This document shows positions 1 through 64,000 of a DNA stretch of 64,000 bases, in pieces. The notes under the pieces are model-generated. The model saw only the letters and a program-made list of their open reading frames with translations. It was not told the origin of the DNA and searched no databases. Both the position numbers and the translations under genes were made by a program. The stretch is from Rhizobium leguminosarum bv. viciae USDA 2370 (lineage in GTDB: Bacteria > Pseudomonadota > Alphaproteobacteria > Rhizobiales > Rhizobiaceae): positions 175,676-239,675 of the forward strand of contig NZ_MRDL01000036.1 in assembly GCF_002008365.1 (NCBI RefSeq), in the 5' to 3' direction. Each line of letters opens with the position of its first letter. The stretch's first letter is position 1.

Positions 1-129
1 AGCCCCGCGATCGTCGAGGGCGAGGGCTCCCGGCTCAAGACCTATTCGCAGAGCCTCACCGTTGTCGTCGTCGGTTACGTGTTTTCGACGGCGGTCGAGG
101 CCGTGCAGGCAGTTGCGTTTCTTCGCTGA
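1..129 (+). CDS. C-terminal end of an unidentified protein (cut by left edge)
   Basis: An open frame runs from the first base to a TGA stop and encodes 42 residues. The tail is a hydrophobic valine- and alanine-rich stretch (VVVVGYVFSTAVEAV) ending in AFLR, so it could be a membrane helix or a buried strand/helix. There is too little to identify a family. It lies on the strand opposite the epimerase gene that follows, so the two are convergent, with a repeat element between them. That it is a real gene end is inferred from GC-rich codon use and the absence of stops. Confidence 0.5.
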   Translation, partial: SPAIVEGEGSRLKTYSQSLTVVVVGYVFSTAVEAVQAVAFLR

Positions 130-171
130 CACTTAGCCAGAACTTAGGCCGATCCGACCTACGATCGTCCG

Positions 172-265
172 CACCTAGAGCAATTTCAGCAAAAGTGCGC
201 AGCGGTTGCGTGAAAACAGAGAGATAGAGCATTTCCGTGATTCGAAGAAAAACGGAAATGCTCTA
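172..265. repeat. Rhizobial intergenic palindromic mosaic repeat
   Basis: The segment begins with a motif (tagagcaatttcagc...) that recurs in reverse orientation at 39475-39537. It ends with a perfect 14-bp inverted repeat, 225-238 against 252-265, around a 13-nt loop. The outer end of the right arm supplies the TAG stop of the minus-strand epimerase gene. Dispersed palindromes of this kind are known in rhizobia (RIME-type elements). The hairpin may also stop transcription from both sides. Confidence 0.7.
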
Positions 266-1279
266 GGTGTCGAGCTCACCGCGCACGTCGAGATACCAGT
301 CGACGAAGGCCTTGACGCCGACCTCCAAGGTCGTATCGGGCTTGTAGCCCGTCAGTGCGACGAGCAGATCGGGGGCGGCGAAGGTACGCGGCACATCACC
401 CTTTTGCATCGCCAGCATCTTGCGGATGGCAGGACGGCCGAGCGCCTTTTCTACCGTTTCGACGAAATCCATCAGGCTGACCGGCTGGCCTCCGCCAATA
501 TTGACGACGCGAAAGGGCGCCTGGCGCGAAAGCGTTTCGACAGCCGCGTCGTCGAGACGGTTTTCCTCACTCGGGCCGATTGCCGACAGTCTGACGATCG
601 CTTCAATAAGATCGTCGATATAGGTGAAGTCACGGCTCATCTTGCCTTCGCCGTAGATCTCGATCGGTAGGCCTTCAAGCATGTTCTTGGTGAATTTGAA
701 CAGCGCCATGTCGGGCCGGCCCCACGGACCATACACGGTGAAGAAACGAAATGCCGTAGTTGGAATCTTGTGAAGATGGGCATAGCTATGCGCCATCAGC
801 TCCATCGATTTCTTGGTCGCAGCATAGATGGTCAGCGGCTCGTCGGCGCGATCGGTCTCGCGAAAGGGGACGGTCGCATTGGCGCCATAGATCGATGATG
901 TCGAGGCCAGCATCAGATGGCGGATTTCGACGCGCCGCGCGATTTCCATGATGTTCCACGAGCCTTCGACGTTCGAACGAAGATAGGCCTCTGGATTTTC
1001 CAGGCTGTAGCGCACGCCGGCCTGTGCGGCGAGGTGGATCAGAATGTCGGGCTTGGCTTCCAGAACGGCCGCTTCCAGGGCTGGGCGGTCCTCGAGCATC
1101 GCGATGACGGGTTTGAAGGTCGGAAACTGGGAGAGTGCCGCATGGCGCATCTCCTTGAGCTTGACGTTGTAATAGGGAGTGAGGCCATCGAAGCCTGTGA
1201 CGTCATGCCCTTCTTGCAGCAGGCGCCTCGCCAGATGAAAACCGATAAAGCCGGCAGTCCCTGTAATGAAGTAGCGCAT
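263..1279 (-). CDS. lspL: UDP-glucuronate 4-epimerase (NAD-dependent, extended SDR)
   Basis: This enzyme interconverts UDP-glucuronate and UDP-galacturonate in the cytoplasm for surface polysaccharides. The 338-aa protein has the extended-SDR NAD motif GTAGFIG at residues 7-13. The catalytic pair is Y152/K156 in YAATKK, with the serine region ASTSSIYG just before it. Its length and the opening [13 protein letters not shown] match the LpsL/LspL/RkpI-type UDP-GlcA epimerases of rhizobia. I chose the ATG at 1279 because AAGGTGGG sits directly upstream; the frame stays open 11 codons further without a better site. The stop TAG lies inside the adjacent palindromic repeat. Exo5, encoded about 10 kb away, makes the substrate. 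A neighbouring 4-epimerase specificity, such as UDP-Glc/UDP-Gal, is less likely but cannot be excluded. Confidence 0.88.
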
Positions 1280-1560
1280 TCCCACCTTTTCTCGGCTCCC
1301 TGCCGGCGGCAAAGAGCCGATTCCGTATCAAGTGACCCCACTTACAAGATAAAAAGAGGCCGAGTCGATAGGTCTTTGAAAGAGAAGGTCACAGCGCTGT
1401 CTCTACTGTCGGCGGCCTGTCGGCCGCTGCCTTGCCGGATGAGGGCGAGACCATCGATATCGTCTGCCGATCAGCCGCGGCTCTCGGCCGCTATGCTGCA
1501 TTGCAACATGATTGCTTGCATGTTATGGCCGGCCGGTCGTCTGGAAGCAGGTCAGGATCG

Positions 1561-2517
1561 ATGAGAGATATAATTTATTGGATTCTCTGCGCGTTTCTGA
1601 CCGTTGCCATCGCGATCGTGTCGTTACGCTATGTCACGAACTTCTGGCTTCTGTCCTTCGTCTACAGCTTTCAGGTTCACCTCGGCGTCGTGTTCGTCGC
1701 CGCCAGTCTCGTCGTTCTGGGCATCAAAAGGCAGATTTACGGCTTTATCCTTCTGCTTGCCTCGCTTTTTCTCGCCGCTCACGGCGTCATCATGCTGGGC
1801 GAGTTCTCGCAGGACGACAGAGCGATGAAAAAGCCGCCACTTTTTCGTCTGATGTCGTTCAACATCGCGATCGATAACTGGAAAAACTCGACTGAAATCA
1901 CCGACATGGTGATCGCGTCGAATGCCGATGTCGTCAATCTGCTCGAAGCCAAGCCGCTGACGTTCCACCTGCAGCAATTGTTCAAGGCCTATCCCTACCA
2001 TATCGGTTGCGATGCCGGGAAGGATACATGCGATACGCTGGTGCTCTCCAAACGACCGTTCGTCAGCCGGCAGGTCGCAAGTATGGGCAGTCTGCGAAAA
2101 AACAGGCTTGTTATAGCAAGCGTCGATTTCGGCGGCGAGACTATCAATCTGGTTTCAGCGCACCTGACCAAACCATATTTCGACGATTTCCAGATGGCTG
2201 AATTGGAAGATCTCGCCAAAGCGCTCGGCTCGATCGACGGCCCTCTGGTGCTGTCAGGTGATTTCAACTCCTCGGCGATCGCCCCGAGCATCCAAGCTTT
2301 CCTGCGTGAGCAGAAGCTGAAAACGATCACGCCAGAACCGGCAACATGGCCGATCGGCGCCAGCGCGCTCGGGATCGCCATCGACCACATATTTGCGCGC
2401 GCGCCGCTTCATCTGACATCGCTGAAACGTCTCAATGATAATCTCGGCTCGAACCATTCGGGCCTGGTCGCCGACTTCGTTCTCGACAAGGACGGCGAAA
2501 CTTCACCGGCAAAATGA
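1561..2517 (+). CDS. Membrane-anchored endonuclease/exonuclease/phosphatase family protein
   Basis: The 318-aa protein has about three N-terminal membrane helices (roughly residues 5-23, 37-53 and 59-80), then an EEP-superfamily catalytic domain. Recognisable parts are LMSFNIAI (N101), NLLEAKP (E129, metal ligand), LSGDFNSS (D about 234), IDHIFA and GSNHSGL (His about 298). The family cleaves phosphodiester bonds; the substrate is unknown here. The layout resembles YafD-like proteins, so the active site may face the periplasm (inference). The ATG at 1561 follows CAGGATCG, a fair ribosome site; an upstream in-frame ATG at 1432 lacks one. The gene is divergent from lspL, so the roughly 280 bases between them should hold both promoters. 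Confidence 0.82.
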   Translation: MRDIIYWILCAFLTVAIAIVSLRYVTNFWLLSFVYSFQVHLGVVFVAASLVVLGIKRQIYGFILLLASLFLAAHGVIMLGEFSQDDRAMKKPPLFRLMSFNIAIDNWKNSTEITDMVIASNADVVNLLEAKPLTFHLQQLFKAYPYHIGCDAGKDTCDTLVLSKRPFVSRQVASMGSLRKNRLVIASVDFGGETINLVSAHLTKPYFDDFQMAELEDLAKALGSIDGPLVLSGDFNSSAIAPSIQAFLREQKLKTITPEPATWPIGASALGIAIDHIFARAPLHLTSLKRLNDNLGSNHSGLVADFVLDKDGETSPAK

Positions 2518-2554
2518 CATTGCCTGGGCAAGGAAATCTTGCCGCGGCTACAAA

Positions 2555-2860
2555 TCAGAATCTGGTTCGGCCGCCCTTTTTGTCGATCATCTGAAACGTC
2601 TTGCCGTCGGTCTTCACGTTGACGCAATCGGTCTTCTTGCTGGGGAACAGGACGCACACTTGGCCATTGGTTATCTTGTAGCCATTCTTATTGCCGTCGC
2701 GATATTCGTAGCCGTTCTTGCCTTCTTTCAATTCGGACGTACCGGGCAGGTGTTGGCGAATTTCCGACTCGCTTGCGGTTCGCATGCTTGCCGTTTCGGC
2801 AAACGCCATTCCCGGCACCATGATTGCAAGAAATCCGGCGAGGACGGGCAAGGTACGCAT
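2555..2860 (-). CDS. Small secreted hypothetical protein
   Basis: The product is about 101 residues. An N-terminal signal peptide (MRTLPVLAGFLAIMVPGMAFA) is followed by a short, charged, glycine- and lysine-rich domain with a pair of cysteines in VCVLFPSKKTDC, which could form a disulfide in the periplasm. I do not recognise the family. The frame extends 13 codons upstream, but starting at MRTLPV gives a clean signal peptide and GGAG lies about 11 nt upstream. It is convergent with the EEP-family gene (37 bases between their stops). It may be cotranscribed with nothing else. Confidence 0.65.
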   Translation of the reverse strand: MRTLPVLAGFLAIMVPGMAFAETASMRTASESEIRQHLPGTSELKEGKNGYEYRDGNKNGYKITNGQVCVLFPSKKTDCVNVKTDGKTFQMIDKKGGRTRF

Positions 2861-2979
2861 CAGGGGGATATCTCCGGTCATGTCTGTCGGTACATCCATT
2901 CTACGAGAACCCCAAGAGGAAATTCAACAGTGAGGATGGTTGCGCCGGAAAAGGCCCGACCATCGCTCCGGCTGCGATT

Positions 2980-5871
2980 TTACGTTCTTCCGAACTCATC
3001 GACGATGCGGATGATGTCGTCCTCGCCGAGATAGGAGCCCGTCTGAACCTCGATGAGCTCGAGAAGAATCTTGCCGGGGTTGGCGAGGCGGTGGACTTCT
3101 CCAAGCGGAATATAGACGCTTTCGTTCTCGCGCAGCATCCGCACGGTCTCGCCGACCGTCACCTCAGCCGTTCCCTTGACGACGACCCAGTGTTCGGAGC
3201 GATGGTGGTGTTTTTGAAGCGACAGCTTCTTGCCCGGCGTGACGAAGATGCGCTTCACCTGGAAACGATCGCCGTTGAAGATGGAGGTATAGCCGCCCCA
3301 AGGGCGATAGGATGTCGGATGGGTTTCGGCGAATTTCGCCGTGGCGGACGTAGAGGCCAGCATCTTGACCAATTGGCCGACATTCTGGCTGTCTTTGAGC
3401 GGTCCGACATAGACGGCGTCTTCGCTGGCGATGACGGCGACATCATCCATGCCCTGGACGGCAAGATGAACGCCATGGGTCATGACGAGCGAGTTGCGGG
3501 TATTGACGACGGTGGTGTTGGCGGCGGCGACGTTGCCGTTTTCGTCGCGTGCGCCTGATTTCCAGACGGCATCCCAGCTACCCATGTCCGACCATTTGAA
3601 CGGCGAGGGGACGATTGCGGCCTTGGACGTTTTTTCCATGATCGCATAGTCGATGGAGATATCGGGGCTCTTGGCGAAATGGTCGGCGTCGAGGCGGGTG
3701 AAATCGAGGTCGCGGCTTGCTTTCGAAACGGCCTTGCTGGCCGCCTTCAGCACATCGGGCGCATATTCCTGGAGTTCGGCGATGAGTTCCGGCACCGGGA
3801 ACATGAAGATGCCTGAGTTCCAGTAGAAGCCGCCGTCGGCGAGCATCTGCTCGGCCTTCTCAAGTGCCGGCTTTTCGACAAACCGCTTGACCTTGTGTGC
3901 ACCGTTTTCGAGGGCATCGCCGATCTCGATATAGCCGTAACCCGTCGCCGGCTCCGTCGGGGTGATGCCGAAGGTTACGAGCTTGCCGTCGGCAGCGGCA
4001 TCGCGGGCGATGCGGATGCAATCGAAATAGCTCTTGTCGGCAAGAATCTCGTGATCCGAGGCGAGCATCTGGATGATGGTGTGCTTGCCGAACAGGTCGG
4101 CGGCAAGCGTTGCCGCGGCGGCCACCGCTGCGGCTGTGTTGCGGGCGACCGGTTCGAGCAGGATCGCTGCGAGCGGGATGGCGCGCTCGCGAGCCTGTTC
4201 GGCGACCAGGAAGCGGAATTCCTCATTGGTGACGACGATCGGGGCTTCATAGAGTTCGGGATCGGAAACGCGTTCGAGAGTTTCCTGAAACAACGTCTTG
4301 TCGCCGACAAACTGGATGAATTGTTTCGGTGCGGTGGCACGGGAAAGCGGCCAGAGCCGCGTGCCTTTGCCGCCGGCCATGATCACTGGAATGATTTTCT
4401 GCGTCATAGGCGGGTTCCTTGAAATAAACGGCTTGTTCGTCGCATGTTGCCGGGCGCCTGCCCAGTCTCCTATTCGATTGAGCCCTGCATTCAGCAGGTC
4501 CCGGGCTGCAGCTTCGCTGCCGGCCTCCGTGTAGCAGCGCATTTCCGGCGCATTGCCGGACGGGCGGAAATGAATGATCCCGCCATCCCTTAGCGTCACG
4601 CGAAGTCCGTCGATGTCGGATTTTGTCGCTACCTCGCCGATCGGCTGCAGGAAAGCCGAGAGATTTTCTTCCGAAGCGCGCAGATGCGCCATCAGCGCGG
4701 CACTCGTCTCCAACGGAAAATTCTCCAGGCGATCGGCCGCGGCAAAGGGCAGGTGATAGGACGCGGCAACGGCAGAAAGCGGCTGCCTGCGAATGGCAGC
4801 GAGCGAGAGGATCGCGAGCATCGGGATAAAACAATCGCGCGTCGGCAGGGCTCGCACGGCTCTGTCGTTGATGTCGAATGGGGTTGCAGTCAGCAGCCCG
4901 CCATTGGCTTCAAAGCCCATGACATGATCTTCGCCGGCCGCTACGGCCTCTTCCATGCCAGCGATGACGAAGGGCGAGCCGACGCGGGTGCGCCTGACGG
5001 CGAAAGAGCCCGCGGCCTCGATGCCCGAATTGGAGGTAACCGGTGTCACCACCGTGCCGGCGCCGAGGAAATTGGCTGCCACAAGACCGAGTAGGTCACC
5101 GCGCAGCGGTGTGCCGGTTTCGTCTGCGACCAGCGGGCGGTCGCCGTCGCCATCAGTCGAGACGATCGCATCGAACCTGTGCTCGGACACCCAGCGCTTC
5201 ATCAGCGTGATCGTCTCGTCAGAAACGGCTTCGGTGTCGACGGGAATGAAGCTCTCCGAACGCCCGAGAGCGGTGATCTCGGCGCCGTAATGGGCGAGAA
5301 CGTCAACCAGCAGGTCGCGGGCGACGGTGCTGTGCTGGTAGACGCCAATCTTCAGGCCGGACAGCGCGCCTTGCGGAAGCAGGGCGGCATTGCGTTCGAA
5401 AAAGAGCTGCCGACAGATCGCTTCATGCTCCTCCGTCCCGGCCGGCGCCTGAACCACCGCTTCGCCGGTCCGCTCGATCTCTGTCGCCAATGCGGTAATT
5501 GCCGCCTCGTCCGATTTGTCGATCTCGCCGTCCGGGCGATAAAACTTGATGCCGTTGCGGTCGGCCGGAATATGCGAGCCCGTAATCATCAGGCATGCGG
5601 CGTTGCTCTCGAGACCATAGAGGGCGAGTGCGGGTGTCGGTACATTGCCGCAGTCGAATATCCGGAAGCCGAGCGCAGCGAGTGCATCGGCGCAATTTCC
5701 CGAGATTTCAGGGCTAGAATCGCGAAAATCGCGGCCGATCAGAATGGCATCGCCAGCTTTGGCCCTACCAGTTCCGATCAGATATTTGCCGAACGCTGTG
5801 GCATAAAGGGCGGAGGCATGTCCCTTTAGATCCACTGAAAGTCCGCGAAGGCCGCTCGTGCCGAATTTCAT
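2980..5871 (-). CDS. Phosphomannomutase fused in frame to mannose-1-phosphate guanylyltransferase / mannose-6-phosphate isomerase
   Basis: One uninterrupted frame encodes two enzymes of GDP-mannose synthesis. Residues 1-about 470 are an alpha-D-phosphohexomutase: GTSGLRG at 4-10, phosphoserine S99 in ITGSHIP, the magnesium loop DGDGDRP (D240, D242, D244), sugar loop FEANGG near 321, and phosphate loop RPSGNAPE near 436. From residue 489 (MTQKIIPVIMAGGKGTRLWP) there is a complete 475-aa type II GMP/PMI with the pyrophosphorylase signature, FVEKP and a C-terminal cupin with the metal motif HHHRSEHW. In relatives these are usually the separate genes noeK (manB) and noeJ (manC). Here no stop lies between them, yet the second part keeps its own ATG and ribosome site. 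So the cell may make a 963-aa fusion, a free GMP/PMI, or both. The start is placed at MKFGTSG; the frame is open 84 codons further but that stretch has no domain. GDP-mannose (or GDP-fucose) would serve surface glycans. Confidence 0.85.
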   Translation of the reverse strand: MKFGTSGLRGLSVDLKGHASALYATAFGKYLIGTGRAKAGDAILIGRDFRDSSPEISGNCADALAALGFRIFDCGNVPTPALALYGLESNAACLMITGSHIPADRNGIKFYRPDGEIDKSDEAAITALATEIERTGEAVVQAPAGTEEHEAICRQLFFERNAALLPQGALSGLKIGVYQHSTVARDLLVDVLAHYGAEITALGRSESFIPVDTEAVSDETITLMKRWVSEHRFDAIVSTDGDGDRPLVADETGTPLRGDLLGLVAANFLGAGTVVTPVTSNSGIEAAGSFAVRRTRVGSPFVIAGMEEAVAAGEDHVMGFEANGGLLTATPFDINDRAVRALPTRDCFIPMLAILSLAAIRRQPLSAVAASYHLPFAAADRLENFPLETSAALMAHLRASEENLSAFLQPIGEVATKSDIDGLRVTLRDGGIIHFRPSGNAPEMRCYTEAGSEAAARDLLNAGLNRIGDWAGARQHATNKPFISRNPPMTQKIIPVIMAGGKGTRLWPLSRATAPKQFIQFVGDKTLFQETLERVSDPELYEAPIVVTNEEFRFLVAEQARERAIPLAAILLEPVARNTAAAVAAAATLAADLFGKHTIIQMLASDHEILADKSYFDCIRIARDAAADGKLVTFGITPTEPATGYGYIEIGDALENGAHKVKRFVEKPALEKAEQMLADGGFYWNSGIFMFPVPELIAELQEYAPDVLKAASKAVSKASRDLDFTRLDADHFAKSPDISIDYAIMEKTSKAAIVPSPFKWSDMGSWDAVWKSGARDENGNVAAANTTVVNTRNSLVMTHGVHLAVQGMDDVAVIASEDAVYVGPLKDSQNVGQLVKMLASTSATAKFAETHPTSYRPWGGYTSIFNGDRFQVKRIFVTPGKKLSLQKHHHRSEHWVVVKGTAEVTVGETVRMLRENESVYIPLGEVHRLANPGKILLELIEVQTGSYLGEDDIIRIVDEFGRT
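4405..4420 (-). promoter_or_regulatory. noeJ: Internal ribosome site and ATG of the GMP/PMI (noeJ) half
   Basis: Reading the minus strand, AAGGA (4416-4420) lies 8 nt before an ATG at 4407 that opens the canonical MTQKIIPVIMAGG start of type II GMP/PMI. This is how a stand-alone noeJ would begin. It sits inside the larger frame, so internal initiation would give a separate 475-aa enzyme from the same message. Confidence 0.6.
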
Positions 5872-6110
5872 AGGAAGACATGACTCCGATTTCACAATCA
5901 AGGTTCTACTCAGGCCGCCTGCCGGCGTAAATACCGAAGCCATCATATAGTTAAACACGGAGGACGGTGCCTCGGACAGCCTCTCGCAATCCTCGCTCAC
6001 CGAATTCTCAAGGTGTAAACCTATCGCCGAGCCGGCAGGCATTGCAGCGTAGATCGATTTTGTTAGAACCGTGTGTCCGTTGTTTCGTCCTATGCGAAGG
6101 ATTTTCCTAG

Positions 6111-6812
6111 ATGAGCGATACATCCGTCAGTCTCGAGGAGAGCTGGAAGGCTGCGCTGGAGGGGGAGTTTTCAAGCCCCTACATGCAACAGCTCAAATCC
6201 TTCCTCATCGCGCAGAAGCAGGTCGGCAAGCGGATATTCCCCAAGGGCAGCGAATATTTCCGCGCTCTTGATCTGACGCCAATCTCCAACGTCAAGGCCG
6301 TCATCCTCGGCCAGGATCCCTATCATGGACTCGGGCAAGCCCATGGGCTGTGCTTCAGTGTCCGGCCGGGCGTGCGCATACCGCCCTCCCTCGTCAATAT
6401 CTACAAGGAAATGGAGACGGATCTCGGGATAGCACCGGCACGTCACGGTTTTCTCGAACATTGGGCAAGACAGGGCGTCCTTCTGCTGAACAGCGTGCTG
6501 ACCGTCGAGGAAGGGCAGGCGGCTGCCCATCAGGGCAAGGGGTGGGAACGCTTCACCGACGCCGTCATCCGCAAGGTCAACGATGAATGCGAATCCGTCG
6601 TCTTCATGCTCTGGGGCTCCTATGCTCAGCGCAAGGCCGCCTTCGTCGATACGACGCGCCATCTTGTGCTCAGGGCGCCGCATCCCTCGCCGCTTTCGGC
6701 CCATAACGGCTTTTTCGGCTGCGGGCATTTTTCGAAGGCGAATGCCTTCCTGCAATCGCGCGGGCGCGCGCCGATCGACTGGCAATTGCCGGCCAATCCC
6801 CATGATGCTTAA
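6111..6812 (+). CDS. ung: Uracil-DNA glycosylase, family 1
   Basis: This enzyme removes uracil from DNA to start base excision repair. The 233-aa product has the water-activating motif GQDPYHG with D69, the uracil-recognition stretch ending in [10 protein letters not shown], and the DNA-intercalation loop [18 protein letters not shown]. Length and motifs are typical of UNG. AAGGA lies about 10 nt before the ATG. The gene is divergent from the phosphomannomutase gene across about 240 bases. Its TAA stop coincides with the first bases of a dispersed repeat. Confidence 0.96.
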
Positions 6813-6917
6813 AGCGCGTCGCAATCGTTCAGATTCGCTCCACGCGCTTTAGCTCTTTGTTTTTACGCATGTCGTTATCGCATAAACCGCGGCACAGTTT
6901 TGCGCGACATGCTTTAG
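6810..6917. repeat. Rhizobial intergenic mosaic repeat (second type)
   Basis: The block starts inside the ung stop codon. It contains AAAGCGCGT (6811-6819) facing ACGCGCTTT (6842-6850), then gcatgtcg ... cgacatgc arms. The same block, inverted and lightly diverged, occurs at about 40562-40676. Dispersed palindromic units at gene ends are typical of rhizobial chromosomes. It can fold and may stabilise or terminate the ung transcript. Confidence 0.7.
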
Positions 6918-7052
6918 ATGTGAACGCAAGTCGGTGTTCGTTCACTAAAAGAAGACAATGCGTTTTGGTCTGCGGGTCTGTTCTGTGGGCGCTTCAGCGC
7001 GCATCTTAGCCTCATCGAAAGCCCGCAATGGCGGGCATGAAAGGGGTTTCAC

Positions 7053-7985
7053 ATGCTCGATCAGATCAAGGGTCTGCACCACGTCACGTCGATGGCGGAG
7101 GACGCCCGCACCAACAACCAGTTTTTCACCAATGCGCTCGGCCTGCGCCGCGTCAAGAAGACGGTGAACTTCGACGCGCCTGATGTCTATCACCTCTATT
7201 ATGGTGACGAGACCGGTGCGCCCGGCACGGTCATGACCTATTTCCCGTTCCCGAAGATGGCGCAGGGCCGCCCCGGTACCGGCGAAGTCGGCACGACGGT
7301 GTTTTCCGTTCCGCAAGGCTCGATCGGCTTCTGGAGCGATCGGTTCGCCACCCTTGGTGTCGGCGGCCTGAAGGTCGAGGAGAGTTTCGGCGAAAAGCGG
7401 CTGAACTTCTCCGGGCCTGATGGCGACGGCTTTGCGCTCGTCGAGGTCAAGGATGATGCCCGCCAGGCCTGGACACATGGCGGCATCAGCGAAGACCATG
7501 CCATTCGCGGCTTCCACTCCGTCGCCATGCGGCTGAGGGACGAGGGCGCCACGGCCGAACTCCTGAAGTTCATGGGCTATGAAGTTGCCGAGGAAAGGGA
7601 CGGCGTCAAGCGGCTGATCATGCCCTCCGGCAATGGGGCGCATCGCATCGATCTCGAGACGATGCCGAACATTGCCCGCGCGCTTCCCGGCGCCGGCTCG
7701 GTCCACCATGTCGCCTTTGCCGTCGAAAACCGCGAGAAGCAGCTCGAAGTGCGCAAGGCGCTGATGGACACCGGCTATCAGGTCACGCCGGTGATCGACC
7801 GCGATTATTTCTGGGCGATCTATTTCCGCACGCCGGGCGGCGTGCTGTTCGAGGTCGCGACCAATGAGCCCGGCTTCGACCGTGACGAGGATACGGCCCA
7901 TCTCGGCGAAGCACTGAAATTGCCGCAGCAACACGCCCATCTTCGCGCGCTGCTCGAACAGCACCTGCAGCCGCTCGAAGCATAG
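7053..7985 (+). CDS. VOC-family ring-cleaving dioxygenase / glyoxalase-fold protein
   Basis: The 310-aa protein has two vicinal-oxygen-chelate halves. The first begins with IKGLHHVTSMAEDA and holds a metal-ligand-type histidine; the second starts near residue 150 (IRGFHSVAMRL) and includes SVHHVAFAV and a late GGVLFEVATNEPG with the expected glutamate. Length and these motifs match the MhqA/MhqE/MhqO group of putative extradiol dioxygenases, which in Bacillus detoxify quinones. The iron-binding set looks intact. AAAGGGG precedes the ATG. An alpha/beta hydrolase gene follows after 11 bases, the same pairing as mhqO-mhqD type modules, so the two probably share a message and a quinone- or aromatic-stress role (inference). 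Confidence 0.85.
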   Translation: MLDQIKGLHHVTSMAEDARTNNQFFTNALGLRRVKKTVNFDAPDVYHLYYGDETGAPGTVMTYFPFPKMAQGRPGTGEVGTTVFSVPQGSIGFWSDRFATLGVGGLKVEESFGEKRLNFSGPDGDGFALVEVKDDARQAWTHGGISEDHAIRGFHSVAMRLRDEGATAELLKFMGYEVAEERDGVKRLIMPSGNGAHRIDLETMPNIARALPGAGSVHHVAFAVENREKQLEVRKALMDTGYQVTPVIDRDYFWAIYFRTPGGVLFEVATNEPGFDRDEDTAHLGEALKLPQQHAHLRALLEQHLQPLEA

Positions 7986-7996
7986 GGAGAGGCGAT

Positions 7997-8602
7997 ATGA
8001 CCGAAACTGGATATGTGCACCGGCTGCATGCCGGCGCACCTGATAAACCCATCCTGCTTCTACTGCACGGCACCGGTGGCGACGAGAACCAGTTTTTCGA
8101 CTTCGGTCGGCGCCTGCTGCCCGAAGCGACGATTCTCTCGCCGCGCGGCGACGTTTCTGAACATGGCGCGGCGCGGTTCTTCCGCCGGACCGGGGAGGGG
8201 GTCTACGACATGGCCGACCTTTCCCGGGCGACGGAGAAGATGGCGGCCTACGTCAAGGCATTCGCGGACGAGTACCAGGCTTCCGATATTCTCGGCCTGG
8301 GTTTTTCGAATGGCGCAAACATTCTTGCCAATGTGCTGATCGAGAAGGGTATCTTCGATGCCGCGGTTCTGATGCACCCGCTCATTCCGTTTCAACCCGA
8401 AGCCCAGTCGACGCTGGCGGGAAGAAAGGTGCTGATGACGGCCGGGCAGCGAGACCCGATCGCGCCTGTTTCCATGACCGAGGCGCTGTCCGAACATCTG
8501 AAAAACCGAGGGGCGGAGGTCAGAACGGTCTGGCATCCCGGCGGTCACGAGATTGCGCCGCTCGAGATCGATGCGGTTCGCGATTTCCTCGGCGGTTATT
8601 GA
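7997..8602 (+). CDS. Alpha/beta hydrolase, phospholipase/carboxylesterase family
   Basis: The 201-aa single-domain hydrolase has the oxyanion motif LLHGTGGDE (residues 22-30), nucleophile S104 in GFSNG, acid D153 in GQRDPIAP and base H184 in PGGHEIAP, so the catalytic triad is complete. No signal peptide is seen, so it is probably cytoplasmic. It resembles MhqD-type carboxylesterases. Eleven bases separate it from the dioxygenase-like gene upstream, and GGGAGAGGCG provides a ribosome site. A short hairpin follows the stop. The natural ester is unknown. Confidence 0.85.
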   Translation: MTETGYVHRLHAGAPDKPILLLLHGTGGDENQFFDFGRRLLPEATILSPRGDVSEHGAARFFRRTGEGVYDMADLSRATEKMAAYVKAFADEYQASDILGLGFSNGANILANVLIEKGIFDAAVLMHPLIPFQPEAQSTLAGRKVLMTAGQRDPIAPVSMTEALSEHLKNRGAEVRTVWHPGGHEIAPLEIDAVRDFLGGY

Positions 8603-8634
8603 CGCGTGCACCGCCGCTCGGCGGGAAAACGATT

Positions 8635-8659
8635 GCGGGACCGGAAATGCCGGTCCCGC
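8635..8659. terminator. Hairpin terminator between convergent genes
   Basis: A perfect 10-bp stem (gcgggaccgg / ccggtcccgc) with a 5-nt loop is followed on the plus strand by ATCTTT. It lies between the esterase gene and the convergent KTSC gene and could serve both directions, although the T run is short. Confidence 0.6.
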
Positions 8660-8703
8660 ATCTTTGCTGAAACAAGGATCCTATCATCGTGATCGATAGG
8701 ACA

Positions 8704-8907
8704 TTAGGGGCGAGGAGGATATTTGCCCCTGATTGCCTTCATGTAGAAATTTCCCGGTGATTCCGCCATCGTCAACCCGACGACGACGCCCTTGGGAACG
8801 CCTTCATATTCTCGCCTCTGACCGTTGGTCAGATAGACCCGTAGATGCCGGCTGTCTTCGTCGTAGGTGATCGCCTCGATAAGTTTCGAATCAACCGCAG
8901 TTTCCAC
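8704..8907 (-). CDS. KTSC domain protein
   Basis: The product is about 67 aa and almost entirely a KTSC domain: SKLIEAITYD, LRVYLTNGQ, REYEGVPKGVV, MAESPGNFYMKAIRGKY. These short domains occur alone in many bacteria and fused to RNA- or stress-related proteins; the function is not established. I prefer the GTG at 8907 because GGGG lies 6 nt upstream and the domain then starts near the N-terminus, as in relatives. A TTG at 8946 would add 13 residues but has no ribosome site. Confidence 0.8.
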   Translation of the reverse strand: METAVDSKLIEAITYDEDSRHLRVYLTNGQRREYEGVPKGVVVGLTMAESPGNFYMKAIRGKYPPRP

Positions 8908-9228
8908 TTTGCACCCCGCAGTTTTGGATCTGAGATTCCTGATCAAGAAATGTCATTCACACTCGCAACGCGTCATCATTATGCTGCGCCGCAGGGGCGT
9001 CAAGCATGATCTTCTTTAACGTTCATTTTTTCGTAATGGCTCTCGTTATAGTTGATTTTCACAGCTTTTCGGACGCCTTGCCTGTGGAAATCCGATACCT
9101 GCGGCTCCTCCATTTGGGGAATATTAGCCGATAATGTCGCGAGAAACGCAATAATCGCCGTTTTAACGCCGGATTAACCATTAAATAGCAAACTATAGCA
9201 TAATATTAACCGCAGCACCCTCCCAAGT

Positions 9229-9648
9229 ATGAATGAATACAAATTGCCGTTTCTCGCGACAGTCGCTTTACTATCGTTGGCGAGTTGCGTGAGCGGGCCT
9301 GACCACCTGGTGGTTCGGGCCCACCTGCCGATTTTCGATGGCGGACGGCTGCGCGCTCAGGTGAAGACCACGCAGGAGACTCTTGCGCTTTCAATCGGGA
9401 GCTACAAGGATGGACAATCATCCTTGCTTGATGTGCAGCGTTCGGTGGCGACCGGCCAGGCGAACTTGGCGCAAGCGGCGCAGCATATGGCGAAGAACTA
9501 TGTCGCCTCCAAAGTGGTGGTTCCGGTTACAACTTCGGTGGAGCCGCGATCAGGCCAACTTCTTATGAATACTGAGCCTCATGCCGTTGCAGCGATGGAT
9601 AAGAGATGGATTATTTCAGACAACCCGCCATTCGGTCGGGTCTCATAA
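9229..9648 (+). CDS. Internally deleted NodT/OprM-type outer-membrane efflux lipoprotein remnant
   Basis: The 139-aa frame starts with a lipoprotein signal (LLSLASC with SGPDH after it), as in NodT/OprM family outer-membrane factors. It then jumps straight to LPIFDGGRLRAQVKTTQE, which in a full protein lies near residue 330. It continues with SYKDGQSSLLDVQRS, the family's usual near-C-terminal repeat, ending in a foreign-looking tail. A normal member has about 460-500 residues, so the beta-barrel strands and most of the helical tunnel are missing. The frame itself is open. It is probably a relic formed by two or more deletions and unlikely to make a channel; a retained lipoprotein role cannot be excluded. 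The phosphatase gene starts at the next base after the stop. Confidence 0.6.
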   Translation: MNEYKLPFLATVALLSLASCVSGPDHLVVRAHLPIFDGGRLRAQVKTTQETLALSIGSYKDGQSSLLDVQRSVATGQANLAQAAQHMAKNYVASKVVVPVTTSVEPRSGQLLMNTEPHAVAAMDKRWIISDNPPFGRVS

Positions 9649-10440
9649 ATGGGTTACATGTTTAACTATCTAGGGCCGTGGCGACAACAGATACCGATAC
9701 TGGCTGGCAACCGCAAAGGACGCGCTCGGTTGACGTTTGCCGAAGGCGAATTCGCTGCGGTCTACGCGATGAGCGATGTTCACGGATGTTATAATGAGCT
9801 CGTCAAGGCGCAACGCCGCATCGAGGAGGATGCCGCGCGCATTCCGGGACCGAAACTCATCGTCATGCTCGGCGATTATGTCGATCGCGGGCCTGATTCG
9901 AGCGCGGTGCTGGAGTTCCTGAGCAAGACCCCGCCGCCGGGATTTCAACGTTTCGTCCTGTGCGGCAATCACGACGCGGAGCTGGTGAAGCTCTATCGCA
10001 AACCGGCGCGCATTCTCGAATGGCTCGGCTTTGCCGGACCGGAGACGCTGCACTCATACGGTATCGATATCGAGCATCTGCTGCAGTCGGCGGCTGGAAA
10101 CGAAACAATTGCCCGCGTCATTCGCAACATGATACCCGAACGACATATCCAATTCCTGGAATCGCTGCCGATCATGCTGCGGATAGGAAGGGTCCTCTTT
10201 GTTCATGCGGGCATCAAGCCGGGCATCGACCTCAAAAAGCAGAAAGACAGCGACCTCATGTGGATCCGTCAGCCCTTCCTGGATGAAGGACCGCAGCTTC
10301 CTGTCCTCGTGATCCACGGGCATACCCCGGCGCGAACACCGACATTCGGGCCGCAACGCATCGGTATCGACACTGCGGTTTCGGCGACGGGCCGGCTGAC
10401 CGTGCTGACGATAAAGGGAACACGGGTCGGGATCCTCTAG
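9649..10440 (+). CDS. PPP-family serine/threonine-type metallophosphatase
   Basis: The 263-aa calcineurin-like phosphoesterase has all metal-site motifs: SDVHG (D43, H45), GDYVDRG (D76, D79), GNHD (106-109), a later FVHAGI and the terminal VIHGHTP. It groups with bacterial PPP enzymes that remove phosphate from proteins or small molecules; the target is unknown. The ATG directly follows the stop of the efflux-lipoprotein relic with no clear ribosome site. A second in-frame ATG 9 bases on is also possible, so the first few residues are uncertain. Its stop codon abuts a large palindrome. Confidence 0.85.
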   Translation: MGYMFNYLGPWRQQIPILAGNRKGRARLTFAEGEFAAVYAMSDVHGCYNELVKAQRRIEEDAARIPGPKLIVMLGDYVDRGPDSSAVLEFLSKTPPPGFQRFVLCGNHDAELVKLYRKPARILEWLGFAGPETLHSYGIDIEHLLQSAAGNETIARVIRNMIPERHIQFLESLPIMLRIGRVLFVHAGIKPGIDLKKQKDSDLMWIRQPFLDEGPQLPVLVIHGHTPARTPTFGPQRIGIDTAVSATGRLTVLTIKGTRVGIL

Positions 10441-10442
10441 CG

Positions 10443-10487
10443 ATCCTGCTTCCCAAAAATCGGAATCGATTTTTGGGGAAGCAGGAT
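10443..10487. repeat. Dispersed palindrome of the ...AAAATCG-GNAT-CGATTTT... family
   Basis: A 20/21-nt inverted repeat (atcctgcttccc... against ...ggggaagcaggat) with one bulged base and a 4-nt loop GAAT sits 2 bases after the phosphatase stop. Its core is the same as in the palindrome at 46879-46930. It may act as a terminator, but the sharing of the core with a distant site marks it as a dispersed repeat. Confidence 0.7.
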
Positions 10488-10551
10488 GCGAAGATTGAAA
10501 GAGTTAGAGCGTCCTTTGCGCGTCTGAACGACGACGGTGCTGTAAAACCAA

Positions 10552-10577
10552 ACGCCGCGGATTGTGTTCCGCGGCGT
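10552..10577 (-). terminator. Rho-independent terminator of the UDP-glucose dehydrogenase gene
   Basis: A perfect 9-bp stem (acgccgcgg / ccgcggcgt, loop of 8) is followed on the minus strand by TTTGGTTTT. It lies 30 bases beyond the exo5 stop. Confidence 0.75.
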
Positions 10578-10606
10578 CAGGAAGATCAGCTCTTCAGCAG
10601 GCTATT

Positions 10607-11935
10607 TCAGGTGTTGGTCACATCCTGATAGAGATTGGTGCCGATGCCAGTATAGGTAAACCCGTATTTGCGGACCTCGTCGCTGCGGTAGATATTGCGC
10701 AGATCGACCAGGATCGGAGCGCGCATCGACTGCTTCAGGCGGTTGAAATCGAGCGCGCGGAACTGGTTCCATTCGGTGACGATGACAAGCGCATCCGCAC
10801 CAGCCGCCGCTTCGTAGGGTCCGCTCGCATATTCGATGTTCTCGATCACCTTGCGGGCGTTTTCCATGCCCTCGGGGTCGTAGCCGACCACTTGCGCGCC
10901 GTTGTCCTGCAGAGTCTGGATGACTGCGATTGCCGGGCTGTCGCGCATGTCATCGGTGTTCGGCTTGAAGGTCAGCCCGAGGATTGCGATCTTCTTGCCG
11001 CGAATGTCTCCGCCGACGGCCGAAATGACTTTGCGTCCCATCGCCCGCTTGCGGTTGTCATTGATCGAGATCGTCGTCTCGATGAGACGCATCGGCGCAT
11101 CGTAATCCTGCGCCGTCTTGGCAAGAGCTAGCGTATCTTTGGGGAAGCACGAGCCGCCGTAACCCGGACCGGCATGCAGGAACTTGGAGCCGATACGGCC
11201 ATCGAGACCGATCCCGCGCGAAACGTCCTGAACGTTTGCGTCGACCCGTTCGCAGAGATCGGCGATCTCGTTGATGAAGGTGATCTTCATCGCGAGAAAA
11301 GCATTGGCCGCATATTTGATCAGTTCCGAGGTGCGGCGGGTGGTGAAGACCAGGGGTGCCTGGTTGAGGTAAAGCGGGCGATAGACCTCGGTCATGGTTT
11401 CGCGTGCCCGGTCGTCGTTCAGCCCGACGACGATACGGTCAGGACGCTTGAAATCCTCGATGGCGGCGCCTTCGCGCAGGAATTCGGGATTGGAAACGAC
11501 GGCGACATCCGCCGTGGGATTGGTTTCGCGCATGATGCGCTCGACTTCGTCTCCCGTGCCGACCGGCACCGTCGACTTGGTGACGATAACAGTGAAGCCT
11601 TCCACATAGGTGGCAATCTCGCGGGCAGCGGCGTAGACATAGGAGAGATCCGCATGGCCGTCGCCGCGCCTGGAGGGCGTGCCGACGGCGATGAACACGA
11701 CGTCAGCACTGCGGACACTTTCGCCGACATCCGTCGAAAATGACAGCCGGCCGGTGCTGGTGTTTTCAGCGACCAATTGCTCCAGACCCGGCTCGTAGAT
11801 CGGAATGCGGCCTTCGCGAAGCGCTTCGATCTTACTCAGATCCTTGTCGACGCAGATGACGTCGTGGCCGAAATCCGCAAAGCAAACGCCTGAAACGAGG
11901 CCGACATAGCCTGATCCAATCATCGTGATGCGCAT
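10607..11935 (-). CDS. exo5: UDP-glucose 6-dehydrogenase
   Basis: This enzyme oxidises UDP-glucose to UDP-glucuronate with two NAD+, supplying the glucuronic acid of the acidic EPS and other glycans. The 442-aa length is standard. Visible motifs are the NAD-binding MIGSGYVGLVSG (5-16), FIAVGTPS, the hinge-region KYAANAFLAMKITFINE, and catalytic C263 in GGSCFPKD. GAGGGAAAT precedes the ATG. The orthologue is called exo5 in R. leguminosarum and rkpK in Sinorhizobium. It is a single-gene unit with its own terminator and lies beside the pss export genes. Two users of its product, LspL and PssDE, are encoded in this window. Confidence 0.93.
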   Translation of the reverse strand: MRITMIGSGYVGLVSGVCFADFGHDVICVDKDLSKIEALREGRIPIYEPGLEQLVAENTSTGRLSFSTDVGESVRSADVVFIAVGTPSRRGDGHADLSYVYAAAREIATYVEGFTVIVTKSTVPVGTGDEVERIMRETNPTADVAVVSNPEFLREGAAIEDFKRPDRIVVGLNDDRARETMTEVYRPLYLNQAPLVFTTRRTSELIKYAANAFLAMKITFINEIADLCERVDANVQDVSRGIGLDGRIGSKFLHAGPGYGGSCFPKDTLALAKTAQDYDAPMRLIETTISINDNRKRAMGRKVISAVGGDIRGKKIAILGLTFKPNTDDMRDSPAIAVIQTLQDNGAQVVGYDPEGMENARKVIENIEYASGPYEAAAGADALVIVTEWNQFRALDFNRLKQSMRAPILVDLRNIYRSDEVRKYGFTYTGIGTNLYQDVTNT

Positions 11936-12203
11936 ATTTCCCTCAAATCATTAGAGTAGAACGTCATGCTGCGTCGCAGCATGAGTTCGTCATAGTTAAT
12001 CTGGACGAAAAGACAATACCGAAGATCGCCTGAAACCCACATCGGAAATCGAACTCCGGGCACCGCAGCTTGCCGCACGCTGCCCCGTCGATAGCCAAAA
12101 CATAGGTTTGTGTGGGCGATATGACAAGTCGAGCGGCTCGTCAGAGCAGGCTCGACTTCAATCCGGAAACAGGATCAATCTGTCTATGTCGGTGCCTCGG
12201 CTG

Positions 12204-12803
12204 TTATAGCCGGTACCAGACATAGGGGTCTGTTCCCGATTGGATCTTGTCCCAGCGCAGATCGGTATCGCGCCAGTTCTTGATGCTGCTTTTCCTGTTG
12301 TCGAGGACGAGATCGCCCCTGTCGGTTCTGACGACGAGGACCGCATGTCCTTCACCGGAGGGCGTATATGCCGTCGCGATCCGCAACGCGCGCGACGACC
12401 AGCCCATCGCAATCAGCCGGCTGCGTTTGGTCAATGCGAAATCTTCGCAGTCGCCGCTGCGCACATTCACCTTCCAGACGTCGCCGTTCAGTTCGCTGCT
12501 GGAGTCGTTGCGTCCGATCATCGTCCGATTAACCGTGCTGTTCACATTTTTCAACTGCAACATCTGCTCGTCGGTGAGCGAAACGACCGAGAGCCCATTG
12601 TTGTCACGGCATTCGGCCGGGTTCTGGGCGCAGAACAATACCTGGGCGAAGGGTGGGATGATCTTGCCTTTTTCGGAGATATAGCTGACCGCCGAACTAC
12701 CGTTCAGGCCGCGGGCGAAACCTGCGGGACCGGCGGCAAATGCCGAGCAGGCATTGCCTGCTGTAAAGGCCAGCGCCAGAAGTGTAACGAATGTTTTCTT
12801 CAT
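12204..12803 (-). CDS. Transglutaminase-like cysteine protease (BTLCP family), secreted
   Basis: The 199-aa protein starts with a clear signal peptide ending at AFAAG, so the enzyme acts in the periplasm or outside. The triad of the bacterial transglutaminase-like cysteine proteinase family is intact: C119 in SGDCEDFALTKR, H153 in GEGHAVLVV, D168 in LVLDN. In other bacteria (LapG) such enzymes cleave large surface adhesins under cyclic-di-GMP control; rhizobia carry several copies whose substrates are mostly unknown. GGGGATTTAACAG lies before the ATG. It is divergent from pssT. Its placement beside EPS and adhesin genes is suggestive only. Confidence 0.85.
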   Translation of the reverse strand: MKKTFVTLLALAFTAGNACSAFAAGPAGFARGLNGSSAVSYISEKGKIIPPFAQVLFCAQNPAECRDNNGLSVVSLTDEQMLQLKNVNSTVNRTMIGRNDSSSELNGDVWKVNVRSGDCEDFALTKRSRLIAMGWSSRALRIATAYTPSGEGHAVLVVRTDRGDLVLDNRKSSIKNWRDTDLRWDKIQSGTDPYVWYRL

Positions 12804-13073
12804 CTGTTAAATCCCCGTTCAGGGCAACCGATTGAGATCAGGCTTGCCTTTTTTCTCGGTCAATGGCATGGCGATCTGATGATCTGCCAAGTATTGGGCG
12901 CAGAATATCTGTCCCGTTTCTGCTGCTTGGAAGGAGCATAGCCGGGCCTTGTCTCGATTGGCTTAAACCTATCGCGACAATTTTAAACGATGTGGAATTC
13001 TGTTACACTTTAGCACGCAGGTGCTTGATGTTCAACTTATGTTTGTACGAGTAAATTAAACTCTTCGGTTGTA

Positions 13074-14537
13074 ATGGCTTTGGTCGCTGCCTACTCTGGT
13101 AAATTAATTCACATGTTCTCCCACCTCATTAATAGGCGGGTCTTGCGAGAGGTTTTGCTTTTCGCCTTCATCGGCCTCGTTATATTGACGCTCATACCGT
13201 TCGGGAGTGTTACACCCCTGGCTTTCGCCTTCGCGGCGATCGGAATGTTTGCTCTCGCCATTATCTCGGGACTGCTGTTCGGAGAGCCGAGACAGAGCAG
13301 ATGGGTGTTCGGCATCGCTCTGTTTCTATTGATCGTTTTGACAGGATGGACGTTTATTCAGACGATCGAACTGCCTTCGCGGTGGCTGGCAAATCCCGCT
13401 TGGGATGCCGCGCGTCACCTAGCGGGTGTCAATTACGCAGCGATCTCCGTCGAACCGGCCGACACGTTCGCGTCGATCCTCTGGGTCGCTCTGCCTTTTG
13501 TCACGTTCCTGACCGGGCTGCTCTTATGCGATACCGATCAGCGCGCGAGGAAAGTGCTTGCCGGCCTCGGGCTTTCGGCGGGCATCATCGCTGTTTTCGG
13601 CCTGCTGCAGTTTTTGCTGTTTCCCAACATCCTGATCGTCGTCGAGAAACACGCCTACCTCGACAGCCTGACCGCGGTCTTCGTCAACCGTAATACCGCA
13701 GCGACCTTCCTCGGGCTTGGAACGCTGCTCATGCTAACCCTGGTCAGGGACGTTGCCCGTGCCTATTCGAACCATCCGCCCGGCGAGCCGGGCCGAAACG
13801 CGCTTCTCTTGAGATCGTGGATCTATATCCTGCTGTTATGCGCATGCTTCACCGCACTGATGCTGAGCCGCTCTCGCGCCGGGATATTTGCGACCTTTGT
13901 TGCCGCTCTCATCTATTTTCCATGGCTCGTCATCAATTGGAACGGCTCGAGGCGTCATTTGAGACCGGCGCCAAGATGGCGTTCGATGCTGAAGCTCCTC
14001 TCGGCGATTGCTTTCATCGTAGTGTTACTGACGATGTTTGCAGGCCAGGCGATTTTGCGCGCGCAAGAGCGGCGGCTCGAGGATGATGATCGATTCTGCA
14101 TCCTGCCGGGCATATGGCGTGCCATTTCGGATCATTGGTGGACGGGGACGGGGCTCGGAACTTTTCGGACGGTGTTTTCTGCCTACCGCGATCCGGCCTG
14201 CGGAATTTTCGGGATCTTCGACCGCGCACACAATTTCTATCTCGAAGGATTTCTGGGCCTCGGAATATTGTTCCCGATTACGGCGGTCCTTACCTTCTCG
14301 GTGCTTGCCAGGGTGTTCTGGCGCGGGCTCGCTCAAAGACGGCGTCTGAGGCACTATGTTCTTCTTGGCCTGGCGGCGACGGTTTTGGTCGCCCTTCATG
14401 CGGCGGTCGATTTTTCGCTGCAGATACCGGGTTTTGCGGTGTTTTACGCCGCCTTCCTCAGTGCGGTTGTCGCGATAAGCCTCGGGCGCAGCAACGGAGA
14501 GGCGGACACGGCATATGAGCAGCCGTTAACCACTTAA
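13074..14537 (+). CDS. pssT: EPS polymerisation membrane protein (Wzy / O-antigen ligase fold)
   Basis: The 487-aa polytopic inner-membrane protein has about ten or more predicted helices and a long central periplasmic loop (about residues 320-400) typical of the O-antigen ligase/Wzy superfamily, including GTGLGTF and HNFYLEGFLGLG. In R. leguminosarum the Wzy-like PssT lies directly upstream of pssN-pssO-pssP and has about this length, so position and topology agree. It would join lipid-linked repeats into EPS chains and influence chain length. The start is uncertain: ATG at 13074 or ATG 13 codons on (MFSHLINRR); neither has a strong ribosome site. About 290 bases separate it from pssN, so pssN may have its own promoter. 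Confidence 0.75.
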   Translation: MALVAAYSGKLIHMFSHLINRRVLREVLLFAFIGLVILTLIPFGSVTPLAFAFAAIGMFALAIISGLLFGEPRQSRWVFGIALFLLIVLTGWTFIQTIELPSRWLANPAWDAARHLAGVNYAAISVEPADTFASILWVALPFVTFLTGLLLCDTDQRARKVLAGLGLSAGIIAVFGLLQFLLFPNILIVVEKHAYLDSLTAVFVNRNTAATFLGLGTLLMLTLVRDVARAYSNHPPGEPGRNALLLRSWIYILLLCACFTALMLSRSRAGIFATFVAALIYFPWLVINWNGSRRHLRPAPRWRSMLKLLSAIAFIVVLLTMFAGQAILRAQERRLEDDDRFCILPGIWRAISDHWWTGTGLGTFRTVFSAYRDPACGIFGIFDRAHNFYLEGFLGLGILFPITAVLTFSVLARVFWRGLAQRRRLRHYVLLGLAATVLVALHAAVDFSLQIPGFAVFYAAFLSAVVAISLGRSNGEADTAYEQPLTT

Positions 14538-14826
14538 AGTTTAAATGGATGGATTTTAATAAGATTTTCGGAAAAGATTGATTGTGCAGGTGCGAACGGT
14601 TGACTCTGAAACCCAAGAAATTTTATAGCGGGTGCAGCCTTCGGATTTGTTGCGACGCCAGAAAAGTCGGACCGAAGTCGTTTTTCGCTTGCTAAGGGCT
14701 CGGCGTTGCCAGCCTGCCACAGTTAGGGGAATGTTAATCGGCTTTCAGTGTTATTGATCGGGGATCGTCTTGTATTTTGTCAGATTGCGGAGCAGTAGCT
14801 TCAGGGGCGTCAACACAGGGTATTCT

Positions 14827-16038
14827 ATGGGTTGTTCTCGTATCGGTAGTACACGCGTCGCCATTGTTGTAGCGCTAACGACTATATTGGCAAGCTGCAC
14901 ATCGTTGCCAAGATCCGGCCCCGATCACAAAGATGTTGATCGGGATGCTTCGGTGAAAGTGACAACGAAGGAGCGTCGCGTCGGTATCGACTACGCCCTG
15001 ATTGATCTCAGCAAGAACGTCCTGTCGTATTTTTCCGCTCCCCAGCCGACCTCCTTCAAGGGGTTTGGCGGTGGTCGAGGCGGGGCGCCCGAAATTCCGC
15101 TCGGTTTCGGTGACGTCGTTCAGGTCGCCATCTTCGAAGCTCAGTCCGGCGGTCTGTTCATTCCGTCCGATGCTGGTAGCCGACCTGGCAATTACATCTC
15201 GTTGCCAGAGCAGACCATCGATAGAAACGGGACGATCACAATTCCCTATGCGGGTCGGGTTCCGGCTGCCGGTCGCCTCAAGGAGACCGTGGAGCAGGAC
15301 GTCGAAGATCGCCTGGCGAGCCGCGCGATCGAGCCGCAGGTGGTTATTACGACCACGACAAGTCGCTCCAGTCAGGTTGCCGTGCTCGGTGATGTCAACA
15401 ATCCCCAGCGCATCGAGATCAGCCCGGCCGGTGAGCGTGTTCTCGATGTCATTTCCGCCGCGGGCGGTTTGACGACCAACAATATCGAAACGAATGTGAC
15501 GCTGCAGCGTCGCGGCAAGACGGCAACCGTCGCCTACACGACGCTATTGAAGAACCCGGCCGAAAATATCTATGTCGCACCGGATGATACGATCTCGATC
15601 GATCATGAGCGCCGTACCTATCTTATGCTCGGCGCCGCAGGCACCAGTGGCCGCTTCGATTTCGAAGAATCCGACCTGACCCTTGGAGAGGCAATCGCCA
15701 AGGCGGGCGGCCTGCGCGACGACCGCGCTGATCCGGCTCAGGTCCTGCTCTACCGCCTTGTCCCCAAGAAAACGGTTGCAGCGATGCACGTGGACGCGAC
15801 GAGATTTACGGGTGAAACGGTTCCGGTGATCATCCGCGCGAATCTTCGCGATCCGGCAACCCTGTTTGCTGTTCAGCAATTCAAGATGGAAGACAAGGAT
15901 ATTATCTATATTTCCAATTCGGACTCTGTTGAATTGGTCAAGTTCCTTGACATCGTAAACTCGGTATCGTCCACTGTTTCCGGCGTGGCTGACGATGCGA
16001 ATGATACCCGCAACGCGGTAAACGATCTTGGAAATTGA
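14827..16038 (+). CDS. pssN: Outer-membrane polysaccharide export lipoprotein (Wza/OPX type)
   Basis: The 403-aa lipoprotein has a signal peptide with lipobox ILASC (C24). A poly_export domain follows (GFGDVVQVAIFEA, then the IDRNGTITIPYAGRV stretch), then two SLBB-type beta-grasp repeats (VAVLGDVNNPQRIEI; RTYLMLGAAGTSGRF). It forms the outer-membrane end of the EPS export channel with PssP. The ATG at 14827 has CAGGG about 9 nt upstream and puts the lipobox at the normal distance; a TTG 19 codons earlier is possible but gives an overlong leader. A small hairpin separates it from pssO. Confidence 0.87.
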   Translation: MGCSRIGSTRVAIVVALTTILASCTSLPRSGPDHKDVDRDASVKVTTKERRVGIDYALIDLSKNVLSYFSAPQPTSFKGFGGGRGGAPEIPLGFGDVVQVAIFEAQSGGLFIPSDAGSRPGNYISLPEQTIDRNGTITIPYAGRVPAAGRLKETVEQDVEDRLASRAIEPQVVITTTTSRSSQVAVLGDVNNPQRIEISPAGERVLDVISAAGGLTTNNIETNVTLQRRGKTATVAYTTLLKNPAENIYVAPDDTISIDHERRTYLMLGAAGTSGRFDFEESDLTLGEAIAKAGGLRDDRADPAQVLLYRLVPKKTVAAMHVDATRFTGETVPVIIRANLRDPATLFAVQQFKMEDKDIIYISNSDSVELVKFLDIVNSVSSTVSGVADDANDTRNAVNDLGN

Positions 16039-16051
16039 TTGAAATAGGCGG

Positions 16052-16083
16052 GCCGTCATCGATCTCGAATGATCAATGACGGC
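16052..16083 (+). other. Intercistronic hairpin between pssN and pssO
   Basis: An 8-bp inverted repeat (gccgtcat / atgacggc) lies 13 bases after the pssN stop, with no T run. It looks like a processing or stability element rather than a full terminator. Confidence 0.45.
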
Positions 16084-16118
16084 GGCCTATATAGCGGATT
16101 TGATGAAGGACTATGGTT

Positions 16119-16835
16119 ATGGCAAGGTCTGGTGTTTATCGTAAGCTTGCGTATAGCGGAATTGTCGTCGCGATGTTTGCCGGCATGAATTCAAGCGCTT
16201 TTGCGGCAGCTTGCTTGGGTCCGGCAAGTCTGACTTCCGGCGATATCAGTGGATTTTCAGCTAATCCCGCCGTTCTGCTCGACATGTCCGATCCGTTGGT
16301 TTTGTCATCGCGTGTTCGCGCTCTGGTCGGGAGCAGCAATGACGCGCTGTCGCCGGTGATCGAGCAGGCCAAGAAGGCCAGTGCCGCACAGATGGCGGCT
16401 ATCGGCTCCGGTCTGGCGCGGGCCGCAAACAGCTGTCAGGTGCCGGATCCGCAGTTCAAGCTGGCGATCGAAAAAGCCGTTGCCGACGCGGCGATTGCCG
16501 ATCCCAATCTCGCGCCGCTGCTTGCCGCCTTTGCAAAGGTCCTTGCCGAAGGCGGGACCGCGGCGCTCGGCCCGGGTGGAAGTGCTGCAGCCGCCGCATC
16601 CGGCATCGGCAACGATGGGTCAATTGGCCAGACGGGGCCTGGGGCAGACGACGGCACGCCGTTTGACGGCAGCGCGACGACCGCCGGCACGCTGAAGGTT
16701 TCGAATGCCGGCGCAGATAGTTCATCTTCGAGTTCCACGACCACGACTACGATCATCGTTAGCACAGGAGCGGGAGGACAGTCGTCCACTGACCCGACGC
16801 AGTCGACGAGTCAGAGTGTCCCGGTCATACAATAG
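16119..16835 (+). CDS. pssO: PssO-like secreted protein of the EPS export operon
   Basis: The 238-aa product has a signal peptide (cleavage likely after AFAA), an alanine-rich helical middle (about residues 60-150) and a low-complexity tail rich in Gly, Ser and Thr with a run of serines and threonines. Genes of this size and character between pssN and pssP are called pssO in R. leguminosarum and encode an exported protein associated with EPS secretion; the mechanism is not known. I chose the second ATG (16119) because AAGGA is 8 nt away; the first ATG leaves only 2 nt. The middle resembles small helical secreted proteins found beside Wzc genes in other rhizobia. Confidence 0.75.
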   Translation: MARSGVYRKLAYSGIVVAMFAGMNSSAFAAACLGPASLTSGDISGFSANPAVLLDMSDPLVLSSRVRALVGSSNDALSPVIEQAKKASAAQMAAIGSGLARAANSCQVPDPQFKLAIEKAVADAAIADPNLAPLLAAFAKVLAEGGTAALGPGGSAAAAASGIGNDGSIGQTGPGADDGTPFDGSATTAGTLKVSNAGADSSSSSSTTTTTIIVSTGAGGQSSTDPTQSTSQSVPVIQ

Positions 16836-16886
16836 CTGGAATTGCCCGTAGATCTTAGCACTTGACGCCTTTGTTGGAGATCGAAA

Positions 16887-19163
16887 TTGCTATCGCCAGA
16901 TAAACTTACGCCACGTATCGACCCCTCCCGCGATACGGGAAACGAAGCTGACTTCATCGATTTCGACAAGCTCATCGCAATCGCCCGCCGACAGTGGCGG
17001 ATGGTTGCGGCGTGCGGTTTCGCCTTCGCCATTCTGGGCATTGTGTATGTCCTGACCTCAGTGCCTGTTTACACCGCCGACACAAGCGTGCTGATCGACC
17101 GCAGCGATAGCCAGGTGATCAACCAGCTGGCGGCTTTCGGCCAGATGGACGATGACGAAGGTACTGTCCTCAGTCAGGTCGAGCTTTTGAAGTCTGACAC
17201 CATCGCCTATGCCGTCGTCGACAAGCTGAAACTCGTCGACAATCCGGAGTTCATGGGACCGAAAAGCTCGCTTTTTTCTGTCTCAACTATGAAATCCTTC
17301 ATGAATTTTCGGTCGTGGTTTGCCGATGACGCAGCCGTCGCACCTGATCCGGAAATGAGGCGGCGAGGCGCTGCCGAGACTGTGGCGGGCAATATCGATG
17401 TCGAACGCGTCGGCCGGTCCTACGTCCTCGATGTCAGCTATACCGCGCAGTCACCCGATCTGGCGCGTGATATCGCGGCAGCTATCGCCGACGTTTATCT
17501 GGTCGACAAGCTCAATTCGAAATATGAGGCGACGCGCCGGGCCGGCCAATGGCTGCAGGAGCGTATCGAAGAGCTCCGGCAGCAGGCGCTGGACACCGAC
17601 CTTGCGGTTCAGAAATTCCGCAGCGAGCATGGGCTCGTTGAGGCCGGATCCGGTACGCTGATTAGCGAGCAGCAGCTTTCCGAGATCAACACCCAATTGA
17701 TCAATGCGCAGGCCGAGACGGCGAAGGCCGAGGCAAGATATGCACGCGTCAAGTCGATCATCGACGCCAAGCAGACCGATGCGATCGTCACGGATGTGCT
17801 CGACAGTTCCATTTCGAACGACCTGCGCAAGAAATATCTGGAGGCTTCCAAGCTCGAGACCGAAATTGAGGCGCGGCTCGGTCCCGATCACGTCCAGGCG
17901 GTTCGGCTTCGTGCGGAAATGGAAGAATATAAAAGGCTCATGTTCGATGAGTTGAACCGCATCGCCGAGAGCTACCAAAGCGAGCTGCAGGTGGCGAAAT
18001 CGCGGGAAAATTCTTTGCGCGACAGTGTCACACAGGCGACGGGCGTTGCCGCATCGGCTGGCGAAACGCAGGTGCAGCTTCGCGAACTCGAGCGCACGCG
18101 CGATACCTATAAGAATCTCTATCAGAGCTTCTTGACACGCTATCAGGAAGCAATTCAACAGCAGAGCTTTCCGATTACCGCTGCGCGCATCATCACGACG
18201 GCGGAGAAGCCGACGAAGCCGAGCGCTCCGAAGAGAGCTCTCGTCGTTGCTTTCGCGATGTTCGTGGGATGTGCATTTGGAAGTGGTATTGCGGCCTTCC
18301 GCGAATTCCGGGATCGGTTCTTCCGCACCGGTGATGATGTTCGGGACGTGCTCGATGTCGAGTCTCTCGGTGTCATGCCGCTGATTGAAAATAACGTCGA
18401 CGATCCGACGCTCGTTGATCCCAGCAATCCGCGAAGCATCGCCAGGGGCGGGAAGACCACGACCTATGTCGAAGAGCATCCGCTCTCGGCATTTGCCGAG
18501 ACGCTTCGAAGCGCCAAGATTGCCATCGACCTCAGTGCTGCCGATCAGCGCTGCAAGGTCATCGGCGTCGTGTCGAGCTTGCCCGGCGAGGGGAAGTCGA
18601 CGACATCCATCAATTTTGCCAAGCTCCTGGCAATGCAGGGCGCGCGTTGCCTGCTTATCGACGGCGACATGCGCAATCCCGGTGCCACCCGGGCGATCGG
18701 CCGCCATGCCGAGGCCGGCTTGCTCGAGGCGATCGTCGACAGCCGTCCGCTCAAGGATCTGATCCTTCTCGATCCCAAAACAAAGCTCGCATTTTTGCCG
18801 ACGGTGGCACGGTATCGTGTTCCACATTCGTCGGAGCTGCTTGCGTCGCGCGGCATGGATCAGCTTCTTCAAACGGCGCGTCAAAGCTTCGATTATATTA
18901 TCGTCGACCTGCCGCCCTTGGCGCCGGTTGTGGATGCGCGCGCCATCAATTCGAAGCTCGATGCGGTGGTTTTCGTTATCGAGTGGGGAAAGACATCGCG
19001 CAAGGTCGTGCAGTCGACCCTGCTGTCCGAGCCCGAACTCTATGCGAAATGCGTCGGTACTATATTGACCAAGGTCGATCCGTCGCAGATGAAACTTTAC
19101 CGGACATTCGGTTCGAGCGAGTATTATTATAAGCGTTATTCGCGATACTATACCGAAAGCTGA
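16887..19163 (+). CDS. pssP: Wzc-type EPS co-polymerase with tyrosine-autokinase domain
   Basis: The 758-aa PCP-2a protein has a first membrane helix at about 38-58 and a long periplasmic Wzz/coiled-coil domain (about 60-445, with strong coiled coil 210-410). The second helix is at about 450-471, followed by a cytoplasmic BY-kinase domain with Walker A LPGEGKST (about 565-572), Walker A' LIDGDMRNP (about 592) and Walker B IIVDLPPL (about 671). The last 20 residues hold seven tyrosines (around SEYYYKRYSRYY), the likely autophosphorylation cluster. It controls EPS chain length and bridges to PssN. A TTG start with GGAG 8 nt upstream is used. The downstream gene overlaps by one base (TGATG). Confidence 0.9.
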   Translation: MLSPDKLTPRIDPSRDTGNEADFIDFDKLIAIARRQWRMVAACGFAFAILGIVYVLTSVPVYTADTSVLIDRSDSQVINQLAAFGQMDDDEGTVLSQVELLKSDTIAYAVVDKLKLVDNPEFMGPKSSLFSVSTMKSFMNFRSWFADDAAVAPDPEMRRRGAAETVAGNIDVERVGRSYVLDVSYTAQSPDLARDIAAAIADVYLVDKLNSKYEATRRAGQWLQERIEELRQQALDTDLAVQKFRSEHGLVEAGSGTLISEQQLSEINTQLINAQAETAKAEARYARVKSIIDAKQTDAIVTDVLDSSISNDLRKKYLEASKLETEIEARLGPDHVQAVRLRAEMEEYKRLMFDELNRIAESYQSELQVAKSRENSLRDSVTQATGVAASAGETQVQLRELERTRDTYKNLYQSFLTRYQEAIQQQSFPITAARIITTAEKPTKPSAPKRALVVAFAMFVGCAFGSGIAAFREFRDRFFRTGDDVRDVLDVESLGVMPLIENNVDDPTLVDPSNPRSIARGGKTTTYVEEHPLSAFAETLRSAKIAIDLSAADQRCKVIGVVSSLPGEGKSTTSINFAKLLAMQGARCLLIDGDMRNPGATRAIGRHAEAGLLEAIVDSRPLKDLILLDPKTKLAFLPTVARYRVPHSSELLASRGMDQLLQTARQSFDYIIVDLPPLAPVVDARAINSKLDAVVFVIEWGKTSRKVVQSTLLSEPELYAKCVGTILTKVDPSQMKLYRTFGSSEYYYKRYSRYYTES

Positions 19164-19867
19164 TGTTCCGCGGTCAGTTCGTTTCGGTTACCAGGATCGC
19201 TTTCGTTATCGTCACCGTCGTCTTTGTGGTGCTGGCCGGTCGCGAGCTGTACGCTTCGATAAGAACGGCCAGCATCTCGATCGTCGCCGAAAGGATCGAG
19301 CGTGGGGAGACCGTCGCGGACGATGTCGTGACCAAATACGCGTCGCGTAGTGTCGACGTTGTTGACGGTCATTATTGCCGATCCGACATTGTGGCTGCTG
19401 GCGTAACCCTCGTTCTGGCGCAACTCGATCGGCAGAATGTCAATGTCAACTACGACGCCTGGGCCGCTGCGGCGTCGAGAGCGCGCCAGTATTTGCGGTA
19501 TGCGCTTTCGTGCATGCCGACGAACAGCAATTTTTGGCTTCGCCTTGCGGCCGTGCAGTCGATAATTGCGGAGGAGCCGGCTGCGGTTGCGGGAATGATG
19601 AAGCGTTCGGTCGTGCTCGCGCCCCACGACCAGGTGATGATCCTGACGCGATTTTATTTCTGGAATGATTTCACTGATGCAACACTTGCCGCGGCAAGGA
19701 ACGCGCTCGACAGTGATCTCATGACCATGCTGAAACTGGGCGATCGTTGCAGGGTGAATGCCACGATAAAAGAGATCAGCCCGCAGCTTCGTCCAATCTT
19801 CGATCGAACCTGGACGAGCGTTGGAGACGCTGCAACGGCGCGGTTCCGGCAGCGTTGCAGCAAGTAA
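19163..19867 (+). CDS. Membrane-anchored TPR-like protein coupled to pssP
   Basis: The 234-aa product has one N-terminal membrane helix (about residues 7-25) followed by a helical domain with TPR-like repeats (AAASRARQYLRYALS, SNFWLRLAAVQS, DATLAAARNALD). Its ATG shares a base with the pssP stop, so translation is probably coupled and the protein likely works with the export complex. I do not recognise a named family; it may help assemble or regulate the secretion machinery (inference). Four cysteines in the probably periplasmic part could form disulfides. Confidence 0.75.
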   Translation: MFRGQFVSVTRIAFVIVTVVFVVLAGRELYASIRTASISIVAERIERGETVADDVVTKYASRSVDVVDGHYCRSDIVAAGVTLVLAQLDRQNVNVNYDAWAAAASRARQYLRYALSCMPTNSNFWLRLAAVQSIIAEEPAAVAGMMKRSVVLAPHDQVMILTRFYFWNDFTDATLAAARNALDSDLMTMLKLGDRCRVNATIKEISPQLRPIFDRTWTSVGDAATARFRQRCSK

Positions 19868-20049
19868 ATCACCGAGGCGGTTTTCAAAGACAATTCCAAG
19901 CTCCAAAACGGCACTGAACCAATGCCCGCTGGAATATCGTCGCGCTGTTCTGGAGGCAGTTCCGAGCACCGCTGAAGTTAGCGGTCCATCTGGTTGCCGG
20001 CAGCTGCACACTACGGCTCATTCTCTTGACCGGAGCTCAACTTGCATAA

Positions 20050-20083
20050 AACAACGCCCGCTGCTTATGCGGCGGGCGTTGTT
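20050..20083. terminator. Bidirectional terminator between the pssP unit and rapA2
   Basis: A perfect 12-bp stem (aacaacgcccgc / gcgggcgttgtt, loop of 10) lies between two convergent genes. On the minus strand it is followed by TTTATG, and on the plus strand by CTGTATT. Confidence 0.75.
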
Positions 20084-20102
20084 CTGTATTGGCTGTTGAC
20101 GA

Positions 20103-20801
20103 TCAGACTTCTGCGTCCGCGCCAGTGATGTTGAGCGTCAGGACACCGGCGTCGGTGTGGCCTTCGCCGTCGGAGATCTTGTAGAACTGGATGGTTTCCG
20201 TGACGTGATCGCCCGGAGCAACATCTACTGCCAGATCATAGGTGAATGTTCCATCGGCCTTGACATGGAACGTACCATACGTGCCGGCGACATCGGTGGT
20301 TGCGCTCGGGTCGCCGTTTACGGTCGTGGTGCCGAACTGTCGGAGGAAGAGATGACCATTGTCGCCGGCAATGTCGTTGTCCAAGGCGTTGCCACCGATG
20401 GCGTCGCCTTCGGTGAAGCTGTAGTGGTCGTCGACCGCGATCGGCTTGACCTGGGTTACGCCCTGGATGTTCAGGGTGAACAGGCCGACATCGGTGTGAC
20501 CGCTGCCGTCGGAAATCTTGTACGAAACCTTCTCCTGGAGCAACTCACCATTGGTGAAGTTGACCTTGGCAGCATCGCTTAGCACATAGGTGTAGCTGCC
20601 ATCGGGCTTGACGAAGAAGGTGCCGTAGTCGCCCTGGATCTCGGTGATCTGGCTGTTGCCGCTCTTGGCGCCAACGCTTGCGCCATCGAAGGCACGCAGG
20701 AACAGGTGTCCATTATCGGATGAATCGTTGGAAAGCAGATTTCCTGAAATGGCGTCTGTTTCCAGGAATGTTGCACTATCGTCGGTTGCGTGAACAGCCA
20801 T
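20103..20801 (-). CDS. rapA2: RapA2-type secreted EPS-binding protein with two cadherin-like domains
   Basis: The 232-aa acidic protein is built of two cadherin-like (VCBS-related) repeats, residues about 5-113 and 118-230. Each opens with ...ATDDSATF / AVDDHYSF and a G-NxLxND motif, contains DNGHLFLR and YGTF.VK.DG.(Y/F)TY, and closes with KISDG.GHTD.G..TLNI. There is no Sec signal, as expected for type I substrates. In R. leguminosarum, RapA2 is a calcium-binding lectin of exactly this two-domain plan that recognises the acidic EPS and is exported by PrsDE. AAGGAG is well placed before the ATG. It is divergent from plyA and about 3 kb from prsD. Confidence 0.85.
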   Translation of the reverse strand: MAVHATDDSATFLETDAISGNLLSNDSSDNGHLFLRAFDGASVGAKSGNSQITEIQGDYGTFFVKPDGSYTYVLSDAAKVNFTNGELLQEKVSYKISDGSGHTDVGLFTLNIQGVTQVKPIAVDDHYSFTEGDAIGGNALDNDIAGDNGHLFLRQFGTTTVNGDPSATTDVAGTYGTFHVKADGTFTYDLAVDVAPGDHVTETIQFYKISDGEGHTDAGVLTLNITGADAEV

Positions 20802-21489
20802 CAGTTCTCTCCTTGAATTGTTCTTTGCTAGGTCAATTCTGACCTTTAGCGAGCTGCCCGATTAAGGATATCTTAATACAGAGAGTCAAGGGTGTAATTA
20901 ACAGCAAGTGAACATTTTCGGGTGTATTGTACAATAATGACACACCTACAACTCGCATAAGACAATGAAACGCTTGGGGATTATTACGTTAATAATAAGT
21001 GAAATTGCCAAACGACAGATACGAATTCATATTTCTTCAGGAGGGAAGAATGTTTATTCAGGGGCAATTTATAAGAATACCCGGAGGTGCTTATGTGCAG
21101 ATGAGATTTTCATATAACCACTACGGGCTATAGCGTGACATCGCCGTTTTGTTTCGTTGCGTGCTCTAGCGCCTGCTTTTTGCCGGAGTAACTGATGTCG
21201 CGTTCTTGTCATATATGTTTATCAAGTAATATTTCTTTCCGGCCGCAATTTTCAAAAATTAATATGTCTAGCCTGGAGGATAGTCTTATTTCCACTGCGG
21301 GATTAGGTAACAGATTCCATAATTGTGCAGCGCAACTTTTTTTGCAATGCAAAATATTCAGGATACCAAGGTATTTTTTAGGGAGCGTAAGAATTATCGC
21401 GGGATAGAATGCATTTTAGTGTTCCATTTTAGCAGGCAGAGAGAGGTCCGCGGTTAAAAGATTTTCCAGTATCTTTGGGAGATCACGGC
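20802..21489. other. Divergent intergenic region between rapA2 and plyA
   Basis: About 690 bases with no convincing gene. It is clearly more AT-rich than its flanks, with several TATAAT-like and TTGACA-like fragments but none I can defend as a promoter. It must hold the promoters of both genes. A 70-codon frame at 21195-21407 is atypical in codon use and was not called. Confidence 0.5.
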
Positions 21490-23112
21490 GTGACCGTCTA
21501 CTATGTAAATTCGGCAACAGGATCCAACCAGAACAGTGGAGTGAGCGAACAGTCGCCTTTCGCGACGCTTTCCGCTGTCGAGGCGCTCAAGCTCAATCCC
21601 GGCGATAGCGTGCTCCTGGCTGCCGGAAGCGTTTTCAACGAACAGTTCGATTTGAAGTACTCTGGCAGCATCGCCGCTCCGATTACGATCGGCAGTTATG
21701 GCGTTGGCGATGCGCCCGTTATCCATAGCAGCGGTGACGGCATCCACACTTCAAATGCGTCGAATATCGTTATCGAAAACATCAAGATATCGGACACATC
21801 AGGCGCGGCGATATACGCAGCAAACGTCTGGAACTGGACGGTCCGCAACGTCGAAGTGGAAAATACGGGAAGTTCCACCAAGGCCGGTTCGGTCAATTTC
21901 AAGAGCAGCCAGAACATCACGATCGAAAACAGCACGATCACCGGCGTGACTGGCGACGGCATCTGGATGGAAAAGGTTAAAGGTGTCACCCTTCTCAACA
22001 ACACCGTCACCAACAGCCACGGCACCACGGCAGATGCCATCCAGTTGAATGACAGCAGCAATATCCTGATCAGCGGCAATCATCTCGACCAGACGGATGC
22101 CGTTACTCCAAAGGGCGTCATAGCGCTGGTGCGGGCGGTGAATGCCGTGATTGAGGACAATACGCTGGTTGGGGGCGGCTTCGGGGTGAGCGCGCAGGCG
22201 GGCACCAATATTGCCATCCATGACAACGATATTTCCGGTTACGGCGGCTATAGCTGGTCCTATGCTATCGGTCTCGGCGACCAGGGCGACACGAAGAACT
22301 ACGACATCTCAGGCAATTACATCCATGATGGCGTATGGGGCGTGTCGATCAGCGCCGCCGGCACTCCAATTTACGTTCGTGAAAATATCGACGTCCACGA
22401 CAACGTGTTCGAGGACCTGTCCTCGGCGGCGCTGAAGGTCGACAGGCCTGCATCGGGCTCGTTTCATGACAATATCATAGACAGCGATGTCACGCCGTAC
22501 AGTATATCGCCTGCCATCATCGCTGCGAATACCTTTCCCGTCAGCGACAACCAGACGCTCGAGCAAGCCCAGGCCGCGTTGGAAAGCCAGGACAGTCTCG
22601 TTGCTGGCGATACAAATGTCAGTTCGGCGTCGACTGCCGAGCACGTGGCTACCGCTGCGGCTTCCGAAGTGCATGTGGAAGTTTCGTCACAGCAGCAGAC
22701 TATCGCGGCGGTGACAGAAAAGCTTGTATCCACCGCGCCGCTGGCTGTGACGCCAAGAATCGCCGCCGTCCATGACAACCTGAAGATCGCGAGTGACACC
22801 GGCAGCGCCTATCACGGCAATCTCCTCGAAAACGACAGTGCCTCTAACGGGACTGTGCTGCTCCGCCGCTTCGGTGACAGTGCGGTGGACAAGCATGGGC
22901 TGACGCTGACCGGGAAATACGGCGTCATCCATGTCGACAGCGATGGTGACTACACCTATACGGTCGATGCGGCCAAACTCGCCGGCATTAGCGGTAACGT
23001 CAGCGAATCCTTCCAGTACAAGATCTCCGACGGTGCTTCACACATCGATACGGACTCGTTGAGCGTCTCCATCAACGTGGATGCATTTCATGGCTCACAT
23101 CTGCTGGTCTGA
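21490..23112 (+). CDS. plyA: Right-handed beta-helix glycanase/lyase-like protein with C-terminal cadherin-like domain
   Basis: The 540-aa protein has residues about 1-380 as a right-handed parallel beta-helix of pectate-lyase type, with recurring coils (ASNIVIENIKIS, SQNITIENSTIT, VKGVTLLNNTVT, NSSNILISG-like). A linker rich in Ser/Ala and one cadherin-like domain (about 440-535: LLENDSASNG, LLRRFGD, YGVIHVDSDGDYTY, YKISDGASHIDTD) follow, strikingly like the RapA2 repeats. PlyA of R. leguminosarum, an EPS glycanase exported by PrsDE, is encoded beside prsD. Here the cadherin-like module could tether the enzyme to EPS. There is no Sec signal, consistent with type I export. The GTG at 21490 (giving MTVYYVNSATG) follows GGGAG by 8 nt; a TTG five codons earlier overlaps that site. 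Confidence 0.8.
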   Translation: MTVYYVNSATGSNQNSGVSEQSPFATLSAVEALKLNPGDSVLLAAGSVFNEQFDLKYSGSIAAPITIGSYGVGDAPVIHSSGDGIHTSNASNIVIENIKISDTSGAAIYAANVWNWTVRNVEVENTGSSTKAGSVNFKSSQNITIENSTITGVTGDGIWMEKVKGVTLLNNTVTNSHGTTADAIQLNDSSNILISGNHLDQTDAVTPKGVIALVRAVNAVIEDNTLVGGGFGVSAQAGTNIAIHDNDISGYGGYSWSYAIGLGDQGDTKNYDISGNYIHDGVWGVSISAAGTPIYVRENIDVHDNVFEDLSSAALKVDRPASGSFHDNIIDSDVTPYSISPAIIAANTFPVSDNQTLEQAQAALESQDSLVAGDTNVSSASTAEHVATAAASEVHVEVSSQQQTIAAVTEKLVSTAPLAVTPRIAAVHDNLKIASDTGSAYHGNLLENDSASNGTVLLRRFGDSAVDKHGLTLTGKYGVIHVDSDGDYTYTVDAAKLAGISGNVSESFQYKISDGASHIDTDSLSVSINVDAFHGSHLLV

Positions 23113-23601
23113 GTCAGACGGGACGGGTCGGCGGGGCCGCCTTGCCAGCCGCTTTATCTCGACATTAAAGCTCGATGATGAGTGCTCGCTGGCGGTCGAG
23201 TCGGGGAATGGTCGCTGACCTAATATTTCAGCCGTTCATCTTCATAGTAAAATATGGACTGAATATATAGTTAATGCCCGAGTAAACATCGTGTTTATGC
23301 ACGCGGCACGGCTATCCCTTTGGCTCGTTATTGGGCGGTTTGCGATTTTCACTTGCTTGGGCCGGTATATTTAGCGTAGCGTCAAGTTAGAACCCCTGAA
23401 ATCGCGCGCGCTATAAATTGGAATTTCTTGGCCATTTTTCGGTGGGATTCATATAATAGGTGTGAGCTTGCAAGCGGAAGATCGGCACCGGTGCCGACAA
23501 TCCAGATGCGGCTGTGTTATTGATCGGGCTTGATGGACCCGTAGCTGCAGTGCGCTGGCATGTATGCCTGTGGGTTATGCGGTAAGAGAGGGATTACTTT
23601 C
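23113..23601. other. Intergenic region upstream of prsD
   Basis: About 490 bases without a supported gene. It contains AT-rich stretches near 23240-23300 and 23410-23460 that could include the prsDE promoter. No clear terminator was seen after plyA. Confidence 0.45.
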
Positions 23602-25368
23602 GTGTTTCAGAGTTCAACAGCGGATGCGAGCGAGCCATCCAAAGCCTTGAGGAAATGCAAGGGGGGGCTTGTTTTCATTGGAATAGCAAGTGCGCTTATC
23701 AATATCCTCTATCTTACAAGTTCATTTTTTATGCTTGAGGTGTATGACCGGGTCATCCCCAGCAAAAGCATACCCTCGCTGGCTGCCCTGGCAATACTTG
23801 CGTTGATGCTTTACGCCTTTCAAGGAGCGTTCGAGGTTCTGCGAAGCAGGATGCTCGTGCGTGTTGCCGGTTCACTTGACGAGATGGTGAACGGACGTGT
23901 GTTCCGGGCGCTTATCAAGGCTCCGCTGAAGGTCAAAATCGGCGGCGACGGGCTTCAGCCGTTGCGCGACTTCGACCAGATCAGAACCTTCCTGTCCGGT
24001 ATGGGCCCGACAGCGATGTTCGATCTGCCGTGGTTGCCGTTCTATATCGTGATCTGTTTCCTCTTTCATCCGGCGATCGGATATATCGCGATCGGTGGAT
24101 CGCTGGTTCTCGCCATCCTGACGTTCATGACCAATCAGGGAACGCGGACGCTATCAAAAAAGCAGTCTGACTCCGCAAATATGCGGAATGCCTTCGCGCA
24201 GACCTCGATCCGCAACTCCGAGGTCATCCACGCCATGGGCATGGCAGGCACGATGGCCGAAATCTGGGACCGCAAGAACAGTGAATACCGGACGATCACT
24301 CGGCAGGCATCGGATGTCGGCAACGGATATGCGACCTTGTCGAAGATTTTCCGTATTGCTCTGCAATCGGGGACGCTTGCGACCGGCGCAATCCTGGTCA
24401 TTCAAGGGCAGGCCTCTTCGGGAATTATCATCGCGGGCTCGATATTGACCTCGCGCGCCCTGGCGCCTGTCGAAGCAGCGATCGGAAATTGGCGTGGCTT
24501 CGTTTCTGCTCAGCAGAGCTGGGCGCGGCTTTCGAGCCTGCTGAAAACCATTCCTGAGATTCCAGCCCCGCTTGCGCTCGCGGCTCCTACCAAGCAAGTC
24601 ACTGTTGAGGGCCTGGCGAGCGGACCACCGGCTGGCCAGCGCCTGGTCATCTCCGATGTCAGCTTCGGCTTAAGGGCAGGGAGCGCGCTTGGGGTCATTG
24701 GTTACAGTGCCTCGGGTAAGTCGTCGCTGGCGCGGGCGATGATGGGCATCTGGCCGACCGTCAGAGGATCCATTCGCCTTGATGGTGCGGCACTCGACCA
24801 GTGGGACGGTGACGCACTTGGCCGGCATATCGGTTATCTCCCGCAGGATGTGGAGCTTTTTTCGGGGACCGTCGCGCAGAATATCTGCCGTTTCGCGAAG
24901 GAGATGTCGCCCGAGGCAGTGGTTGCCGCAGCGAGGGCGGCGCGTGTTCACGATCTTATCCTTCGTCTGCCGAACGGTTACGAAACCGAAATCGGCGAAG
25001 GCGGTGCGGCGCTTTCGGCCGGCCAGAGACAGCGGATCGCGCTTGCAAGAGCGCTTTACGGCGAACCATTCCTCGTCGTGCTCGATGAACCGAACTCCAA
25101 TCTTGATGAAGAAGGCGAGCGGGCGCTGAGTGCTGCGATCATGAGCGTGCGGGCGCGCGGCGGCATTGTCGTTGTCATCGCACATCGGTCCGGCGTTCTG
25201 GCGGTCTGTGACTTCGTGCTGATGATGCAGGATGGCCGGATGATCGCGTTCGGTCCGAAAGAGGAAGTTCTGGCAAGGGTCAGCCGGCCGGAAGCGGCGC
25301 GCACGCCGATTGCCGAGCGCGTGGCTCAGCTTAAAGTCGTGGTCGACGGCATCAATGCGGCCGAATAG
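23602..25368 (+). CDS. prsD: Type I secretion ABC transporter/permease PrsD
   Basis: The 588-aa inner-membrane exporter has six helices in the first ~320 residues and an ATPase domain after that. Walker A is GYSASGKSS, signature LSAGQRQRIALARAL, Walker B LVVLDEPNSNLDE with the H-loop in VIAHR. It drives secretion of glycanases and Rap adhesins with PrsE and a TolC-like protein encoded elsewhere. I prefer the GTG at 23602 (AGAGG 10 nt upstream), which gives the length known for PrsD; an ATG 14 codons earlier has no ribosome site. prsE follows after 15 bases. Confidence 0.92.
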   Translation: MFQSSTADASEPSKALRKCKGGLVFIGIASALINILYLTSSFFMLEVYDRVIPSKSIPSLAALAILALMLYAFQGAFEVLRSRMLVRVAGSLDEMVNGRVFRALIKAPLKVKIGGDGLQPLRDFDQIRTFLSGMGPTAMFDLPWLPFYIVICFLFHPAIGYIAIGGSLVLAILTFMTNQGTRTLSKKQSDSANMRNAFAQTSIRNSEVIHAMGMAGTMAEIWDRKNSEYRTITRQASDVGNGYATLSKIFRIALQSGTLATGAILVIQGQASSGIIIAGSILTSRALAPVEAAIGNWRGFVSAQQSWARLSSLLKTIPEIPAPLALAAPTKQVTVEGLASGPPAGQRLVISDVSFGLRAGSALGVIGYSASGKSSLARAMMGIWPTVRGSIRLDGAALDQWDGDALGRHIGYLPQDVELFSGTVAQNICRFAKEMSPEAVVAAARAARVHDLILRLPNGYETEIGEGGAALSAGQRQRIALARALYGEPFLVVLDEPNSNLDEEGERALSAAIMSVRARGGIVVVIAHRSGVLAVCDFVLMMQDGRMIAFGPKEEVLARVSRPEAARTPIAERVAQLKVVVDGINAAE

Positions 25369-25383
25369 GCCAGAGGGAAGATT

Positions 25384-26691
25384 GTGAATAAAGTTATCAG
25401 TGAATCGAAACGCTCCCTCAATCGGCATGTTGCCGTTGTCGGTGCGTTGTCGATAGCCCTCGTTTGCGGCATCGGCGGTTGGGCGGCGACGACAGAGCTT
25501 TCGAGCGCAGTCATCGGCGAGGGCGTGATCGTTGTTGACGGCGATGTCAAGAAGGTCCAGCACCTGACAGGTGGTATCGTGTCGGAACTGCTGGTCGCCG
25601 AAAACGACCATGTGACGGCAGGGCAGGTGCTGATACGGCTCGATGGGACGACGACAAGAGCGAACCTCTCGATTGTCGAAAGCACGCTCGCTCAGCTTTA
25701 TGCGCGCCGCGCCCGTCTGAAGGCGGAACGGATCGGCGCCGATTCGTTCGAGGTCGAGGAAAACATCACTGATCTGACATCCAGCACCTCCGCGGCGAAG
25801 CTTCTCGATGGTGAGCAGAAATTGTTCGACAGTCGCAGGACGGCGCTTATCGGAATGAAGAGCCAGTTGGCATCGCGCAAGGACCAGCTGGCCGAGCAGG
25901 TAAAGGGGTTGGTCGTTCAGATCAACGCCACCAGCGATGCCTTGGGTTTGATCGAACAGGAGCTTGAGGGCATTGATACGCTCTACAAGAAGGGTCTCGT
26001 CACGCTTCAGCGTTTGAATACGCTCAAGCGCGCACGCGCCGATCTCCAGGGCAACAGCGGCCAGGAAATCGCATCAAAGGCCGAGGCCGAGGGTAAGGCA
26101 ATCGAGATCGATCGCCAGTCGATCCAGCTGGATGAGGATCGTCGTTCGGAGATCGCAAAGGACCTGACCGACGTCGAGGCACAGATCGCCGAATATGAAG
26201 AGCGCCGCGGAACCGCACTCGATCAGCTGCACCGTCTCGACATTACCGCGCCGCTGACTGGGCGAGTTCACGAACTTTCGGTTCACACCGTCAATGGTGT
26301 CATCGATCCCGGTCAGACGTTGATGCTCGTCGTTCCCGAAAATAACGAACTTACGGTCGAGGCGAAAGTCGCCACCCGCGATATTGACCAGGTTCACGTC
26401 GGTCAGTCCGTCGATGTGCGCTTCAGTGCTTTCGATCAACGCACGACGCCTGATGTGAGCGGTGAGATTACCTCAATCGCCCCTGATATCGTCAAGGATG
26501 AGCGCACGGGCATCAGCTACTATCCCCTGCGCGTCAAGCCGAAAGCTGAAAGCATTGCCAGGATGAAGACGATAAAGCTCTATCCCGGCATGCCGGCCGA
26601 GGTCTTTATCAAGATCGGCGACCGGACCGTCATATCCTATCTGACGAAGCCGCTGACCGATCAGATGCAGCACGTATTTCGTCAGGAGTGA
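25384..26691 (+). CDS. prsE: Type I secretion membrane fusion protein PrsE
   Basis: The 435-aa HlyD-family adaptor has one N-terminal helix (about residues 14-35), a lipoyl half (GVIVVDGDVKKVQHLTGGIV), and a long coiled-coil hairpin (about 90-290). The second lipoyl half (LDITAPLTGRVHELSVHT) and C-terminal beta-barrel (LRVKPKAESI, KLYPGMPAEVFI) carry the HlyD signature. It links PrsD to the outer-membrane channel. Translation starts at GTG with GAGGGAAG upstream. The gap to prsD is 15 bases, so they form an operon. Confidence 0.92.
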   Translation: MNKVISESKRSLNRHVAVVGALSIALVCGIGGWAATTELSSAVIGEGVIVVDGDVKKVQHLTGGIVSELLVAENDHVTAGQVLIRLDGTTTRANLSIVESTLAQLYARRARLKAERIGADSFEVEENITDLTSSTSAAKLLDGEQKLFDSRRTALIGMKSQLASRKDQLAEQVKGLVVQINATSDALGLIEQELEGIDTLYKKGLVTLQRLNTLKRARADLQGNSGQEIASKAEAEGKAIEIDRQSIQLDEDRRSEIAKDLTDVEAQIAEYEERRGTALDQLHRLDITAPLTGRVHELSVHTVNGVIDPGQTLMLVVPENNELTVEAKVATRDIDQVHVGQSVDVRFSAFDQRTTPDVSGEITSIAPDIVKDERTGISYYPLRVKPKAESIARMKTIKLYPGMPAEVFIKIGDRTVISYLTKPLTDQMQHVFRQE

Positions 26692-26834
26692 TTGGCGGCT
26701 GTTTCGCGTGGTTGAAAGTCCGGACGTCTCAAAGCAGCCATCCGCCAGGGTGAGGTTGGATTGTTTCACGTTGCTCGAACGGGCATGAGCGGCCATTTCA
26801 CGAAATTGTCTCAAGTCTGCGGCAAGGTCTCCCG

Positions 26835-27530
26835 ATGATGTGTTTGCTGCTTTGGCGAGCGGCGCCGACTGCGAGGCGACCGGCTTGTGGACTGGTTCTG
26901 TTTCTGGCGTGTCTGGTGATGTTTTCCGCGGTCAAAAACGGCCATGCCGATAGTCCTCAGCCGCTGAAAATAGTGGCTTTCGGAACATCCTTGACGGCCC
27001 GCGGGGGATGGCAGCCCGCTCTCGAGACAGGGCTTTCAGCCTGCCTGCAAAGGCCCGTGAAAGTCGAGAGCGTTGCAAAGAGCGGCGAGACGTCACAATG
27101 GGCCCTTACCCAAGTTGATCGCGTCGTTGCCGCGCAGCCGGATATCATCCTGATTGAACTCTATGCTAACGATGCGACATTGCATCGGTTCGTGTCGCTT
27201 GCGCAAAGCCGAAAGAATATCGGCGACATCCTCGACCAGCTCCGGCAGCGCCTGCCGCAAGCGCGGATCATCGTCATGGCCATGAATCCGTTTTCGGGGC
27301 TGCGGGGGCTAATCCGCCCCTTTGTCGACAGCTATGTCTCTGCCCATCAGGCAGAGGCGGAAAAACGTGGTCTGGAGTTTGTCGACCACCGGCCGCATTG
27401 GGAGCGTCTTACGCCGGATGATCTGGCCACGGAAATTCCTGATGGTGTGCATCCTCTGCCTGACATGGCCTCCAAAATCATCGCGCCCGAACTCGTCAAA
27501 CGTATCGCCGGCAACAATTGCGGAGAATGA
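26835..27530 (+). CDS. SGNH/GDSL-family secreted esterase
   Basis: The 231-aa product has an N-terminal hydrophobic signal segment (about residues 18-38, ending GHA) and an SGNH hydrolase domain. Block I is FGTSLTARGGW with the nucleophilic serine, block II holds the oxyanion glycine in KSGETSQWAL, block III is ELYANDA and block V DGVHPLPD with catalytic Asp and His. The family includes arylesterases, thioesterase I and carbohydrate deacylases. Because an equivalent gene follows prsE in R. leguminosarum, removal of acetyl or other acyl groups from EPS is an attractive but unproven role. It lies about 140 bases after prsE and is convergent with pssE. Confidence 0.78.
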   Translation: MMCLLLWRAAPTARRPACGLVLFLACLVMFSAVKNGHADSPQPLKIVAFGTSLTARGGWQPALETGLSACLQRPVKVESVAKSGETSQWALTQVDRVVAAQPDIILIELYANDATLHRFVSLAQSRKNIGDILDQLRQRLPQARIIVMAMNPFSGLRGLIRPFVDSYVSAHQAEAEKRGLEFVDHRPHWERLTPDDLATEIPDGVHPLPDMASKIIAPELVKRIAGNNCGE

Positions 27531-27573
27531 AAATTCTCTCATGCCCGTCACAGTCCCTGACGGCTCTCAGGGT

Positions 27574-28050
27574 TCAGACCGCCGCAATATAGTTTTTCAG
27601 GTAGGTGACCAGTGAAGCCCGACCGGCCTCCGACGAATCTTCGTGAGACGGGCTATCCAGGTCTTCGAGCAGATAGCTCCTGAGATCGTCATCGGTATGT
27701 GCAACATAGATACCCGGTCGGCCTGCGAGCTGGCCTACCGTGGCAAGCTGATGATCGTTTCTATGCTCGCCGAGGGATGCCTGCCGGGGGACGAGAATGA
27801 TCGGCTTTCCAAAACGTTTCGCGGTAAGCACAGTGCCAATTCCCGCGTGAGAGACGATGACACTTGCATCGAAAAAGACTCTATCGAAGTCCGCGGGCTC
27901 GATATTCTTGATCCATTTCATGTTCTGTGGCGTGTAGGTGCCCTTGCCGATCTGCGCCAGAACCGGTTTGGACAGTTCCTTTGCGAAGGTGTCGACAGAT
28001 TTGACGAGGCGATCAAACGGCAGCTGCGTTCCGACGGTGACAAGGATCAA
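27574..28050 (-). CDS. pssE: Glucuronosyltransferase catalytic subunit PssE (GT28 C-terminal half)
   Basis: The 158-aa protein is the C-terminal half of an EpsF/Alg13-like glycosyltransferase: MILVTVGTQLPFDRL at the start, VIVSHAGIGTVLTAKRFGKP in the UDP-binding region and PRQASLGEHRNDHQ. With PssD it adds beta-1,4-glucuronic acid to the lipid-linked glucose, the second step in the EPS repeat. Translation uses a TTG at 28050 that overlaps the pssD stop (TTGA), with AGGAG 7 nt upstream, so the two halves are coupled. It is the last gene of the long minus-strand operon. Confidence 0.9.
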   Translation of the reverse strand: MILVTVGTQLPFDRLVKSVDTFAKELSKPVLAQIGKGTYTPQNMKWIKNIEPADFDRVFFDASVIVSHAGIGTVLTAKRFGKPIILVPRQASLGEHRNDHQLATVGQLAGRPGIYVAHTDDDLRSYLLEDLDSPSHEDSSEAGRASLVTYLKNYIAAV

Positions 28051-28505
28051 AGGACAGCTCCTGCGTAGTGGGGGCCATCCGGCCGTGAAAGATGCTGCCA
28101 CTGCGTGAGCCAGAGCGTCGCAATATGGCCGGCCAATTTACCCGATAGCGACAGCTTCTCGACATTGGCGACGCTATCGATCCAGATCGTCCGCTTGCCC
28201 GTCAATTTGCCGGCAAGCAGGCAAAAAAGCCCGGGCGCGGCACCGGTCGAGATGACGACGTCGGGCCTCTGCTTGATGACGATGGAAAAGGCGCTGAAAA
28301 AGCACCTGATCGACATGGGTATCGAGTCGCGGCTGCAATCGGGAAGCACTAGTCCGTCCCGAATGTCGTATTTTGCAAGCAGTCCCGGGATGGTCGTTGC
28401 AAAGACGATATCGCAGCCCTCGAATGCGCCGCGCATGGCCATCAGTTGCTCCCAGTGGCCGCCTCCTGACGAGGCAGCGAGAACCTTCAATTTTTTCTCA
28501 GTCAT
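28047..28505 (-). CDS. pssD: Glucuronosyltransferase membrane subunit PssD (Alg14-like)
   Basis: The 152-aa Alg14-like protein has an N-terminal Rossmann strand and glycine loop LKVLAASSGGGHWEQL, a membrane-associated helix around residues 70-90 and VVISTGAAPGLFCLLAGKL. It anchors PssE to the membrane and binds the lipid acceptor. The ATG at 28505 has AGGAG about 10 nt upstream. About 210 bases separate it from the transferase gene upstream, the largest gap in this part of the operon. Confidence 0.9.
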   Translation of the reverse strand: MTEKKLKVLAASSGGGHWEQLMAMRGAFEGCDIVFATTIPGLLAKYDIRDGLVLPDCSRDSIPMSIRCFFSAFSIVIKQRPDVVISTGAAPGLFCLLAGKLTGKRTIWIDSVANVEKLSLSGKLAGHIATLWLTQWQHLSRPDGPHYAGAVL

Positions 28506-28717
28506 AGACAGGCATCTCCTATATTTGACCGATGATAGGGGCGAAAAACCGTTCTGTACGAACAGCGATTGTCTCACGATAGTTCAATAGAAGTGTACCA
28601 TTTTTGGCCCGGTTGATTGAAGCCTTGAAGTTCATGGACAGCCAATCACTCATGATATTTTCAACTGGAACATAATAAGGGTCAAAACTCTTCCAAGGGC
28701 GCTCGCGCAAACAAATA

Positions 28718-29698
28718 TCAGAGCGCGGCATTGGGCTTGTATTCCTGGTATGCATGGCCGAGAATCCCATTAACCATGCCCGCGCCGCGCAGAACATGGG
28801 TGAGGGCTCGCATGCCCCAATAGGGTGAAATCAAGATCGCCGGCAGCATGACCAGCCCAAGGATGACTCTCGTGGCACCATAGGCCGCGCGATAGATCCG
28901 GCGCTTGAGGTTGCCATGCAGGACCTCGCTGACTGCGAAGGTATTGCCGAGCCGGTATTGTCTTTGCAATACCCATTTCCAGGTCATCCGGCTGGCCGGA
29001 ACGATATCATGGACAAGCGCCTTGTCAGCCCAGAAGACCTGCATGCCACGGCGGATGGCTTGGTTGAAGAAAAGGTAATCCGTGCCCCCGGTGAAGCGCA
29101 TCTTCTCTTCAAAACGCAGATTCCATGAGCGGATTAGGGGATAGTCGAACATGACGTTGTTCGAGGCCGCATAAGAAATGCGTTGACCGTCCTTGTTCTT
29201 CTTGCGCTCGAACACCCTTGCCTTGATGAAATATTCCGGCGGGTTTTCGGGATAGACCGGTTGGACGGGGCCGTAGACGCAATCGGCGCGGTTTTTCTCC
29301 CGTGTCTCCAGCATCGCGTCCAGCCAGCCATCGACCGGCCATTCGTCATCGTCGAGAAAGCAGAAGAGGTCAGTGCCGGGAGGCGCTGAATCCAATGCGC
29401 GATTGCGTGCAAAGGGTATGCCCTGATTTTGTTCGATGACGTAGATCAGGTCGTAGGCACCTGTTTGGCCAAAGCTCTCTACCGTGGCCCTTGCGCTGCC
29501 GGCCGCATCATTATCGACGATCACCATAGTGAGATGATAGGGACGAGCCGGCTGCCTGACCTGGCGCGTCATGACGTCAAGAAGCTTGGCGATCCCGTCG
29601 AGGCGGCGATAGGTCAGCACGCCGACGGCGATCCTCAGCGGCGCGGCGCCGACTTCTGTGCCGACGGATGAATGCGGAAAAGTCTTTTGCTGATTCAT
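28718..29698 (-). CDS. GT2-family glycosyltransferase (PssC position)
   Basis: The 326-aa GT-A enzyme has a nucleotide-binding start VGVLTYRRLDGIAKLLD, VIVDNDA, and the metal motif LDDDEWP where family members have DXD. A C-terminal amphipathic or membrane segment is near residue 290. It lies directly upstream of pssD; in R. leguminosarum the gene next to pssDE is pssC, a second glucuronosyltransferase, so pssC is the best guess, though the acceptor is not shown by sequence. It starts at ATG with GGAGAGGA upstream and overlaps the preceding gene by 4 bases. Confidence 0.8.
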   Translation of the reverse strand: MNQQKTFPHSSVGTEVGAAPLRIAVGVLTYRRLDGIAKLLDVMTRQVRQPARPYHLTMVIVDNDAAGSARATVESFGQTGAYDLIYVIEQNQGIPFARNRALDSAPPGTDLFCFLDDDEWPVDGWLDAMLETREKNRADCVYGPVQPVYPENPPEYFIKARVFERKKNKDGQRISYAASNNVMFDYPLIRSWNLRFEEKMRFTGGTDYLFFNQAIRRGMQVFWADKALVHDIVPASRMTWKWVLQRQYRLGNTFAVSEVLHGNLKRRIYRAAYGATRVILGLVMLPAILISPYWGMRALTHVLRGAGMVNGILGHAYQEYKPNAAL

Positions 29699-30579
29699 GA
29701 CTGTCCTCTCCGCAGCATATTTCCCAAACGCTTGCGCGCCGCCATCAAGGCCACTTCGGTCGCGGCAGCATCGCCGAACGGACCGCCGGCCACCGTGTTG
29801 CGAGCTTCACCCCGGAGCTTCAGAAGCGATGTCGTTTCGGCAATTCCGCCGGCCACGAGGCTCTTGCCGAGTGCCTGCAGCCCGTCATAGCGGCGTGCCA
29901 GTTCGAGCCCAGTCGCGATCATGATCCGTGGGCGCAGCGTCTTTGCCCTGCTTGTGCCCGTGTACCGGTTCGACTCATGAATGCGCTGAAACGTCAGCGG
30001 TGTTTCGACGATGGCGCCGCGACCCAGATAGGCGGCTGCAAACTTGATGTAATTGTCGCTGAGGACGACGTCTTTCGCGACAGACATTGGCAGGATCTGA
30101 GACAGCAGATCGCGGCGGAAGCTCAAGCCGGATGTCGGCACAGGAAGCGAGGGAAAGCCGCCCCTGCGCAGCGTATCCCGCTTGTCGAACAGCGTCACCT
30201 GCAGCTCTGTTGGAGGCTGGTCGCTTTCCTCAGTCGTCACCCGGTCGAAGCACCAGTCGATCTCGCTGCGGTCGTAGATTTCGGCTATACGAGCGAGCTT
30301 GCCCGGCAAGAATGCATCATCGGCATCGAGGAGAAAGAGCACATCACCGCTTGCGGCCGCAAAACCCGCGTTGAAGCTCGAGGCCTGGCCACCGTTTTCC
30401 TTCAATACCGTCAGGATCTGTTCACCGTAGGAGGCAAGGATCTCTTGGGAATCGTCCGTCGATCCGTCGTCGACCACCACCACTTCGAAGTCGGGGTAGG
30501 CCTGTGACAAAACACTGTCGATGCATGGGCGCAAAAAGCGACCATAATTGAAATTGTTGATGAGCACCGAGAGTTTCAA
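29695..30579 (-). CDS. GT2-family glycosyltransferase of the EPS operon
   Basis: The 294-aa enzyme has the classic GT-A pattern: LINNFNYGRFLRPCIDSVLSQ near the N-terminus, VVVDDGSTDDS, NGGQASSFNAG and the divalent-metal motif FLLDADDAF. No membrane helices are seen, so it should act on the cytoplasmic face of the inner membrane. It starts at TTG with a near-perfect AGGAGG 7 nt upstream. Its end overlaps the next gene by ATGA. It adds one sugar, probably glucose, glucuronic acid or galactose, to the EPS repeat; which one cannot be read from the sequence. Confidence 0.82.
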   Translation of the reverse strand: MKLSVLINNFNYGRFLRPCIDSVLSQAYPDFEVVVVDDGSTDDSQEILASYGEQILTVLKENGGQASSFNAGFAAASGDVLFLLDADDAFLPGKLARIAEIYDRSEIDWCFDRVTTEESDQPPTELQVTLFDKRDTLRRGGFPSLPVPTSGLSFRRDLLSQILPMSVAKDVVLSDNYIKFAAAYLGRGAIVETPLTFQRIHESNRYTGTSRAKTLRPRIMIATGLELARRYDGLQALGKSLVAGGIAETTSLLKLRGEARNTVAGGPFGDAAATEVALMAARKRLGNMLRRGQS

Positions 30580-30603
30580 TTTACTGCCTCCTGGGCCAAT
30601 CGA

Positions 30604-31548
30604 TCACCGCGCGAGCGTCTGGGGCGCATATCGGCGAATTCCAGCACGATATCCACGCATGTAGTAATATTTCCAGATAGCCCAGAAACGCTTCTTCGAT
30701 TGCGGCAAGAGATAAAGCATGGCTGCCCGAAATGCCCATTGCGCGCTTTCGATCCAGATCGGTAGTGGAACTCCGCTGAGTCTCACCCCTCCAGGTACCT
30801 CGTCAGGGAAGAGCGCCGGCATGCCATAGCCAAGCCGTTCGCCGCGTTTCTGTACCCAATCCTCAGTGACACTTGATGCCGGTATCCAGTGATGAACCAC
30901 GGCCTCTGCGCATCGATAGGACTTGGCGCCATTTGCCGCCAGTCGAATGATGATTTCCGCATCTTCACCCATGGCAAATATCTTCCCTGGAAGAGGGCCG
31001 ATATCTTCCCGGTAGCGCACGCTCGTTCCGAGCAACTCTCGCCGGATGATTGTGTTGGGACCCCAGACTTTCGTCGGGTCACAAGGTCCGCTTTGCGTTT
31101 CATCGACGATCGCGAAAGTCGAGCCCATTGGAATCCAATCGATAAAGCGGCCCTTCGGCTCCTTTTCCCAATCGGGGACGATTCTGCCGCCGAACACGCC
31201 ATAGCCCGGATGGGCGATAGCGCAGTCGACAATCGCTTTCAGCCAGTTCGGTTCGGCGCGTATGTCGTCGTCCGTAAAGACAATGAGATCTCCCTTTATT
31301 TGATCCAAAGCCAGATTCAGCGCGCCAGACTTTCCCGGCTTGCGCTGCTGCAGGATGGTGATGGGAAGCTTCTCGCTGTAGGATTTCAAAAGCTCAAACG
31401 TATCGTCATTGCTATTATTGTCGACAGCAACCAATTCCCATCGATCATGGGGAAGCTCCTGACGCACCAAGGAATCCAAAGTATGGCGCAGCCGGCGGCT
31501 GGCGCCATTGTAAGATGAAAAGAGCACGCTGACGAAGAGATCCGACAT
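30604..31548 (-). CDS. GT2-family glycosyltransferase of the EPS operon
   Basis: The 314-aa GT-A enzyme contains VLFSSYNGASRRLRHTLDSL, AVDNNSNDDT, RKPGKSGALNLAL, the metal motif FTDDDIRAEPNWL and a later acidic GEDAE that may hold the catalytic base. A hydrophobic segment near residues 265-282 may associate with the membrane. It is separated by 24 bases from the next transferase gene. Sugar specificity is unknown. Confidence 0.82.
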   Translation of the reverse strand: MSDLFVSVLFSSYNGASRRLRHTLDSLVRQELPHDRWELVAVDNNSNDDTFELLKSYSEKLPITILQQRKPGKSGALNLALDQIKGDLIVFTDDDIRAEPNWLKAIVDCAIAHPGYGVFGGRIVPDWEKEPKGRFIDWIPMGSTFAIVDETQSGPCDPTKVWGPNTIIRRELLGTSVRYREDIGPLPGKIFAMGEDAEIIIRLAANGAKSYRCAEAVVHHWIPASSVTEDWVQKRGERLGYGMPALFPDEVPGGVRLSGVPLPIWIESAQWAFRAAMLYLLPQSKKRFWAIWKYYYMRGYRAGIRRYAPQTLAR

Positions 31549-31630
31549 CAGTTACCAACCCTCTTGGTGAAGTCGTAAGAGAAGATCTTCATGTTTTGAC
31601 TGCCTGTGCGATGTCCGAGCGGTTCGGCGC

Positions 31631-32452
31631 CTACGCGGGGTTTGATCGTGTCTTGCCGAAAAACTCGCGCCTGTGACCCTCGCCGAGTACTCTCAGCTTG
31701 CGAAGATTGCGTAACCACCGCCGCGGTTTGGTGAGCACACCGCGGTTGAGGAAATACTGCCGCAGCAGGCTCGGTGCCTGACTATGCGATCCGCCATGGG
31801 CGACCCGATAGACCGCCCCGCGAAACGGCAGTTTCGTTAGCGGCGCGCCCCGCTGGGCAAGGATGCTTGCTATGCGGACATGGCTGCCCAGCATCGACTT
31901 GATCCAGTCGAGCGAAGCCTCCTCGAAACGTTCCGGCAGTTCATAGAGATCGGCACGAATGATCAACGAGGTACCGCAGAGATGGCTGAAGTCGTCGTGG
32001 CCAAACAGGAAGTTGCCGCCATCGTCCCAGATATAACCATGATCGATCGTCCATCCGTTGGCGTCCCGATTGTCGGATACGTGTTGAACGATCCGAGAGC
32101 TGACGAAATCGTCGTCATCGACAATCATGAAGAAGCGACTGTCGGTGGCATTCAGCATGCCGCTCAGAACGCGACGGCCTTTGTCTGCCCGGAAGGCATC
32201 AAGGAAGTCTTCCTTGCTGCCCTTTCCGAGCTCATGCAGGTCGTTCGGCGGAAAGGTGACACGCACGGCGGAGAATTTTTCCGGCAGGTCAGGCAGATCG
32301 GCGCCTTCGTTTGCCACGATGATGCCGCGCCAGTCTCCATTGGTCTGGTTGGAAATGGAGGCCACGGTCTGGGTCAGGTTTGCCTTCAGCCTGCTCCAAT
32401 CGCGGGCATTGTCCTGATGTCGGACCGGGATAATGAAGGTGACAAGTGTCAT
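31631..32452 (-). CDS. GT2-like glycosyltransferase of the EPS operon
   Basis: The 273-aa protein opens with TLVTFIIPVRHQDNARDWSRL and has the acidic motif MIVDDDDFVSSRI and a late GGSHSQAPSLLRQYF. It is a diverged GT-A glycosyltransferase of the rhizobial EPS set. The ATG at 32452 has AAGGGGG 8 nt upstream; the frame runs far upstream but that part overlaps the pyruvyltransferase gene and has no domain. The gap to the upstream gene is 11 bases. Confidence 0.78.
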   Translation of the reverse strand: MTLVTFIIPVRHQDNARDWSRLKANLTQTVASISNQTNGDWRGIIVANEGADLPDLPEKFSAVRVTFPPNDLHELGKGSKEDFLDAFRADKGRRVLSGMLNATDSRFFMIVDDDDFVSSRIVQHVSDNRDANGWTIDHGYIWDDGGNFLFGHDDFSHLCGTSLIIRADLYELPERFEEASLDWIKSMLGSHVRIASILAQRGAPLTKLPFRGAVYRVAHGGSHSQAPSLLRQYFLNRGVLTKPRRWLRNLRKLRVLGEGHRREFFGKTRSNPA

Positions 32453-32463
32453 CGAATGCCCCC

Positions 32464-33495
32464 TTAAGCCCGCAAGCTCACAGCTTCTTTTGCATCGACA
32501 CGCCCCTTTGCCGCCTGACGACGCGCCCACTCTATTCCGTCCTCGAGCGAGGTTGCCTTGTATGAAAGGTCGGTTCCGCCGGAGAAAGCATTCATGAAGC
32601 GGCGGATCTTTCCATAGCTGTTGTCCAACACGGCATGCGGGCGGCCGAGCAGCAGCGAGCAGATATGGACGTGCAGGCGATCGGTCACGATTGCGCGGGC
32701 ACGCGAAATCTGACTGATGCCGCGCTCGAAACGGTTGTGTGCCGCAGCGTCCAGTCTGCGCAAGGCAACTTCGCTCGGCTTCAATGCGAGATAAGCCGAA
32801 GCTACCCCCAACTTCTTGGCGATATCGACCTTCCGTTTCGACTCGGTAATCCAGTCTTCCACAGGAATATCGGAAGGAATTGTGCGATCGGTACCGCCAA
32901 CCCGTTCTGCATCCTCCCGCAACATGGCGAGGACGGGAATCTGTGTCGCCCTTTCCGGAAGCGGACCGATGGCAAAAGCCATGTCGGGGCATAGTCGTAC
33001 GGTGCAGTCGAAGTGTTTTTCGGAAAACTCCTTCGATTCTTCGTCGCGCACGAGCAACACGAAATTCTTGTGGCGCCCGATTGCCCGTTTGGATTGCTCG
33101 ATGCGCTCAGGCGAGCTGTAGTGGATCGACTGCGGGAACTGGATGATCTGCCGATCCGGGAAACGTTCCATGATCGATTCGCGGAAATCCTGGTGGGCAA
33201 CCCAGATATCGCCGAAATTGCCGCCTCCGTGAATGAAAATCGGGCCGGTCGGTACTCGCCGTTTCAGTTCGTCGGCGGAGAAGTCGTACAGCCTGGAAAC
33301 ATAGTCCGGGCGCTTGCCGAAGCGATCCTTGAGATAGGCCATCTCACCCAGCCAGATTGCCGAGTCGCCGCAATTGCGGATGTCGGGAAAGTCGAGAATC
33401 GCAAGCGGCTCGTCGCGCGAGACATAGTCCTTCAGGCAATCATGGATCATGCCGTTGAGTTTTGAGATCAGCTCCGATCTGGATTGGCTGGTCAT
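32464..33495 (-). CDS. Polysaccharide pyruvyltransferase (ExoV/PssK type)
   Basis: The 343-aa pyruvyl transferase domain has FIHGGGNFGD, the QFPQSIHYSSPERIEQS stretch, VRDEESKEF, LCPDMAFA and the C-terminal TDRLHVHICSLLLGRP with the conserved Arg and His. It would transfer pyruvate from phosphoenolpyruvate to form a 4,6-ketal on an EPS sugar in the cytoplasm. GAGAGGCAGA provides the ribosome site. Two pyruvyltransferases in one operon fit the doubly pyruvylated EPS side chain known in R. leguminosarum and R. etli. Confidence 0.88.
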   Translation of the reverse strand: MTSQSRSELISKLNGMIHDCLKDYVSRDEPLAILDFPDIRNCGDSAIWLGEMAYLKDRFGKRPDYVSRLYDFSADELKRRVPTGPIFIHGGGNFGDIWVAHQDFRESIMERFPDRQIIQFPQSIHYSSPERIEQSKRAIGRHKNFVLLVRDEESKEFSEKHFDCTVRLCPDMAFAIGPLPERATQIPVLAMLREDAERVGGTDRTIPSDIPVEDWITESKRKVDIAKKLGVASAYLALKPSEVALRRLDAAAHNRFERGISQISRARAIVTDRLHVHICSLLLGRPHAVLDNSYGKIRRFMNAFSGGTDLSYKATSLEDGIEWARRQAAKGRVDAKEAVSLRA

Positions 33496-33525
33496 TCTGC
33501 CTCTCTTGTTGATGTTCGTTTAACT

Positions 33526-35028
33526 TCAGGCCGACTTGGGTACGGCAATACGTTTGGCTTTTGACAGGAACTTGACAACGATACGCTGAACTTCGGTTTC
33601 CGGGCCGTTTGGCTTCTTCATTGCGAGCCAAAGGACACAGCTGGAACCGACATAGAGGATACCGCCGGTGACGACGAGGATGGCCAGGTGAAGGGCCAGC
33701 GCCAATTTGTCGGTGGGGGTGTTCAGGACATGCGACAATCCCCAGACGCCGGCAGCCATCACTGCGACACTGGCAAGCGCGCGGAAATTTGCCGCGAGCT
33801 GCTGGAAGAATGGCAGATTGATCAAGCGCTTGACGAGAAGCATATTGACTACGGTGGAAATCAGGCCCGTCAACACGCGGGCATAAACGACGCCCGGAAG
33901 CCCGGCCATCATGAGACCAGCGATGATGATGGGTACGCGGACCACCAGCATCTGCGTGTCGCGGATGAACAGCATCTTGGTATGGCCCTTTGCCATGCCG
34001 AGCGGTTGGACGAGCGAACCGAGGGTCTGCAGGGCAAAGACCGATGCGAGTGCCTGTACGATGAAGATCGCGGGAACCCACTTTTCTCCCAAGGCAAGCC
34101 GCATCATCGGATCAGCCACAACAGCCATGCCGATACCGGCCGGAAGCGCCACCGCCGCCAGAAGCGCCTGTGCACGCTGATAGGCTGCGATCAGCCGGAC
34201 CGGGTCGTTGCGGACCTTCGAAAAGCCCGGGTAAATCGTCTGGTTCAATGGCGCCGTCGCCTCGCGCGTCGGCAGCGTCGAAAGGGTGTTGCCGACGGTA
34301 TAATGACCAAGCTGCGTGGCGCCCAGCATCTTGCCGATCAGCAGGTATTCGATGCGCCAGTTCAGCGTGTTGACGATCTGGCCCGCCGTCAGCCACACCG
34401 AGAACGAAAACAATTCGCGTGCATGACGAAAGGTGATGCGAGGCCAGAACGGCAGGACGGTGTAGGAAACGATGATATTCGTGACCTGATAGGCGAGGGT
34501 GCCGATAACGAGCGCCCAATAACTCTGGTAGATGGCAGCAATTGCCACCGTCACGACGAAGCCGACCAGCTTTTGCGAGACGTTGAGTACGAACTCCTGC
34601 CAGAAGATCAGATCACGCTGCAGCATGACGCGGCGTGGATTGGCGAGACCACTCAAGAGCAGGCTGAAACTCAAGGCAAGCATCACGCTCGTCAGCCGCG
34701 GCTCGTTATAAAATTCGGCAATCGGATAGGACGCGGCGGCAAACAACAGCGCCAAAACAGCGCTTCGCGTCACGCTCAACGTCCACACCGCGCTGAAGTG
34801 CGTTTCGCTGGGAGACTCGTGGCGGATAAGCGCCTGATTGAGCGAGAGTTCGGTCACCGAACTCAAGATGACCTGGATCGTCGTTGCAATGGCGACGAGA
34901 CCAAAATCAGCCGGCACGAGATACCAGGCGAGCACAAAGGTGCTGAGTGCCGAAAGTCCGTTGACGATGGCGCGGGACAGACTCAGCCACATGCTGCCCT
35001 GAATCAGTCGGTCGGTGACACTGCTCAT
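33526..35028 (-). CDS. pssL: Wzx-type EPS repeat-unit flippase (PST/MATE-like)
   Basis: The 500-aa protein has about twelve membrane helices, with the polysaccharide-synthesis N-terminal motif WLSLSRAIVNGLSALSTF and the family's central region GATQLGHYTVGNTLSTLP. It is expected to flip undecaprenyl-linked EPS repeats across the inner membrane for PssT to polymerise. The position among the pss genes matches pssL. I prefer the ATG at 35028 (CGGAG about 10 nt upstream); an ATG 12 codons earlier has no ribosome site. Confidence 0.85.
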   Translation of the reverse strand: MSSVTDRLIQGSMWLSLSRAIVNGLSALSTFVLAWYLVPADFGLVAIATTIQVILSSVTELSLNQALIRHESPSETHFSAVWTLSVTRSAVLALLFAAASYPIAEFYNEPRLTSVMLALSFSLLLSGLANPRRVMLQRDLIFWQEFVLNVSQKLVGFVVTVAIAAIYQSYWALVIGTLAYQVTNIIVSYTVLPFWPRITFRHARELFSFSVWLTAGQIVNTLNWRIEYLLIGKMLGATQLGHYTVGNTLSTLPTREATAPLNQTIYPGFSKVRNDPVRLIAAYQRAQALLAAVALPAGIGMAVVADPMMRLALGEKWVPAIFIVQALASVFALQTLGSLVQPLGMAKGHTKMLFIRDTQMLVVRVPIIIAGLMMAGLPGVVYARVLTGLISTVVNMLLVKRLINLPFFQQLAANFRALASVAVMAAGVWGLSHVLNTPTDKLALALHLAILVVTGGILYVGSSCVLWLAMKKPNGPETEVQRIVVKFLSKAKRIAVPKSA

Positions 35029-35179
35029 AGATGAACGGCTCCGCACGTCGAGGACATTGACCATTTAATTGGACTGCACGCCCAACCAAAATGCATTTCC
35101 CTTTTGCTGGTGCAGAAGGGGTTGATGGAGTTAGAAAGCATCATGCCTTGTTGCCTCGTCACGAACCCGGTTTGCGACC

Positions 35180-36082
35180 TCACAGAACGCTTGCCGTTTT
35201 CTTGGAAAAATCTTGCTTCAGTCGGTTTAGCTCAAGCAGCATTCTGTCGTGCGCTTTCACGATAGACTCATCTGTGCTGAGCTGGCCCGGCTTCTCTGCT
35301 ACCCGCTGCAACGTCTTGACCGTCGACCCGAAGACATAGTTGCCAGTTAGCTGTCGGATGCGGCGGTGGCGGAACGTTATGTTCTTCAACAGGTAGGTAT
35401 TTTTCCGGACCAGCGACGCTCCGGCTTCAACAAGGTTCGATGGGCCGATCGGATCGAAATCGATCTCCAGATCGAGCGCACTCGCCCAATCATACCACTT
35501 GGCGCGATTGCCCGGCGCGATCGGCCGGATCGCCCGCCAAGGAACGCGCAGCGCATCGGATATGATGCAGCCATGCATCGCCTCGGAGACGACCTTATGT
35601 GATGCGCTGATCTCGGTCAGAACCTTTTCCACCGACCAGCGGGGATCGATATAGTGGATGCCGGCGAGATCGCAGACTTTATCCCAGCTGCCGTACATCG
35701 CGCTTTCATAATGCGGCATGAAGGAGACGGGATAACGCTTCTCGATGCTTTTGGCATCCCAGCAGCTGCGCGTGAGGATGCCTGAATCGCCGATGGCGTA
35801 GCTCGGATCGATGCCGAGGATTTCCGCGGTCTTCTTTCCGCGCACGAAATAGAACGTCCAGTTGCCGTCGACCTTCGGCGGGTTGGTGTATCCGCCATAG
35901 CCCGAGCCGAAGACGATCTTCTGCATGTTCGGGTCGAAATTGTCGTAGAGGATCGAGCCGATGCCGAGAAAGAGCTGGCTTTCGTCCTCGTCGAAGAAGC
36001 CGGGCAGCAAACGCTCCCAAAGCCAATGGTTCAGTTCGTCGCCAAAATTCTCGTGTTTCCCCCGGTAGGCAAACATCTTCAT
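35180..36082 (-). CDS. pssM: Polysaccharide pyruvyltransferase (ketal pyruvate transferase)
   Basis: The 300-aa protein starts [22 protein letters not shown], with the family's N-F-GD-E-L opening, and contains [16 protein letters not shown] and the diagnostic [17 protein letters not shown]. Its ATG overlaps the acyltransferase stop (ATGA) and has GGAGAAGCACG upstream, so the two are coupled. In R. leguminosarum the overlapping pair pssR-pssM encodes an acetyltransferase and the ketal pyruvate transferase of the terminal sugar, and this pair matches in order and size. About 150 bases follow before the flippase gene. Confidence 0.85.
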
Positions 36083-36585
36083 CGTGCTTCTCCAGTCGGC
36101 AAATGCGTCACGATCTGCGAGACCGTGTCCTCTTCGCGAGCCATGCGTCCGTAACGCGAAATGATCTTGATGTCGCTGCGGATTATCTTTGCCGGGTTGC
36201 CAGCGACAAGCGAGCGCGGCGGCACGCTCTTGGTCACTACCGAGCCCGAGCCGATGACGCATTCGTCGCCGATCTCGACGCCGGGCAGAACGATGCTGCG
36301 GGCGCCGATGAAGCAGCGCTTGCCGATCCTCGTGTGAAGATAGAGCCCGCGCGTGAGATCGTGGGTCAGAATCGCCGCCTCAAAGGCGACGTAAGTTTCC
36401 GCGCCGATATGCAATCCCCTAGGGTTGGTCTTGTCGAACCGCACGCTCAAGGAAAAGCTGGCCGTCGGATCGATGTCCATTCCCCAGAATTTCGTATAGT
36501 AGAGCCACTTGGCCTTCACAAATCCGTTCCGCAGTGGCCGAAATACGTTCAGTCCCCACTTCGGCTTTTTTCCTGTCTGCACCAT
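36079..36585 (-). CDS. pssR: Left-handed beta-helix acyltransferase (probable EPS acetyltransferase)
   Basis: The 168-aa hexapeptide-repeat protein has repeats such as [53 protein letters not shown] and the C-terminal [11 protein letters not shown] typical of WcaF/CysE-like O-acetyltransferases. The catalytic histidine is probably in ILTHDLTRG. It would acetylate an EPS sugar using acetyl-CoA. Start and stop overlap both neighbours (TGATG upstream, ATGA downstream), so a three-gene translational chain is likely. Confidence 0.85.
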
Positions 36586-37736
36586 CAAGTCCGACCCCGG
36601 CTGGAAAATTCGTCTAGCACGGAACTGTAATAGTCCTCGAGCGTCCCCGTCTGACGACGTAAGTCGAAGCGCTCGGCCACCAGAAGCGGTGCCCGCGCGC
36701 TAAAGGCTGTCCACAGGGTCTGGTCGTTGAGCAGTCTTCCGACCGCGTCCGCCATTCCTGCGACATCCCGCTCCTCCACGAGATAACCAGTTTTCCCCTC
36801 TTCAATCGCTTCGCCGACGCCTCCCGAGCGAAATGCGACGACCGGAGTACCGACGGCTTCCGCCTCGAGATTTGCGAGGCCGAAAGCTTCGGCGTGACCA
36901 TTGTCGAGGGTCACGCTTCCATGGAGATAAAGCTCCGCACTGGCGAGCAGATCTCTTATCTCCGTCTGCGACAGATTTTCATGGATCGTGACGCTTGGCA
37001 AGGAACGACGCGCCAGTGCTTCGATTTCCTCCTTCAAGGGACCCTGGCCGACCATGACGAATTCGACCGGGGTGCCGGCGGCAGCCACACGCGAAAGCGC
37101 ATCGATCATGAAACGATGGCCCTTATAGTCGACGAAGCGGGCAATTGAAACCACGCGCCCTTTTTTTCGGGGACGGGGTTCCATTTTGAAGAGATCGAGA
37201 TCGATGCCGATATGATGGCGATAGACGCGATCGGCTGGAAAGCCGAGTGCCAGCAACCGGTCTCGGATGAAATCGGAAACGGCGATGTTCCAACTGTTCC
37301 ATCTGGCCATCTCACTCCGGCCCTTGGCGAAGAAACGCACCTGATTGAAGCCGCCCGGCTTTTTCGGATCGCCGCCATAGGTGGCGTCAAAGCCGTGAAA
37401 CGTCGTGATCAGCGGCTTGCCGGCGGCCCGGGCCAGCGGGCCGATGACATAGCCGTTCTTTCCAAAATGGGCGTGAACGAGATCGGCTTTGCCGATCGCA
37501 GGAAAGAGGAAGGGAAGGCCGATCTGCGGGATTTTCAGTAGCAGTTCACCGGCCCGCGCAATGGGAGAGCGACGGATGTCATGAACCGGAACAGTGGATT
37601 TTTTTGTATGCGCCGAAGAAATTCGCGAGCCGGCAAGAATTTCAGCTTCGAAAGAACGAAACGCTACCGCCTGGTTGAGAACAAACGCCTGGCTGGCAGG
37701 CAAAAATTTTTCCACATAAATAACGGCTTTTTTCAT
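36585..37736 (-). CDS. GT4-family glycosyltransferase of the EPS operon
   Basis: The 383-aa GT-B enzyme has an N-terminal Rossmann half with VHAHFGKNGYVIGPLA and TTFHGFDATYGG, and a C-terminal glycosyl_transf_1 half with RFVDYKGHRFMIDAL and the E-x7-E motif in EAFGLANLEAEAVGTPVVAF. It is a retaining enzyme, cytoplasmic side. It is coupled to the acyltransferase gene by TGATG. Its acceptor and sugar are unknown; the last sugars of the EPS side chain are candidates because the decoration genes lie next to it. Confidence 0.85.
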   Translation of the reverse strand: MKKAVIYVEKFLPASQAFVLNQAVAFRSFEAEILAGSRISSAHTKKSTVPVHDIRRSPIARAGELLLKIPQIGLPFLFPAIGKADLVHAHFGKNGYVIGPLARAAGKPLITTFHGFDATYGGDPKKPGGFNQVRFFAKGRSEMARWNSWNIAVSDFIRDRLLALGFPADRVYRHHIGIDLDLFKMEPRPRKKGRVVSIARFVDYKGHRFMIDALSRVAAAGTPVEFVMVGQGPLKEEIEALARRSLPSVTIHENLSQTEIRDLLASAELYLHGSVTLDNGHAEAFGLANLEAEAVGTPVVAFRSGGVGEAIEEGKTGYLVEERDVAGMADAVGRLLNDQTLWTAFSARAPLLVAERFDLRRQTGTLEDYYSSVLDEFSSRGRT

Positions 37737-37767
37737 GAATCTGTTCGCGTCTCCGTTGTCTTGTGCA

Positions 37768-38841
37768 TCACATCGCCTCTATTGCCCGCCGGATACCGTC
37801 GATCGCACTTCTTGGCGCATTATTTTCGTCGTAAAGATTAACGCGCTTCGTGCAAGCCGCAGCGGGATCGGCCGCTTTCTCATCGCGCTCGCCGTATTTT
37901 TCCGACATGCCCCATACTGTCACGCCTTTCAAGTCGCCATGTTCGGCCGCCACGGTGATCACGTCACTGAAAATATCGGCGTAGGATGCCGGCGTGAAGG
38001 CTTTGTCGCGGTTCAGGAAGTGGCAGGACGCATCCAGTTCGGTGATGAAAACGCCGACACCCATGTCCTTCAGCGCCGCGCAGAAGCGTCCCATTCCTTC
38101 CGGATCGATCCGGTCGAGGCCGGGGCGGAAATGCGCCTGCAGCCCTACCGCATTGATCGGCGTTTTTTTGGCGACGAGATCCTCGACGATTTTCAGGACG
38201 CGCGCACGCTTCTGTTCGAACACGTCGGATTTTTTCTCCAGATGCGTTTCGTTGAGGACCAGCGTCGCGCCGGGATTAGCTTGGTGCGCCATGTCGAAAC
38301 TCATACGGATATAATCGTCGCCAAGAAGGCGTCGGAAAACACAATCCCGCAGATCCGCTGCATCATACTCCAACGGCTCGTTCACCACATCCCAAGCATC
38401 GATCGAGTTCTTATAGCGAGTGACAACCTGTTTTATATGACGGTTCATGGCCGCCTGAATGGTCTTTGCGTCCGTGATATCAGACACCCAGCCCGGGACG
38501 CGATACCAAATCAGCGTATGGCCATAAACCCTCATGTTGTTTTTACGTGCAAATGCAACCATGCGGTCGGCGCTACCGAAGCTGAAAACACCCGGTCTCT
38601 TTTCCGTCGCATTCCACTTCAGCTCGTTTCGCGGCGTTATTGAATTGACGTTGTCGATGTAAATCTCGGAAGCGATTGGATCGTTGATGTTTTGCAGGTC
38701 GATTGCCGATCCGAATCGGAACGACTTCCTATCGGCGAGGGCGCGCAGCCCTGCAGAGGCAGGCACCTGCGCTAGGGCCTGGCCCGCACGAACATACAAC
38801 AGAGCGAGCGGAACCGAGGCGAGGAAACGTCTTCTATTCAT
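37768..38841 (-). CDS. GH10-family glycanase with Tat signal
   Basis: The 357-aa protein begins with a twin-arginine signal MNRRRFLASVPLALL and continues with a GH10 TIM barrel. The acid/base is E155 in WDVVNEPL, the nucleophile E268 in FITELD; other family marks are NELKWNATE, GHTLIWYRVPGW, VGLQAHF and VTVWGMSEKYGE. GH10 enzymes are usually endo-1,4-beta-xylanases. Here, at the head of an EPS operon, cleavage of the EPS backbone or of plant wall beta-glycan is possible (I recall a similar hydrolase, pssW, in R. leguminosarum). The ATG at 38841 follows GTGAGAG; a GTG four codons earlier is less likely. About 30 bases precede the next gene. Confidence 0.87.
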   Translation of the reverse strand: MNRRRFLASVPLALLYVRAGQALAQVPASAGLRALADRKSFRFGSAIDLQNINDPIASEIYIDNVNSITPRNELKWNATEKRPGVFSFGSADRMVAFARKNNMRVYGHTLIWYRVPGWVSDITDAKTIQAAMNRHIKQVVTRYKNSIDAWDVVNEPLEYDAADLRDCVFRRLLGDDYIRMSFDMAHQANPGATLVLNETHLEKKSDVFEQKRARVLKIVEDLVAKKTPINAVGLQAHFRPGLDRIDPEGMGRFCAALKDMGVGVFITELDASCHFLNRDKAFTPASYADIFSDVITVAAEHGDLKGVTVWGMSEKYGERDEKAADPAAACTKRVNLYDENNAPRSAIDGIRRAIEAM

Positions 38842-39046
38842 TCTATCTCTCACTGTTAGCTTTTTTCATGTCCGCGGTGGAATTTGAAGGGCCAGGCTCG
38901 TCGGCACCGATCCATCACGGGATTCGCGTTCAATTCAGCAGAGTAATGCAACCTCAAATATACTTTCGCCGCAGGGGATATTGTTGGTGTCTGCTAGACT
39001 TTTCAGCATATTCCAAGATATAAACCGCTCGGGGAGGGCGCTCGTG

Positions 39047-39424
39047 ATGGAAGATTGGTCCAGCTATCTCATGAGCTATTTTTATATGGCATTTCAAAAT
39101 GCCGTTTTTTTTATGGCGCCCGTTCGAAACGATCTATCGCTCCTCGATGACCGGCAGTTCGCAGCCCTTGTTCTCGGCATCATCGGCGTCATTTTCCTCC
39201 CGTTCGCAGCGCTCGTCAGAATGTCGCGGCGGCTGCGTCAATCGGAGATCGTCATTCGCTCGCTGAACGAAGACCTTGCGCAAGTCACGCAGGACCTCAA
39301 TGTCGAGCGTGTCTGGCGCCTGGCGGGTGGGGACAGCACCGAACGGCCGAGTGCGGACAGTTTGAAAGAGCTTTACAAGATTCTGGCCAGAGATCACGAC
39401 GATGCAAGTTACATGGCGAGATAA
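39047..39424 (+). CDS. Small membrane protein of unknown function
   Basis: The 125-aa product has one clear membrane helix (about residues 40-58: FAALVLGIIGVIFLPFAALV), followed by a charged, possibly coiled-coil segment (SEIVIRSLNEDLAQVTQDL) and a short tail. It is not a family I recognise. GGGGAGGG precedes the ATG. It is divergent from the GH10 gene and convergent with the next minus-strand gene across a repeat element. Confidence 0.65.
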   Translation: MEDWSSYLMSYFYMAFQNAVFFMAPVRNDLSLLDDRQFAALVLGIIGVIFLPFAALVRMSRRLRQSEIVIRSLNEDLAQVTQDLNVERVWRLAGGDSTERPSADSLKELYKILARDHDDASYMAR

Positions 39425-39474
39425 GTCGGCGCGCGGCGGGAAGCCAGAAATCTAGAAGATGACCGCCTTTTAGT

Positions 39475-39537
39475 GCTCTATCTCTTTGTTTTTGCACAAT
39501 TTCTGTGAAGCCGCTGCGCACCTTTGGAATTGCTCTA
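39475..39537. repeat. Rhizobial intergenic mosaic repeat (inverted copy of 172-230 type)
   Basis: The sequence gctctatctctttgtt... to ...ggaattgctcta is the reverse complement, with modest divergence, of the element near 175-230. Its last three bases form the TAG stop of the minus-strand gene that follows, as happens with lspL. Confidence 0.7.
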
Positions 39538-40425
39538 ATGCCGATGCTCCGGACTTTCTGCCGGGGCCTCGGCATCGGAAGGCTCGGAGACTGATTCCGG
39601 TTGCGCGCTGTTGATGTCGACCGCATGGTCGGGCAATGGCAGCCATATTCTGCCGGAAAAGTAATTTCTCGTTCTTTTCTGCGGTCCTGAAGTCGCGTCC
39701 AGCGAGAGTGTGAAATTGTAATTCCCGGGATTGAGCACCTCGCGGGTGAAGCTGATACTGGCTCCGAAGCCGTCTTCCTTGATATCCCTCAGGTTCTTGA
39801 TGGCGTTCAGGGTCTCGTGAAAATCGAGCCATTGCGGTTGCCGCAGCATGATTTGGAAAATTCGCAGAATGCCGGGATCGAGCTGGCCATTTTGATCGGT
39901 CTCGGGATTGACGATCTTCACGCGCATATTGTTGATCGTGCCGGCGGCGTCGCCGCGAACGATGACGAAGATGGAGTTCGGGAGCTGATCCTTTTCCCGC
40001 TTGCCACTCTGCTCGAAAAAGCATTCGAACGTATCGGCGTTGAAGCTCGTCGCCGCCCAATCGGTGGTTTCGATGCCGGCATTGCGCAGCGCGGCACACA
40101 TTGCGGCGCCGGATATCCGCCATGTCCGTAGAAAAGTCGACGCGGTCTGTGCGGCCGGCGGTTCAATGACATGCAAGGGAAGCGCGAAGGTGGCTGGAGG
40201 CGCCGGACGGGGAAGAGCTTTGGGCGGCGGCGGCCTAACCTCAGGGGGAAATAGATCGAAGCCAAAATAGTGGCTGACCGTCTTTAAGTGTTTCATGTCG
40301 TTGGAAAGCAGCACCGTTCCCATAACCAGCGAGAGGGAAATCGTCAGCAGCAACCAGAAGACAACGGGAATCCGCGGTTTTCTCACCGGCTGTTTCGCAT
40401 ATGCGGACGACGAAGTATCGGGCAA
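39535..40425 (-). CDS. Membrane-anchored hypothetical protein with proline-rich linker
   Basis: The 296-aa product has a short cytoplasmic tail, one helix (about residues 21-41), a proline-rich spacer (PPEVRPPPPKALPRPAPP), and then a folded, probably periplasmic domain of about 170 residues with paired cysteines (AAMCAALRNAG, DTFECFFEQ). I do not recognise the family, but the architecture is that of an envelope protein that spans part of the periplasm. It starts at TTG with GGAGAAG 7 nt upstream. The stop codon lies inside a dispersed repeat, and another repeat block flanks its 5' side. Confidence 0.7.
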   Translation of the reverse strand: MPDTSSSAYAKQPVRKPRIPVVFWLLLTISLSLVMGTVLLSNDMKHLKTVSHYFGFDLFPPEVRPPPPKALPRPAPPATFALPLHVIEPPAAQTASTFLRTWRISGAAMCAALRNAGIETTDWAATSFNADTFECFFEQSGKREKDQLPNSIFVIVRGDAAGTINNMRVKIVNPETDQNGQLDPGILRIFQIMLRQPQWLDFHETLNAIKNLRDIKEDGFGASISFTREVLNPGNYNFTLSLDATSGPQKRTRNYFSGRIWLPLPDHAVDINSAQPESVSEPSDAEAPAESPEHRH

Positions 40426-40467
40426 GCTTGTCTTCTCCGGCGTGCGAGAAGGGTTTCGATCGGGCGG

Positions 40468-40676
40468 TCTAGAGCATTTCCGTTTTTCTCCAAGCCACGG
40501 AACCCTCTATCTTTTTGTTTTTGCGCAATTCCGGACGCAAACCGCCGCGCACTTTTGCTGGAATTGCACCAAAGCATGTCGCGCAAAAGTGTGCAGCGGT
40601 TTTGCGACAACGACATGCGTAAAATCAAAGACCGAAAGCGCGAGGAGCGAATCTAAAAGATCGCGACGCGCTTTAG
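40468..40676. repeat. Composite rhizobial mosaic repeat block
   Basis: About 210 bases made of at least two palindromic units. The first (40468-about 40500) shares tagagcatttccgt with the element at 225-265. The second (about 40562-40676) is the inverted counterpart of 6810-6917. It lies upstream of the membrane-anchored gene. Confidence 0.7.
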
Positions 40677-41162
40677 ATCAACCATATACATTCAGCCGTT
40701 AAATATCTTTGGCTTCGTGTCGGCAATTGGGCACCTTTGTGTGTCATCAGGAAGGGAGCGCTGCAGATTTCGGCGGAGGCGCTTCAACCCTATGTCGATT
40801 GGGAATCTCCAATATAGCTAGGGGCAATCGCGGTGGCAGATGGCGAATGATCTCACCATTCGGTCTATGAATCGATCAGCGTTAGCTCGGCTTCCGCGTG
40901 ATTTCGACGGATTATTCTTGTTACTATTATAATTAAGATAGGATATTCTAGATAATTTCTGAATCATCAATATTATAACTATCGATATATAAGTATATAT
41001 TATACTCTCTGTATATTTTCGCGCAAAAGTTTTTATTTTTATTATAAAACCATAGATTATATTTTGGATATCCTTGGAATCGGACGGGTTTTGGCGATTT
41101 TCATCAAATTTTCGACGTATTCTTCGATAGGGTTTGCCGCGCAATCGCCGAGGGGAAGGGAT
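40677..41162. other. AT-rich intergenic region
   Basis: About 490 bases without a supported gene. From about 40905 to 41075 it is very AT-rich (long runs of A and T), unlike the flanking DNA. This could be a promoter/regulatory zone for the methyltransferase gene or a scar of insertion. I see no coding potential. Confidence 0.5.
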
Positions 41163-41855
41163 ATGTCCGTCGAGCTAGACGCAACCACCTATGTTCACGC
41201 CAAACCGACCACCGCGCATTCCTACATCTTGCCCGCCGTGCTCGATGTGCTGGAGAGCCATTTCGACGGTGCTCTTGAGAACGACGTTTTTGACTTGGGA
41301 TGCGGTACCGGCGGGGCAGCTGCGGCTCTTGCGGGAAAGGGATATTATGTCGTCGGCGTAGATCCTTCCAGCGATGGCATCGCGAAGGCCAATGTCAATT
41401 ATCCCGAACTGCCGCTGAATGTCGGCTCGGCGTATGACAAGCTTTCCAGGGAATATGGCACATTCAATGCCGTCATCAGCCTGGAGGTCGTCGAGCATGT
41501 CTACGATCCGAAGGCTTTCACCTCGACGATGTACGATCTCGTCAAGCCGGGCGGTATCGCCGTGATTTCGACGCCCTATCATGGTTATCTGAAGAACCTT
41601 GCCCTGGCTGCGGTGGGGAAAATGGACGACCATTTCATGCCGTTGACGGATCATGGGCATATCAAGTTCTGGTCGAAAAACACGCTGCGTACGCTGTTGC
41701 TGGATGCCGGCTTCGACAATATTCGTTTTGAATATGTCGGAAGGATTCCCGTTTTCGCCAAGTCGATGATCGCTGTTGCGCAAAAGCCTCTTAGACACGG
41801 CGTCGGAGCTGCACTGATTTCGGACGGCATTCGTCCGCTGCGACGTGCGCGATAA
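41163..41855 (+). CDS. Class I SAM-dependent methyltransferase
   Basis: The 230-aa enzyme has motif I VFDLGCGTGGAAAAL (residues 42-56), the SAM ribose acid in VVGVDPSSDG, an acidic motif around NAVISLEVVEHVYD and motif III LVKPGGIAVISTPY. It resembles UbiG/methyltransferase-11 type O- or C-methyltransferases that act on small molecules or sugars. The ATG at 41163 has GGGAAGGG just upstream. It is about 170 bases before the PraR-like regulator and may be expressed separately; whether it belongs to the YcaO cassette is open. Confidence 0.82.
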   Translation: MSVELDATTYVHAKPTTAHSYILPAVLDVLESHFDGALENDVFDLGCGTGGAAAALAGKGYYVVGVDPSSDGIAKANVNYPELPLNVGSAYDKLSREYGTFNAVISLEVVEHVYDPKAFTSTMYDLVKPGGIAVISTPYHGYLKNLALAAVGKMDDHFMPLTDHGHIKFWSKNTLRTLLLDAGFDNIRFEYVGRIPVFAKSMIAVAQKPLRHGVGAALISDGIRPLRRAR

Positions 41856-42026
41856 AGCACGGCGCGCACCCGCGCCAAATGCCGCCCGTTGCAATAATCC
41901 ACAGGTTGCTTTTACTGTCTGCACTGCTGAAAAAAACCCTTACGAAATATTTACTTTTAGTTGCATTCTTGCTTAAACTCTCCATTATACAGCTGGGCGT
42001 GCTGATAACGCGGGAGACTTATTCAC

Positions 42027-42452
42027 ATGAAGGCTAAATCGCCGAATTCGATCGACGTCTATGTTGGCAATCGCGTGAGAGTTCGGCGGAAGACGCTCGG
42101 GATGACCCAGAACGGCTTGGCCGAACTTCTGGGCATTACCTTCCAGCAGATCCAGAAATACGAAAAAGGAACGAATAGAATAGGGGCCAGCCGTCTTCAG
42201 CGCATATCCGAGATTCTTCGCGTGCCCGTCGGCTTTTTCTTCGAGAACGGCGGCGCCGGGCCGATCGATGGCGAGACGAGTGAATTGAACAGCTTTTTGT
42301 CCTCGAAAGAGGGACTGGCGCTCAACAAGGCATTCATCGCCATCGAGGACCCGAATATCAGGCAAAAGCTGGTGGCGTTGGCCAAAAGCCTGGCAGCCGC
42401 GGGATTGCCTGAAAGCGACATTGAGTTGCACGATTCGGTTATGAACAGCTGA
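42027..42452 (+). CDS. XRE-family regulator, PraR-like
   Basis: The 141-aa protein has a helix-turn-helix at about residues 16-70 (VRVRRKTLGMTQNGLAELLGIT, FQQIQKYEKGTNRIGASRL) followed by a helical C-terminal region. The wording of the HTH is very close to PraR, a rhizobial repressor of attachment and rap genes, but the tail differs, so this is a paralogue. GGGAGACTTATTCAC precedes the ATG. The large regulator starts 9 bases after its stop, so both are probably on one message with the YcaO genes and may control them. Confidence 0.82.
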   Translation: MKAKSPNSIDVYVGNRVRVRRKTLGMTQNGLAELLGITFQQIQKYEKGTNRIGASRLQRISEILRVPVGFFFENGGAGPIDGETSELNSFLSSKEGLALNKAFIAIEDPNIRQKLVALAKSLAAAGLPESDIELHDSVMNS

Positions 42453-42461
42453 GGACGTATC

Positions 42462-44306
42462 GTGCTCCATCTGCAGACATTCGGCGATCTGCGGTTGATC
42501 GAGACGAATGGCGATCCGGTTCGCTATCCGATCAAGGGCCTGTTGATGATGGCCCATCTCTATGCCGGCGCGAGCCATGAACTCAGCCGCTATGAATTGG
42601 CTCAGTTTCTATGGAATGACGTCGAAGCTGATCTGGCGCGGCTCAATCTGCGCAAACTGCTTTCCCGCATCCGCGAGACAGACGGCGGACGCGCCGAAAT
42701 GCCCTTCGATTTCACCGCCACCACGGTTCGTCTCAACACGCAGGTAGTTTCCAGCGATCTGGATATTTTTCGCGCCGGCGGTTCGCCGCTGGAGCGGTTG
42801 AACGCGATCGCCGAACTGACCCAGCGCGGGTTCATCGGAAATATCAAACCAGCGACAAAGTTGATAGATGCGTGGATCAGGGCGCAACGGGACGCGCAGG
42901 CGCTGCAATTGCGGCAGGCATTGCTGGATGCGCTGCCGGATGCGCAAAAGCCCGGCGCGACGCGCACCATTTCCAGCGCCGCCCTGCAGATCCTCGAACG
43001 GGATCCGAAAGACGAGCAGGTCAGAGCCTTACTGCACCGGCTATCTGGCGGTTCGTCCCTCAATGAGAGATTGCCGAACGGCGACGATCATGCCCGGGTA
43101 CAGGTGAAGCGGTCAGAGGCCGGTGAGACACCTGCCGACATCGAACGCATATCGCCGATGCCGCTGATCTTGCCTCGCCTGGTGCTGCTTCCCCCGACGT
43201 CGAAACATGCCGATGCCGGACTTGCGCTTGCCAACGCCCTGATCGAAGACGTCACTATCGAACTCTGCGCGCTCAGAAACATTTCCATCGTCGCGCCACA
43301 TACGGCCGGCCAGATCCGCCGCGACTCCGAGAAGGCTGCCGTGGTCGCCCGTCATTCGATCGCCTATCTTCTGGATACAAAGCTTTCCGAAGAGGGATTA
43401 TTCGCCCAGCTGGTTTATTTTCCCACGGACGAGATTATCTGGGCCAATCGCTTTGCGATGACGCCCCATATATTGCCGCGTCAGAGACGGCTGATCGCGC
43501 AGCAGCTGACCATGTCGGTGGCCCGCGAGCTGGCTGAAAACGAGGAAGAGCGCTTACGTTTCGAGGCCAATCCTGAGGCCTATCACGCCTATCTGGTCGG
43601 CTCGAGCCTGATGAGCAAGTTGACATTGCCGCATATCCGCCGGGCACGGAAGGCGTTCAAGCAGTCATTGTCGCATAAGGCGGATTTTTCTCCGTCATTT
43701 ACCGGGCTGGCGAGGACCTTCACCAGCGAGTGGCTCGTGACGGCGCAGGGAAACAATGAGCTGCTGCATCTGGCGGAACAGAATGCACTTCGGGCCATCG
43801 AGCGGGACCCGGCATCGGCGGCGGGCCATCGCGAGCTTGGCGTCACCAAACTCTATCTCGGCGATGTCGATGCCAGTGTCGCCGCACTTCATCTGGCGGA
43901 AGAACTCAGCCCGCATTTTGCCGATGTCATCTATAGCCATGCCGACACGCTCGTGCATGCATCCCGCCCCGGCGATGCGCTCGCCAAGATCAAAAAGGCG
44001 ATTTCGCTCAATCCGATAGCGCCTGACGCCTATCTCTGGTGTGCTGCGGGAGCGAGTTTTTTCCTGGAACAGTACGAGGAGGCCATCGCCTATGTCGAGG
44101 CGATGAAAGACAAAGCGCCGGCCCATCGCATCGCCGCGGCCAGTTGCGCAATGATCGGCGATCGAAAACGGGCGCTCTTCCATCGGCAACGGGCCGAAAG
44201 CATCAACCCGGTCTTCGACGTCGAGAAGTGGCTCGCCATCGTCCCCTTCAAGGAACATTGGCAAAAAGAGCTATATCGGGAGGGCCTATTGAAGGCCGGT
44301 TTTTAA
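42462..44306 (+). CDS. Winged-helix / TolB-like / TPR regulator of the YcaO-TfuA cassette
   Basis: The 614-aa protein begins with an OmpR/SARP-like winged-helix region (residues 1-105: LHLQTFGDLRLIE, RYELAQFLWNDVEADLARLNLRKLLSRIR). A linker and a TolB-N/adenylate-cyclase-associated region follow (about 225-370: RLVLLPPTSKHADAG..ALANALIEDVTIEL). TPR-like repeats occupy about 375-590 (EQNALRAIERDPASAAGHRELG, DALAKIKKAISLNPIAPDAY). No cyclase or transporter domain is present. The layout is that of a transcription activator with a large sensory tail. It starts at GTG with GAGG 8 nt upstream. It is sandwiched between the XRE regulator and the 70-aa peptide gene, 20 bases from the latter. Confidence 0.8.
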   Translation: MLHLQTFGDLRLIETNGDPVRYPIKGLLMMAHLYAGASHELSRYELAQFLWNDVEADLARLNLRKLLSRIRETDGGRAEMPFDFTATTVRLNTQVVSSDLDIFRAGGSPLERLNAIAELTQRGFIGNIKPATKLIDAWIRAQRDAQALQLRQALLDALPDAQKPGATRTISSAALQILERDPKDEQVRALLHRLSGGSSLNERLPNGDDHARVQVKRSEAGETPADIERISPMPLILPRLVLLPPTSKHADAGLALANALIEDVTIELCALRNISIVAPHTAGQIRRDSEKAAVVARHSIAYLLDTKLSEEGLFAQLVYFPTDEIIWANRFAMTPHILPRQRRLIAQQLTMSVARELAENEEERLRFEANPEAYHAYLVGSSLMSKLTLPHIRRARKAFKQSLSHKADFSPSFTGLARTFTSEWLVTAQGNNELLHLAEQNALRAIERDPASAAGHRELGVTKLYLGDVDASVAALHLAEELSPHFADVIYSHADTLVHASRPGDALAKIKKAISLNPIAPDAYLWCAAGASFFLEQYEEAIAYVEAMKDKAPAHRIAAASCAMIGDRKRALFHRQRAESINPVFDVEKWLAIVPFKEHWQKELYREGLLKAGF

Positions 44307-44326
44307 CAATAACTTAGGGGCATTAC

Positions 44327-44539
44327 ATGGCCAAAGTTGTCATTATAGGTATACCCGGCGAGGCGGGTCTCTGGCTTGCCGATCTCGGTGCGGGTACGGT
44401 CAAGCCTCTCAATCCGACGGGGGATTTGGGGACTGCGAACGACCTGCGCAAAGCCGGCGGCACATTTGTGAAGGGCGTCGACCTCGCCGTCGCCGTTTCG
44501 TCGGCGCAGGTTGCCCTTTCCGGTCACGTCGACGGCTGA
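44327..44539 (+). CDS. 70-aa cysteine-free peptide, candidate substrate of YcaO-TfuA
   Basis: A small open gene with a good ribosome site (AGGGG 7 nt before the ATG) lies between the regulator and the YcaO gene. The product starts MAKVVIIGIPGEAGLWLADL and is rich in Gly, Ala, Val and Leu. It has no cysteine; Ser and Thr sit at T24, T31, T36, T46, S58, S59 and S65, the serines clustered in VSSAQVALS. Its size and position fit an RiPP precursor, with the more hydrophobic first 25 residues as possible leader or recognition region. Lack of Cys argues against thiazole formation and favours backbone thioamidation or Ser/Thr chemistry. It could instead be an accessory or self-protection protein. The YcaO gene begins 41 bases later. 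Confidence 0.75.
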   Translation: MAKVVIIGIPGEAGLWLADLGAGTVKPLNPTGDLGTANDLRKAGGTFVKGVDLAVAVSSAQVALSGHVDG

Positions 44540-44580
44540 GCCGGCTTCTGACGGACTGGTCCGTATATTCCGAGAGGGTT

Positions 44581-45774
44581 ATGTCGCCGCGGGAAACCCT
44601 TTCCCGCGTCGAACCTCTTTTGGCCGGGTTCGGCATTACCAGGGTTGCGCGACATACCGGACTGGACGACATCGGAATCCCGGTCTGGTGCGCATACGCC
44701 CCGAATTCCCGTTCGATCGTGATTGCCCAGGGAAAGGGCCTGACCGATATCGACGCCAAAGTATCCACTGTTATGGAAGCCCTCGAACGGGCGGTTGCCG
44801 GCGAACCCTCCGTCGATCTCGTCCACGGCACCTCTTCCCGTCTGCAGGCGATGGGACGCAAGACCGACATGCTGAACTGCCTGACCGCTCTTCATAAACC
44901 CGATCTCGGACCGGACGAGGAGACGGAATGGGTTGCCGGCGTCAATATCCTCACCGGCGACGAGGTTTATGTCCCCTTTGAAGCGGTGGTGCTCGACCGC
45001 ACCCGTGACGCGCGATACTGGATGTCTTCGGACGGCCTGGCGTCGGGTAACAATGCCGAGGAGGCGATCTTTCATGGCGTCCTGGAGCGCATCGAGCGTG
45101 ACGCCCATGTGCTGTGGCAGGTGGGCGCGGAAGCGGATCGTTACGCTGGTTGCGTCGATCCCCGCGGCTTTAAGGACGGTGCTTTGGGCGGCCTGATCGA
45201 CAAGATCGAAACATCAGGATTGGCGCTCAGGCTCTTCGATATCACCAGCGACATCGGGATCCCCTGTTTCACCGCCATGCTGGGCCCTGGGGATCTCATT
45301 CCGGGCCGTCGGGCTCTTCACGGCGACAGGGAGATTCGCCTCGTCGAGGTAACCGGCGGCACCGGCGCGCATCCGTTTCCCGTGCGCGCGGCCATTCGGG
45401 CGGTGACGGAAGCCGTGCAATCCCGACTGACCTATATCAGCGGAGCCAGGGACGATATTTCTTCTGCAACGTTCTCACGATGCTTGCCGCCGCTGATGCG
45501 GCAGGCCTTCGCTGCGGTTGCGGCACCGCCCACTGCCGCCATCGGCCGTGACGGGGTGGCAGGACATGGGCAGCAGGATCTGGCCCACTTGCTGCAGCAT
45601 GTGCTCGACCGGCTACGCAACAGGCAGATCGCTTCGGTGATCGCCGTGCGCCTCAGCGACGACACGCTTCCCTTCAGTGTCGTCAAGATTGTCATTCCCG
45701 AGCTTGAAAATCCGGAGGGGGAGCGCGCCCGGCGGTTCGGAACGAGGGCGCTTGCCAGGGCAATAGGGTTTTGA
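44581..45774 (+). CDS. YcaO-domain ATP-dependent amide-activating enzyme
   Basis: The 397-aa YcaO protein shows the ATP/Mg-binding glutamates in KVSTVMEALERAVAGE (about residues 61-76) and AEEAIFHGVLERIERD (160-175). A third conserved block, IRAVTEAVQSR, lies near 275. YcaO enzymes phosphorylate a peptide backbone oxygen to allow cyclisation or replacement by sulfur (azolines, amidines, thioamides). The C-terminus (ALARAIGF) lacks the PxPxP tail seen in many azoline-forming YcaOs. The stop overlaps the tfuA start. GAGAGGG lies close upstream of the ATG. With TfuA next door the predicted chemistry is thioamidation; the substrate is unproven. Confidence 0.9.
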   Translation: MSPRETLSRVEPLLAGFGITRVARHTGLDDIGIPVWCAYAPNSRSIVIAQGKGLTDIDAKVSTVMEALERAVAGEPSVDLVHGTSSRLQAMGRKTDMLNCLTALHKPDLGPDEETEWVAGVNILTGDEVYVPFEAVVLDRTRDARYWMSSDGLASGNNAEEAIFHGVLERIERDAHVLWQVGAEADRYAGCVDPRGFKDGALGGLIDKIETSGLALRLFDITSDIGIPCFTAMLGPGDLIPGRRALHGDREIRLVEVTGGTGAHPFPVRAAIRAVTEAVQSRLTYISGARDDISSATFSRCLPPLMRQAFAAVAAPPTAAIGRDGVAGHGQQDLAHLLQHVLDRLRNRQIASVIAVRLSDDTLPFSVVKIVIPELENPEGERARRFGTRALARAIGF

Positions 45775-46478
45775 AGATCATTTTCGCAGGGCCCAGTCTT
45801 CCCGATGCGGCGTCGCTTGCCGGCGAGGGCATAGGCGTCCTGCCGCCTGCGACGCAGGGCGATGTCTTGGCTGCGGTGGAACAGGGCGCCAATGTCATCG
45901 GCCTGATCGACGGCGGCTTCGAATATGCCGCACCGGTCTGGCACAAGGAAATTCTCCGTGCTCTTTCGCTGGGCGTCGCGGTTCTCGGGGCGGCAAGCAT
46001 GGGCGCGCTGCGCGCTGCCGAATGCCATTCGTTCGGCATGATCGGGATCGGCCGCATTTTCGAAGACTATCGCACCGGCCGGCTGGTCGACGATGCCGCC
46101 GTCGCACTCACTCACGCGCCGAGCGCGCTGGGCAGCAAGCCGCTGACGGTTCCGCTTGTCAATGTCAGCGCAACGCTCGATGTGATGCAGGATAGCGGGC
46201 AGCTGGCCAGTGGGTTGCGTCAAGAGCTCGAAGATGCCGCAAGCGTGATATTCTTCAAGAAGCGAACGTGGCGGGCGGTCGTCGAGCAATGTGCAGGGCT
46301 GGCCGAGCCGGATCGTCCGCGGCTGCTGGCGGCACTTTTGTCGAATGCCGTCGATCAAAAACGCAGCGATGCCTTGGAATTGTTGAAAGCCGTGCAGGAC
46401 GCCCGCGACATTCGCTCGAATGCAGATTTGCCGTGGAAACTGCACAAAACCGCATTCCCCACGCGCCCTGCATTGTGA
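45771..46478 (+). CDS. TfuA-family partner of YcaO
   Basis: The 235-aa TfuA-like protein opens MKIIFAGPSLPDAASL and carries the diagnostic core VAVLGAASMGALRAAEC (about residues 66-83), followed by GMIGIGRIFEDY. The family is named after a gene of the trifolitoxin locus and in archaea and bacteria works with YcaO to introduce thioamides, probably by helping supply sulfur. It starts at a TTG that shares bases with the YcaO stop (TTGA), so expression is coupled 1:1. C84 in AAECHS is conserved-looking and could matter. No transporter or protease gene typical of antibiotic RiPP clusters follows. Confidence 0.9.
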   Translation: MKIIFAGPSLPDAASLAGEGIGVLPPATQGDVLAAVEQGANVIGLIDGGFEYAAPVWHKEILRALSLGVAVLGAASMGALRAAECHSFGMIGIGRIFEDYRTGRLVDDAAVALTHAPSALGSKPLTVPLVNVSATLDVMQDSGQLASGLRQELEDAASVIFFKKRTWRAVVEQCAGLAEPDRPRLLAALLSNAVDQKRSDALELLKAVQDARDIRSNADLPWKLHKTAFPTRPAL

Positions 46479-46581
46479 ATTGAAGTCGGCATTTGTCACC
46501 GAGGGTTGTGTCACGCTTTTTTCACGGGCTGGATCACGTCCACAGGCGTATCATTCCTTCAATTCATTGGAGAAATGGGGC

Positions 46582-46830
46582 ATGGGCGTGACATCGGTTG
46601 TCAAGATAAAAGCAGACCAAGGGGCAGAAGACGGACTGGAAGAACTCGTCGCATTGGCGCGGATGATCGCCTATGCGCGACAGGTCTCTCAGGATGTCAA
46701 ACTGCCGTTTGCGACCAATTGCCTCGACCTTGCGCTTGAGGCGGTGAAGCAGGAGGTCGGGGAGGGCTTGACCAAGGAATTGGCCGAATTGAGCTCCCCG
46801 GTTCCGCAAGTGAGCGTGAGAAGCCATTAG
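46582..46830 (+). CDS. 82-aa helical protein after tfuA
   Basis: A small acidic, mainly helical protein (EELVALARMIAYARQVSQDV, LEAVKQEVGEGLTKELAEL) with one cysteine (FATNCLDL). The ATG at 46582 has GGAG about 11 nt upstream; the frame extends back over the tfuA end but that part looks non-coding. It lies 103 bases after tfuA on the same strand and is followed by a strong palindrome, so it may be the last gene of the cassette. I do not recognise it; a regulator, immunity protein or substrate carrier are all possible. Confidence 0.65.
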   Translation: MGVTSVVKIKADQGAEDGLEELVALARMIAYARQVSQDVKLPFATNCLDLALEAVKQEVGEGLTKELAELSSPVPQVSVRSH

Positions 46831-46878
46831 GCCGGCATGCGTCCGACCGGACGCGCTGGGAACGCACTACCACTTCAA

Positions 46879-46930
46879 ACACATGCATAACCCCGAAAAT
46901 CGGCATCGATTTTCGGGGTTATGCATGTGT
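46879..46930. repeat. 24-bp perfect palindrome (dispersed family; possible terminator)
   Basis: Two perfect 24-bp arms (46879-46902 and 46907-46930) flank a 4-nt loop GCAT. The core (ccgaaaatcg...cgattttcgg) matches the palindrome at 10443-10487. It would form a very stable hairpin after the YcaO cassette. Confidence 0.85.
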
Positions 46931-47088
46931 TGCTGTGCAAGTGAGCGGTCAATCGAAATCCATCTGTGAGCTGGCGCCAATTGTAGGTTGGGAGAAGCCC
47001 GCCTCGTTCTGGGCCGGGCGCACGCGGAAGCGGCGGCGATTTTGGGTCTCACACATCGTGCGGACGATCGGCGGCCGATCCATTGACC

Positions 47089-47295
47089 TCAATGGGTCAA
47101 ATTGCGCTTCTGGGCCAGCAGCAAAATGTAATCGTCGGCAATGTCTGCGATGGCCATGGCGACTTCCGCCGGATCGCATCCCTCGACCTTCGTATTTGTA
47201 ATGAACTGATAGACCGCCTTTTCGATCTGCTTCCGGCAGATCATCACGCGCTCATCGTAACCAAATTCCGGAATCTGCGATGCCATATCACTCAT
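47089..47295 (-). CDS. 68-aa hypothetical protein
   Basis: A small protein, MSDMASQIPEFGYDERV..., mostly helical (RKQIEKAVYQFI, AEVAMAIADIADDYILLLAQ), with two cysteines and no membrane segment. The ATG at 47295 has GGGAG 8 nt upstream, better than starts further out. It is a stand-alone minus-strand gene between the YcaO cassette and an AT-rich region. Not recognised; codon use looks genuine. Confidence 0.65.
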   Translation of the reverse strand: MSDMASQIPEFGYDERVMICRKQIEKAVYQFITNTKVEGCDPAEVAMAIADIADDYILLLAQKRNLTH

Positions 47296-48204
47296 CAGGT
47301 CGGCTCCCTCGCTACTTACAGTGACCATGACACAAATTATAAGTTGAGCAAGCAAATGCTTTATGAAGGGTTAATTCGCTGGCGAGGTGCGACCATTTCG
47401 ACACAGGTCGGGACATGTCGGGGCCTCCGATGTATTGAATCACGACTGTCCAACTTTGCCCAAGCATATCTCGCCAAGAGGATAGGAATTTCTGACGCCG
47501 CAAGGACAGGCTCATATGCCGACGCTTGATATGGCAGACCGAATGCTGTTGGCTGAATCGGCCAGTCCAGATCGTATTGAATTATATAATAACTTTATTT
47601 ATCAGGTTGTTAATGTTTCGTGCTGCGGTGTTGAATTGCATCGGCAACTTTTTCACGCCCGGCCAGCCCAGGATTATTGGACCATCGGCCGTAACAACAT
47701 CACCAGTGTGCCGGCAGGTTGTCGGACCGTTGAGAACCGGGGGAGGGAAATAACTTTCGGGAGATTTCTCCGAAAGCTAAACGCCGATTCTCGTGAAATG
47801 AAGGAGCTAATAAAACCAATAACGATAATTGAGTAGAAGAAATAAAATTTATCAAAAGGTAAATTTATTGTTTTCAGATAATGGTTGTATTTAAACATCA
47901 ATTATAAGACGATTGAAATTCAGTCGGAATGCCTGCACTGTACGTAGGTATGATTTCAGTTAAATTCGACGTTGTCGAAGATCATTATTGGGGTAGTTCT
48001 TTTTTTCTTTAGATTACTCTCTTTTTTAGCAATTACTATTCTACATCAATATAAAATTTCATAGTACAAAATAGTGAGATAGTCACCAGGCTGATGGAAA
48101 GGAAGGGGTGTCAAACCTTTGGATGTTTGACGGCGCTCGATCTCTTCGGCGCGACAATAGCGGCCGAGCGGAAAACGCCGTCGACAGCCGTTCAGCCGAC
48201 AGAT
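47296..48204. other. Gene-poor, partly AT-rich spacer
   Basis: About 900 bases in which I support no gene. From about 47830 to 48085 it is strikingly AT-rich. A 106-codon frame at 47516-47836 has irregular codon use and no recognisable domain and was left out. The region separates the YcaO cassette from the second glycan operon, which ends at its right border. Confidence 0.5.
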
Positions 48205-49329
48205 TCAAGCCTCCTGCAATGAGGTCGCCGCAGCGCATTCGTCAGACCGATCGATCTCGGATAAGCGGCTGAGCAATGTCTTCGTTCTGAAGCGAGACCA
48301 ACCGCCGACCAAGGGCAGAAGCGGGTCTATCTCTTCGAATTTCCTCAGATTCTTTTGCTTTTGCTCCCTCGCTGGCCAGATTTTCGACAACGCCCTGCGT
48401 GCGGCTCTGTCAGATTTTGTAAAGATCAATCTGGCGAGGACGCCGGAGGCGACCATAGGGCTATGATGATAAATGTGTTTGAGCGAGGTCGCAGCGCTGG
48501 GCCAATCTTTCAGAGCGGCAAATTTTGAAAATGCATAAAGATGCGCCGACGCGCGGGCGCAGCTGACGACAAAAGCCGGAAGCTGGGGATTGCGAGCGAT
48601 ACATCGCTCGGTCACCGCCAGAAGCGATCGCGCCATCCGCGACCTGTCTGAAGACATGGCTGCGGAATGCGAGCGATAGCCCACCAGACCCAACGGCACC
48701 GTCTCGATCTTGAAATGTTCAGCGGTGCGGAGTTCGAAATCGAAATCCTCGCATCCTCCAATCCCCTTTCTGGCATAGCTTGAATCGTAGCCGCCGATCT
48801 TGTCGACGACAGCGCGGCGAACCATGAAGCCGCTGCCATTGCCGACGAAGCGGAATACGAGATGACGGTTGAGAATGCTGTCCCGGGCGTTCAGCGACGA
48901 ACCGGATCTCGTGCAATATCCTTCGGTATCGATGAAGCGGTGAAGGGCATACACCGCGCCCCAGGCGTCCGGCAGGGGATGGAGCGCCGCAAGCATTCTT
49001 TCGACATAGGTCGGATGCCATATGTCGTCCGCATCGAGGAAGGCGATATAGGCGGATTTCGATGCTTTTATTCCGCTATTGCGAGCCGCAGCGACGCCAC
49101 GGTTTTCGGTCGACAGAATCCGGATCCTTGGGTCGCCCGCGGCGAAACGGCGACAGATCGAGACCGTGTCGTCCGTCGAACCGTCGTCGATGATGACGAT
49201 CTCCAGCGCCTTGTGGGTCTGGTTGCTGACCGACTGGAGCGTGTGGGCAAGGTAGCGGCTGGCGTTATAAGCAGGGATAATAACGGCCACTTGAATGCGG
49301 GATGTGGTTGGCATCTCCATGGCTGTCAC
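48205..49329 (-). CDS. GT2-family glycosyltransferase, last gene of second glycan operon
   Basis: The 374-aa protein has an N-terminal GT-A domain (VAVIIPAYNASRYLAHTLQSVSNQ, IIDDGSTDDT, NRGVAAARNSGI, FLDADDIWHP), acidic GGCEDFDFELR further on and a C-terminal helical part of about 130 residues. The start is a GTG overlapping the ABC gene stop (GTGA), or an ATG three codons later. It is closely similar in plan to the 51073-52149 product, suggesting duplication. It adds a sugar to the molecule exported by the adjacent ABC protein (inference). Confidence 0.83.
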   Translation of the reverse strand: MTAMEMPTTSRIQVAVIIPAYNASRYLAHTLQSVSNQTHKALEIVIIDDGSTDDTVSICRRFAAGDPRIRILSTENRGVAAARNSGIKASKSAYIAFLDADDIWHPTYVERMLAALHPLPDAWGAVYALHRFIDTEGYCTRSGSSLNARDSILNRHLVFRFVGNGSGFMVRRAVVDKIGGYDSSYARKGIGGCEDFDFELRTAEHFKIETVPLGLVGYRSHSAAMSSDRSRMARSLLAVTERCIARNPQLPAFVVSCARASAHLYAFSKFAALKDWPSAATSLKHIYHHSPMVASGVLARLIFTKSDRAARRALSKIWPAREQKQKNLRKFEEIDPLLPLVGGWSRFRTKTLLSRLSEIDRSDECAAATSLQEA

Positions 49330-51080
49330 CCGAGCTTGGATGTGGGGGTGGGGGGGCGGAGATCGATCCGGTTCTTCATCAGCCTGGCCACAGCGGGCCG
49401 ATGGCTAACGACGATCAGCGTTCTGCCGGCGTCTTCTTTCATTGCCGAAAACACCCGCATCTCGGTCTCTTCGTCGAGTGCGCTTGTTGCTTCGTCCAGC
49501 AGCAGGATCTGAGGCCGGCCGGCGAGCGCACGCGCCAGACCTATGCGCTGCCTTTGTCCGCCCGAAAGCCGGATCGCCTCGTCGCCCAGCCATTCATCAA
49601 AGCCATACGGCAGATCTTTGATGAATTCCGTTGCGCAGGCCACATCGGCCGCCCAGCGGATATCCTGCTCCGAGATATCGCGACGAAACCGGATGTTGTC
49701 GAGGACCGTGCCTTCCATCAGTTCAACATCCTGGCCCGACACGGAGAGCAGTTGCAGCCAGCTGGACCGGTCGATGGTTGTCAGATCCCTGCCGTCGACC
49801 GTGATCAGGCCCCGGGTCGGCGGGTTGAGATCGAGAATCATGTTGAGGATGGTGGTTTTGCCGGAGCCACTCGGCCCCGTCAGAGCCGTCGTCTCGCCTG
49901 CTCTGATTGCGAAGCTGAGGTCGTCAACCGCCGGGGCGTTCGATCGCTCATAGGCGAACGAGACGTTGTGGAAGACAATCGCCTCCGCCAGGCGGCTTAC
50001 CTTCTCCCCTCGCGATGCCTGCTTGATGTCATCCTTCTCTGCAAGCAGGGCCAGGACGTTTTGCAGGGACGCTTCCATCTCGTAAAGGCTGAGAATCTGG
50101 GAATCAAATCCCTTGATATGCGGCTGAAGCCTGTAGAGAAGGATCGTGGCCGAGAGCGCCGCCTTGAAATCGACCGGCAGGAATTCGGAGGACAGAATGA
50201 TCGTCAGGATGACCCCGAAGGTCAGCATTTCGCTGAGAAGCGAGGTTATCGCTCCCATCCCATCCGACCGGCGCCAGGTCTGGCCGACGTCGTTGGAAAG
50301 CGCCTCGAAGAGTTGTTGATGGCGCTTTTCCATGCCGAAGCTTTTGACGGCCTTCAAAGTCTGCAGCGTTGTCCAGCTCAACTGTGTCAAGGCTTCCACC
50401 GCAGCCAGTGCAGAGGCACCGAGACGGCGGTAGGCACCGGCAAAGAAACCCAATACAAAATTATGGATGAAGCCGAAGGCGAGAGCCAGCAACGCGATCG
50501 GCCAGGCCATGACCAGCATGCCGACGCCGAAAATCACAATCGTCCCGAAATTCACCCCCAGACGTACCAGGCTGGCATGCGCCGACGACACCGCATAGGA
50601 TTCGGTCGCGATGACGTTGATCAGGTCGCTGCGCTCATAGTCTTGAAAGCGCTGGAAGGGTATGGTCAAGACCTTGGCGTAGAGGCGGTCTCGCATGCGG
50701 TCGCTAATTCGGTGGTTCACTGCGCTTGCAATCAGCGAATTGGCGCATCCCAATAAAATCCGGAACAGGATGGAGCCGATGAGGATGCCGATCAGGACAG
50801 GCTTCGAAAGACTGAGGTCGATGCCGCCGAAAATCGCTGGAAGCCATGCGACGGCGGAGCCGGAAACGGGACCTTGCTGCCCGAGAAGAAAGACGAGGCT
50901 GACCAGAAAGGTGATGCCGACCATTTCCGAGAACCCTGTGAGAATTCCCAGGATGATCATCACCGTCATCTTGAGCCGCAGCGCCGGTACGAGTTGCCGA
51001 AGCTCGCGAAACCGAGATGCAACGACCAGGTTGTAGGCTCTTGCGGGCATAGCGGAAGGTGGCTTTCGAAACCTATTCAT
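49326..51080 (-). CDS. MsbA-type ABC exporter (permease fused to ATPase)
   Basis: The 584-aa half-transporter has six membrane helices in residues about 35-310, then an ATPase with Walker A LTGPSGSGKTT, Q-loop, signature LSGGQRQRIGLARAL, Walker B LLLDEATSALDEE and H-loop VSHRP. It resembles lipid- or glycolipid-exporting ABC proteins (MsbA, PglK-like). It overlaps neighbouring glycosyltransferase genes on both sides (8 and 4 bases), so it probably flips a lipid-linked or lipid-attached glycan made by this operon. Confidence 0.87.
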   Translation of the reverse strand: MNRFRKPPSAMPARAYNLVVASRFRELRQLVPALRLKMTVMIILGILTGFSEMVGITFLVSLVFLLGQQGPVSGSAVAWLPAIFGGIDLSLSKPVLIGILIGSILFRILLGCANSLIASAVNHRISDRMRDRLYAKVLTIPFQRFQDYERSDLINVIATESYAVSSAHASLVRLGVNFGTIVIFGVGMLVMAWPIALLALAFGFIHNFVLGFFAGAYRRLGASALAAVEALTQLSWTTLQTLKAVKSFGMEKRHQQLFEALSNDVGQTWRRSDGMGAITSLLSEMLTFGVILTIILSSEFLPVDFKAALSATILLYRLQPHIKGFDSQILSLYEMEASLQNVLALLAEKDDIKQASRGEKVSRLAEAIVFHNVSFAYERSNAPAVDDLSFAIRAGETTALTGPSGSGKTTILNMILDLNPPTRGLITVDGRDLTTIDRSSWLQLLSVSGQDVELMEGTVLDNIRFRRDISEQDIRWAADVACATEFIKDLPYGFDEWLGDEAIRLSGGQRQRIGLARALAGRPQILLLDEATSALDEETEMRVFSAMKEDAGRTLIVVSHRPAVARLMKNRIDLRPPTPTSKLG

Positions 51081-52149
51081 TGTCGACCATCCGCGAAGAG
51101 GTCAGGCTTATTGTCTCCCTGGCAGGCGTGGCCGCGAAACGATCGCTGAATGCTGTTCCTGGTTGCGGCAGGGGGGCGCTCCCAAGGCGGATTTTCGGCC
51201 GCGCCGAAGACTTGCCGAGGGCGCGCTTTGCCGTCCGCAGGACGCGTTTTGCTTGGCGCCAGCCCTGCTGTACTCCATGGACGACGAGGCGCGAGGAATA
51301 TTTTCTGACCATCATCGGCGCCAGCTGTTTGACCTGGGCAAAGTCATTGCCCAGAAACGCCTTTTTGAAATACCAGCGTGCGGTGTTGAACTCGGCTGTC
51401 TGGATGTCGCGCGTAAACTGCGGATAGCGCGTGATGATCGGGGCCATGACCAGGGCGTGGGATTTCAGCATCCTGTAGGCGTTGCTGGACATATTTCCCT
51501 TGGTAAAGCGATAACCGGTCAGGAAATCGGGAACCAACACGAAGGGCAAGGTTTCGGCCAAGGACAGATAAAGTTTCAGATCCTCACATCCCTCGGCGCC
51601 GTTGTCGCGCAGGCTGGCGTCATAGCCGCCGCAGCGAAGAATGTCCGCCCGCGGCATCAAGGGTGTGCTGCCATTGCCGATGAAATTTTCCCGCAACAGC
51701 GGTTCGAAGATAGTCCCTTGATGCAGGACTGGTCGCGAATGACCGAAAATGATGCCGTTCTCGTCGATCGCCGCATACCAATTGTAAGCGACTCCGCGTC
51801 CGTCCGGAAATTTCCCTAGCGCCTCGAGCTGGAGTTCGATTTTGCGAGGGTGCCATAAATCATCGGCATCGACGGGGGCTATATAAAGGCCGCGCGCGTC
51901 CTCGATGCCGTGGTTGCGCGCGCGGGCAACGCCGCCATTCTCCTGGCGGAGAACACGGACACGGTGATCGGTCAGGCTGTAGTCGCGAGCAAGATCGAAG
52001 GTACGGTCCCGCGATCCGTCGTCGACCACAAGGATTTCGAGCTTGTCATAGGACTGGCTGGAGACGCTTTGCAATGTTTCGGCAAGCGTCTTTTCGGCGT
52101 TGTAAGCCGGTATGACGACGGTGATGAGAGGGGCCGCAACGCCAGTCAT
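51073..52149 (-). CDS. GT2-family glycosyltransferase
   Basis: The 358-aa product has ITVVIPAYNAEKTLAETLQSVSSQ, LVVDDGSRDRT, NGGVARARNHGIE and PVDADDLWHP, a standard GT-A set, with EGCEDLKLYLSLAE holding a likely catalytic acid, then a basic C-terminal region. Similar in plan to the transferase at the end of the operon. It lies 7 bases after the large fused gene and overlaps the ABC gene. Specificity unknown. Confidence 0.83.
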   Translation of the reverse strand: MTGVAAPLITVVIPAYNAEKTLAETLQSVSSQSYDKLEILVVDDGSRDRTFDLARDYSLTDHRVRVLRQENGGVARARNHGIEDARGLYIAPVDADDLWHPRKIELQLEALGKFPDGRGVAYNWYAAIDENGIIFGHSRPVLHQGTIFEPLLRENFIGNGSTPLMPRADILRCGGYDASLRDNGAEGCEDLKLYLSLAETLPFVLVPDFLTGYRFTKGNMSSNAYRMLKSHALVMAPIITRYPQFTRDIQTAEFNTARWYFKKAFLGNDFAQVKQLAPMMVRKYSSRLVVHGVQQGWRQAKRVLRTAKRALGKSSARPKIRLGSAPLPQPGTAFSDRFAATPARETISLTSSRMVDNE

Positions 52150-52156
52150 GGTATAG

Positions 52157-55100
52157 TCATCCGATATAAGCTCCCGGCAGGCCCATCAGTTCAGGGAACG
52201 CTTCAAGAGGACGATCGCCGCGGACTTCGAGGCGTGGCAGACCGAAGAGATTATCGGAAAATGTGGCTTTTGCCGGTCGTGTCGTGAAGCCGATCCCGTA
52301 GCCGGCAAGCGCCAGAATGCCCGGGACCCTGAAGTCTGTCCCGCCATAGGGAAGTGCGATCGATTCTGCGGAGCTGCCCAGCCGGCTTTGCAGCGCATTG
52401 CGCGATCGCATGGCTTCGTCCAGCAGGGCTTCGTTGTCCATCGCACTGGCTGGTGTGTGGGATGCGAGGTGGGAGCCGAAGCTGATGCCCTTCTGGTGCA
52501 ACTCCTGAATATGCGACCACGACATCAGCGGTGCAGGCTCTCCATAGGCAGCATCCCAATCTGACCGACCGCCGACTTTATCGGTCACGACGAATACGTC
52601 AGCGCTGAAATCATTCTCGGCAAGGATCGGGAAGGCCTCCTCCAGGAAATCCGAGTAGGCATCGTCGAAAGTCAGCATGACGGGCCGGCCCTGGATCGGC
52701 TTGCCGCTGCGCAGAAGCCCCGCCAGGGTCTGCGCCGTCACCGTGTAATAACCCTGTCGCCGAAGGAACTGCATCTGCTTGCGGAAGATCTCCGGCGGCG
52801 TGCGGAAGCGCTGGAGTGCCGCCGGTCCTTCCTCTGCGATCCTGTGATACATAAGGATGGGAACCGAGGTCGTGACCTCCGTCGTCCATGCCGCCCCACG
52901 CTCAGTACCCGCCGGGCCCCAGATGATGTGCTTTGCCACATCCGCGTCCAGCGGAGTTCCATGCCGCTCGACCCGCAGGACAGGATCTGCCACCGGACCT
53001 TTCCTAAACCGGTGGATGGCGTAAAGTTCGGTTTCGATCGTCTCTTCCAAGGCCAGATCAGCTTGTGCGGCTAACAGCTGTTTGATCGTCCCGACACCGA
53101 AAGGATTGTCCCAATCGAAGCCGGTCCGGTTGGGTTCGTCCCGGCGGATATGTGCGTGGGCAGTGATCAGGTAGCCGTTCGGCTTCACCGCTGCGGCCAT
53201 CTTCTGACAGACCGCCGCAAGCATCTCCTCGTCTTTCATGTAGTAAAGGACTTCGGAGCAGACGAGGAGGTCCTGTTCGGGCGGAACGTCGCTCTTGACG
53301 AAGTCAAGCACGCGAAGCTCGACGTTGCGATGGTCGCGGCAGCGCTCGACAGCCCGGTCGATTGCCCGCTGGGAAATATCCGTGGCCGTCAGCTGGCCGA
53401 CCTTTTGCGCCAGCTTCTCGGTAAAGATCCCCTCGGCGCAGGCGAGCTCGAGGGCCTTCTCGATCCCTTCCGGGATCAGGCTCAACGTCTGCGCATATTT
53501 AACCTGCTCGTAGACGGAGACGTAATTCCATGGATCCGGGCGTTCAAAGATATGCTCCCAGTACTCTTCTTCCGACTGAACCGGGGCAGCCCCCTTTTTT
53601 TCGTAGGGCCGCAGCCGAGTGGGATTTCGGAACCGTGGAGCCAGACCGCGTTGGAGATTTTGCTGGATGTCGGACAATCGGGCGTCGTTGTCTTCTCTGT
53701 CGCTTGGCGCGCAGGCAAGAAGAGCGTTGCGTCCGATACGCACCAAAATTCGGTCGAGACGTCCTCGCCGCTGGCCATTCCGGATGATCAGCCCGCCGAA
53801 GGCTCTGTAGCCGCGCAATGCCTCCCTTGTCCACGAACTCATATAGACGAGGGTGGGCGGCGTCTGCAGATGTTCTTCTGCCTGCATCTCATGCATGATC
53901 AGCCTGATCTGTGCCCGGATCGAAAGATCGCCCCAGAATGGCCCGACAAAGGAGCTGACATGTTGTCCGCCGGACAAGGCGTGCATGATGAGCGTGTCGG
54001 CTGGCTCGGCCTTGGGGATCCGCGAAAGCGTTTCGAGCGCGGCACTGACCACCTGGACATTGCCAAGCGTGAATGACCGCAAAGGGTTTGCGGCGGATAT
54101 GTGCCAAGAGGCGGCCTCAATGATCTTGCGCCCAGTGCCGGGTAAGGAATGTTCCTGAATCAGCTGGATGAGCAAAAGGAACGTCGGCCGCCATTTGTCG
54201 AGCACATCAATGAGATCGTCGGCGCGATCCGTAGAGAGCCCGGTCTGCAGGCCATGCAGGATTACCCCGGCAAGAAAGTTTTCGTAGCCCGCGGCGTCCG
54301 GCATCTCAGGCAGAAGCGCTGCAAGGGCTGCAACATCCAAAGTCGGGTCGAGCTTGGCCGCGACGACCCAGGCTAGCATGCGCAGTTGGCTGACCGGGGG
54401 TGTGATCCAGCCTGTCTCCGGCCCCTCGGCCGACAAGCCTTGCTGCGTCTGCAGCGCTTGCGCCTTCGATGTCACGCGAATGGCGTCACGCACCATTTTG
54501 GTCGGATCGCCGGAGAGCGAGTCCGCCTTCATGCGATAGAAAGCGAGGCATTGGTCGACGCGACGAAATTCGGCGCCGGAAAAGGCCATGCGAAGCCAGA
54601 GATCCCAATCCTCGCAGGTCTGCAAGGTCTCATCCATGCCTCCAACCAGCTCAAAAAGGCTTCTGGGAAAGACAACCGTATGGATGGCGAGTGCACAAAA
54701 AGAGGAGAACTCACGCTTGGCGACGTCTCCCGTCAAGATGGGAGGTTGTTCTACCTGCATAAGCCTGCCGTCCGGGGCGACGCGGCGGAAGGCGCAATAG
54801 GCGATGGCTGCTGGAGATGAATTCTCCGCCACTGGCTGCATGTTTTCGATGAAGGTCGGATCCAGCCAGTCGTCGGCATCCAGCATGCAGAGCAGGGGCG
54901 CGGCTGCCAGTCTTGCGGCATGGTTTCGCGCGGCGGCCGCACCCGCATTCGGCTGACGGGCGGGGAGAATGCGGCTGTCCGTGTTTGCGATGCTCTCGAG
55001 AACCTCCCAGGTGCGGTCGGTCGAACCGTCATCGACCACGACGGCCTGCCAGTTCGATCGCGACTGCTGCTGCAGGCTGGCAAGACATTCGGCAAGCGTA

Positions 55101-55159
55101 TCGGCTGCGTTATAGGCGGGGATGAGGAATGAAACGTCAGGCGTTGCGGCGATCACCAT
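52157..55159 (-). CDS. Tri-modular GT2 / NodS-like methyltransferase / NodB-like deacetylase
   Basis: The 1000-aa protein has three recognisable modules. Residues about 8-225 are a GT-A transferase (VSFLIPAYNAADTLAECLASLQ, VVDDGSTDRT, MLDADDWLDP, TCEDWDLWLRM). A 300-residue linker without a clear domain follows. Residues about 530-720 resemble NodS-type SAM methyltransferases (DPWNYVSVYEQVKYAQTL, ALELACAEGIFTEKLA, LLVCSEVLYYM). Residues about 765-985 form a polysaccharide deacetylase (MYHRIAEEG, TFDDAY with D832/D833, SHLASHTP with H897/H901). These are the three enzyme types that build and edit Nod factors, here in one chain, though the transferase is not NodC-like in membrane topology. The start at 55159 has GAAGAGG 6 nt upstream and overlaps the previous gene by 7 bases. 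It may add a sugar, methylate it and deacetylate it. Confidence 0.85.
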   Translation of the reverse strand: MVIAATPDVSFLIPAYNAADTLAECLASLQQQSRSNWQAVVVDDGSTDRTWEVLESIANTDSRILPARQPNAGAAAARNHAARLAAAPLLCMLDADDWLDPTFIENMQPVAENSSPAAIAYCAFRRVAPDGRLMQVEQPPILTGDVAKREFSSFCALAIHTVVFPRSLFELVGGMDETLQTCEDWDLWLRMAFSGAEFRRVDQCLAFYRMKADSLSGDPTKMVRDAIRVTSKAQALQTQQGLSAEGPETGWITPPVSQLRMLAWVVAAKLDPTLDVAALAALLPEMPDAAGYENFLAGVILHGLQTGLSTDRADDLIDVLDKWRPTFLLLIQLIQEHSLPGTGRKIIEAASWHISAANPLRSFTLGNVQVVSAALETLSRIPKAEPADTLIMHALSGGQHVSSFVGPFWGDLSIRAQIRLIMHEMQAEEHLQTPPTLVYMSSWTREALRGYRAFGGLIIRNGQRRGRLDRILVRIGRNALLACAPSDREDNDARLSDIQQNLQRGLAPRFRNPTRLRPYEKKGAAPVQSEEEYWEHIFERPDPWNYVSVYEQVKYAQTLSLIPEGIEKALELACAEGIFTEKLAQKVGQLTATDISQRAIDRAVERCRDHRNVELRVLDFVKSDVPPEQDLLVCSEVLYYMKDEEMLAAVCQKMAAAVKPNGYLITAHAHIRRDEPNRTGFDWDNPFGVGTIKQLLAAQADLALEETIETELYAIHRFRKGPVADPVLRVERHGTPLDADVAKHIIWGPAGTERGAAWTTEVTTSVPILMYHRIAEEGPAALQRFRTPPEIFRKQMQFLRRQGYYTVTAQTLAGLLRSGKPIQGRPVMLTFDDAYSDFLEEAFPILAENDFSADVFVVTDKVGGRSDWDAAYGEPAPLMSWSHIQELHQKGISFGSHLASHTPASAMDNEALLDEAMRSRNALQSRLGSSAESIALPYGGTDFRVPGILALAGYGIGFTTRPAKATFSDNLFGLPRLEVRGDRPLEAFPELMGLPGAYIG

Positions 55160-56331
55160 GCGGGCCTCTTCCATCGCCGCAGAACGTAGAGAGCGCCATT
55201 TACGCTTCCGAGCATCTCCTGCTTCAGGAAGACATCGTGCGACGTCGTGCCTTTGCGAAGCCGTCTTCGGATCCTTCCGGCGTAATATTTCGGAAACGAG
55301 AGCAGGATGCGCCGCAGATTGGCGTTATTTCCGGTGTTCTGATATTGGACCAGCAGGGCTGCGACATGGCCACTCATATATTGGTAGATCTGTTTGGCAA
55401 GCCCCTTCATGTCCTTGCGATGAAAGTGCCAGGCGACCGCCGTTGGCTCGTAGCGGCAGACATGGCCATGATGGAGCAGCCGGTTCCAGTATTCGGAATC
55501 GCCTGAGCATCCGGCAGCGCCCATGTCCAGGCGGACATCGAACAGGCCGATCTCGTCGAAGACCTTGCGGCGGATGGCCTGACTTGCGCCGGCTCCTATC
55601 GTCCAGACCGGGGCGCCGTAACGTGTATCCCTGGTATAGAAGTCCTGGTTGAAATCCTGCCGCAGATAGCCCCGGCCGAAACTCCAATGCTTTTCGAAGA
55701 TAAACTGCGCCGGCGTTGCAAGTTCTCCGGGAAGGACCAACCCGGTGACGCAGGCGATCTCAGGCAGATCGAACCCCTTCATCAGGTTCTCCAGCCACCG
55801 CTCATGGAGGACGACGTCATCGTCCGTAAAAGCGACGAATTCGGTTCTCGCCGCACGAACCGCCGCATTGCGCGCATAATCCAGCCCGACCCGATCTTCA
55901 CGGACATAGGTTGCGCCCGATTCCTCTACCACGCGACGCGTTGCCTCGCCTGCAGAGGCATTATCCACCACGATGATCTCGACGGGGCTGAGAGACTGTT
56001 TGGGGATCGAGGCCAGGCAACGGCGTAGTTCCTCTGGCCGGTCCTTCGTGCAAATCAGAATGCTGACGTCGCGGTTGCCCACAGGGGTTTGCGCGACTTG
56101 ACGCGCATGCTCGAGCGTCTCGGGCCGCACGACACGCTCAGCGAGTGCCGCCGCCGTCTCGGGCCTTTCGATATAGGCTTGTCCTACGGGAAGACCATCC
56201 GACAGAAAGACCACGAGCCCATCGGAGACCGGGGGCGCAACGGCGAGGTGAGAGGTGGCGAGATCAAGATAGTGAATCGGTATGGGAAAACTTATATCCT
56301 TCAGATCGGACGGAATTGGTTCTCGCATCAT
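55153..56331 (-). CDS. GT2-family glycosyltransferase with N-terminal extension
   Basis: The product is about 392 aa. A roughly 85-residue N-terminal region of unknown role precedes a GT-A domain (VSILICTKDRPEELRRCLASIPKQ, VVDNASAGEA, GLDYARNAAVRAA, FTDDDVVLHERWLENL, GAGASQAIRRKVF, GDSEYWNRLLHHG). The ending is basic and amphipathic. The start is one of two adjacent ATGs (56331 or 56328) behind GAGAGAG. It overlaps the tri-modular gene. It resembles transferases of surface polysaccharide clusters; donor and acceptor unknown. Confidence 0.82.
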   Translation of the reverse strand: MMREPIPSDLKDISFPIPIHYLDLATSHLAVAPPVSDGLVVFLSDGLPVGQAYIERPETAAALAERVVRPETLEHARQVAQTPVGNRDVSILICTKDRPEELRRCLASIPKQSLSPVEIIVVDNASAGEATRRVVEESGATYVREDRVGLDYARNAAVRAARTEFVAFTDDDVVLHERWLENLMKGFDLPEIACVTGLVLPGELATPAQFIFEKHWSFGRGYLRQDFNQDFYTRDTRYGAPVWTIGAGASQAIRRKVFDEIGLFDVRLDMGAAGCSGDSEYWNRLLHHGHVCRYEPTAVAWHFHRKDMKGLAKQIYQYMSGHVAALLVQYQNTGNNANLRRILLSFPKYYAGRIRRRLRKGTTSHDVFLKQEMLGSVNGALYVLRRWKRPAW

Positions 56332-56401
56332 TACTCTCTCAATCGCACCGTGAACATACGCCAACTGCATCCAGGACGCGAGCCTCGAAAGTCATCGTGG
56401 T

Positions 56402-57358
56402 TTATTCGGCCGCGTGCGCCTTCATTTGTTCCCTGAACCAATTGAGCGTCATCGCCACGCCCTGTTCGTAGGTGATTTTGCACGACCACTCGGGCATGAC
56501 ATAGTGCGCGTTGGTCAGGTCCGGCCGTCTGTTCGTGGGGTCCTGCGGCGGTGACGGCTCGAAGACGATCGGCACGCCACCAACGAGTTTGGAGACATAT
56601 TGGGCGACCTCGAGAACCGAAATCTCGCGATCATTGCCGACGTTCAGAGGCCCCTTATAGTCGGTTTCATTTATCCAGAAATATCGCGCGAAACCATCGA
56701 CAACGTCATCGACATAACCCCAGCTGCGTGACTGAAGGCCGTCGCCGAACACGGTAATCGGGCGACCCGAAAGCGCCTGAGTGATGAAGTTGGAGACCGC
56801 GCGACCATCGTCGGAACGTGTCCGGGGTCCATAGATATTGAAGGGGCGAACGATCTTGACGTCGAGCCCTTGGGTACGCTGCATCTCGAACAGCAGCGAC
56901 TCCGTGCACCTTTTGCTCTCGTCGTAGGATGAGCGCGGTCCGGTGCAGTCGACCTGACCCTTGTAGGATTCCGGCTGCGGCGACACCAGAGGATCGCCAT
57001 AGACTTCGGAAGAAGAGGTGAAACCGAAACGTCCGCCCTTCTTCAGCAAGTCGAGCAACCGGAATGCGCCGAGAAGATTGGCCGAGATCGTTCTCTTCGG
57101 CTCCTTCATGTACCATGGCGGCGATGCGGGGGATGCAAGGTGATAGATTTCGTCGAATTTATCCGAGGTCTGCAGTGTCTCGACGTCGGATTTCACGAAG
57201 TGGAAACGGGGGTCCCGGATGTGGGCGATATTTTCGAAAAGCCCGGTCCAGAGGTTGTCAACAACGACCAGCTTCTGAATGTCCGTCCTCAGCAAAAGTC
57301 GATCACACATGTGGGATCCGATGAAGCCAGCCCCGCCAGAAATCAATACGCTCTTCAT
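56402..57358 (-). CDS. UDP-glucuronate decarboxylase (UDP-xylose synthase)-like SDR
   Basis: The 318-aa extended SDR has the NAD motif GGAGFIGSH (8-16), the UXS-like HLASPASPPWY, TSSSEVYGDP, the catalytic RSSYDESKR and VRPFNIYGPR with the arginine loop FGDGLQSRSWGYVDD. The ASPASP and YDESKR features are those of UDP-glucuronate decarboxylases and related dehydratases, so UDP-xylose or a 4-keto sugar is the likely product; the first position of YDESKR rather than YDEGKR leaves some doubt. GAGGCGCAAAGC precedes the ATG. First gene of the second glycan operon; the next starts 70 bases later. UDP-GlcA from Exo5 would be its substrate. Confidence 0.83.
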   Translation of the reverse strand: MKSVLISGGAGFIGSHMCDRLLLRTDIQKLVVVDNLWTGLFENIAHIRDPRFHFVKSDVETLQTSDKFDEIYHLASPASPPWYMKEPKRTISANLLGAFRLLDLLKKGGRFGFTSSSEVYGDPLVSPQPESYKGQVDCTGPRSSYDESKRCTESLLFEMQRTQGLDVKIVRPFNIYGPRTRSDDGRAVSNFITQALSGRPITVFGDGLQSRSWGYVDDVVDGFARYFWINETDYKGPLNVGNDREISVLEVAQYVSKLVGGVPIVFEPSPPQDPTNRRPDLTNAHYVMPEWSCKITYEQGVAMTLNWFREQMKAHAAE

Positions 57359-57700
57359 TGCTTTGCGCCTCGTGACTTGAGATTAAGCTGCTTGTCTATT
57401 AGCATTGCCTGTAATGCATGACAATTACTTAGAAAAGTTCTAAGAAATACTCGCGTATTAATGTTAATCGTTAAATCTACCTACTTTAAGGCGACGTGTG
57501 TCGCTGCCGATGCTGCGCTCGATAACGGTCGGCCGCGCCGGGCCGGATGTTACAGGTGATCGTTGCCCGCCCAATCTCGACCATCCGTGCCATGAGACGG
57601 CCGCCACCATCAACGGTTCGATCGAAGGAATCGGCATGGTATCGAGAACCTCTCCAACGAGTTCCGGATCCAGGGAGATGAGGTTGCCTGTGGAAACGGG

Positions 57701-57860
57701 CATCCGAATGTGTGTTATATTTTCGAAAGGTCCGGTGCAAAGATTGTCAACAACAACCAGTTTCTGGGTATCTTTTTCCAAGTAGAAGTCGTCAGGTAAA
57801 TGCGATCCAATGAAGTCAACGCAGTTTCTCACATCGTCTCGCTTCGTTACTTGAGAATAT
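57701..57860 (-). pseudogene. Truncated duplicate of the UXS-like gene's 5' end
   Basis: Reading the minus strand, the stretch DFIGSHLPDDF...KLVVVDNLCTGPFENITHIR matches, with few changes, residues 11-51 of the adjacent UXS-like protein (GFIGSH...KLVVVDNLWTGLFENIAHIR). The similarity continues upstream of the start codon (ctcaagt.acga.gcg in both). The start is ruined (ATG TGA) and the frame continues into unrelated sequence. It is a decayed partial tandem copy about 350 bases upstream of the intact gene. Confidence 0.8.
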
Positions 57861-58204
57861 ATTATTGTTATTACAGTGATCGAGGGTTTTGTATGGGCAC
57901 GAAGTCCGGGGTAGGTCGGACTTTGGTCTGAGTTTCGGGTGCGCGGAAACGGGGGGCTTCGTAGTTCGACCGTCCCAACGACGGCGCCCGCGCGCCTTAA
58001 ATACGAACTCATTGGCGTACACGTCGACATGCTTGTCGCGCAGGCGGTGATATGACCAGCGCGAACCGGATAAGCCATATTTCGAAAGAGTTCATTCGTC
58101 TGGAGAAGGAAACGGGAGTAGAATAGCGGAGGCCGGAGGAGTGTTCCCGTCGACCGAAGGATCCGCTAAGCGTGGCTTTCGTCACCTCGCTGGAGAGGAT
58201 GACC
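57861..58204. other. Intergenic region before the cyclase gene
   Basis: About 340 bases with no supported gene. It holds the 5' part of the decayed duplicate's neighbourhood and the presumed promoter of the plus-strand cyclase gene. I see no clear regulatory site. Confidence 0.4.
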
Positions 58205-60520
58205 ATGGGAGACGATCATGCCGAGCGGCGGCTGGTTGCTATTCTCGCCGTCGATATCGTTGGTTATTCAAGACTTATCGAGGATGACGAGGCCGGTACG
58301 CTGGCCGCGATGAGGGCATTGCGCTCCGAAGTGTTCGACCCACTGCTCGCGGAATATCACGGACGCACAGTGAAGCTCATGGGCGATGGCGCGATCGTGG
58401 AATTTGGCTCCGTCGTGGATGCTGTCTTATGTGCGGTTGCCCTGCAAAGGCAGGTTGCAGCACGGCAAGTGGATATCCTGCCCCAACACCGGCTTCTCTT
58501 CCGCATGGGCGTCAACCTGGGCGACGTCGTCGTGGAGGGCGATGATTTGCTGGGCGATGGGGTCAACGTCGCTGCTCGCCTGGAGCAGATATGTGAGTCC
58601 GGAGGGCTTTTTGTATCCGGCACTGCTTTCGATCATTTGCAAGGCAAGCTCGAACTGCCGCTTGAATTTATTGGCGAGCAGCATGTCAAAAACATCGCGC
58701 GCCCCGTACGCACCTATCGCGTGCTGTTCGATGGAAACGTTCCTCGCTGGCAGTTCAAAATCCAGCGTCTTCGCAGTTGGGGACCGCTCGCGGCGGTGGC
58801 TCTGGTGCTGGTGGCTGCCTTCGTCGCGATATGGCTGGGTCCATGGACGACCAGTGCGGAAACGGCATCGATCGCACGCATGGCACTCCCGCTGCCTGAC
58901 AAGCCGTCAATTGCCGTCCTGCCCTTCGACAACCTCAGTTCCGATCCGGAACAGGCCTATTTCGCCGACGGCATGACGGAAGATCTGATCACAGACCTTT
59001 CGAAGCTGTCCAGCATCTTTGTTATCGCTCGAAACTCCACCTTCGCCTACAAGGGCAAGCCCATCAAAGTTCAGCAGGTGGCCGAGGAACTCGGGGTCCG
59101 TTATATCCTTGAAGGCAGCGTGCGCCGCCAGGGCAACCAGGTCCGCATCAACGCACAGCTCATAGACGCGCTCGGCGGCCATCATCTATGGGCTGACCGC
59201 TATGACGGCGCGATGAACGAGATTTTTACGCTTCAGGATAAGGTCATCGGCGAGATCGTGTCTGCGCTCACCGTCAAGTTCACAATGGCGGAGCGATCTC
59301 AGTCCGAGCAGGCGGAGACGAATAGCCCGCAGGCTTACGACGCTTTGCTGCAAGGCTGGGATCACCTGCGCCACGACAGCGAGAATGAAACGCTCAAGGC
59401 AATTCCCTTTTTCGAAAGGGCGATCGAGCTCGACCCCGATTACAGCCGCGCTCATGCGGCGCTCGCTTCGGCGAATTGGCGGATTGCCGTTTCCAATTGG
59501 GAGGCCGCCAACCTTGGCTTCGAGAGGGCGATGGAACGTGTGGATCGGCACCTGGCTCTTGCGATTCGAAAGCCCAATTCGCTTGCCTATGCGATCTCCG
59601 CTGAGGTGCTGGCAAGGCAGGGCCGGTATGCTGACGCCTTTGCCAAAATCAGTCGTGCCATGGAACTCGATTCCAATGATCCCGAAAATCACCTCAGCAA
59701 GGCACGCATTTTGAACGCAACGGGCCAGGCTCCGGAAGCCGAACGCGAAGTGCAACGGGCTATGCGTGTCGACCCGCAATATCCGCCGAGCTATCTCAGG
59801 GTTCTTGCGATTTCACAGTTCCACCAGGAGAAATATGAGGAGGCGGTGAAGAACCTCGAACTGCTGGTGATCAGGCAATCAGACGTCAGTGAAGACTACG
59901 CCACGCTGGTGTCGAGCTTCGGCCACCTCGGGCGGACGGACGGCGTTCAGGAAAACATCGAAAAATACAACGCGCTCGCGGTTCCCGCCGGCTACTCGCC
60001 GCTGACGGTGCAGGAACTGGGATGGTACTGGTACGGCGACATTTTCAACTACGATTCGACCTATCGCGAGCGCCTGAAGGAGGGCTTGCGCAAAGCCGGC
60101 GTGCCGGAGGGAGCGGGCACAGATATTTCCTATGACGAATACGCTCGCCTGATCGGCAAAAGCAACGGGGAATACAATATCAAGGGAGCCACTGAAATAG
60201 ACGCCCCGACGGCCAAGCGGCTGCACGACCGCGGCGTCAAGCTCGTCGATGTGCGCACCGCTCTGAGCTTTGGTCGCGGGCATGCGCCGGGAGCCATCAA
60301 CCTATCGGTCGTGGAGGTTTTGGCAAGGGACACGCTGTCGAAGGCCGTGAGCAGGGAGGAGGAAGTGATCTTCTCATGCCATGGCAAATATTGCGGCGAT
60401 TCCGCCTACGCATCGGCCAAAGCCTTGGTATGGGGGTTTAAGAATGTCTACCACTTTGCCGGTGGCTTTCCCGCGTGGGAGGATGCTCACTACCCCATAG
60501 AGACCGCTCCGGGACATTAA
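58205..60520 (+). CDS. Class III nucleotide cyclase fused to TolB-like, TPR and rhodanese domains
   Basis: The 771-aa protein has a class III cyclase domain at about residues 8-170 (LVAILAVDIVGYSRLIEDD, KLMGDGAIVEFGS, GVNVAARLEQICES). Both metal aspartates and the N...R pair are present, so it should be active on ATP or GTP. One membrane helix lies at about 200-218 (GPLAAVALVLVAAFVAIWLG), then a TolB-N-like region (SIAVLPFDNLSSDPEQAYF, 240-370) and TPR repeats (about 400-600). A C-terminal rhodanese (about 655-760) has VDVRTALSFGRGHAPGAIN and the loop CHGKYC starting at C725. The start at 58205 follows GGAGAGG. A sulfurtransferase or redox sensor on the far side of the membrane controlling cAMP is conceivable (inference). 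Confidence 0.88.
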   Translation: MGDDHAERRLVAILAVDIVGYSRLIEDDEAGTLAAMRALRSEVFDPLLAEYHGRTVKLMGDGAIVEFGSVVDAVLCAVALQRQVAARQVDILPQHRLLFRMGVNLGDVVVEGDDLLGDGVNVAARLEQICESGGLFVSGTAFDHLQGKLELPLEFIGEQHVKNIARPVRTYRVLFDGNVPRWQFKIQRLRSWGPLAAVALVLVAAFVAIWLGPWTTSAETASIARMALPLPDKPSIAVLPFDNLSSDPEQAYFADGMTEDLITDLSKLSSIFVIARNSTFAYKGKPIKVQQVAEELGVRYILEGSVRRQGNQVRINAQLIDALGGHHLWADRYDGAMNEIFTLQDKVIGEIVSALTVKFTMAERSQSEQAETNSPQAYDALLQGWDHLRHDSENETLKAIPFFERAIELDPDYSRAHAALASANWRIAVSNWEAANLGFERAMERVDRHLALAIRKPNSLAYAISAEVLARQGRYADAFAKISRAMELDSNDPENHLSKARILNATGQAPEAEREVQRAMRVDPQYPPSYLRVLAISQFHQEKYEEAVKNLELLVIRQSDVSEDYATLVSSFGHLGRTDGVQENIEKYNALAVPAGYSPLTVQELGWYWYGDIFNYDSTYRERLKEGLRKAGVPEGAGTDISYDEYARLIGKSNGEYNIKGATEIDAPTAKRLHDRGVKLVDVRTALSFGRGHAPGAINLSVVEVLARDTLSKAVSREEEVIFSCHGKYCGDSAYASAKALVWGFKNVYHFAGGFPAWEDAHYPIETAPGH

Positions 60521-60582
60521 GCGGATACCGCGCCGAAGTCGCATGTCGTAAGAGGTGCTGCGCATCAAGCCTTGATGATAGG

Positions 60583-61899
60583 TCAGCCCTCCGGAGGCGA
60601 CGCAAACCGGCTCGCATCGAACATGTCTGTGGCGGCGAGCGGAATGATGTCCTCACCGGACGTCGCGGCATTGACCTCACGATGAACCGCGCGGGGGGAA
60701 ACGCGAGGCGCGCTCAATCCCATCACGTCGCCGGGAGAATGCAGCGCCCATTTCATCAGCGCCGCGTCGGACGTCGATCCAAAGAAATTTGCTTCTTCCC
60801 AGGAAGCGGTCATCGGCAGGGAGGCGATCATATCAGCGCCCTGCCTGGAGGCCTGGTGTGCAACACGGAGAGGTTCGAAGCGCGCGTAGCCCGGCAATGC
60901 AGGCGCCGGCCTGTCCGGAAGCACATCAATTGGGCCGATCGACGCAGTCTCCAGTTTGTCATCCATATCAGAGTCGCGCTCGAGGGCAGGCGGGCGCATC
61001 GCCGGTATCGGAATCGGCAAAGATGCAAGGTCCGAAGCGGACCGCTTGTCATTCCGCTCGACCGCGCCGGTCTGCAGCGCCAGCGCATTCAATGCCCGGC
61101 TTCGGGGTGCGGGCAGAAGCGCCGTCACGAGGTTGTTATCTCGAGTGTCGCCGCTCGGCCTGGTCGAGGCTCCTGCGTCTTCGTCGTCTCCAGCGGTGCT
61201 GGCGATCTGGATCGAGGTGGGGCCGACGCGCTTCTTGTAGTTCGCAATCGCCTGATTGTACCCCGGCAGCGGCCGGCCATCGGCAGGCAGATGCATCGTC
61301 TGCCCACTCGGGAATAGTCGAGCGAGTTCCTGCCGGGACATGCGGGGCCAGGCCCTGACATTGCCGACGTCGAGATGGACGAAGGGCGATCCCGAGGTCG
61401 GATAATATCCGACACCGCCAACCTGCATCTGCATCGCAAGCGCACGCAGCGTCGAAAGCTTCACGCCGGGAACGTAGAAGTCCATCGCCTTACCCAGCAT
61501 GTGCTGGCTCTTCTTGGCGACGCCGGTGCTGCGCGAACGGTTGCGGAGCATGTTGTTGGTGGTGGGCGAACGATAGGCGGAGACGATGTGGATGTAGTCC
61601 TTGCCGCCGCTGCGCTTGTACACCTCCCAGACCAGGTCGAGCAGCCGGGGATCCATCCGGGTCGGCTCGTTCCTTCGCCAGTCGCGCAGAAACCTATTGA
61701 TCTGGGCGAGGCCCTTGGGATCGAACTTTCCGTCCCGCTTGTAGGTAATCGTGGCCCTCTCGCCCGTATGGGTAAAGAACAGCTTCAGGGCCCGATCTTC
61801 CGCCGAGGCAAATGATGCAGAACCGACAAGTGCCGGCAGCGCGAACAGAGCCGGCAGAATGGTCTGCGCGACGAAGCGTTCCGCACGCGACAGGAGCAT
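60583..61899 (-). CDS. DUF882 / M15-type murein peptidase with long tail
   Basis: The 438-aa protein has a signal peptide (MLLSRAERFVAQTILPALFALPALVGSASFASA). The catalytic domain runs to about residue 215 (KLFFTHTGERATITYKRDG, SAYRSPTTN, KKSQHMLGKAMDFYV, FVHLDVGNVRAWP) with the His and Asp ligands of the peptidase M15/YcbK zinc site. A long low-complexity, charged tail follows. Such enzymes trim peptidoglycan cross-links or are involved in its turnover in the periplasm. The frame is open 35 codons upstream to 62004, but that start has no ribosome site. It is convergent with the cyclase gene (62 bases between stops). Confidence 0.85.
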   Translation of the reverse strand: MLLSRAERFVAQTILPALFALPALVGSASFASAEDRALKLFFTHTGERATITYKRDGKFDPKGLAQINRFLRDWRRNEPTRMDPRLLDLVWEVYKRSGGKDYIHIVSAYRSPTTNNMLRNRSRSTGVAKKSQHMLGKAMDFYVPGVKLSTLRALAMQMQVGGVGYYPTSGSPFVHLDVGNVRAWPRMSRQELARLFPSGQTMHLPADGRPLPGYNQAIANYKKRVGPTSIQIASTAGDDEDAGASTRPSGDTRDNNLVTALLPAPRSRALNALALQTGAVERNDKRSASDLASLPIPIPAMRPPALERDSDMDDKLETASIGPIDVLPDRPAPALPGYARFEPLRVAHQASRQGADMIASLPMTASWEEANFFGSTSDAALMKWALHSPGDVMGLSAPRVSPRAVHREVNAATSGEDIIPLAATDMFDASRFASPPEG

Positions 61900-62128
61900 G
61901 GCAATTCCGCCCAAGGCCCCGCCCGACAATCCTTGCACTGGATACTTCAACACGAACAAACCCGCCCACACCAAACACTCGACGACGTGCGGGAACCTCC
62001 GCATCTATCACGCTTAGTAAAGCCAGCTTATGGTCAACAAATTGCTAACGAGCGGATGCGTGAGCTCGGCGAATTGAGGATGCGGGCCCCAACCCGAGGC
62101 GAAATCGCGCCCCTGCGCCCATTCATGG

Positions 62129-62405
62129 GAGCTAAGCACAAATACGCTTCCACGACCGTGACGTACTGGTGACCGATTGCGGCCGCATCTGCATGTACCG
62201 CAAGAAGATCAATATCTTCACAGTCATGGCCGGCCAGAGCTCGACATCGAGGAGGTCGATGACGGCGTTTGGCTCGTCAGCTTCATGCGCTATGATCTCG
62301 GATATATCGATCTGGAGCAGAGGACTTTGCAAACCATCGAGAACCCGTTCGGCACAAGGTTGTCACCCATGTCTTAGGGACGTTCTGTTACCTATGTCTC
62401 CGGTA
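62129..62405 (+). mobile_element. 3' remnant of an integrase-type transposase (frameshifted)
   Basis: The sequence encodes the typical end of rhizobial rve-type transposases: FHDRD-VT-CGRICMYRKKIN-VMAGQ in one frame, then, after a frameshift near 62235, EVDDGVWLVSFMRYDLGYIDLEQRTLQ...NPFGTRLSPMS in another. The N-terminal two thirds and any inverted repeats are missing on the left. The 3' non-coding part (gtcttagggacgttctgttacc...) also looks like IS tail. It is a dead scar, marking past insertion activity. Confidence 0.75.
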
Positions 62406-62536
62406 TGGGCAGGCAGATCTCCGGAACGATGCCGCGGACTCGGATGCCCGACAATTAAGTCACCATTGCTCGCCCTGGCGACACCCAGTAGTGTCGCCGT
62501 CTCACCGACATATCGGCAGCGGCACGCAGCGATTCC

Positions 62537-62986
62537 ATGGCAATTCTCTTCAAAACAACAATCAGCGAAAACACGGCATTCGAGATGATCGAACGGTCAC
62601 TGTCAGGCGCCTACCGATATGACGGTTACCTCAATGTCGTTAGCGATGCGGGCGAGACGGCATTGTCTTGGGGGCCTGCAATGCATGCCGAAGAGTTCAA
62701 GGCGGAGGTCAGCCAAATCCTACGGCAGACTTGGGATGCTGCCCGCTTCTGGGTCATCTATGAGCGCCGCGAAGACCGGAGGGATCCAGAAGGGACTGAC
62801 ATCCGCAACGCGGCTTTCCGCCTGACGCGCGGATACAGTGGCGTTATCGTTGTCACGCTCAGTCTCCTTGGGAAGCGCGACAGCGCCAATGACCTGGAAC
62901 TCGTCTTCGTCTGCTTCGAGCAGGATTTTCACAGGAGGAATTTTCGCGTGCGCTACGAGGGTAAGCCGTTACCAAACCAGGGTTGA
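62537..62986 (+). CDS. Hypothetical 149-aa protein
   Basis: An apparently intact gene for MAILFKTTISENTAFEMIE..., an alpha/beta-type protein with no signal or membrane segment and one cysteine near the C-terminus (LVFVCFEQDFH). No recognisable motif. The ribosome site is weak. It lies just after the transposase remnant and may be accessory DNA. Codon use resembles the genome. Confidence 0.55.
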   Translation: MAILFKTTISENTAFEMIERSLSGAYRYDGYLNVVSDAGETALSWGPAMHAEEFKAEVSQILRQTWDAARFWVIYERREDRRDPEGTDIRNAAFRLTRGYSGVIVVTLSLLGKRDSANDLELVFVCFEQDFHRRNFRVRYEGKPLPNQG

Positions 62987-63752
62987 TCTTGCTCGAAAAC
63001 GTGTTGCTCACGCGCGCGACCGTTCTACGTTCGATTTGAAGGCGAGGGGCAGGAGAACAGGGCGACCATTGCTTCGCTCATCGAGCCGTCGATCCGTAGA
63101 CCTATCTGACCGCCACGCTCACTGCCATCGACAATAGTCACAAGCAGAGCCGTATCGATGAGCAATTGCTGTGGAAGGAAATCACAGACTTCGACTTTGA
63201 CGACCGCCCGCTTAAGATGCGATGGAACTGGCAACACCATCGCACGCAAGATGCCCCGACAGATTACCTATACCCTATGATCAATTGGAAGGTTGGTCGC
63301 CCGCAAACCGTCGGTGCCGAGGGTTAAGGGGGGATTCCCGAAAACGAGTTTGAAAAGGGTGCTCCGGATCAGGGGCAGACACCCTTTTCGTGCTGAGTTT
63401 TGCAGTCTCAGCGGAACGGAAATTAGCAGAGAGATTGCTGTCTACCATCGGACCGAAGTCCGACTCACTCGCGATAATTCGTCGATGTCAGCGCCGAGGG
63501 GACACCATCAATGTGATTATTCGGGTGGGAGAAGTCGACGGTCGCACGTGCCGGAATCGGTCGGAACTTCGTAATGCTCGTCGCCGAGCTAGATACCGCG
63601 AATTCGCCTGGAGGAGGCGCCTGCGGAGCTTATCCGCAGGCGGAGTCGCTAGATAGGTCTGCCGTCCACAACGCCGCTCGTCGAGGTAAACGCAACGGCG
63701 CTGCCTTAGTGCAGAGGGCCACCCATACCACTGCCGCAGACACAAAAAAGGC
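62987..63752. other. Region with no supported gene
   Basis: About 770 bases. Short frames exist on both strands (for example 63390-63656, 88 codons), but none has a ribosome site, domain or convincing codon pattern. Together with the transposase scar to the left it looks like decayed DNA. Confidence 0.45.
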
Positions 63753-63772
63753 CCCACTATGGAGCGGGGCTA
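63750..63772 (-). terminator. Rho-independent terminator of the right-edge gene
   Basis: Read on the minus strand: AGCCCCGCT-CCAT-AGTGGGGCC followed by TTTTTT. The stem has one G-U pair. It lies at the end of the partial minus-strand gene at the right edge. Confidence 0.75.
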
Positions 63773-64000
63773 AGGTTGAGGTGGGTCGCATATAGCGAAG
63801 TGTAACGAATCTCCGCACGACCCGAAGGTTTTACGATCAACGGAGCATATTGTTCCCGTGCCGACAGATTTTTTTGAGTTCGTTTCCCTGTTTCGGGCTC
63901 CACGTCGTAGCGAAGCCTTACTTTCAGTTGAAGAGCGTTATCGACTTGCCGGCCGACCGTGCAATTCCAGTAGTTTTTCAGGACGCGTCGACTCGCAAAT
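63757..64000 (-). CDS. C-terminal end of an unidentified protein (cut by right edge)
   Basis: On the minus strand one frame is open from the window edge for 80 codons and ends in TAG inside the terminator stem. It includes RRVLKNYWNCTVGRQVDNA and LQLKVRLRYDVEPETGKR, which is faintly reminiscent of the C-terminal domain of TonB/TolA-like energy transducers, but this is weak. The overlap of its stop with the terminator stem leaves some doubt about the frame. Confidence 0.4.
   Translation of the reverse strand, partial: FASRRVLKNYWNCTVGRQVDNALQLKVRLRYDVEPETGKRTQKNLSAREQYAPLIVKPSGRAEIRYTSLYATHLNLSPAP

Follow-up and report, generated by a model that had tools for sequence, protein, structure and literature searches.

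A single gene of Rhizobium leguminosarum bv. viciae USDA 2370 encodes, in one chain, a GT2 glycosyltransferase (GT) module, a linker domain, a NodS-type methyltransferase (MT) module and a CE4-type deacetylase module, and the trifunctional protein probably helps to make and modify an exported surface sugar, not a nodulation signal. We regard it as evenly balanced whether this protein works in the cytoplasm as the assembly-line enzyme of an operon for a surface glycan, in which sugar transfer, deacetylation and methylation would be followed by export. The coordinates of the gene, its modules and its neighbors within the window, the whole stretch of 64,000 nucleotides that was analyzed, are collected in Table 1.

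Table 1. Features of the window (all on the minus strand; residues counted in the trifunctional protein).
Feature	Position	Strand	Remarks
Trifunctional gene	52157..55174	-	encodes GT2, linker, methyltransferase and deacetylase; 1005 aa
GT2 module, residues 12-240	54455..55141	-	PF00535, 106.3 bits; fold matches
Linker domain, residues 245-512	53639..54442	-	conserved; no Pfam match and none convincing in the PDB
NodS-type methyltransferase module, residues 535-727	52994..53572	-	PF05401, 73.7 bits; 3ofk match
SAM loop LELACAEG, residues 575-582	53429..53452	-	E576, A580, E581, G582 invariant (75/75)
Polysaccharide deacetylase module, residues 766-999	52178..52879	-	PF01522, 65.4 bits; PplD 6dq3, Z 30.8
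Deacetylase motif TFDDA, residues 835-839	52658..52672	-	D837, D838 (75/75)
Deacetylase HLASH, residues 902-906	52457..52471	-	H902, H906 (75/75); presumed metal-site histidines
GT_C, GT2	55153..56370	-	upstream in operon; overlaps trifunctional gene; syntenic in relatives
EPI, UDP-xylose-synthase-like sugar-nucleotide enzyme	56402..57358	-	best PDB match UXS1
GT_B, GT2	51073..52149	-	downstream of trifunctional gene in operon
One-chain ABC exporter (membrane and ATPase parts)	49326..51080	-	PF00664, PF00005
GT_A, the operon's last GT2	48205..49329	-	downstream in operon
UDP-glucose dehydrogenase-family gene	10610..11935	-	PF03721, PF00984, PF03720

Architecture and relatives of the trifunctional gene

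The gene is a single intact open reading frame of 1005 amino acids counted from the upstream ATG, and an alternative in-frame ATG at 55159, five codons inside, equals the RefSeq start of the orthologue on plasmid pSK03. A domain search found Glycos_transf_2 (residues 15-142), NodS (residues 544-674) and Polysacc_deac_1 (residues 828-959) above their cut-offs in the one chain, with key residues kept, which bears out an earlier note on this DNA that had proposed three enzyme modules with intact motifs in one polypeptide. The structure model has a mean pLDDT of 85.7. The absence of a strongly hydrophobic segment (best 19-residue mean 1.54 versus 2.44 in the ABC protein) is consistent with a cytoplasmic location.

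Among the best 80 of 160 relatives, with loci taken from named genomes, GT, linker, MT and deacetylase were encoded in one frame in 74, and these together with the window gave a residue alignment of 75 rows from which the six relatives lacking complete one-frame modules were excluded. In all 34 unsaturated values of the 36 computed, dN/dS per module was below 1. The one-frame loci and these ratios indicate that the gene is no chance or assembly fusion, and the family has an apparent single origin. The earlier note would have given up its reading if the catalytic residues were absent on alignment, or if the gene were split in all relatives; the residues were found, and a split gene occurs in one relative (G007). 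The GT module is absent from five Mesorhizobium loci, where MT and deacetylase are still together, and at a contig edge (L147) a deacetylase match was found without the middle part, so coupling in one chain is no strict requirement. Viral relatives (8 loci) were set aside, as only the GT part matched, with 24-31% identity.

The architecture already carries the RefSeq name 'trifunctional glycosyltransferase/class I SAM-dependent methyltransferase/polysaccharide deacetylase' (WP_094088823.1, WP_243254667.1 and WP_013334356.1), an annotation without tested function in those records. An annotated orthologue shares 83.0% identity along the full query (100%), and the six-gene order around WP_094088823.1 is identical to that of the operon described here. 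The architecture is annotated in Gloeothece and Sulfitobacter and was also found in records of Synechococcus, Neoroseomonas and Methylococcaceae. As the gene is present on the chromosome record of a laboratory strain, R. johnstonii 3841, its chemistry is directly testable. No functional study of the architecture was found in the literature searched by title and abstract start, and the proteins in the available part of PMC13390465 are separate, not fused. What is new here is the linker domain, the apparent single origin, the linkage to an operon and the natural GT-less versions.

The linker, predicted alone (residues 222-512), forms a confident domain (pLDDT 84.9). Its fold remained unrecognized, as the earlier note had stated: the best Foldseek E value in the PDB was 0.08, the best VIA Z score was 5.3 and thus within the tool's stated noise level, and Pfam gave no match in the window's member, while among the other 38 members a small number had weak matches, the best of which (E 0.0063) occurred in 2. 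A known fold was rejected on these weak results, which are no proof of a new fold. With up to 6 candidates scored in each genome, linker matches at E<=1e-4 occurred in at least 2 of 385 genomes of the class, both with the trifunctional gene, so that the domain was seen only in the trifunctional family among the genomes sampled. Visual comparison had suggested that the linker shares a domain with the N-terminal part of GT_C, but hhalign did not support this (probability 0.2, E 0.3).

Comparison of the modules with Nod-factor enzymes and other known systems

The GT2 module combines a PF00535 match over the cut-off with an acidic motif (D99 and D102, each in 74/75 rows), and in fold it matches K4CP, a chondroitin polymerase (2z86, Z 27.2), as well as heparosan synthase 2 (8vh7, Z 25.9). 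Both of these are polymerases with two GTs, whereas the trifunctional protein has one GT joined to MT and deacetylase. The NodC model (TIGR04242) reached 34.3 bits versus a cut-off of 550, beneath several other GT2 models, and likeness of the transferase to NodC is unsupported.

Among the modules, only the MT is specifically NodS-like. Its closest fold is NodS itself (3ofk; Z 22.8, rmsd 2.3, 185 residues aligned), with which an N-terminal DPW stretch and the SAM-loop stretch align (3ofk/3ofj), D599 is kept in 75/75 rows, and the broad Pfam family PF05401 is matched over its cut-off of 24 bits. That family is not nodulation-specific, because 6 of the 14 control genomes also have matches above its cut-off. 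The module also matches general SAM methyltransferases and scored 81.3 and 85.3 bits with the NodS model (NF041650), under the cut-off of 300. In the MT tree, 13 NodS and 4 nod-cluster rows, taken as true NodS, clustered together (100/100), separate from the fused MTs, which lie on one side of a branch with support 94/96, slightly under the starred level; a further row, L104, is the MT of a flippase-like fusion and does not count as true NodS. The NodS likeness noted earlier thus holds for a group distinct from true NodS, which, unlike the trifunctional protein, is not fused to other enzymes. Likeness to NodS is no proof of N-methylation, a point against the assembly-line view.

Of 12 loci with stand-alone-type NodS-like MTs, 4 (L219, L220, L223 and L226) have the MT beside deacetylase and GT2 genes in a nod-like order, 5 others encode within the same 12 kb the motif PHPDDE, which we take to be PIG-L-like, and 3 have neither a deacetylase gene nor this motif. 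The first two groups indicate that this MT type often accompanies sugar deacetylases. The four nod-type clusters, whose other neighbors are presumably nodA, nodU, nodI and nodJ, match the trifunctional protein in content but consist of separate genes in the order deacetylase-GT-MT, whereas the single chain has the order GT-MT-deacetylase.

The deacetylase module belongs to CE4 (PF01522), with D837, D838, H902 and H906, which we take to be the Asp-His-His metal-site residues of that family, conserved in every row. Its closest structures are PplD, Bacillus enzymes, IcaB (4wcj, Z 27.1) and PgaB (4f9d, Z 25.8); the TFDD-type motif of PplD, IcaB and PgaB aligned with the module, which unlike these enzymes is joined to GT and MT. 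The canonical CE4 motif 3 includes an arginine. The Rhizobium rows have ALPYG or ALPFG at 940-944 without it, and R981 is invariant (75/75); PgaB shows WPYG in the alignment, so that this arginine varies within the family. Equivalog models for PgaB (63.7 bits versus 321.9) and IcaB (41.5 versus 248.35) stayed under their cut-offs. PplD, PgaB and IcaB are extracytoplasmic enzymes, which is a point against the assembly-line view.

A Nod-factor-like set of enzymes, the frame of the earlier note, that would act on chitin oligomers during symbiosis is largely refuted and, in our judgement, very improbable. It could draw on the NodS-type MT, which stood, and on a NodB of the genome's own. The NodB model (TIGR04243, cut-off 240 bits), however, gave no match on the trifunctional gene at E<=1e-3, whose deacetylase module resembles PplD, IcaB and PgaB, and the real NodB (343.6 bits) is on another contig, with two other places scoring 82.5 and 22.3 bits. 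The likeness to NodC fell as well, and a separate true NodS was found in 5 of 11 genomes of the genus with the full-length gene, with none over cut-off in the other 6, including USDA 2370. Membership was rejected on the NodB, NodC and NodS cut-offs together with the taxonomic spread of the architecture: the predicted chemistry resembles that of NodB plus NodS, and the trifunctional enzyme is outside Nod-factor synthesis.

Operon and genomic surroundings

In Rhizobium, the trifunctional gene belongs to a tightly packed operon that also encodes EPI, which is UDP-xylose-synthase-like, three GT2 enzymes and an ABC exporter of one chain; Pss-I-type exopolysaccharide genes lie close by. The claim that GT2 and exporter genes share the operon is upheld. 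GT_C has an MftF-like score of 129 bits, under the cut-off of 280. By sequence, EPI resembles UDP-xylose synthase (UXS1 259.8 bits versus 120.5 for the best non-UXS match, a GalE), and the UDP-glucose dehydrogenase-family gene could supply it with UDP-glucuronate. EPI (E<=1e-100) was present in 12 of 61 genomes, each of which also has a homologue of the trifunctional gene. Of the 42 loci that are not from Mesorhizobium, 41 have both an ABC homologue and a GT2 like GT_B in the vicinity; among the 38 Mesorhizobium loci, 36 showed no operon partners within some 8 kb. These 36 loci, the GT-less or split loci, L147 and the 3 of 12 NodS-type loci without deacetylase are points against the assembly-line view. 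A functional link to a ycaO-tfuA pair was unsupported, as a close tfuA orthologue and the operon are on different contigs in one genome (G019); in two others (G027 and G033) tfuA genes are just 57-58% relatives located elsewhere.

The product of the operon might instead be a lipid-linked oligosaccharide for decoration of protein or LPS core, with the ABC protein as a PglK-like flippase and the trifunctional enzyme modifying one sugar. This we consider improbable. The ABC protein, which scores 277.6 bits with HepA, is of the one-chain exporter type with scores for MsbA (249) and PglK (189.8), all three under their cut-offs, and no Wzx-, Wzy- or Wzz-type Pfam match occurs in any of the six proteins of the operon. 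The exporter type with its MsbA and PglK scores and the lack of such Pfam matches fit this idea; however, Wzx-, Wzy- and Wzz-like proteins are encoded among the neighboring Pss-I-type genes and could serve. The available parts of PMC4495286, PMC11103875, PMC6421345, PMC3333776 and PMC1557990 do not discuss the operon; PMC6421345 names RL3631 GlcB.

Proposed role in surface-glycan assembly

From the modules, conserved residues, predicted folds, gene order and co-occurrence we infer a substrate, an order of steps, N- rather than O-methylation and an exported product. In the assembly line, the GT2 module would add a sugar onto a growing carrier-bound oligosaccharide, the CE4-type module would take the N-acetyl group off an amino sugar, and the NodS-type module would methylate the product, most likely at the freed amine, while the linker domain may keep the modules together. 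GT_A, GT_B and GT_C would contribute the remaining sugars, one of them probably xylose from EPI, and the ABC protein would carry the product across the inner membrane. A deacetylated, methylated amino-sugar glycan, as proposed in the earlier note, is a plausible product.

Within the same glycan operon, the MT might be an O-methyltransferase and the deacetylase might act on a different residue, with no tandem on one amine, a possibility that we hold to be real but rather doubtful. The general SAM methyltransferase matches, the low NodS-model scores and the MT's own tree group beside NodS would suit it, whereas the nearest fold and family are those of an N-methyltransferase, and MT and deacetylase remain joined in the five GT-less loci. 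Equally tentative is the proposal of a Nod-factor-like trick outside nodulation, in which amino-sugar transfer, acetyl removal and N-methylation of the amine would follow one another on a linker scaffold that shields the free amine, yielding N-methylated surface glycans in rhizobia, cyanobacteria and marine roseobacters. A literature search for N-methyl sugars in rhizobial LPS gave Aeromonas papers and no rhizobial one.

If the assembly-line view is right, deacetylation followed by NodS-type methylation would not be confined to symbiosis signaling and would be a wider bacterial route to methylated surface amino sugars. In Rhizobium, such chemistry would take place close to exopolysaccharide genes, of which pssD (RL3654), pssO and lspL, and also RL3667, are tied to rhizosphere growth and root colonization in the available part of PMC11103875.

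Three enzyme modules and a linker in one reading frame

The trifunctional gene is a single unbroken ORF of 1005 codons, and the three enzyme modules that the earlier note had placed in one polypeptide are all detected in its product by Pfam above cut-off: Glycos_transf_2 at residues 15-142, the NodS domain at residues 544-674, and Polysacc_deac_1 at residues 828-959. The start chosen in that note, position 55159, is an in-frame ATG that lies five codons into the ORF (start at 55174) and coincides with the RefSeq start of the orthologue on plasmid pSK03. The full-length AlphaFold model (45 rows) has a mean pLDDT of 85.7 and a pTM of 0.73, and in the predicted model the glycosyltransferase (GT) part aligns with chondroitin polymerase 2z86 (Z 27.2, rmsd 4.0, 251 aligned), the methyltransferase (MT) part with NodS 3ofk (Z 22.8, rmsd 2.3, 185 aligned), and the deacetylase part with PplD 6dq3 (Z 30.8, rmsd 2.1, 222 aligned).

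Modeling of linker residues 222-512 alone (39 rows, mean pLDDT 84.9) predicts a helical part, a small sheet and further helices. Best matches of this model to known structures are at noise level in Foldseek (E 0.08) and VIA (Z 5.3), in apparent agreement with the earlier description of a linker of unknown fold. In proteins without GT, the linker is still joined to MT and deacetylase, and in the split version of genome G007 most of it remains with the GT; it is read here as a putative scaffold.

The proposal of a Nod-like enzyme set stands for the MT, which is the sole specifically Nod-like module of the protein, but not for the other two. Even the fused MT reaches only 81-85 bits with the NodS model (cut-off 300), and an MT tree with 48 rows places the 22 fused MTs together on one side of a branch (94/96), apart from the 17 NodS and nod-cluster rows (100/100). 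Searched against the genome, the NodB model picks up NodB proper on a different contig (343.6 bits) and, more weakly, two further places (82.5 and 22.3 bits); the trifunctional gene gave no match at E<=1e-3. With the NodC model the GT module scores 34.3 bits, less than with EpsD (88.1), TuaG (85.6) or PgaC (60.5), all four scores being below the cut-offs of the respective models.

Conservation and spread of the fusion

Of 37 genus genomes covered by a first relatives search, 11 encode the full-length protein at 62-100% identity, counting that of the window. The corresponding chromosomal position holds an intact homologue (31% identical) in genome G005 and one that is split in G007. When the MT part was used to scan named genomes, 160 relatives were found and the best 80 kept. 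The earlier note had considered that the gene might be split in all relatives; GT, linker, MT, and deacetylase lie in one frame in 74 of these best 80 of 160, and the G007 gene is split. The 74 stem from records of Rhizobium, Mesorhizobium, Bradyrhizobium, Chthonobacter, Neoroseomonas, Methylococcaceae, and Synechococcus and from some that bear no genus name. Among the other six, L147 begins at a contig edge and has a deacetylase match without the middle part, and five Mesorhizobium loci (L146, L155, L162, L164, L186) encode linker, MT, and deacetylase only; in these five no GT match to the query from Mesorhizobium locus L163 was found, and homology starts at its residue 250, the common GT/linker boundary. 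The key motifs had been described as intact, and the quoted catalytic positions are indeed conserved in 74 or 75 of 75 rows, a count taken without the six loci in which the modules do not all share a frame. Per-module dN/dS ranged from 0.085 to 0.369 in 19 values between the window and five relatives and from 0.11 to 0.56 in 15 values from four further pairs, with one additional, saturated value in each set. The modules are present and conserved, the trifunctional finding is real, and the fusion is informative.

With at most five (family) or four (class) candidates scored per genome, an MT-deacetylase query (E<=1e-20) covered both modules in at least 7 of 297 family genomes and at least 2 of 385 class genomes; both counts include the genome of the window. 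The linker alone (E<=1e-4, at most six candidates scored per genome) matched in at least 2 of the 385 class genomes, both carriers of the trifunctional gene. Among plasmid records there were six matches, of which three span 80% of the query or more. Three of the six matches, those of the cyanobacterium Gloeothece and of Sulfitobacter among them, are annotated 'trifunctional glycosyltransferase/class I SAM-dependent methyltransferase/polysaccharide deacetylase'. RefSeq thus already has a name for this architecture; the records seen gave the name and no function. R. leguminosarum BIHB 1148 has the whole operon together with tfuA-ycaO on plasmid pSK03 (L233, NZ_CP022567.1), so this block can sit on a plasmid. 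Another grouping of like partners was seen at L104:4899-7316: judged by eye, the protein begins with a flippase-like membrane part to which a NodS-like MT is fused, and the frame that follows downstream has a deacetylase match.

Operon partners and genomic setting

Features of the window and of the R. johnstonii 3841 genome
Feature	Sequence	Position	Strand	Content
Pss-I-type exopolysaccharide region, near the trifunctional operon	window	10610-38000		UDP-glucose dehydrogenase, Wzy-, Wzz-, Wzx-like, Alg14/PssD-like, ABC, GT genes
YcaO + TfuA pair	window	44581-46478	+ (opposite operon)	PF02624, PF07812
GT_A	window	48205-49329	-	GT2
ABC	window	49326-51080	-	one-chain exporter
GT_B	window	51073-52149	-	GT2
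Trifunctional gene	window	52157-55174	-	GT2, linker, NodS-type MT, deacetylase
GT_C	window	55153-56370	-	GT2
EPI	window	56402-57358	-	UDP-xylose-synthase-like
ORF resembling EPI	window	57464-58078	-	
Cyclase ORF, between EPI and a DUF882 gene	window	58172-60517	+	adenylate/guanylate cyclase, TPR, rhodanese in one protein
tRNA-Arg	3841	3,817,118-3,817,194		
Trifunctional orthologue	3841	about 3,822,527-3,825,526		
Alg14-family match	3841	3,850,916		

The six genes from EPI to GT_A run in the same direction, each overlapping the next or separated from it by a short gap, and their order recurs within the genus. The order GT_C-trifunctional-GT_B-ABC is found in at least five loci (Bradyrhizobium L142, Mesorhizobium L156 and L100, Methylococcaceae L140, Synechococcus L160), among which the other neighbours differ. 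In Sulfitobacter the trifunctional gene is accompanied by a GT and by an ABC gene on the opposite strand; in Gloeothece a GT adjoins the trifunctional gene and an ABC gene is about 4.5 kb away. An ABC homologue and a GT_B-like GT2, as which other operon GT2s can also score, are present in 43 of 80 loci (best 80 of 160, truncated loci counted), namely in 41 of 42 not titled Mesorhizobium versus 2 of 38 so titled. In 36 of the 38 Mesorhizobium loci (L163, L154, and others) the trifunctional gene has no operon partners nearby, and despite their absence dN/dS was below 1 in all modules of the tested pairs.

EPI, whose nearest relative is UDP-xylose synthase, was detected (E<=1e-100) in 12 of 61 genomes, all 12 with a trifunctional homologue; the contig of a thirteenth carrier, G034, ends just past GT_C. 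The neighbouring ORF is 69% identical to EPI over 39 residues (E 3.8e-14) and looks like the relic of an EPI duplication. The ABC protein, a one-chain exporter, scores best with HepA and MsbA in NCBIfam, below cut-off, and its best PDB sequence matches are ABCB1-type transporters (272 bits), then MsbA (171 bits). The corresponding chromosomal place in G007 (L031) and G005 (L032) is occupied by a different cassette, in which ORFs resembling, by eye, an ABC-2 permease and a separate ATPase replace this exporter and the trifunctional homologue, whole in G005 and split in G007, is 31-38% identical; the region between EPI and tfuA looks like a swappable glycan cassette.

The YcaO-TfuA pair is close to the operon in most, not all, genus carriers. 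No counterpart of the cyclase ORF is among the ORFs listed at the corresponding place in R. johnstonii 3841, where we take the Alg14-family match to be pssD. In the USDA 2370 genome, neither the window nor the 19 kb that follow it gave a tRNA match. The genome paper of 3841 lists a 52-kb island, RL3627-3670, as one of several abutting a tRNA gene (PMC1557990), and pssD is RL3654 (PMC11103875). From these positions, the 3841 operon would be placed at the end of this island next to the tRNA.

Predicted role of the trifunctional protein

Twelve loci with NodS-type MTs outside the trifunctional architecture were fetched, chosen from the MT-deacetylase search matches and not at random. In four (L219, L220, L223, L226) the MT gene has deacetylase and GT2 genes next to it, arranged in nod-like order, in five (L221, L222, L227, L229, L230) the same stretch encodes a PHPDDE motif, presumably PIG-L-like, and in three (L224, L225, L228) neither was found in the fetched stretch. 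It is mainly because stand-alone NodS-type MTs often accompany deacetylases that the fused MT is read as acting on the amine uncovered by the deacetylase. The architecture is already listed in RefSeq, and the role proposed here is a prediction: enzyme activity, substrate, step order, N-methylation, and product are those of the most likely mechanism, by which the protein would perform sugar transfer, deacetylation, and methylation on a carrier-bound oligosaccharide in the cytoplasm, and the modified oligosaccharide would then be exported.
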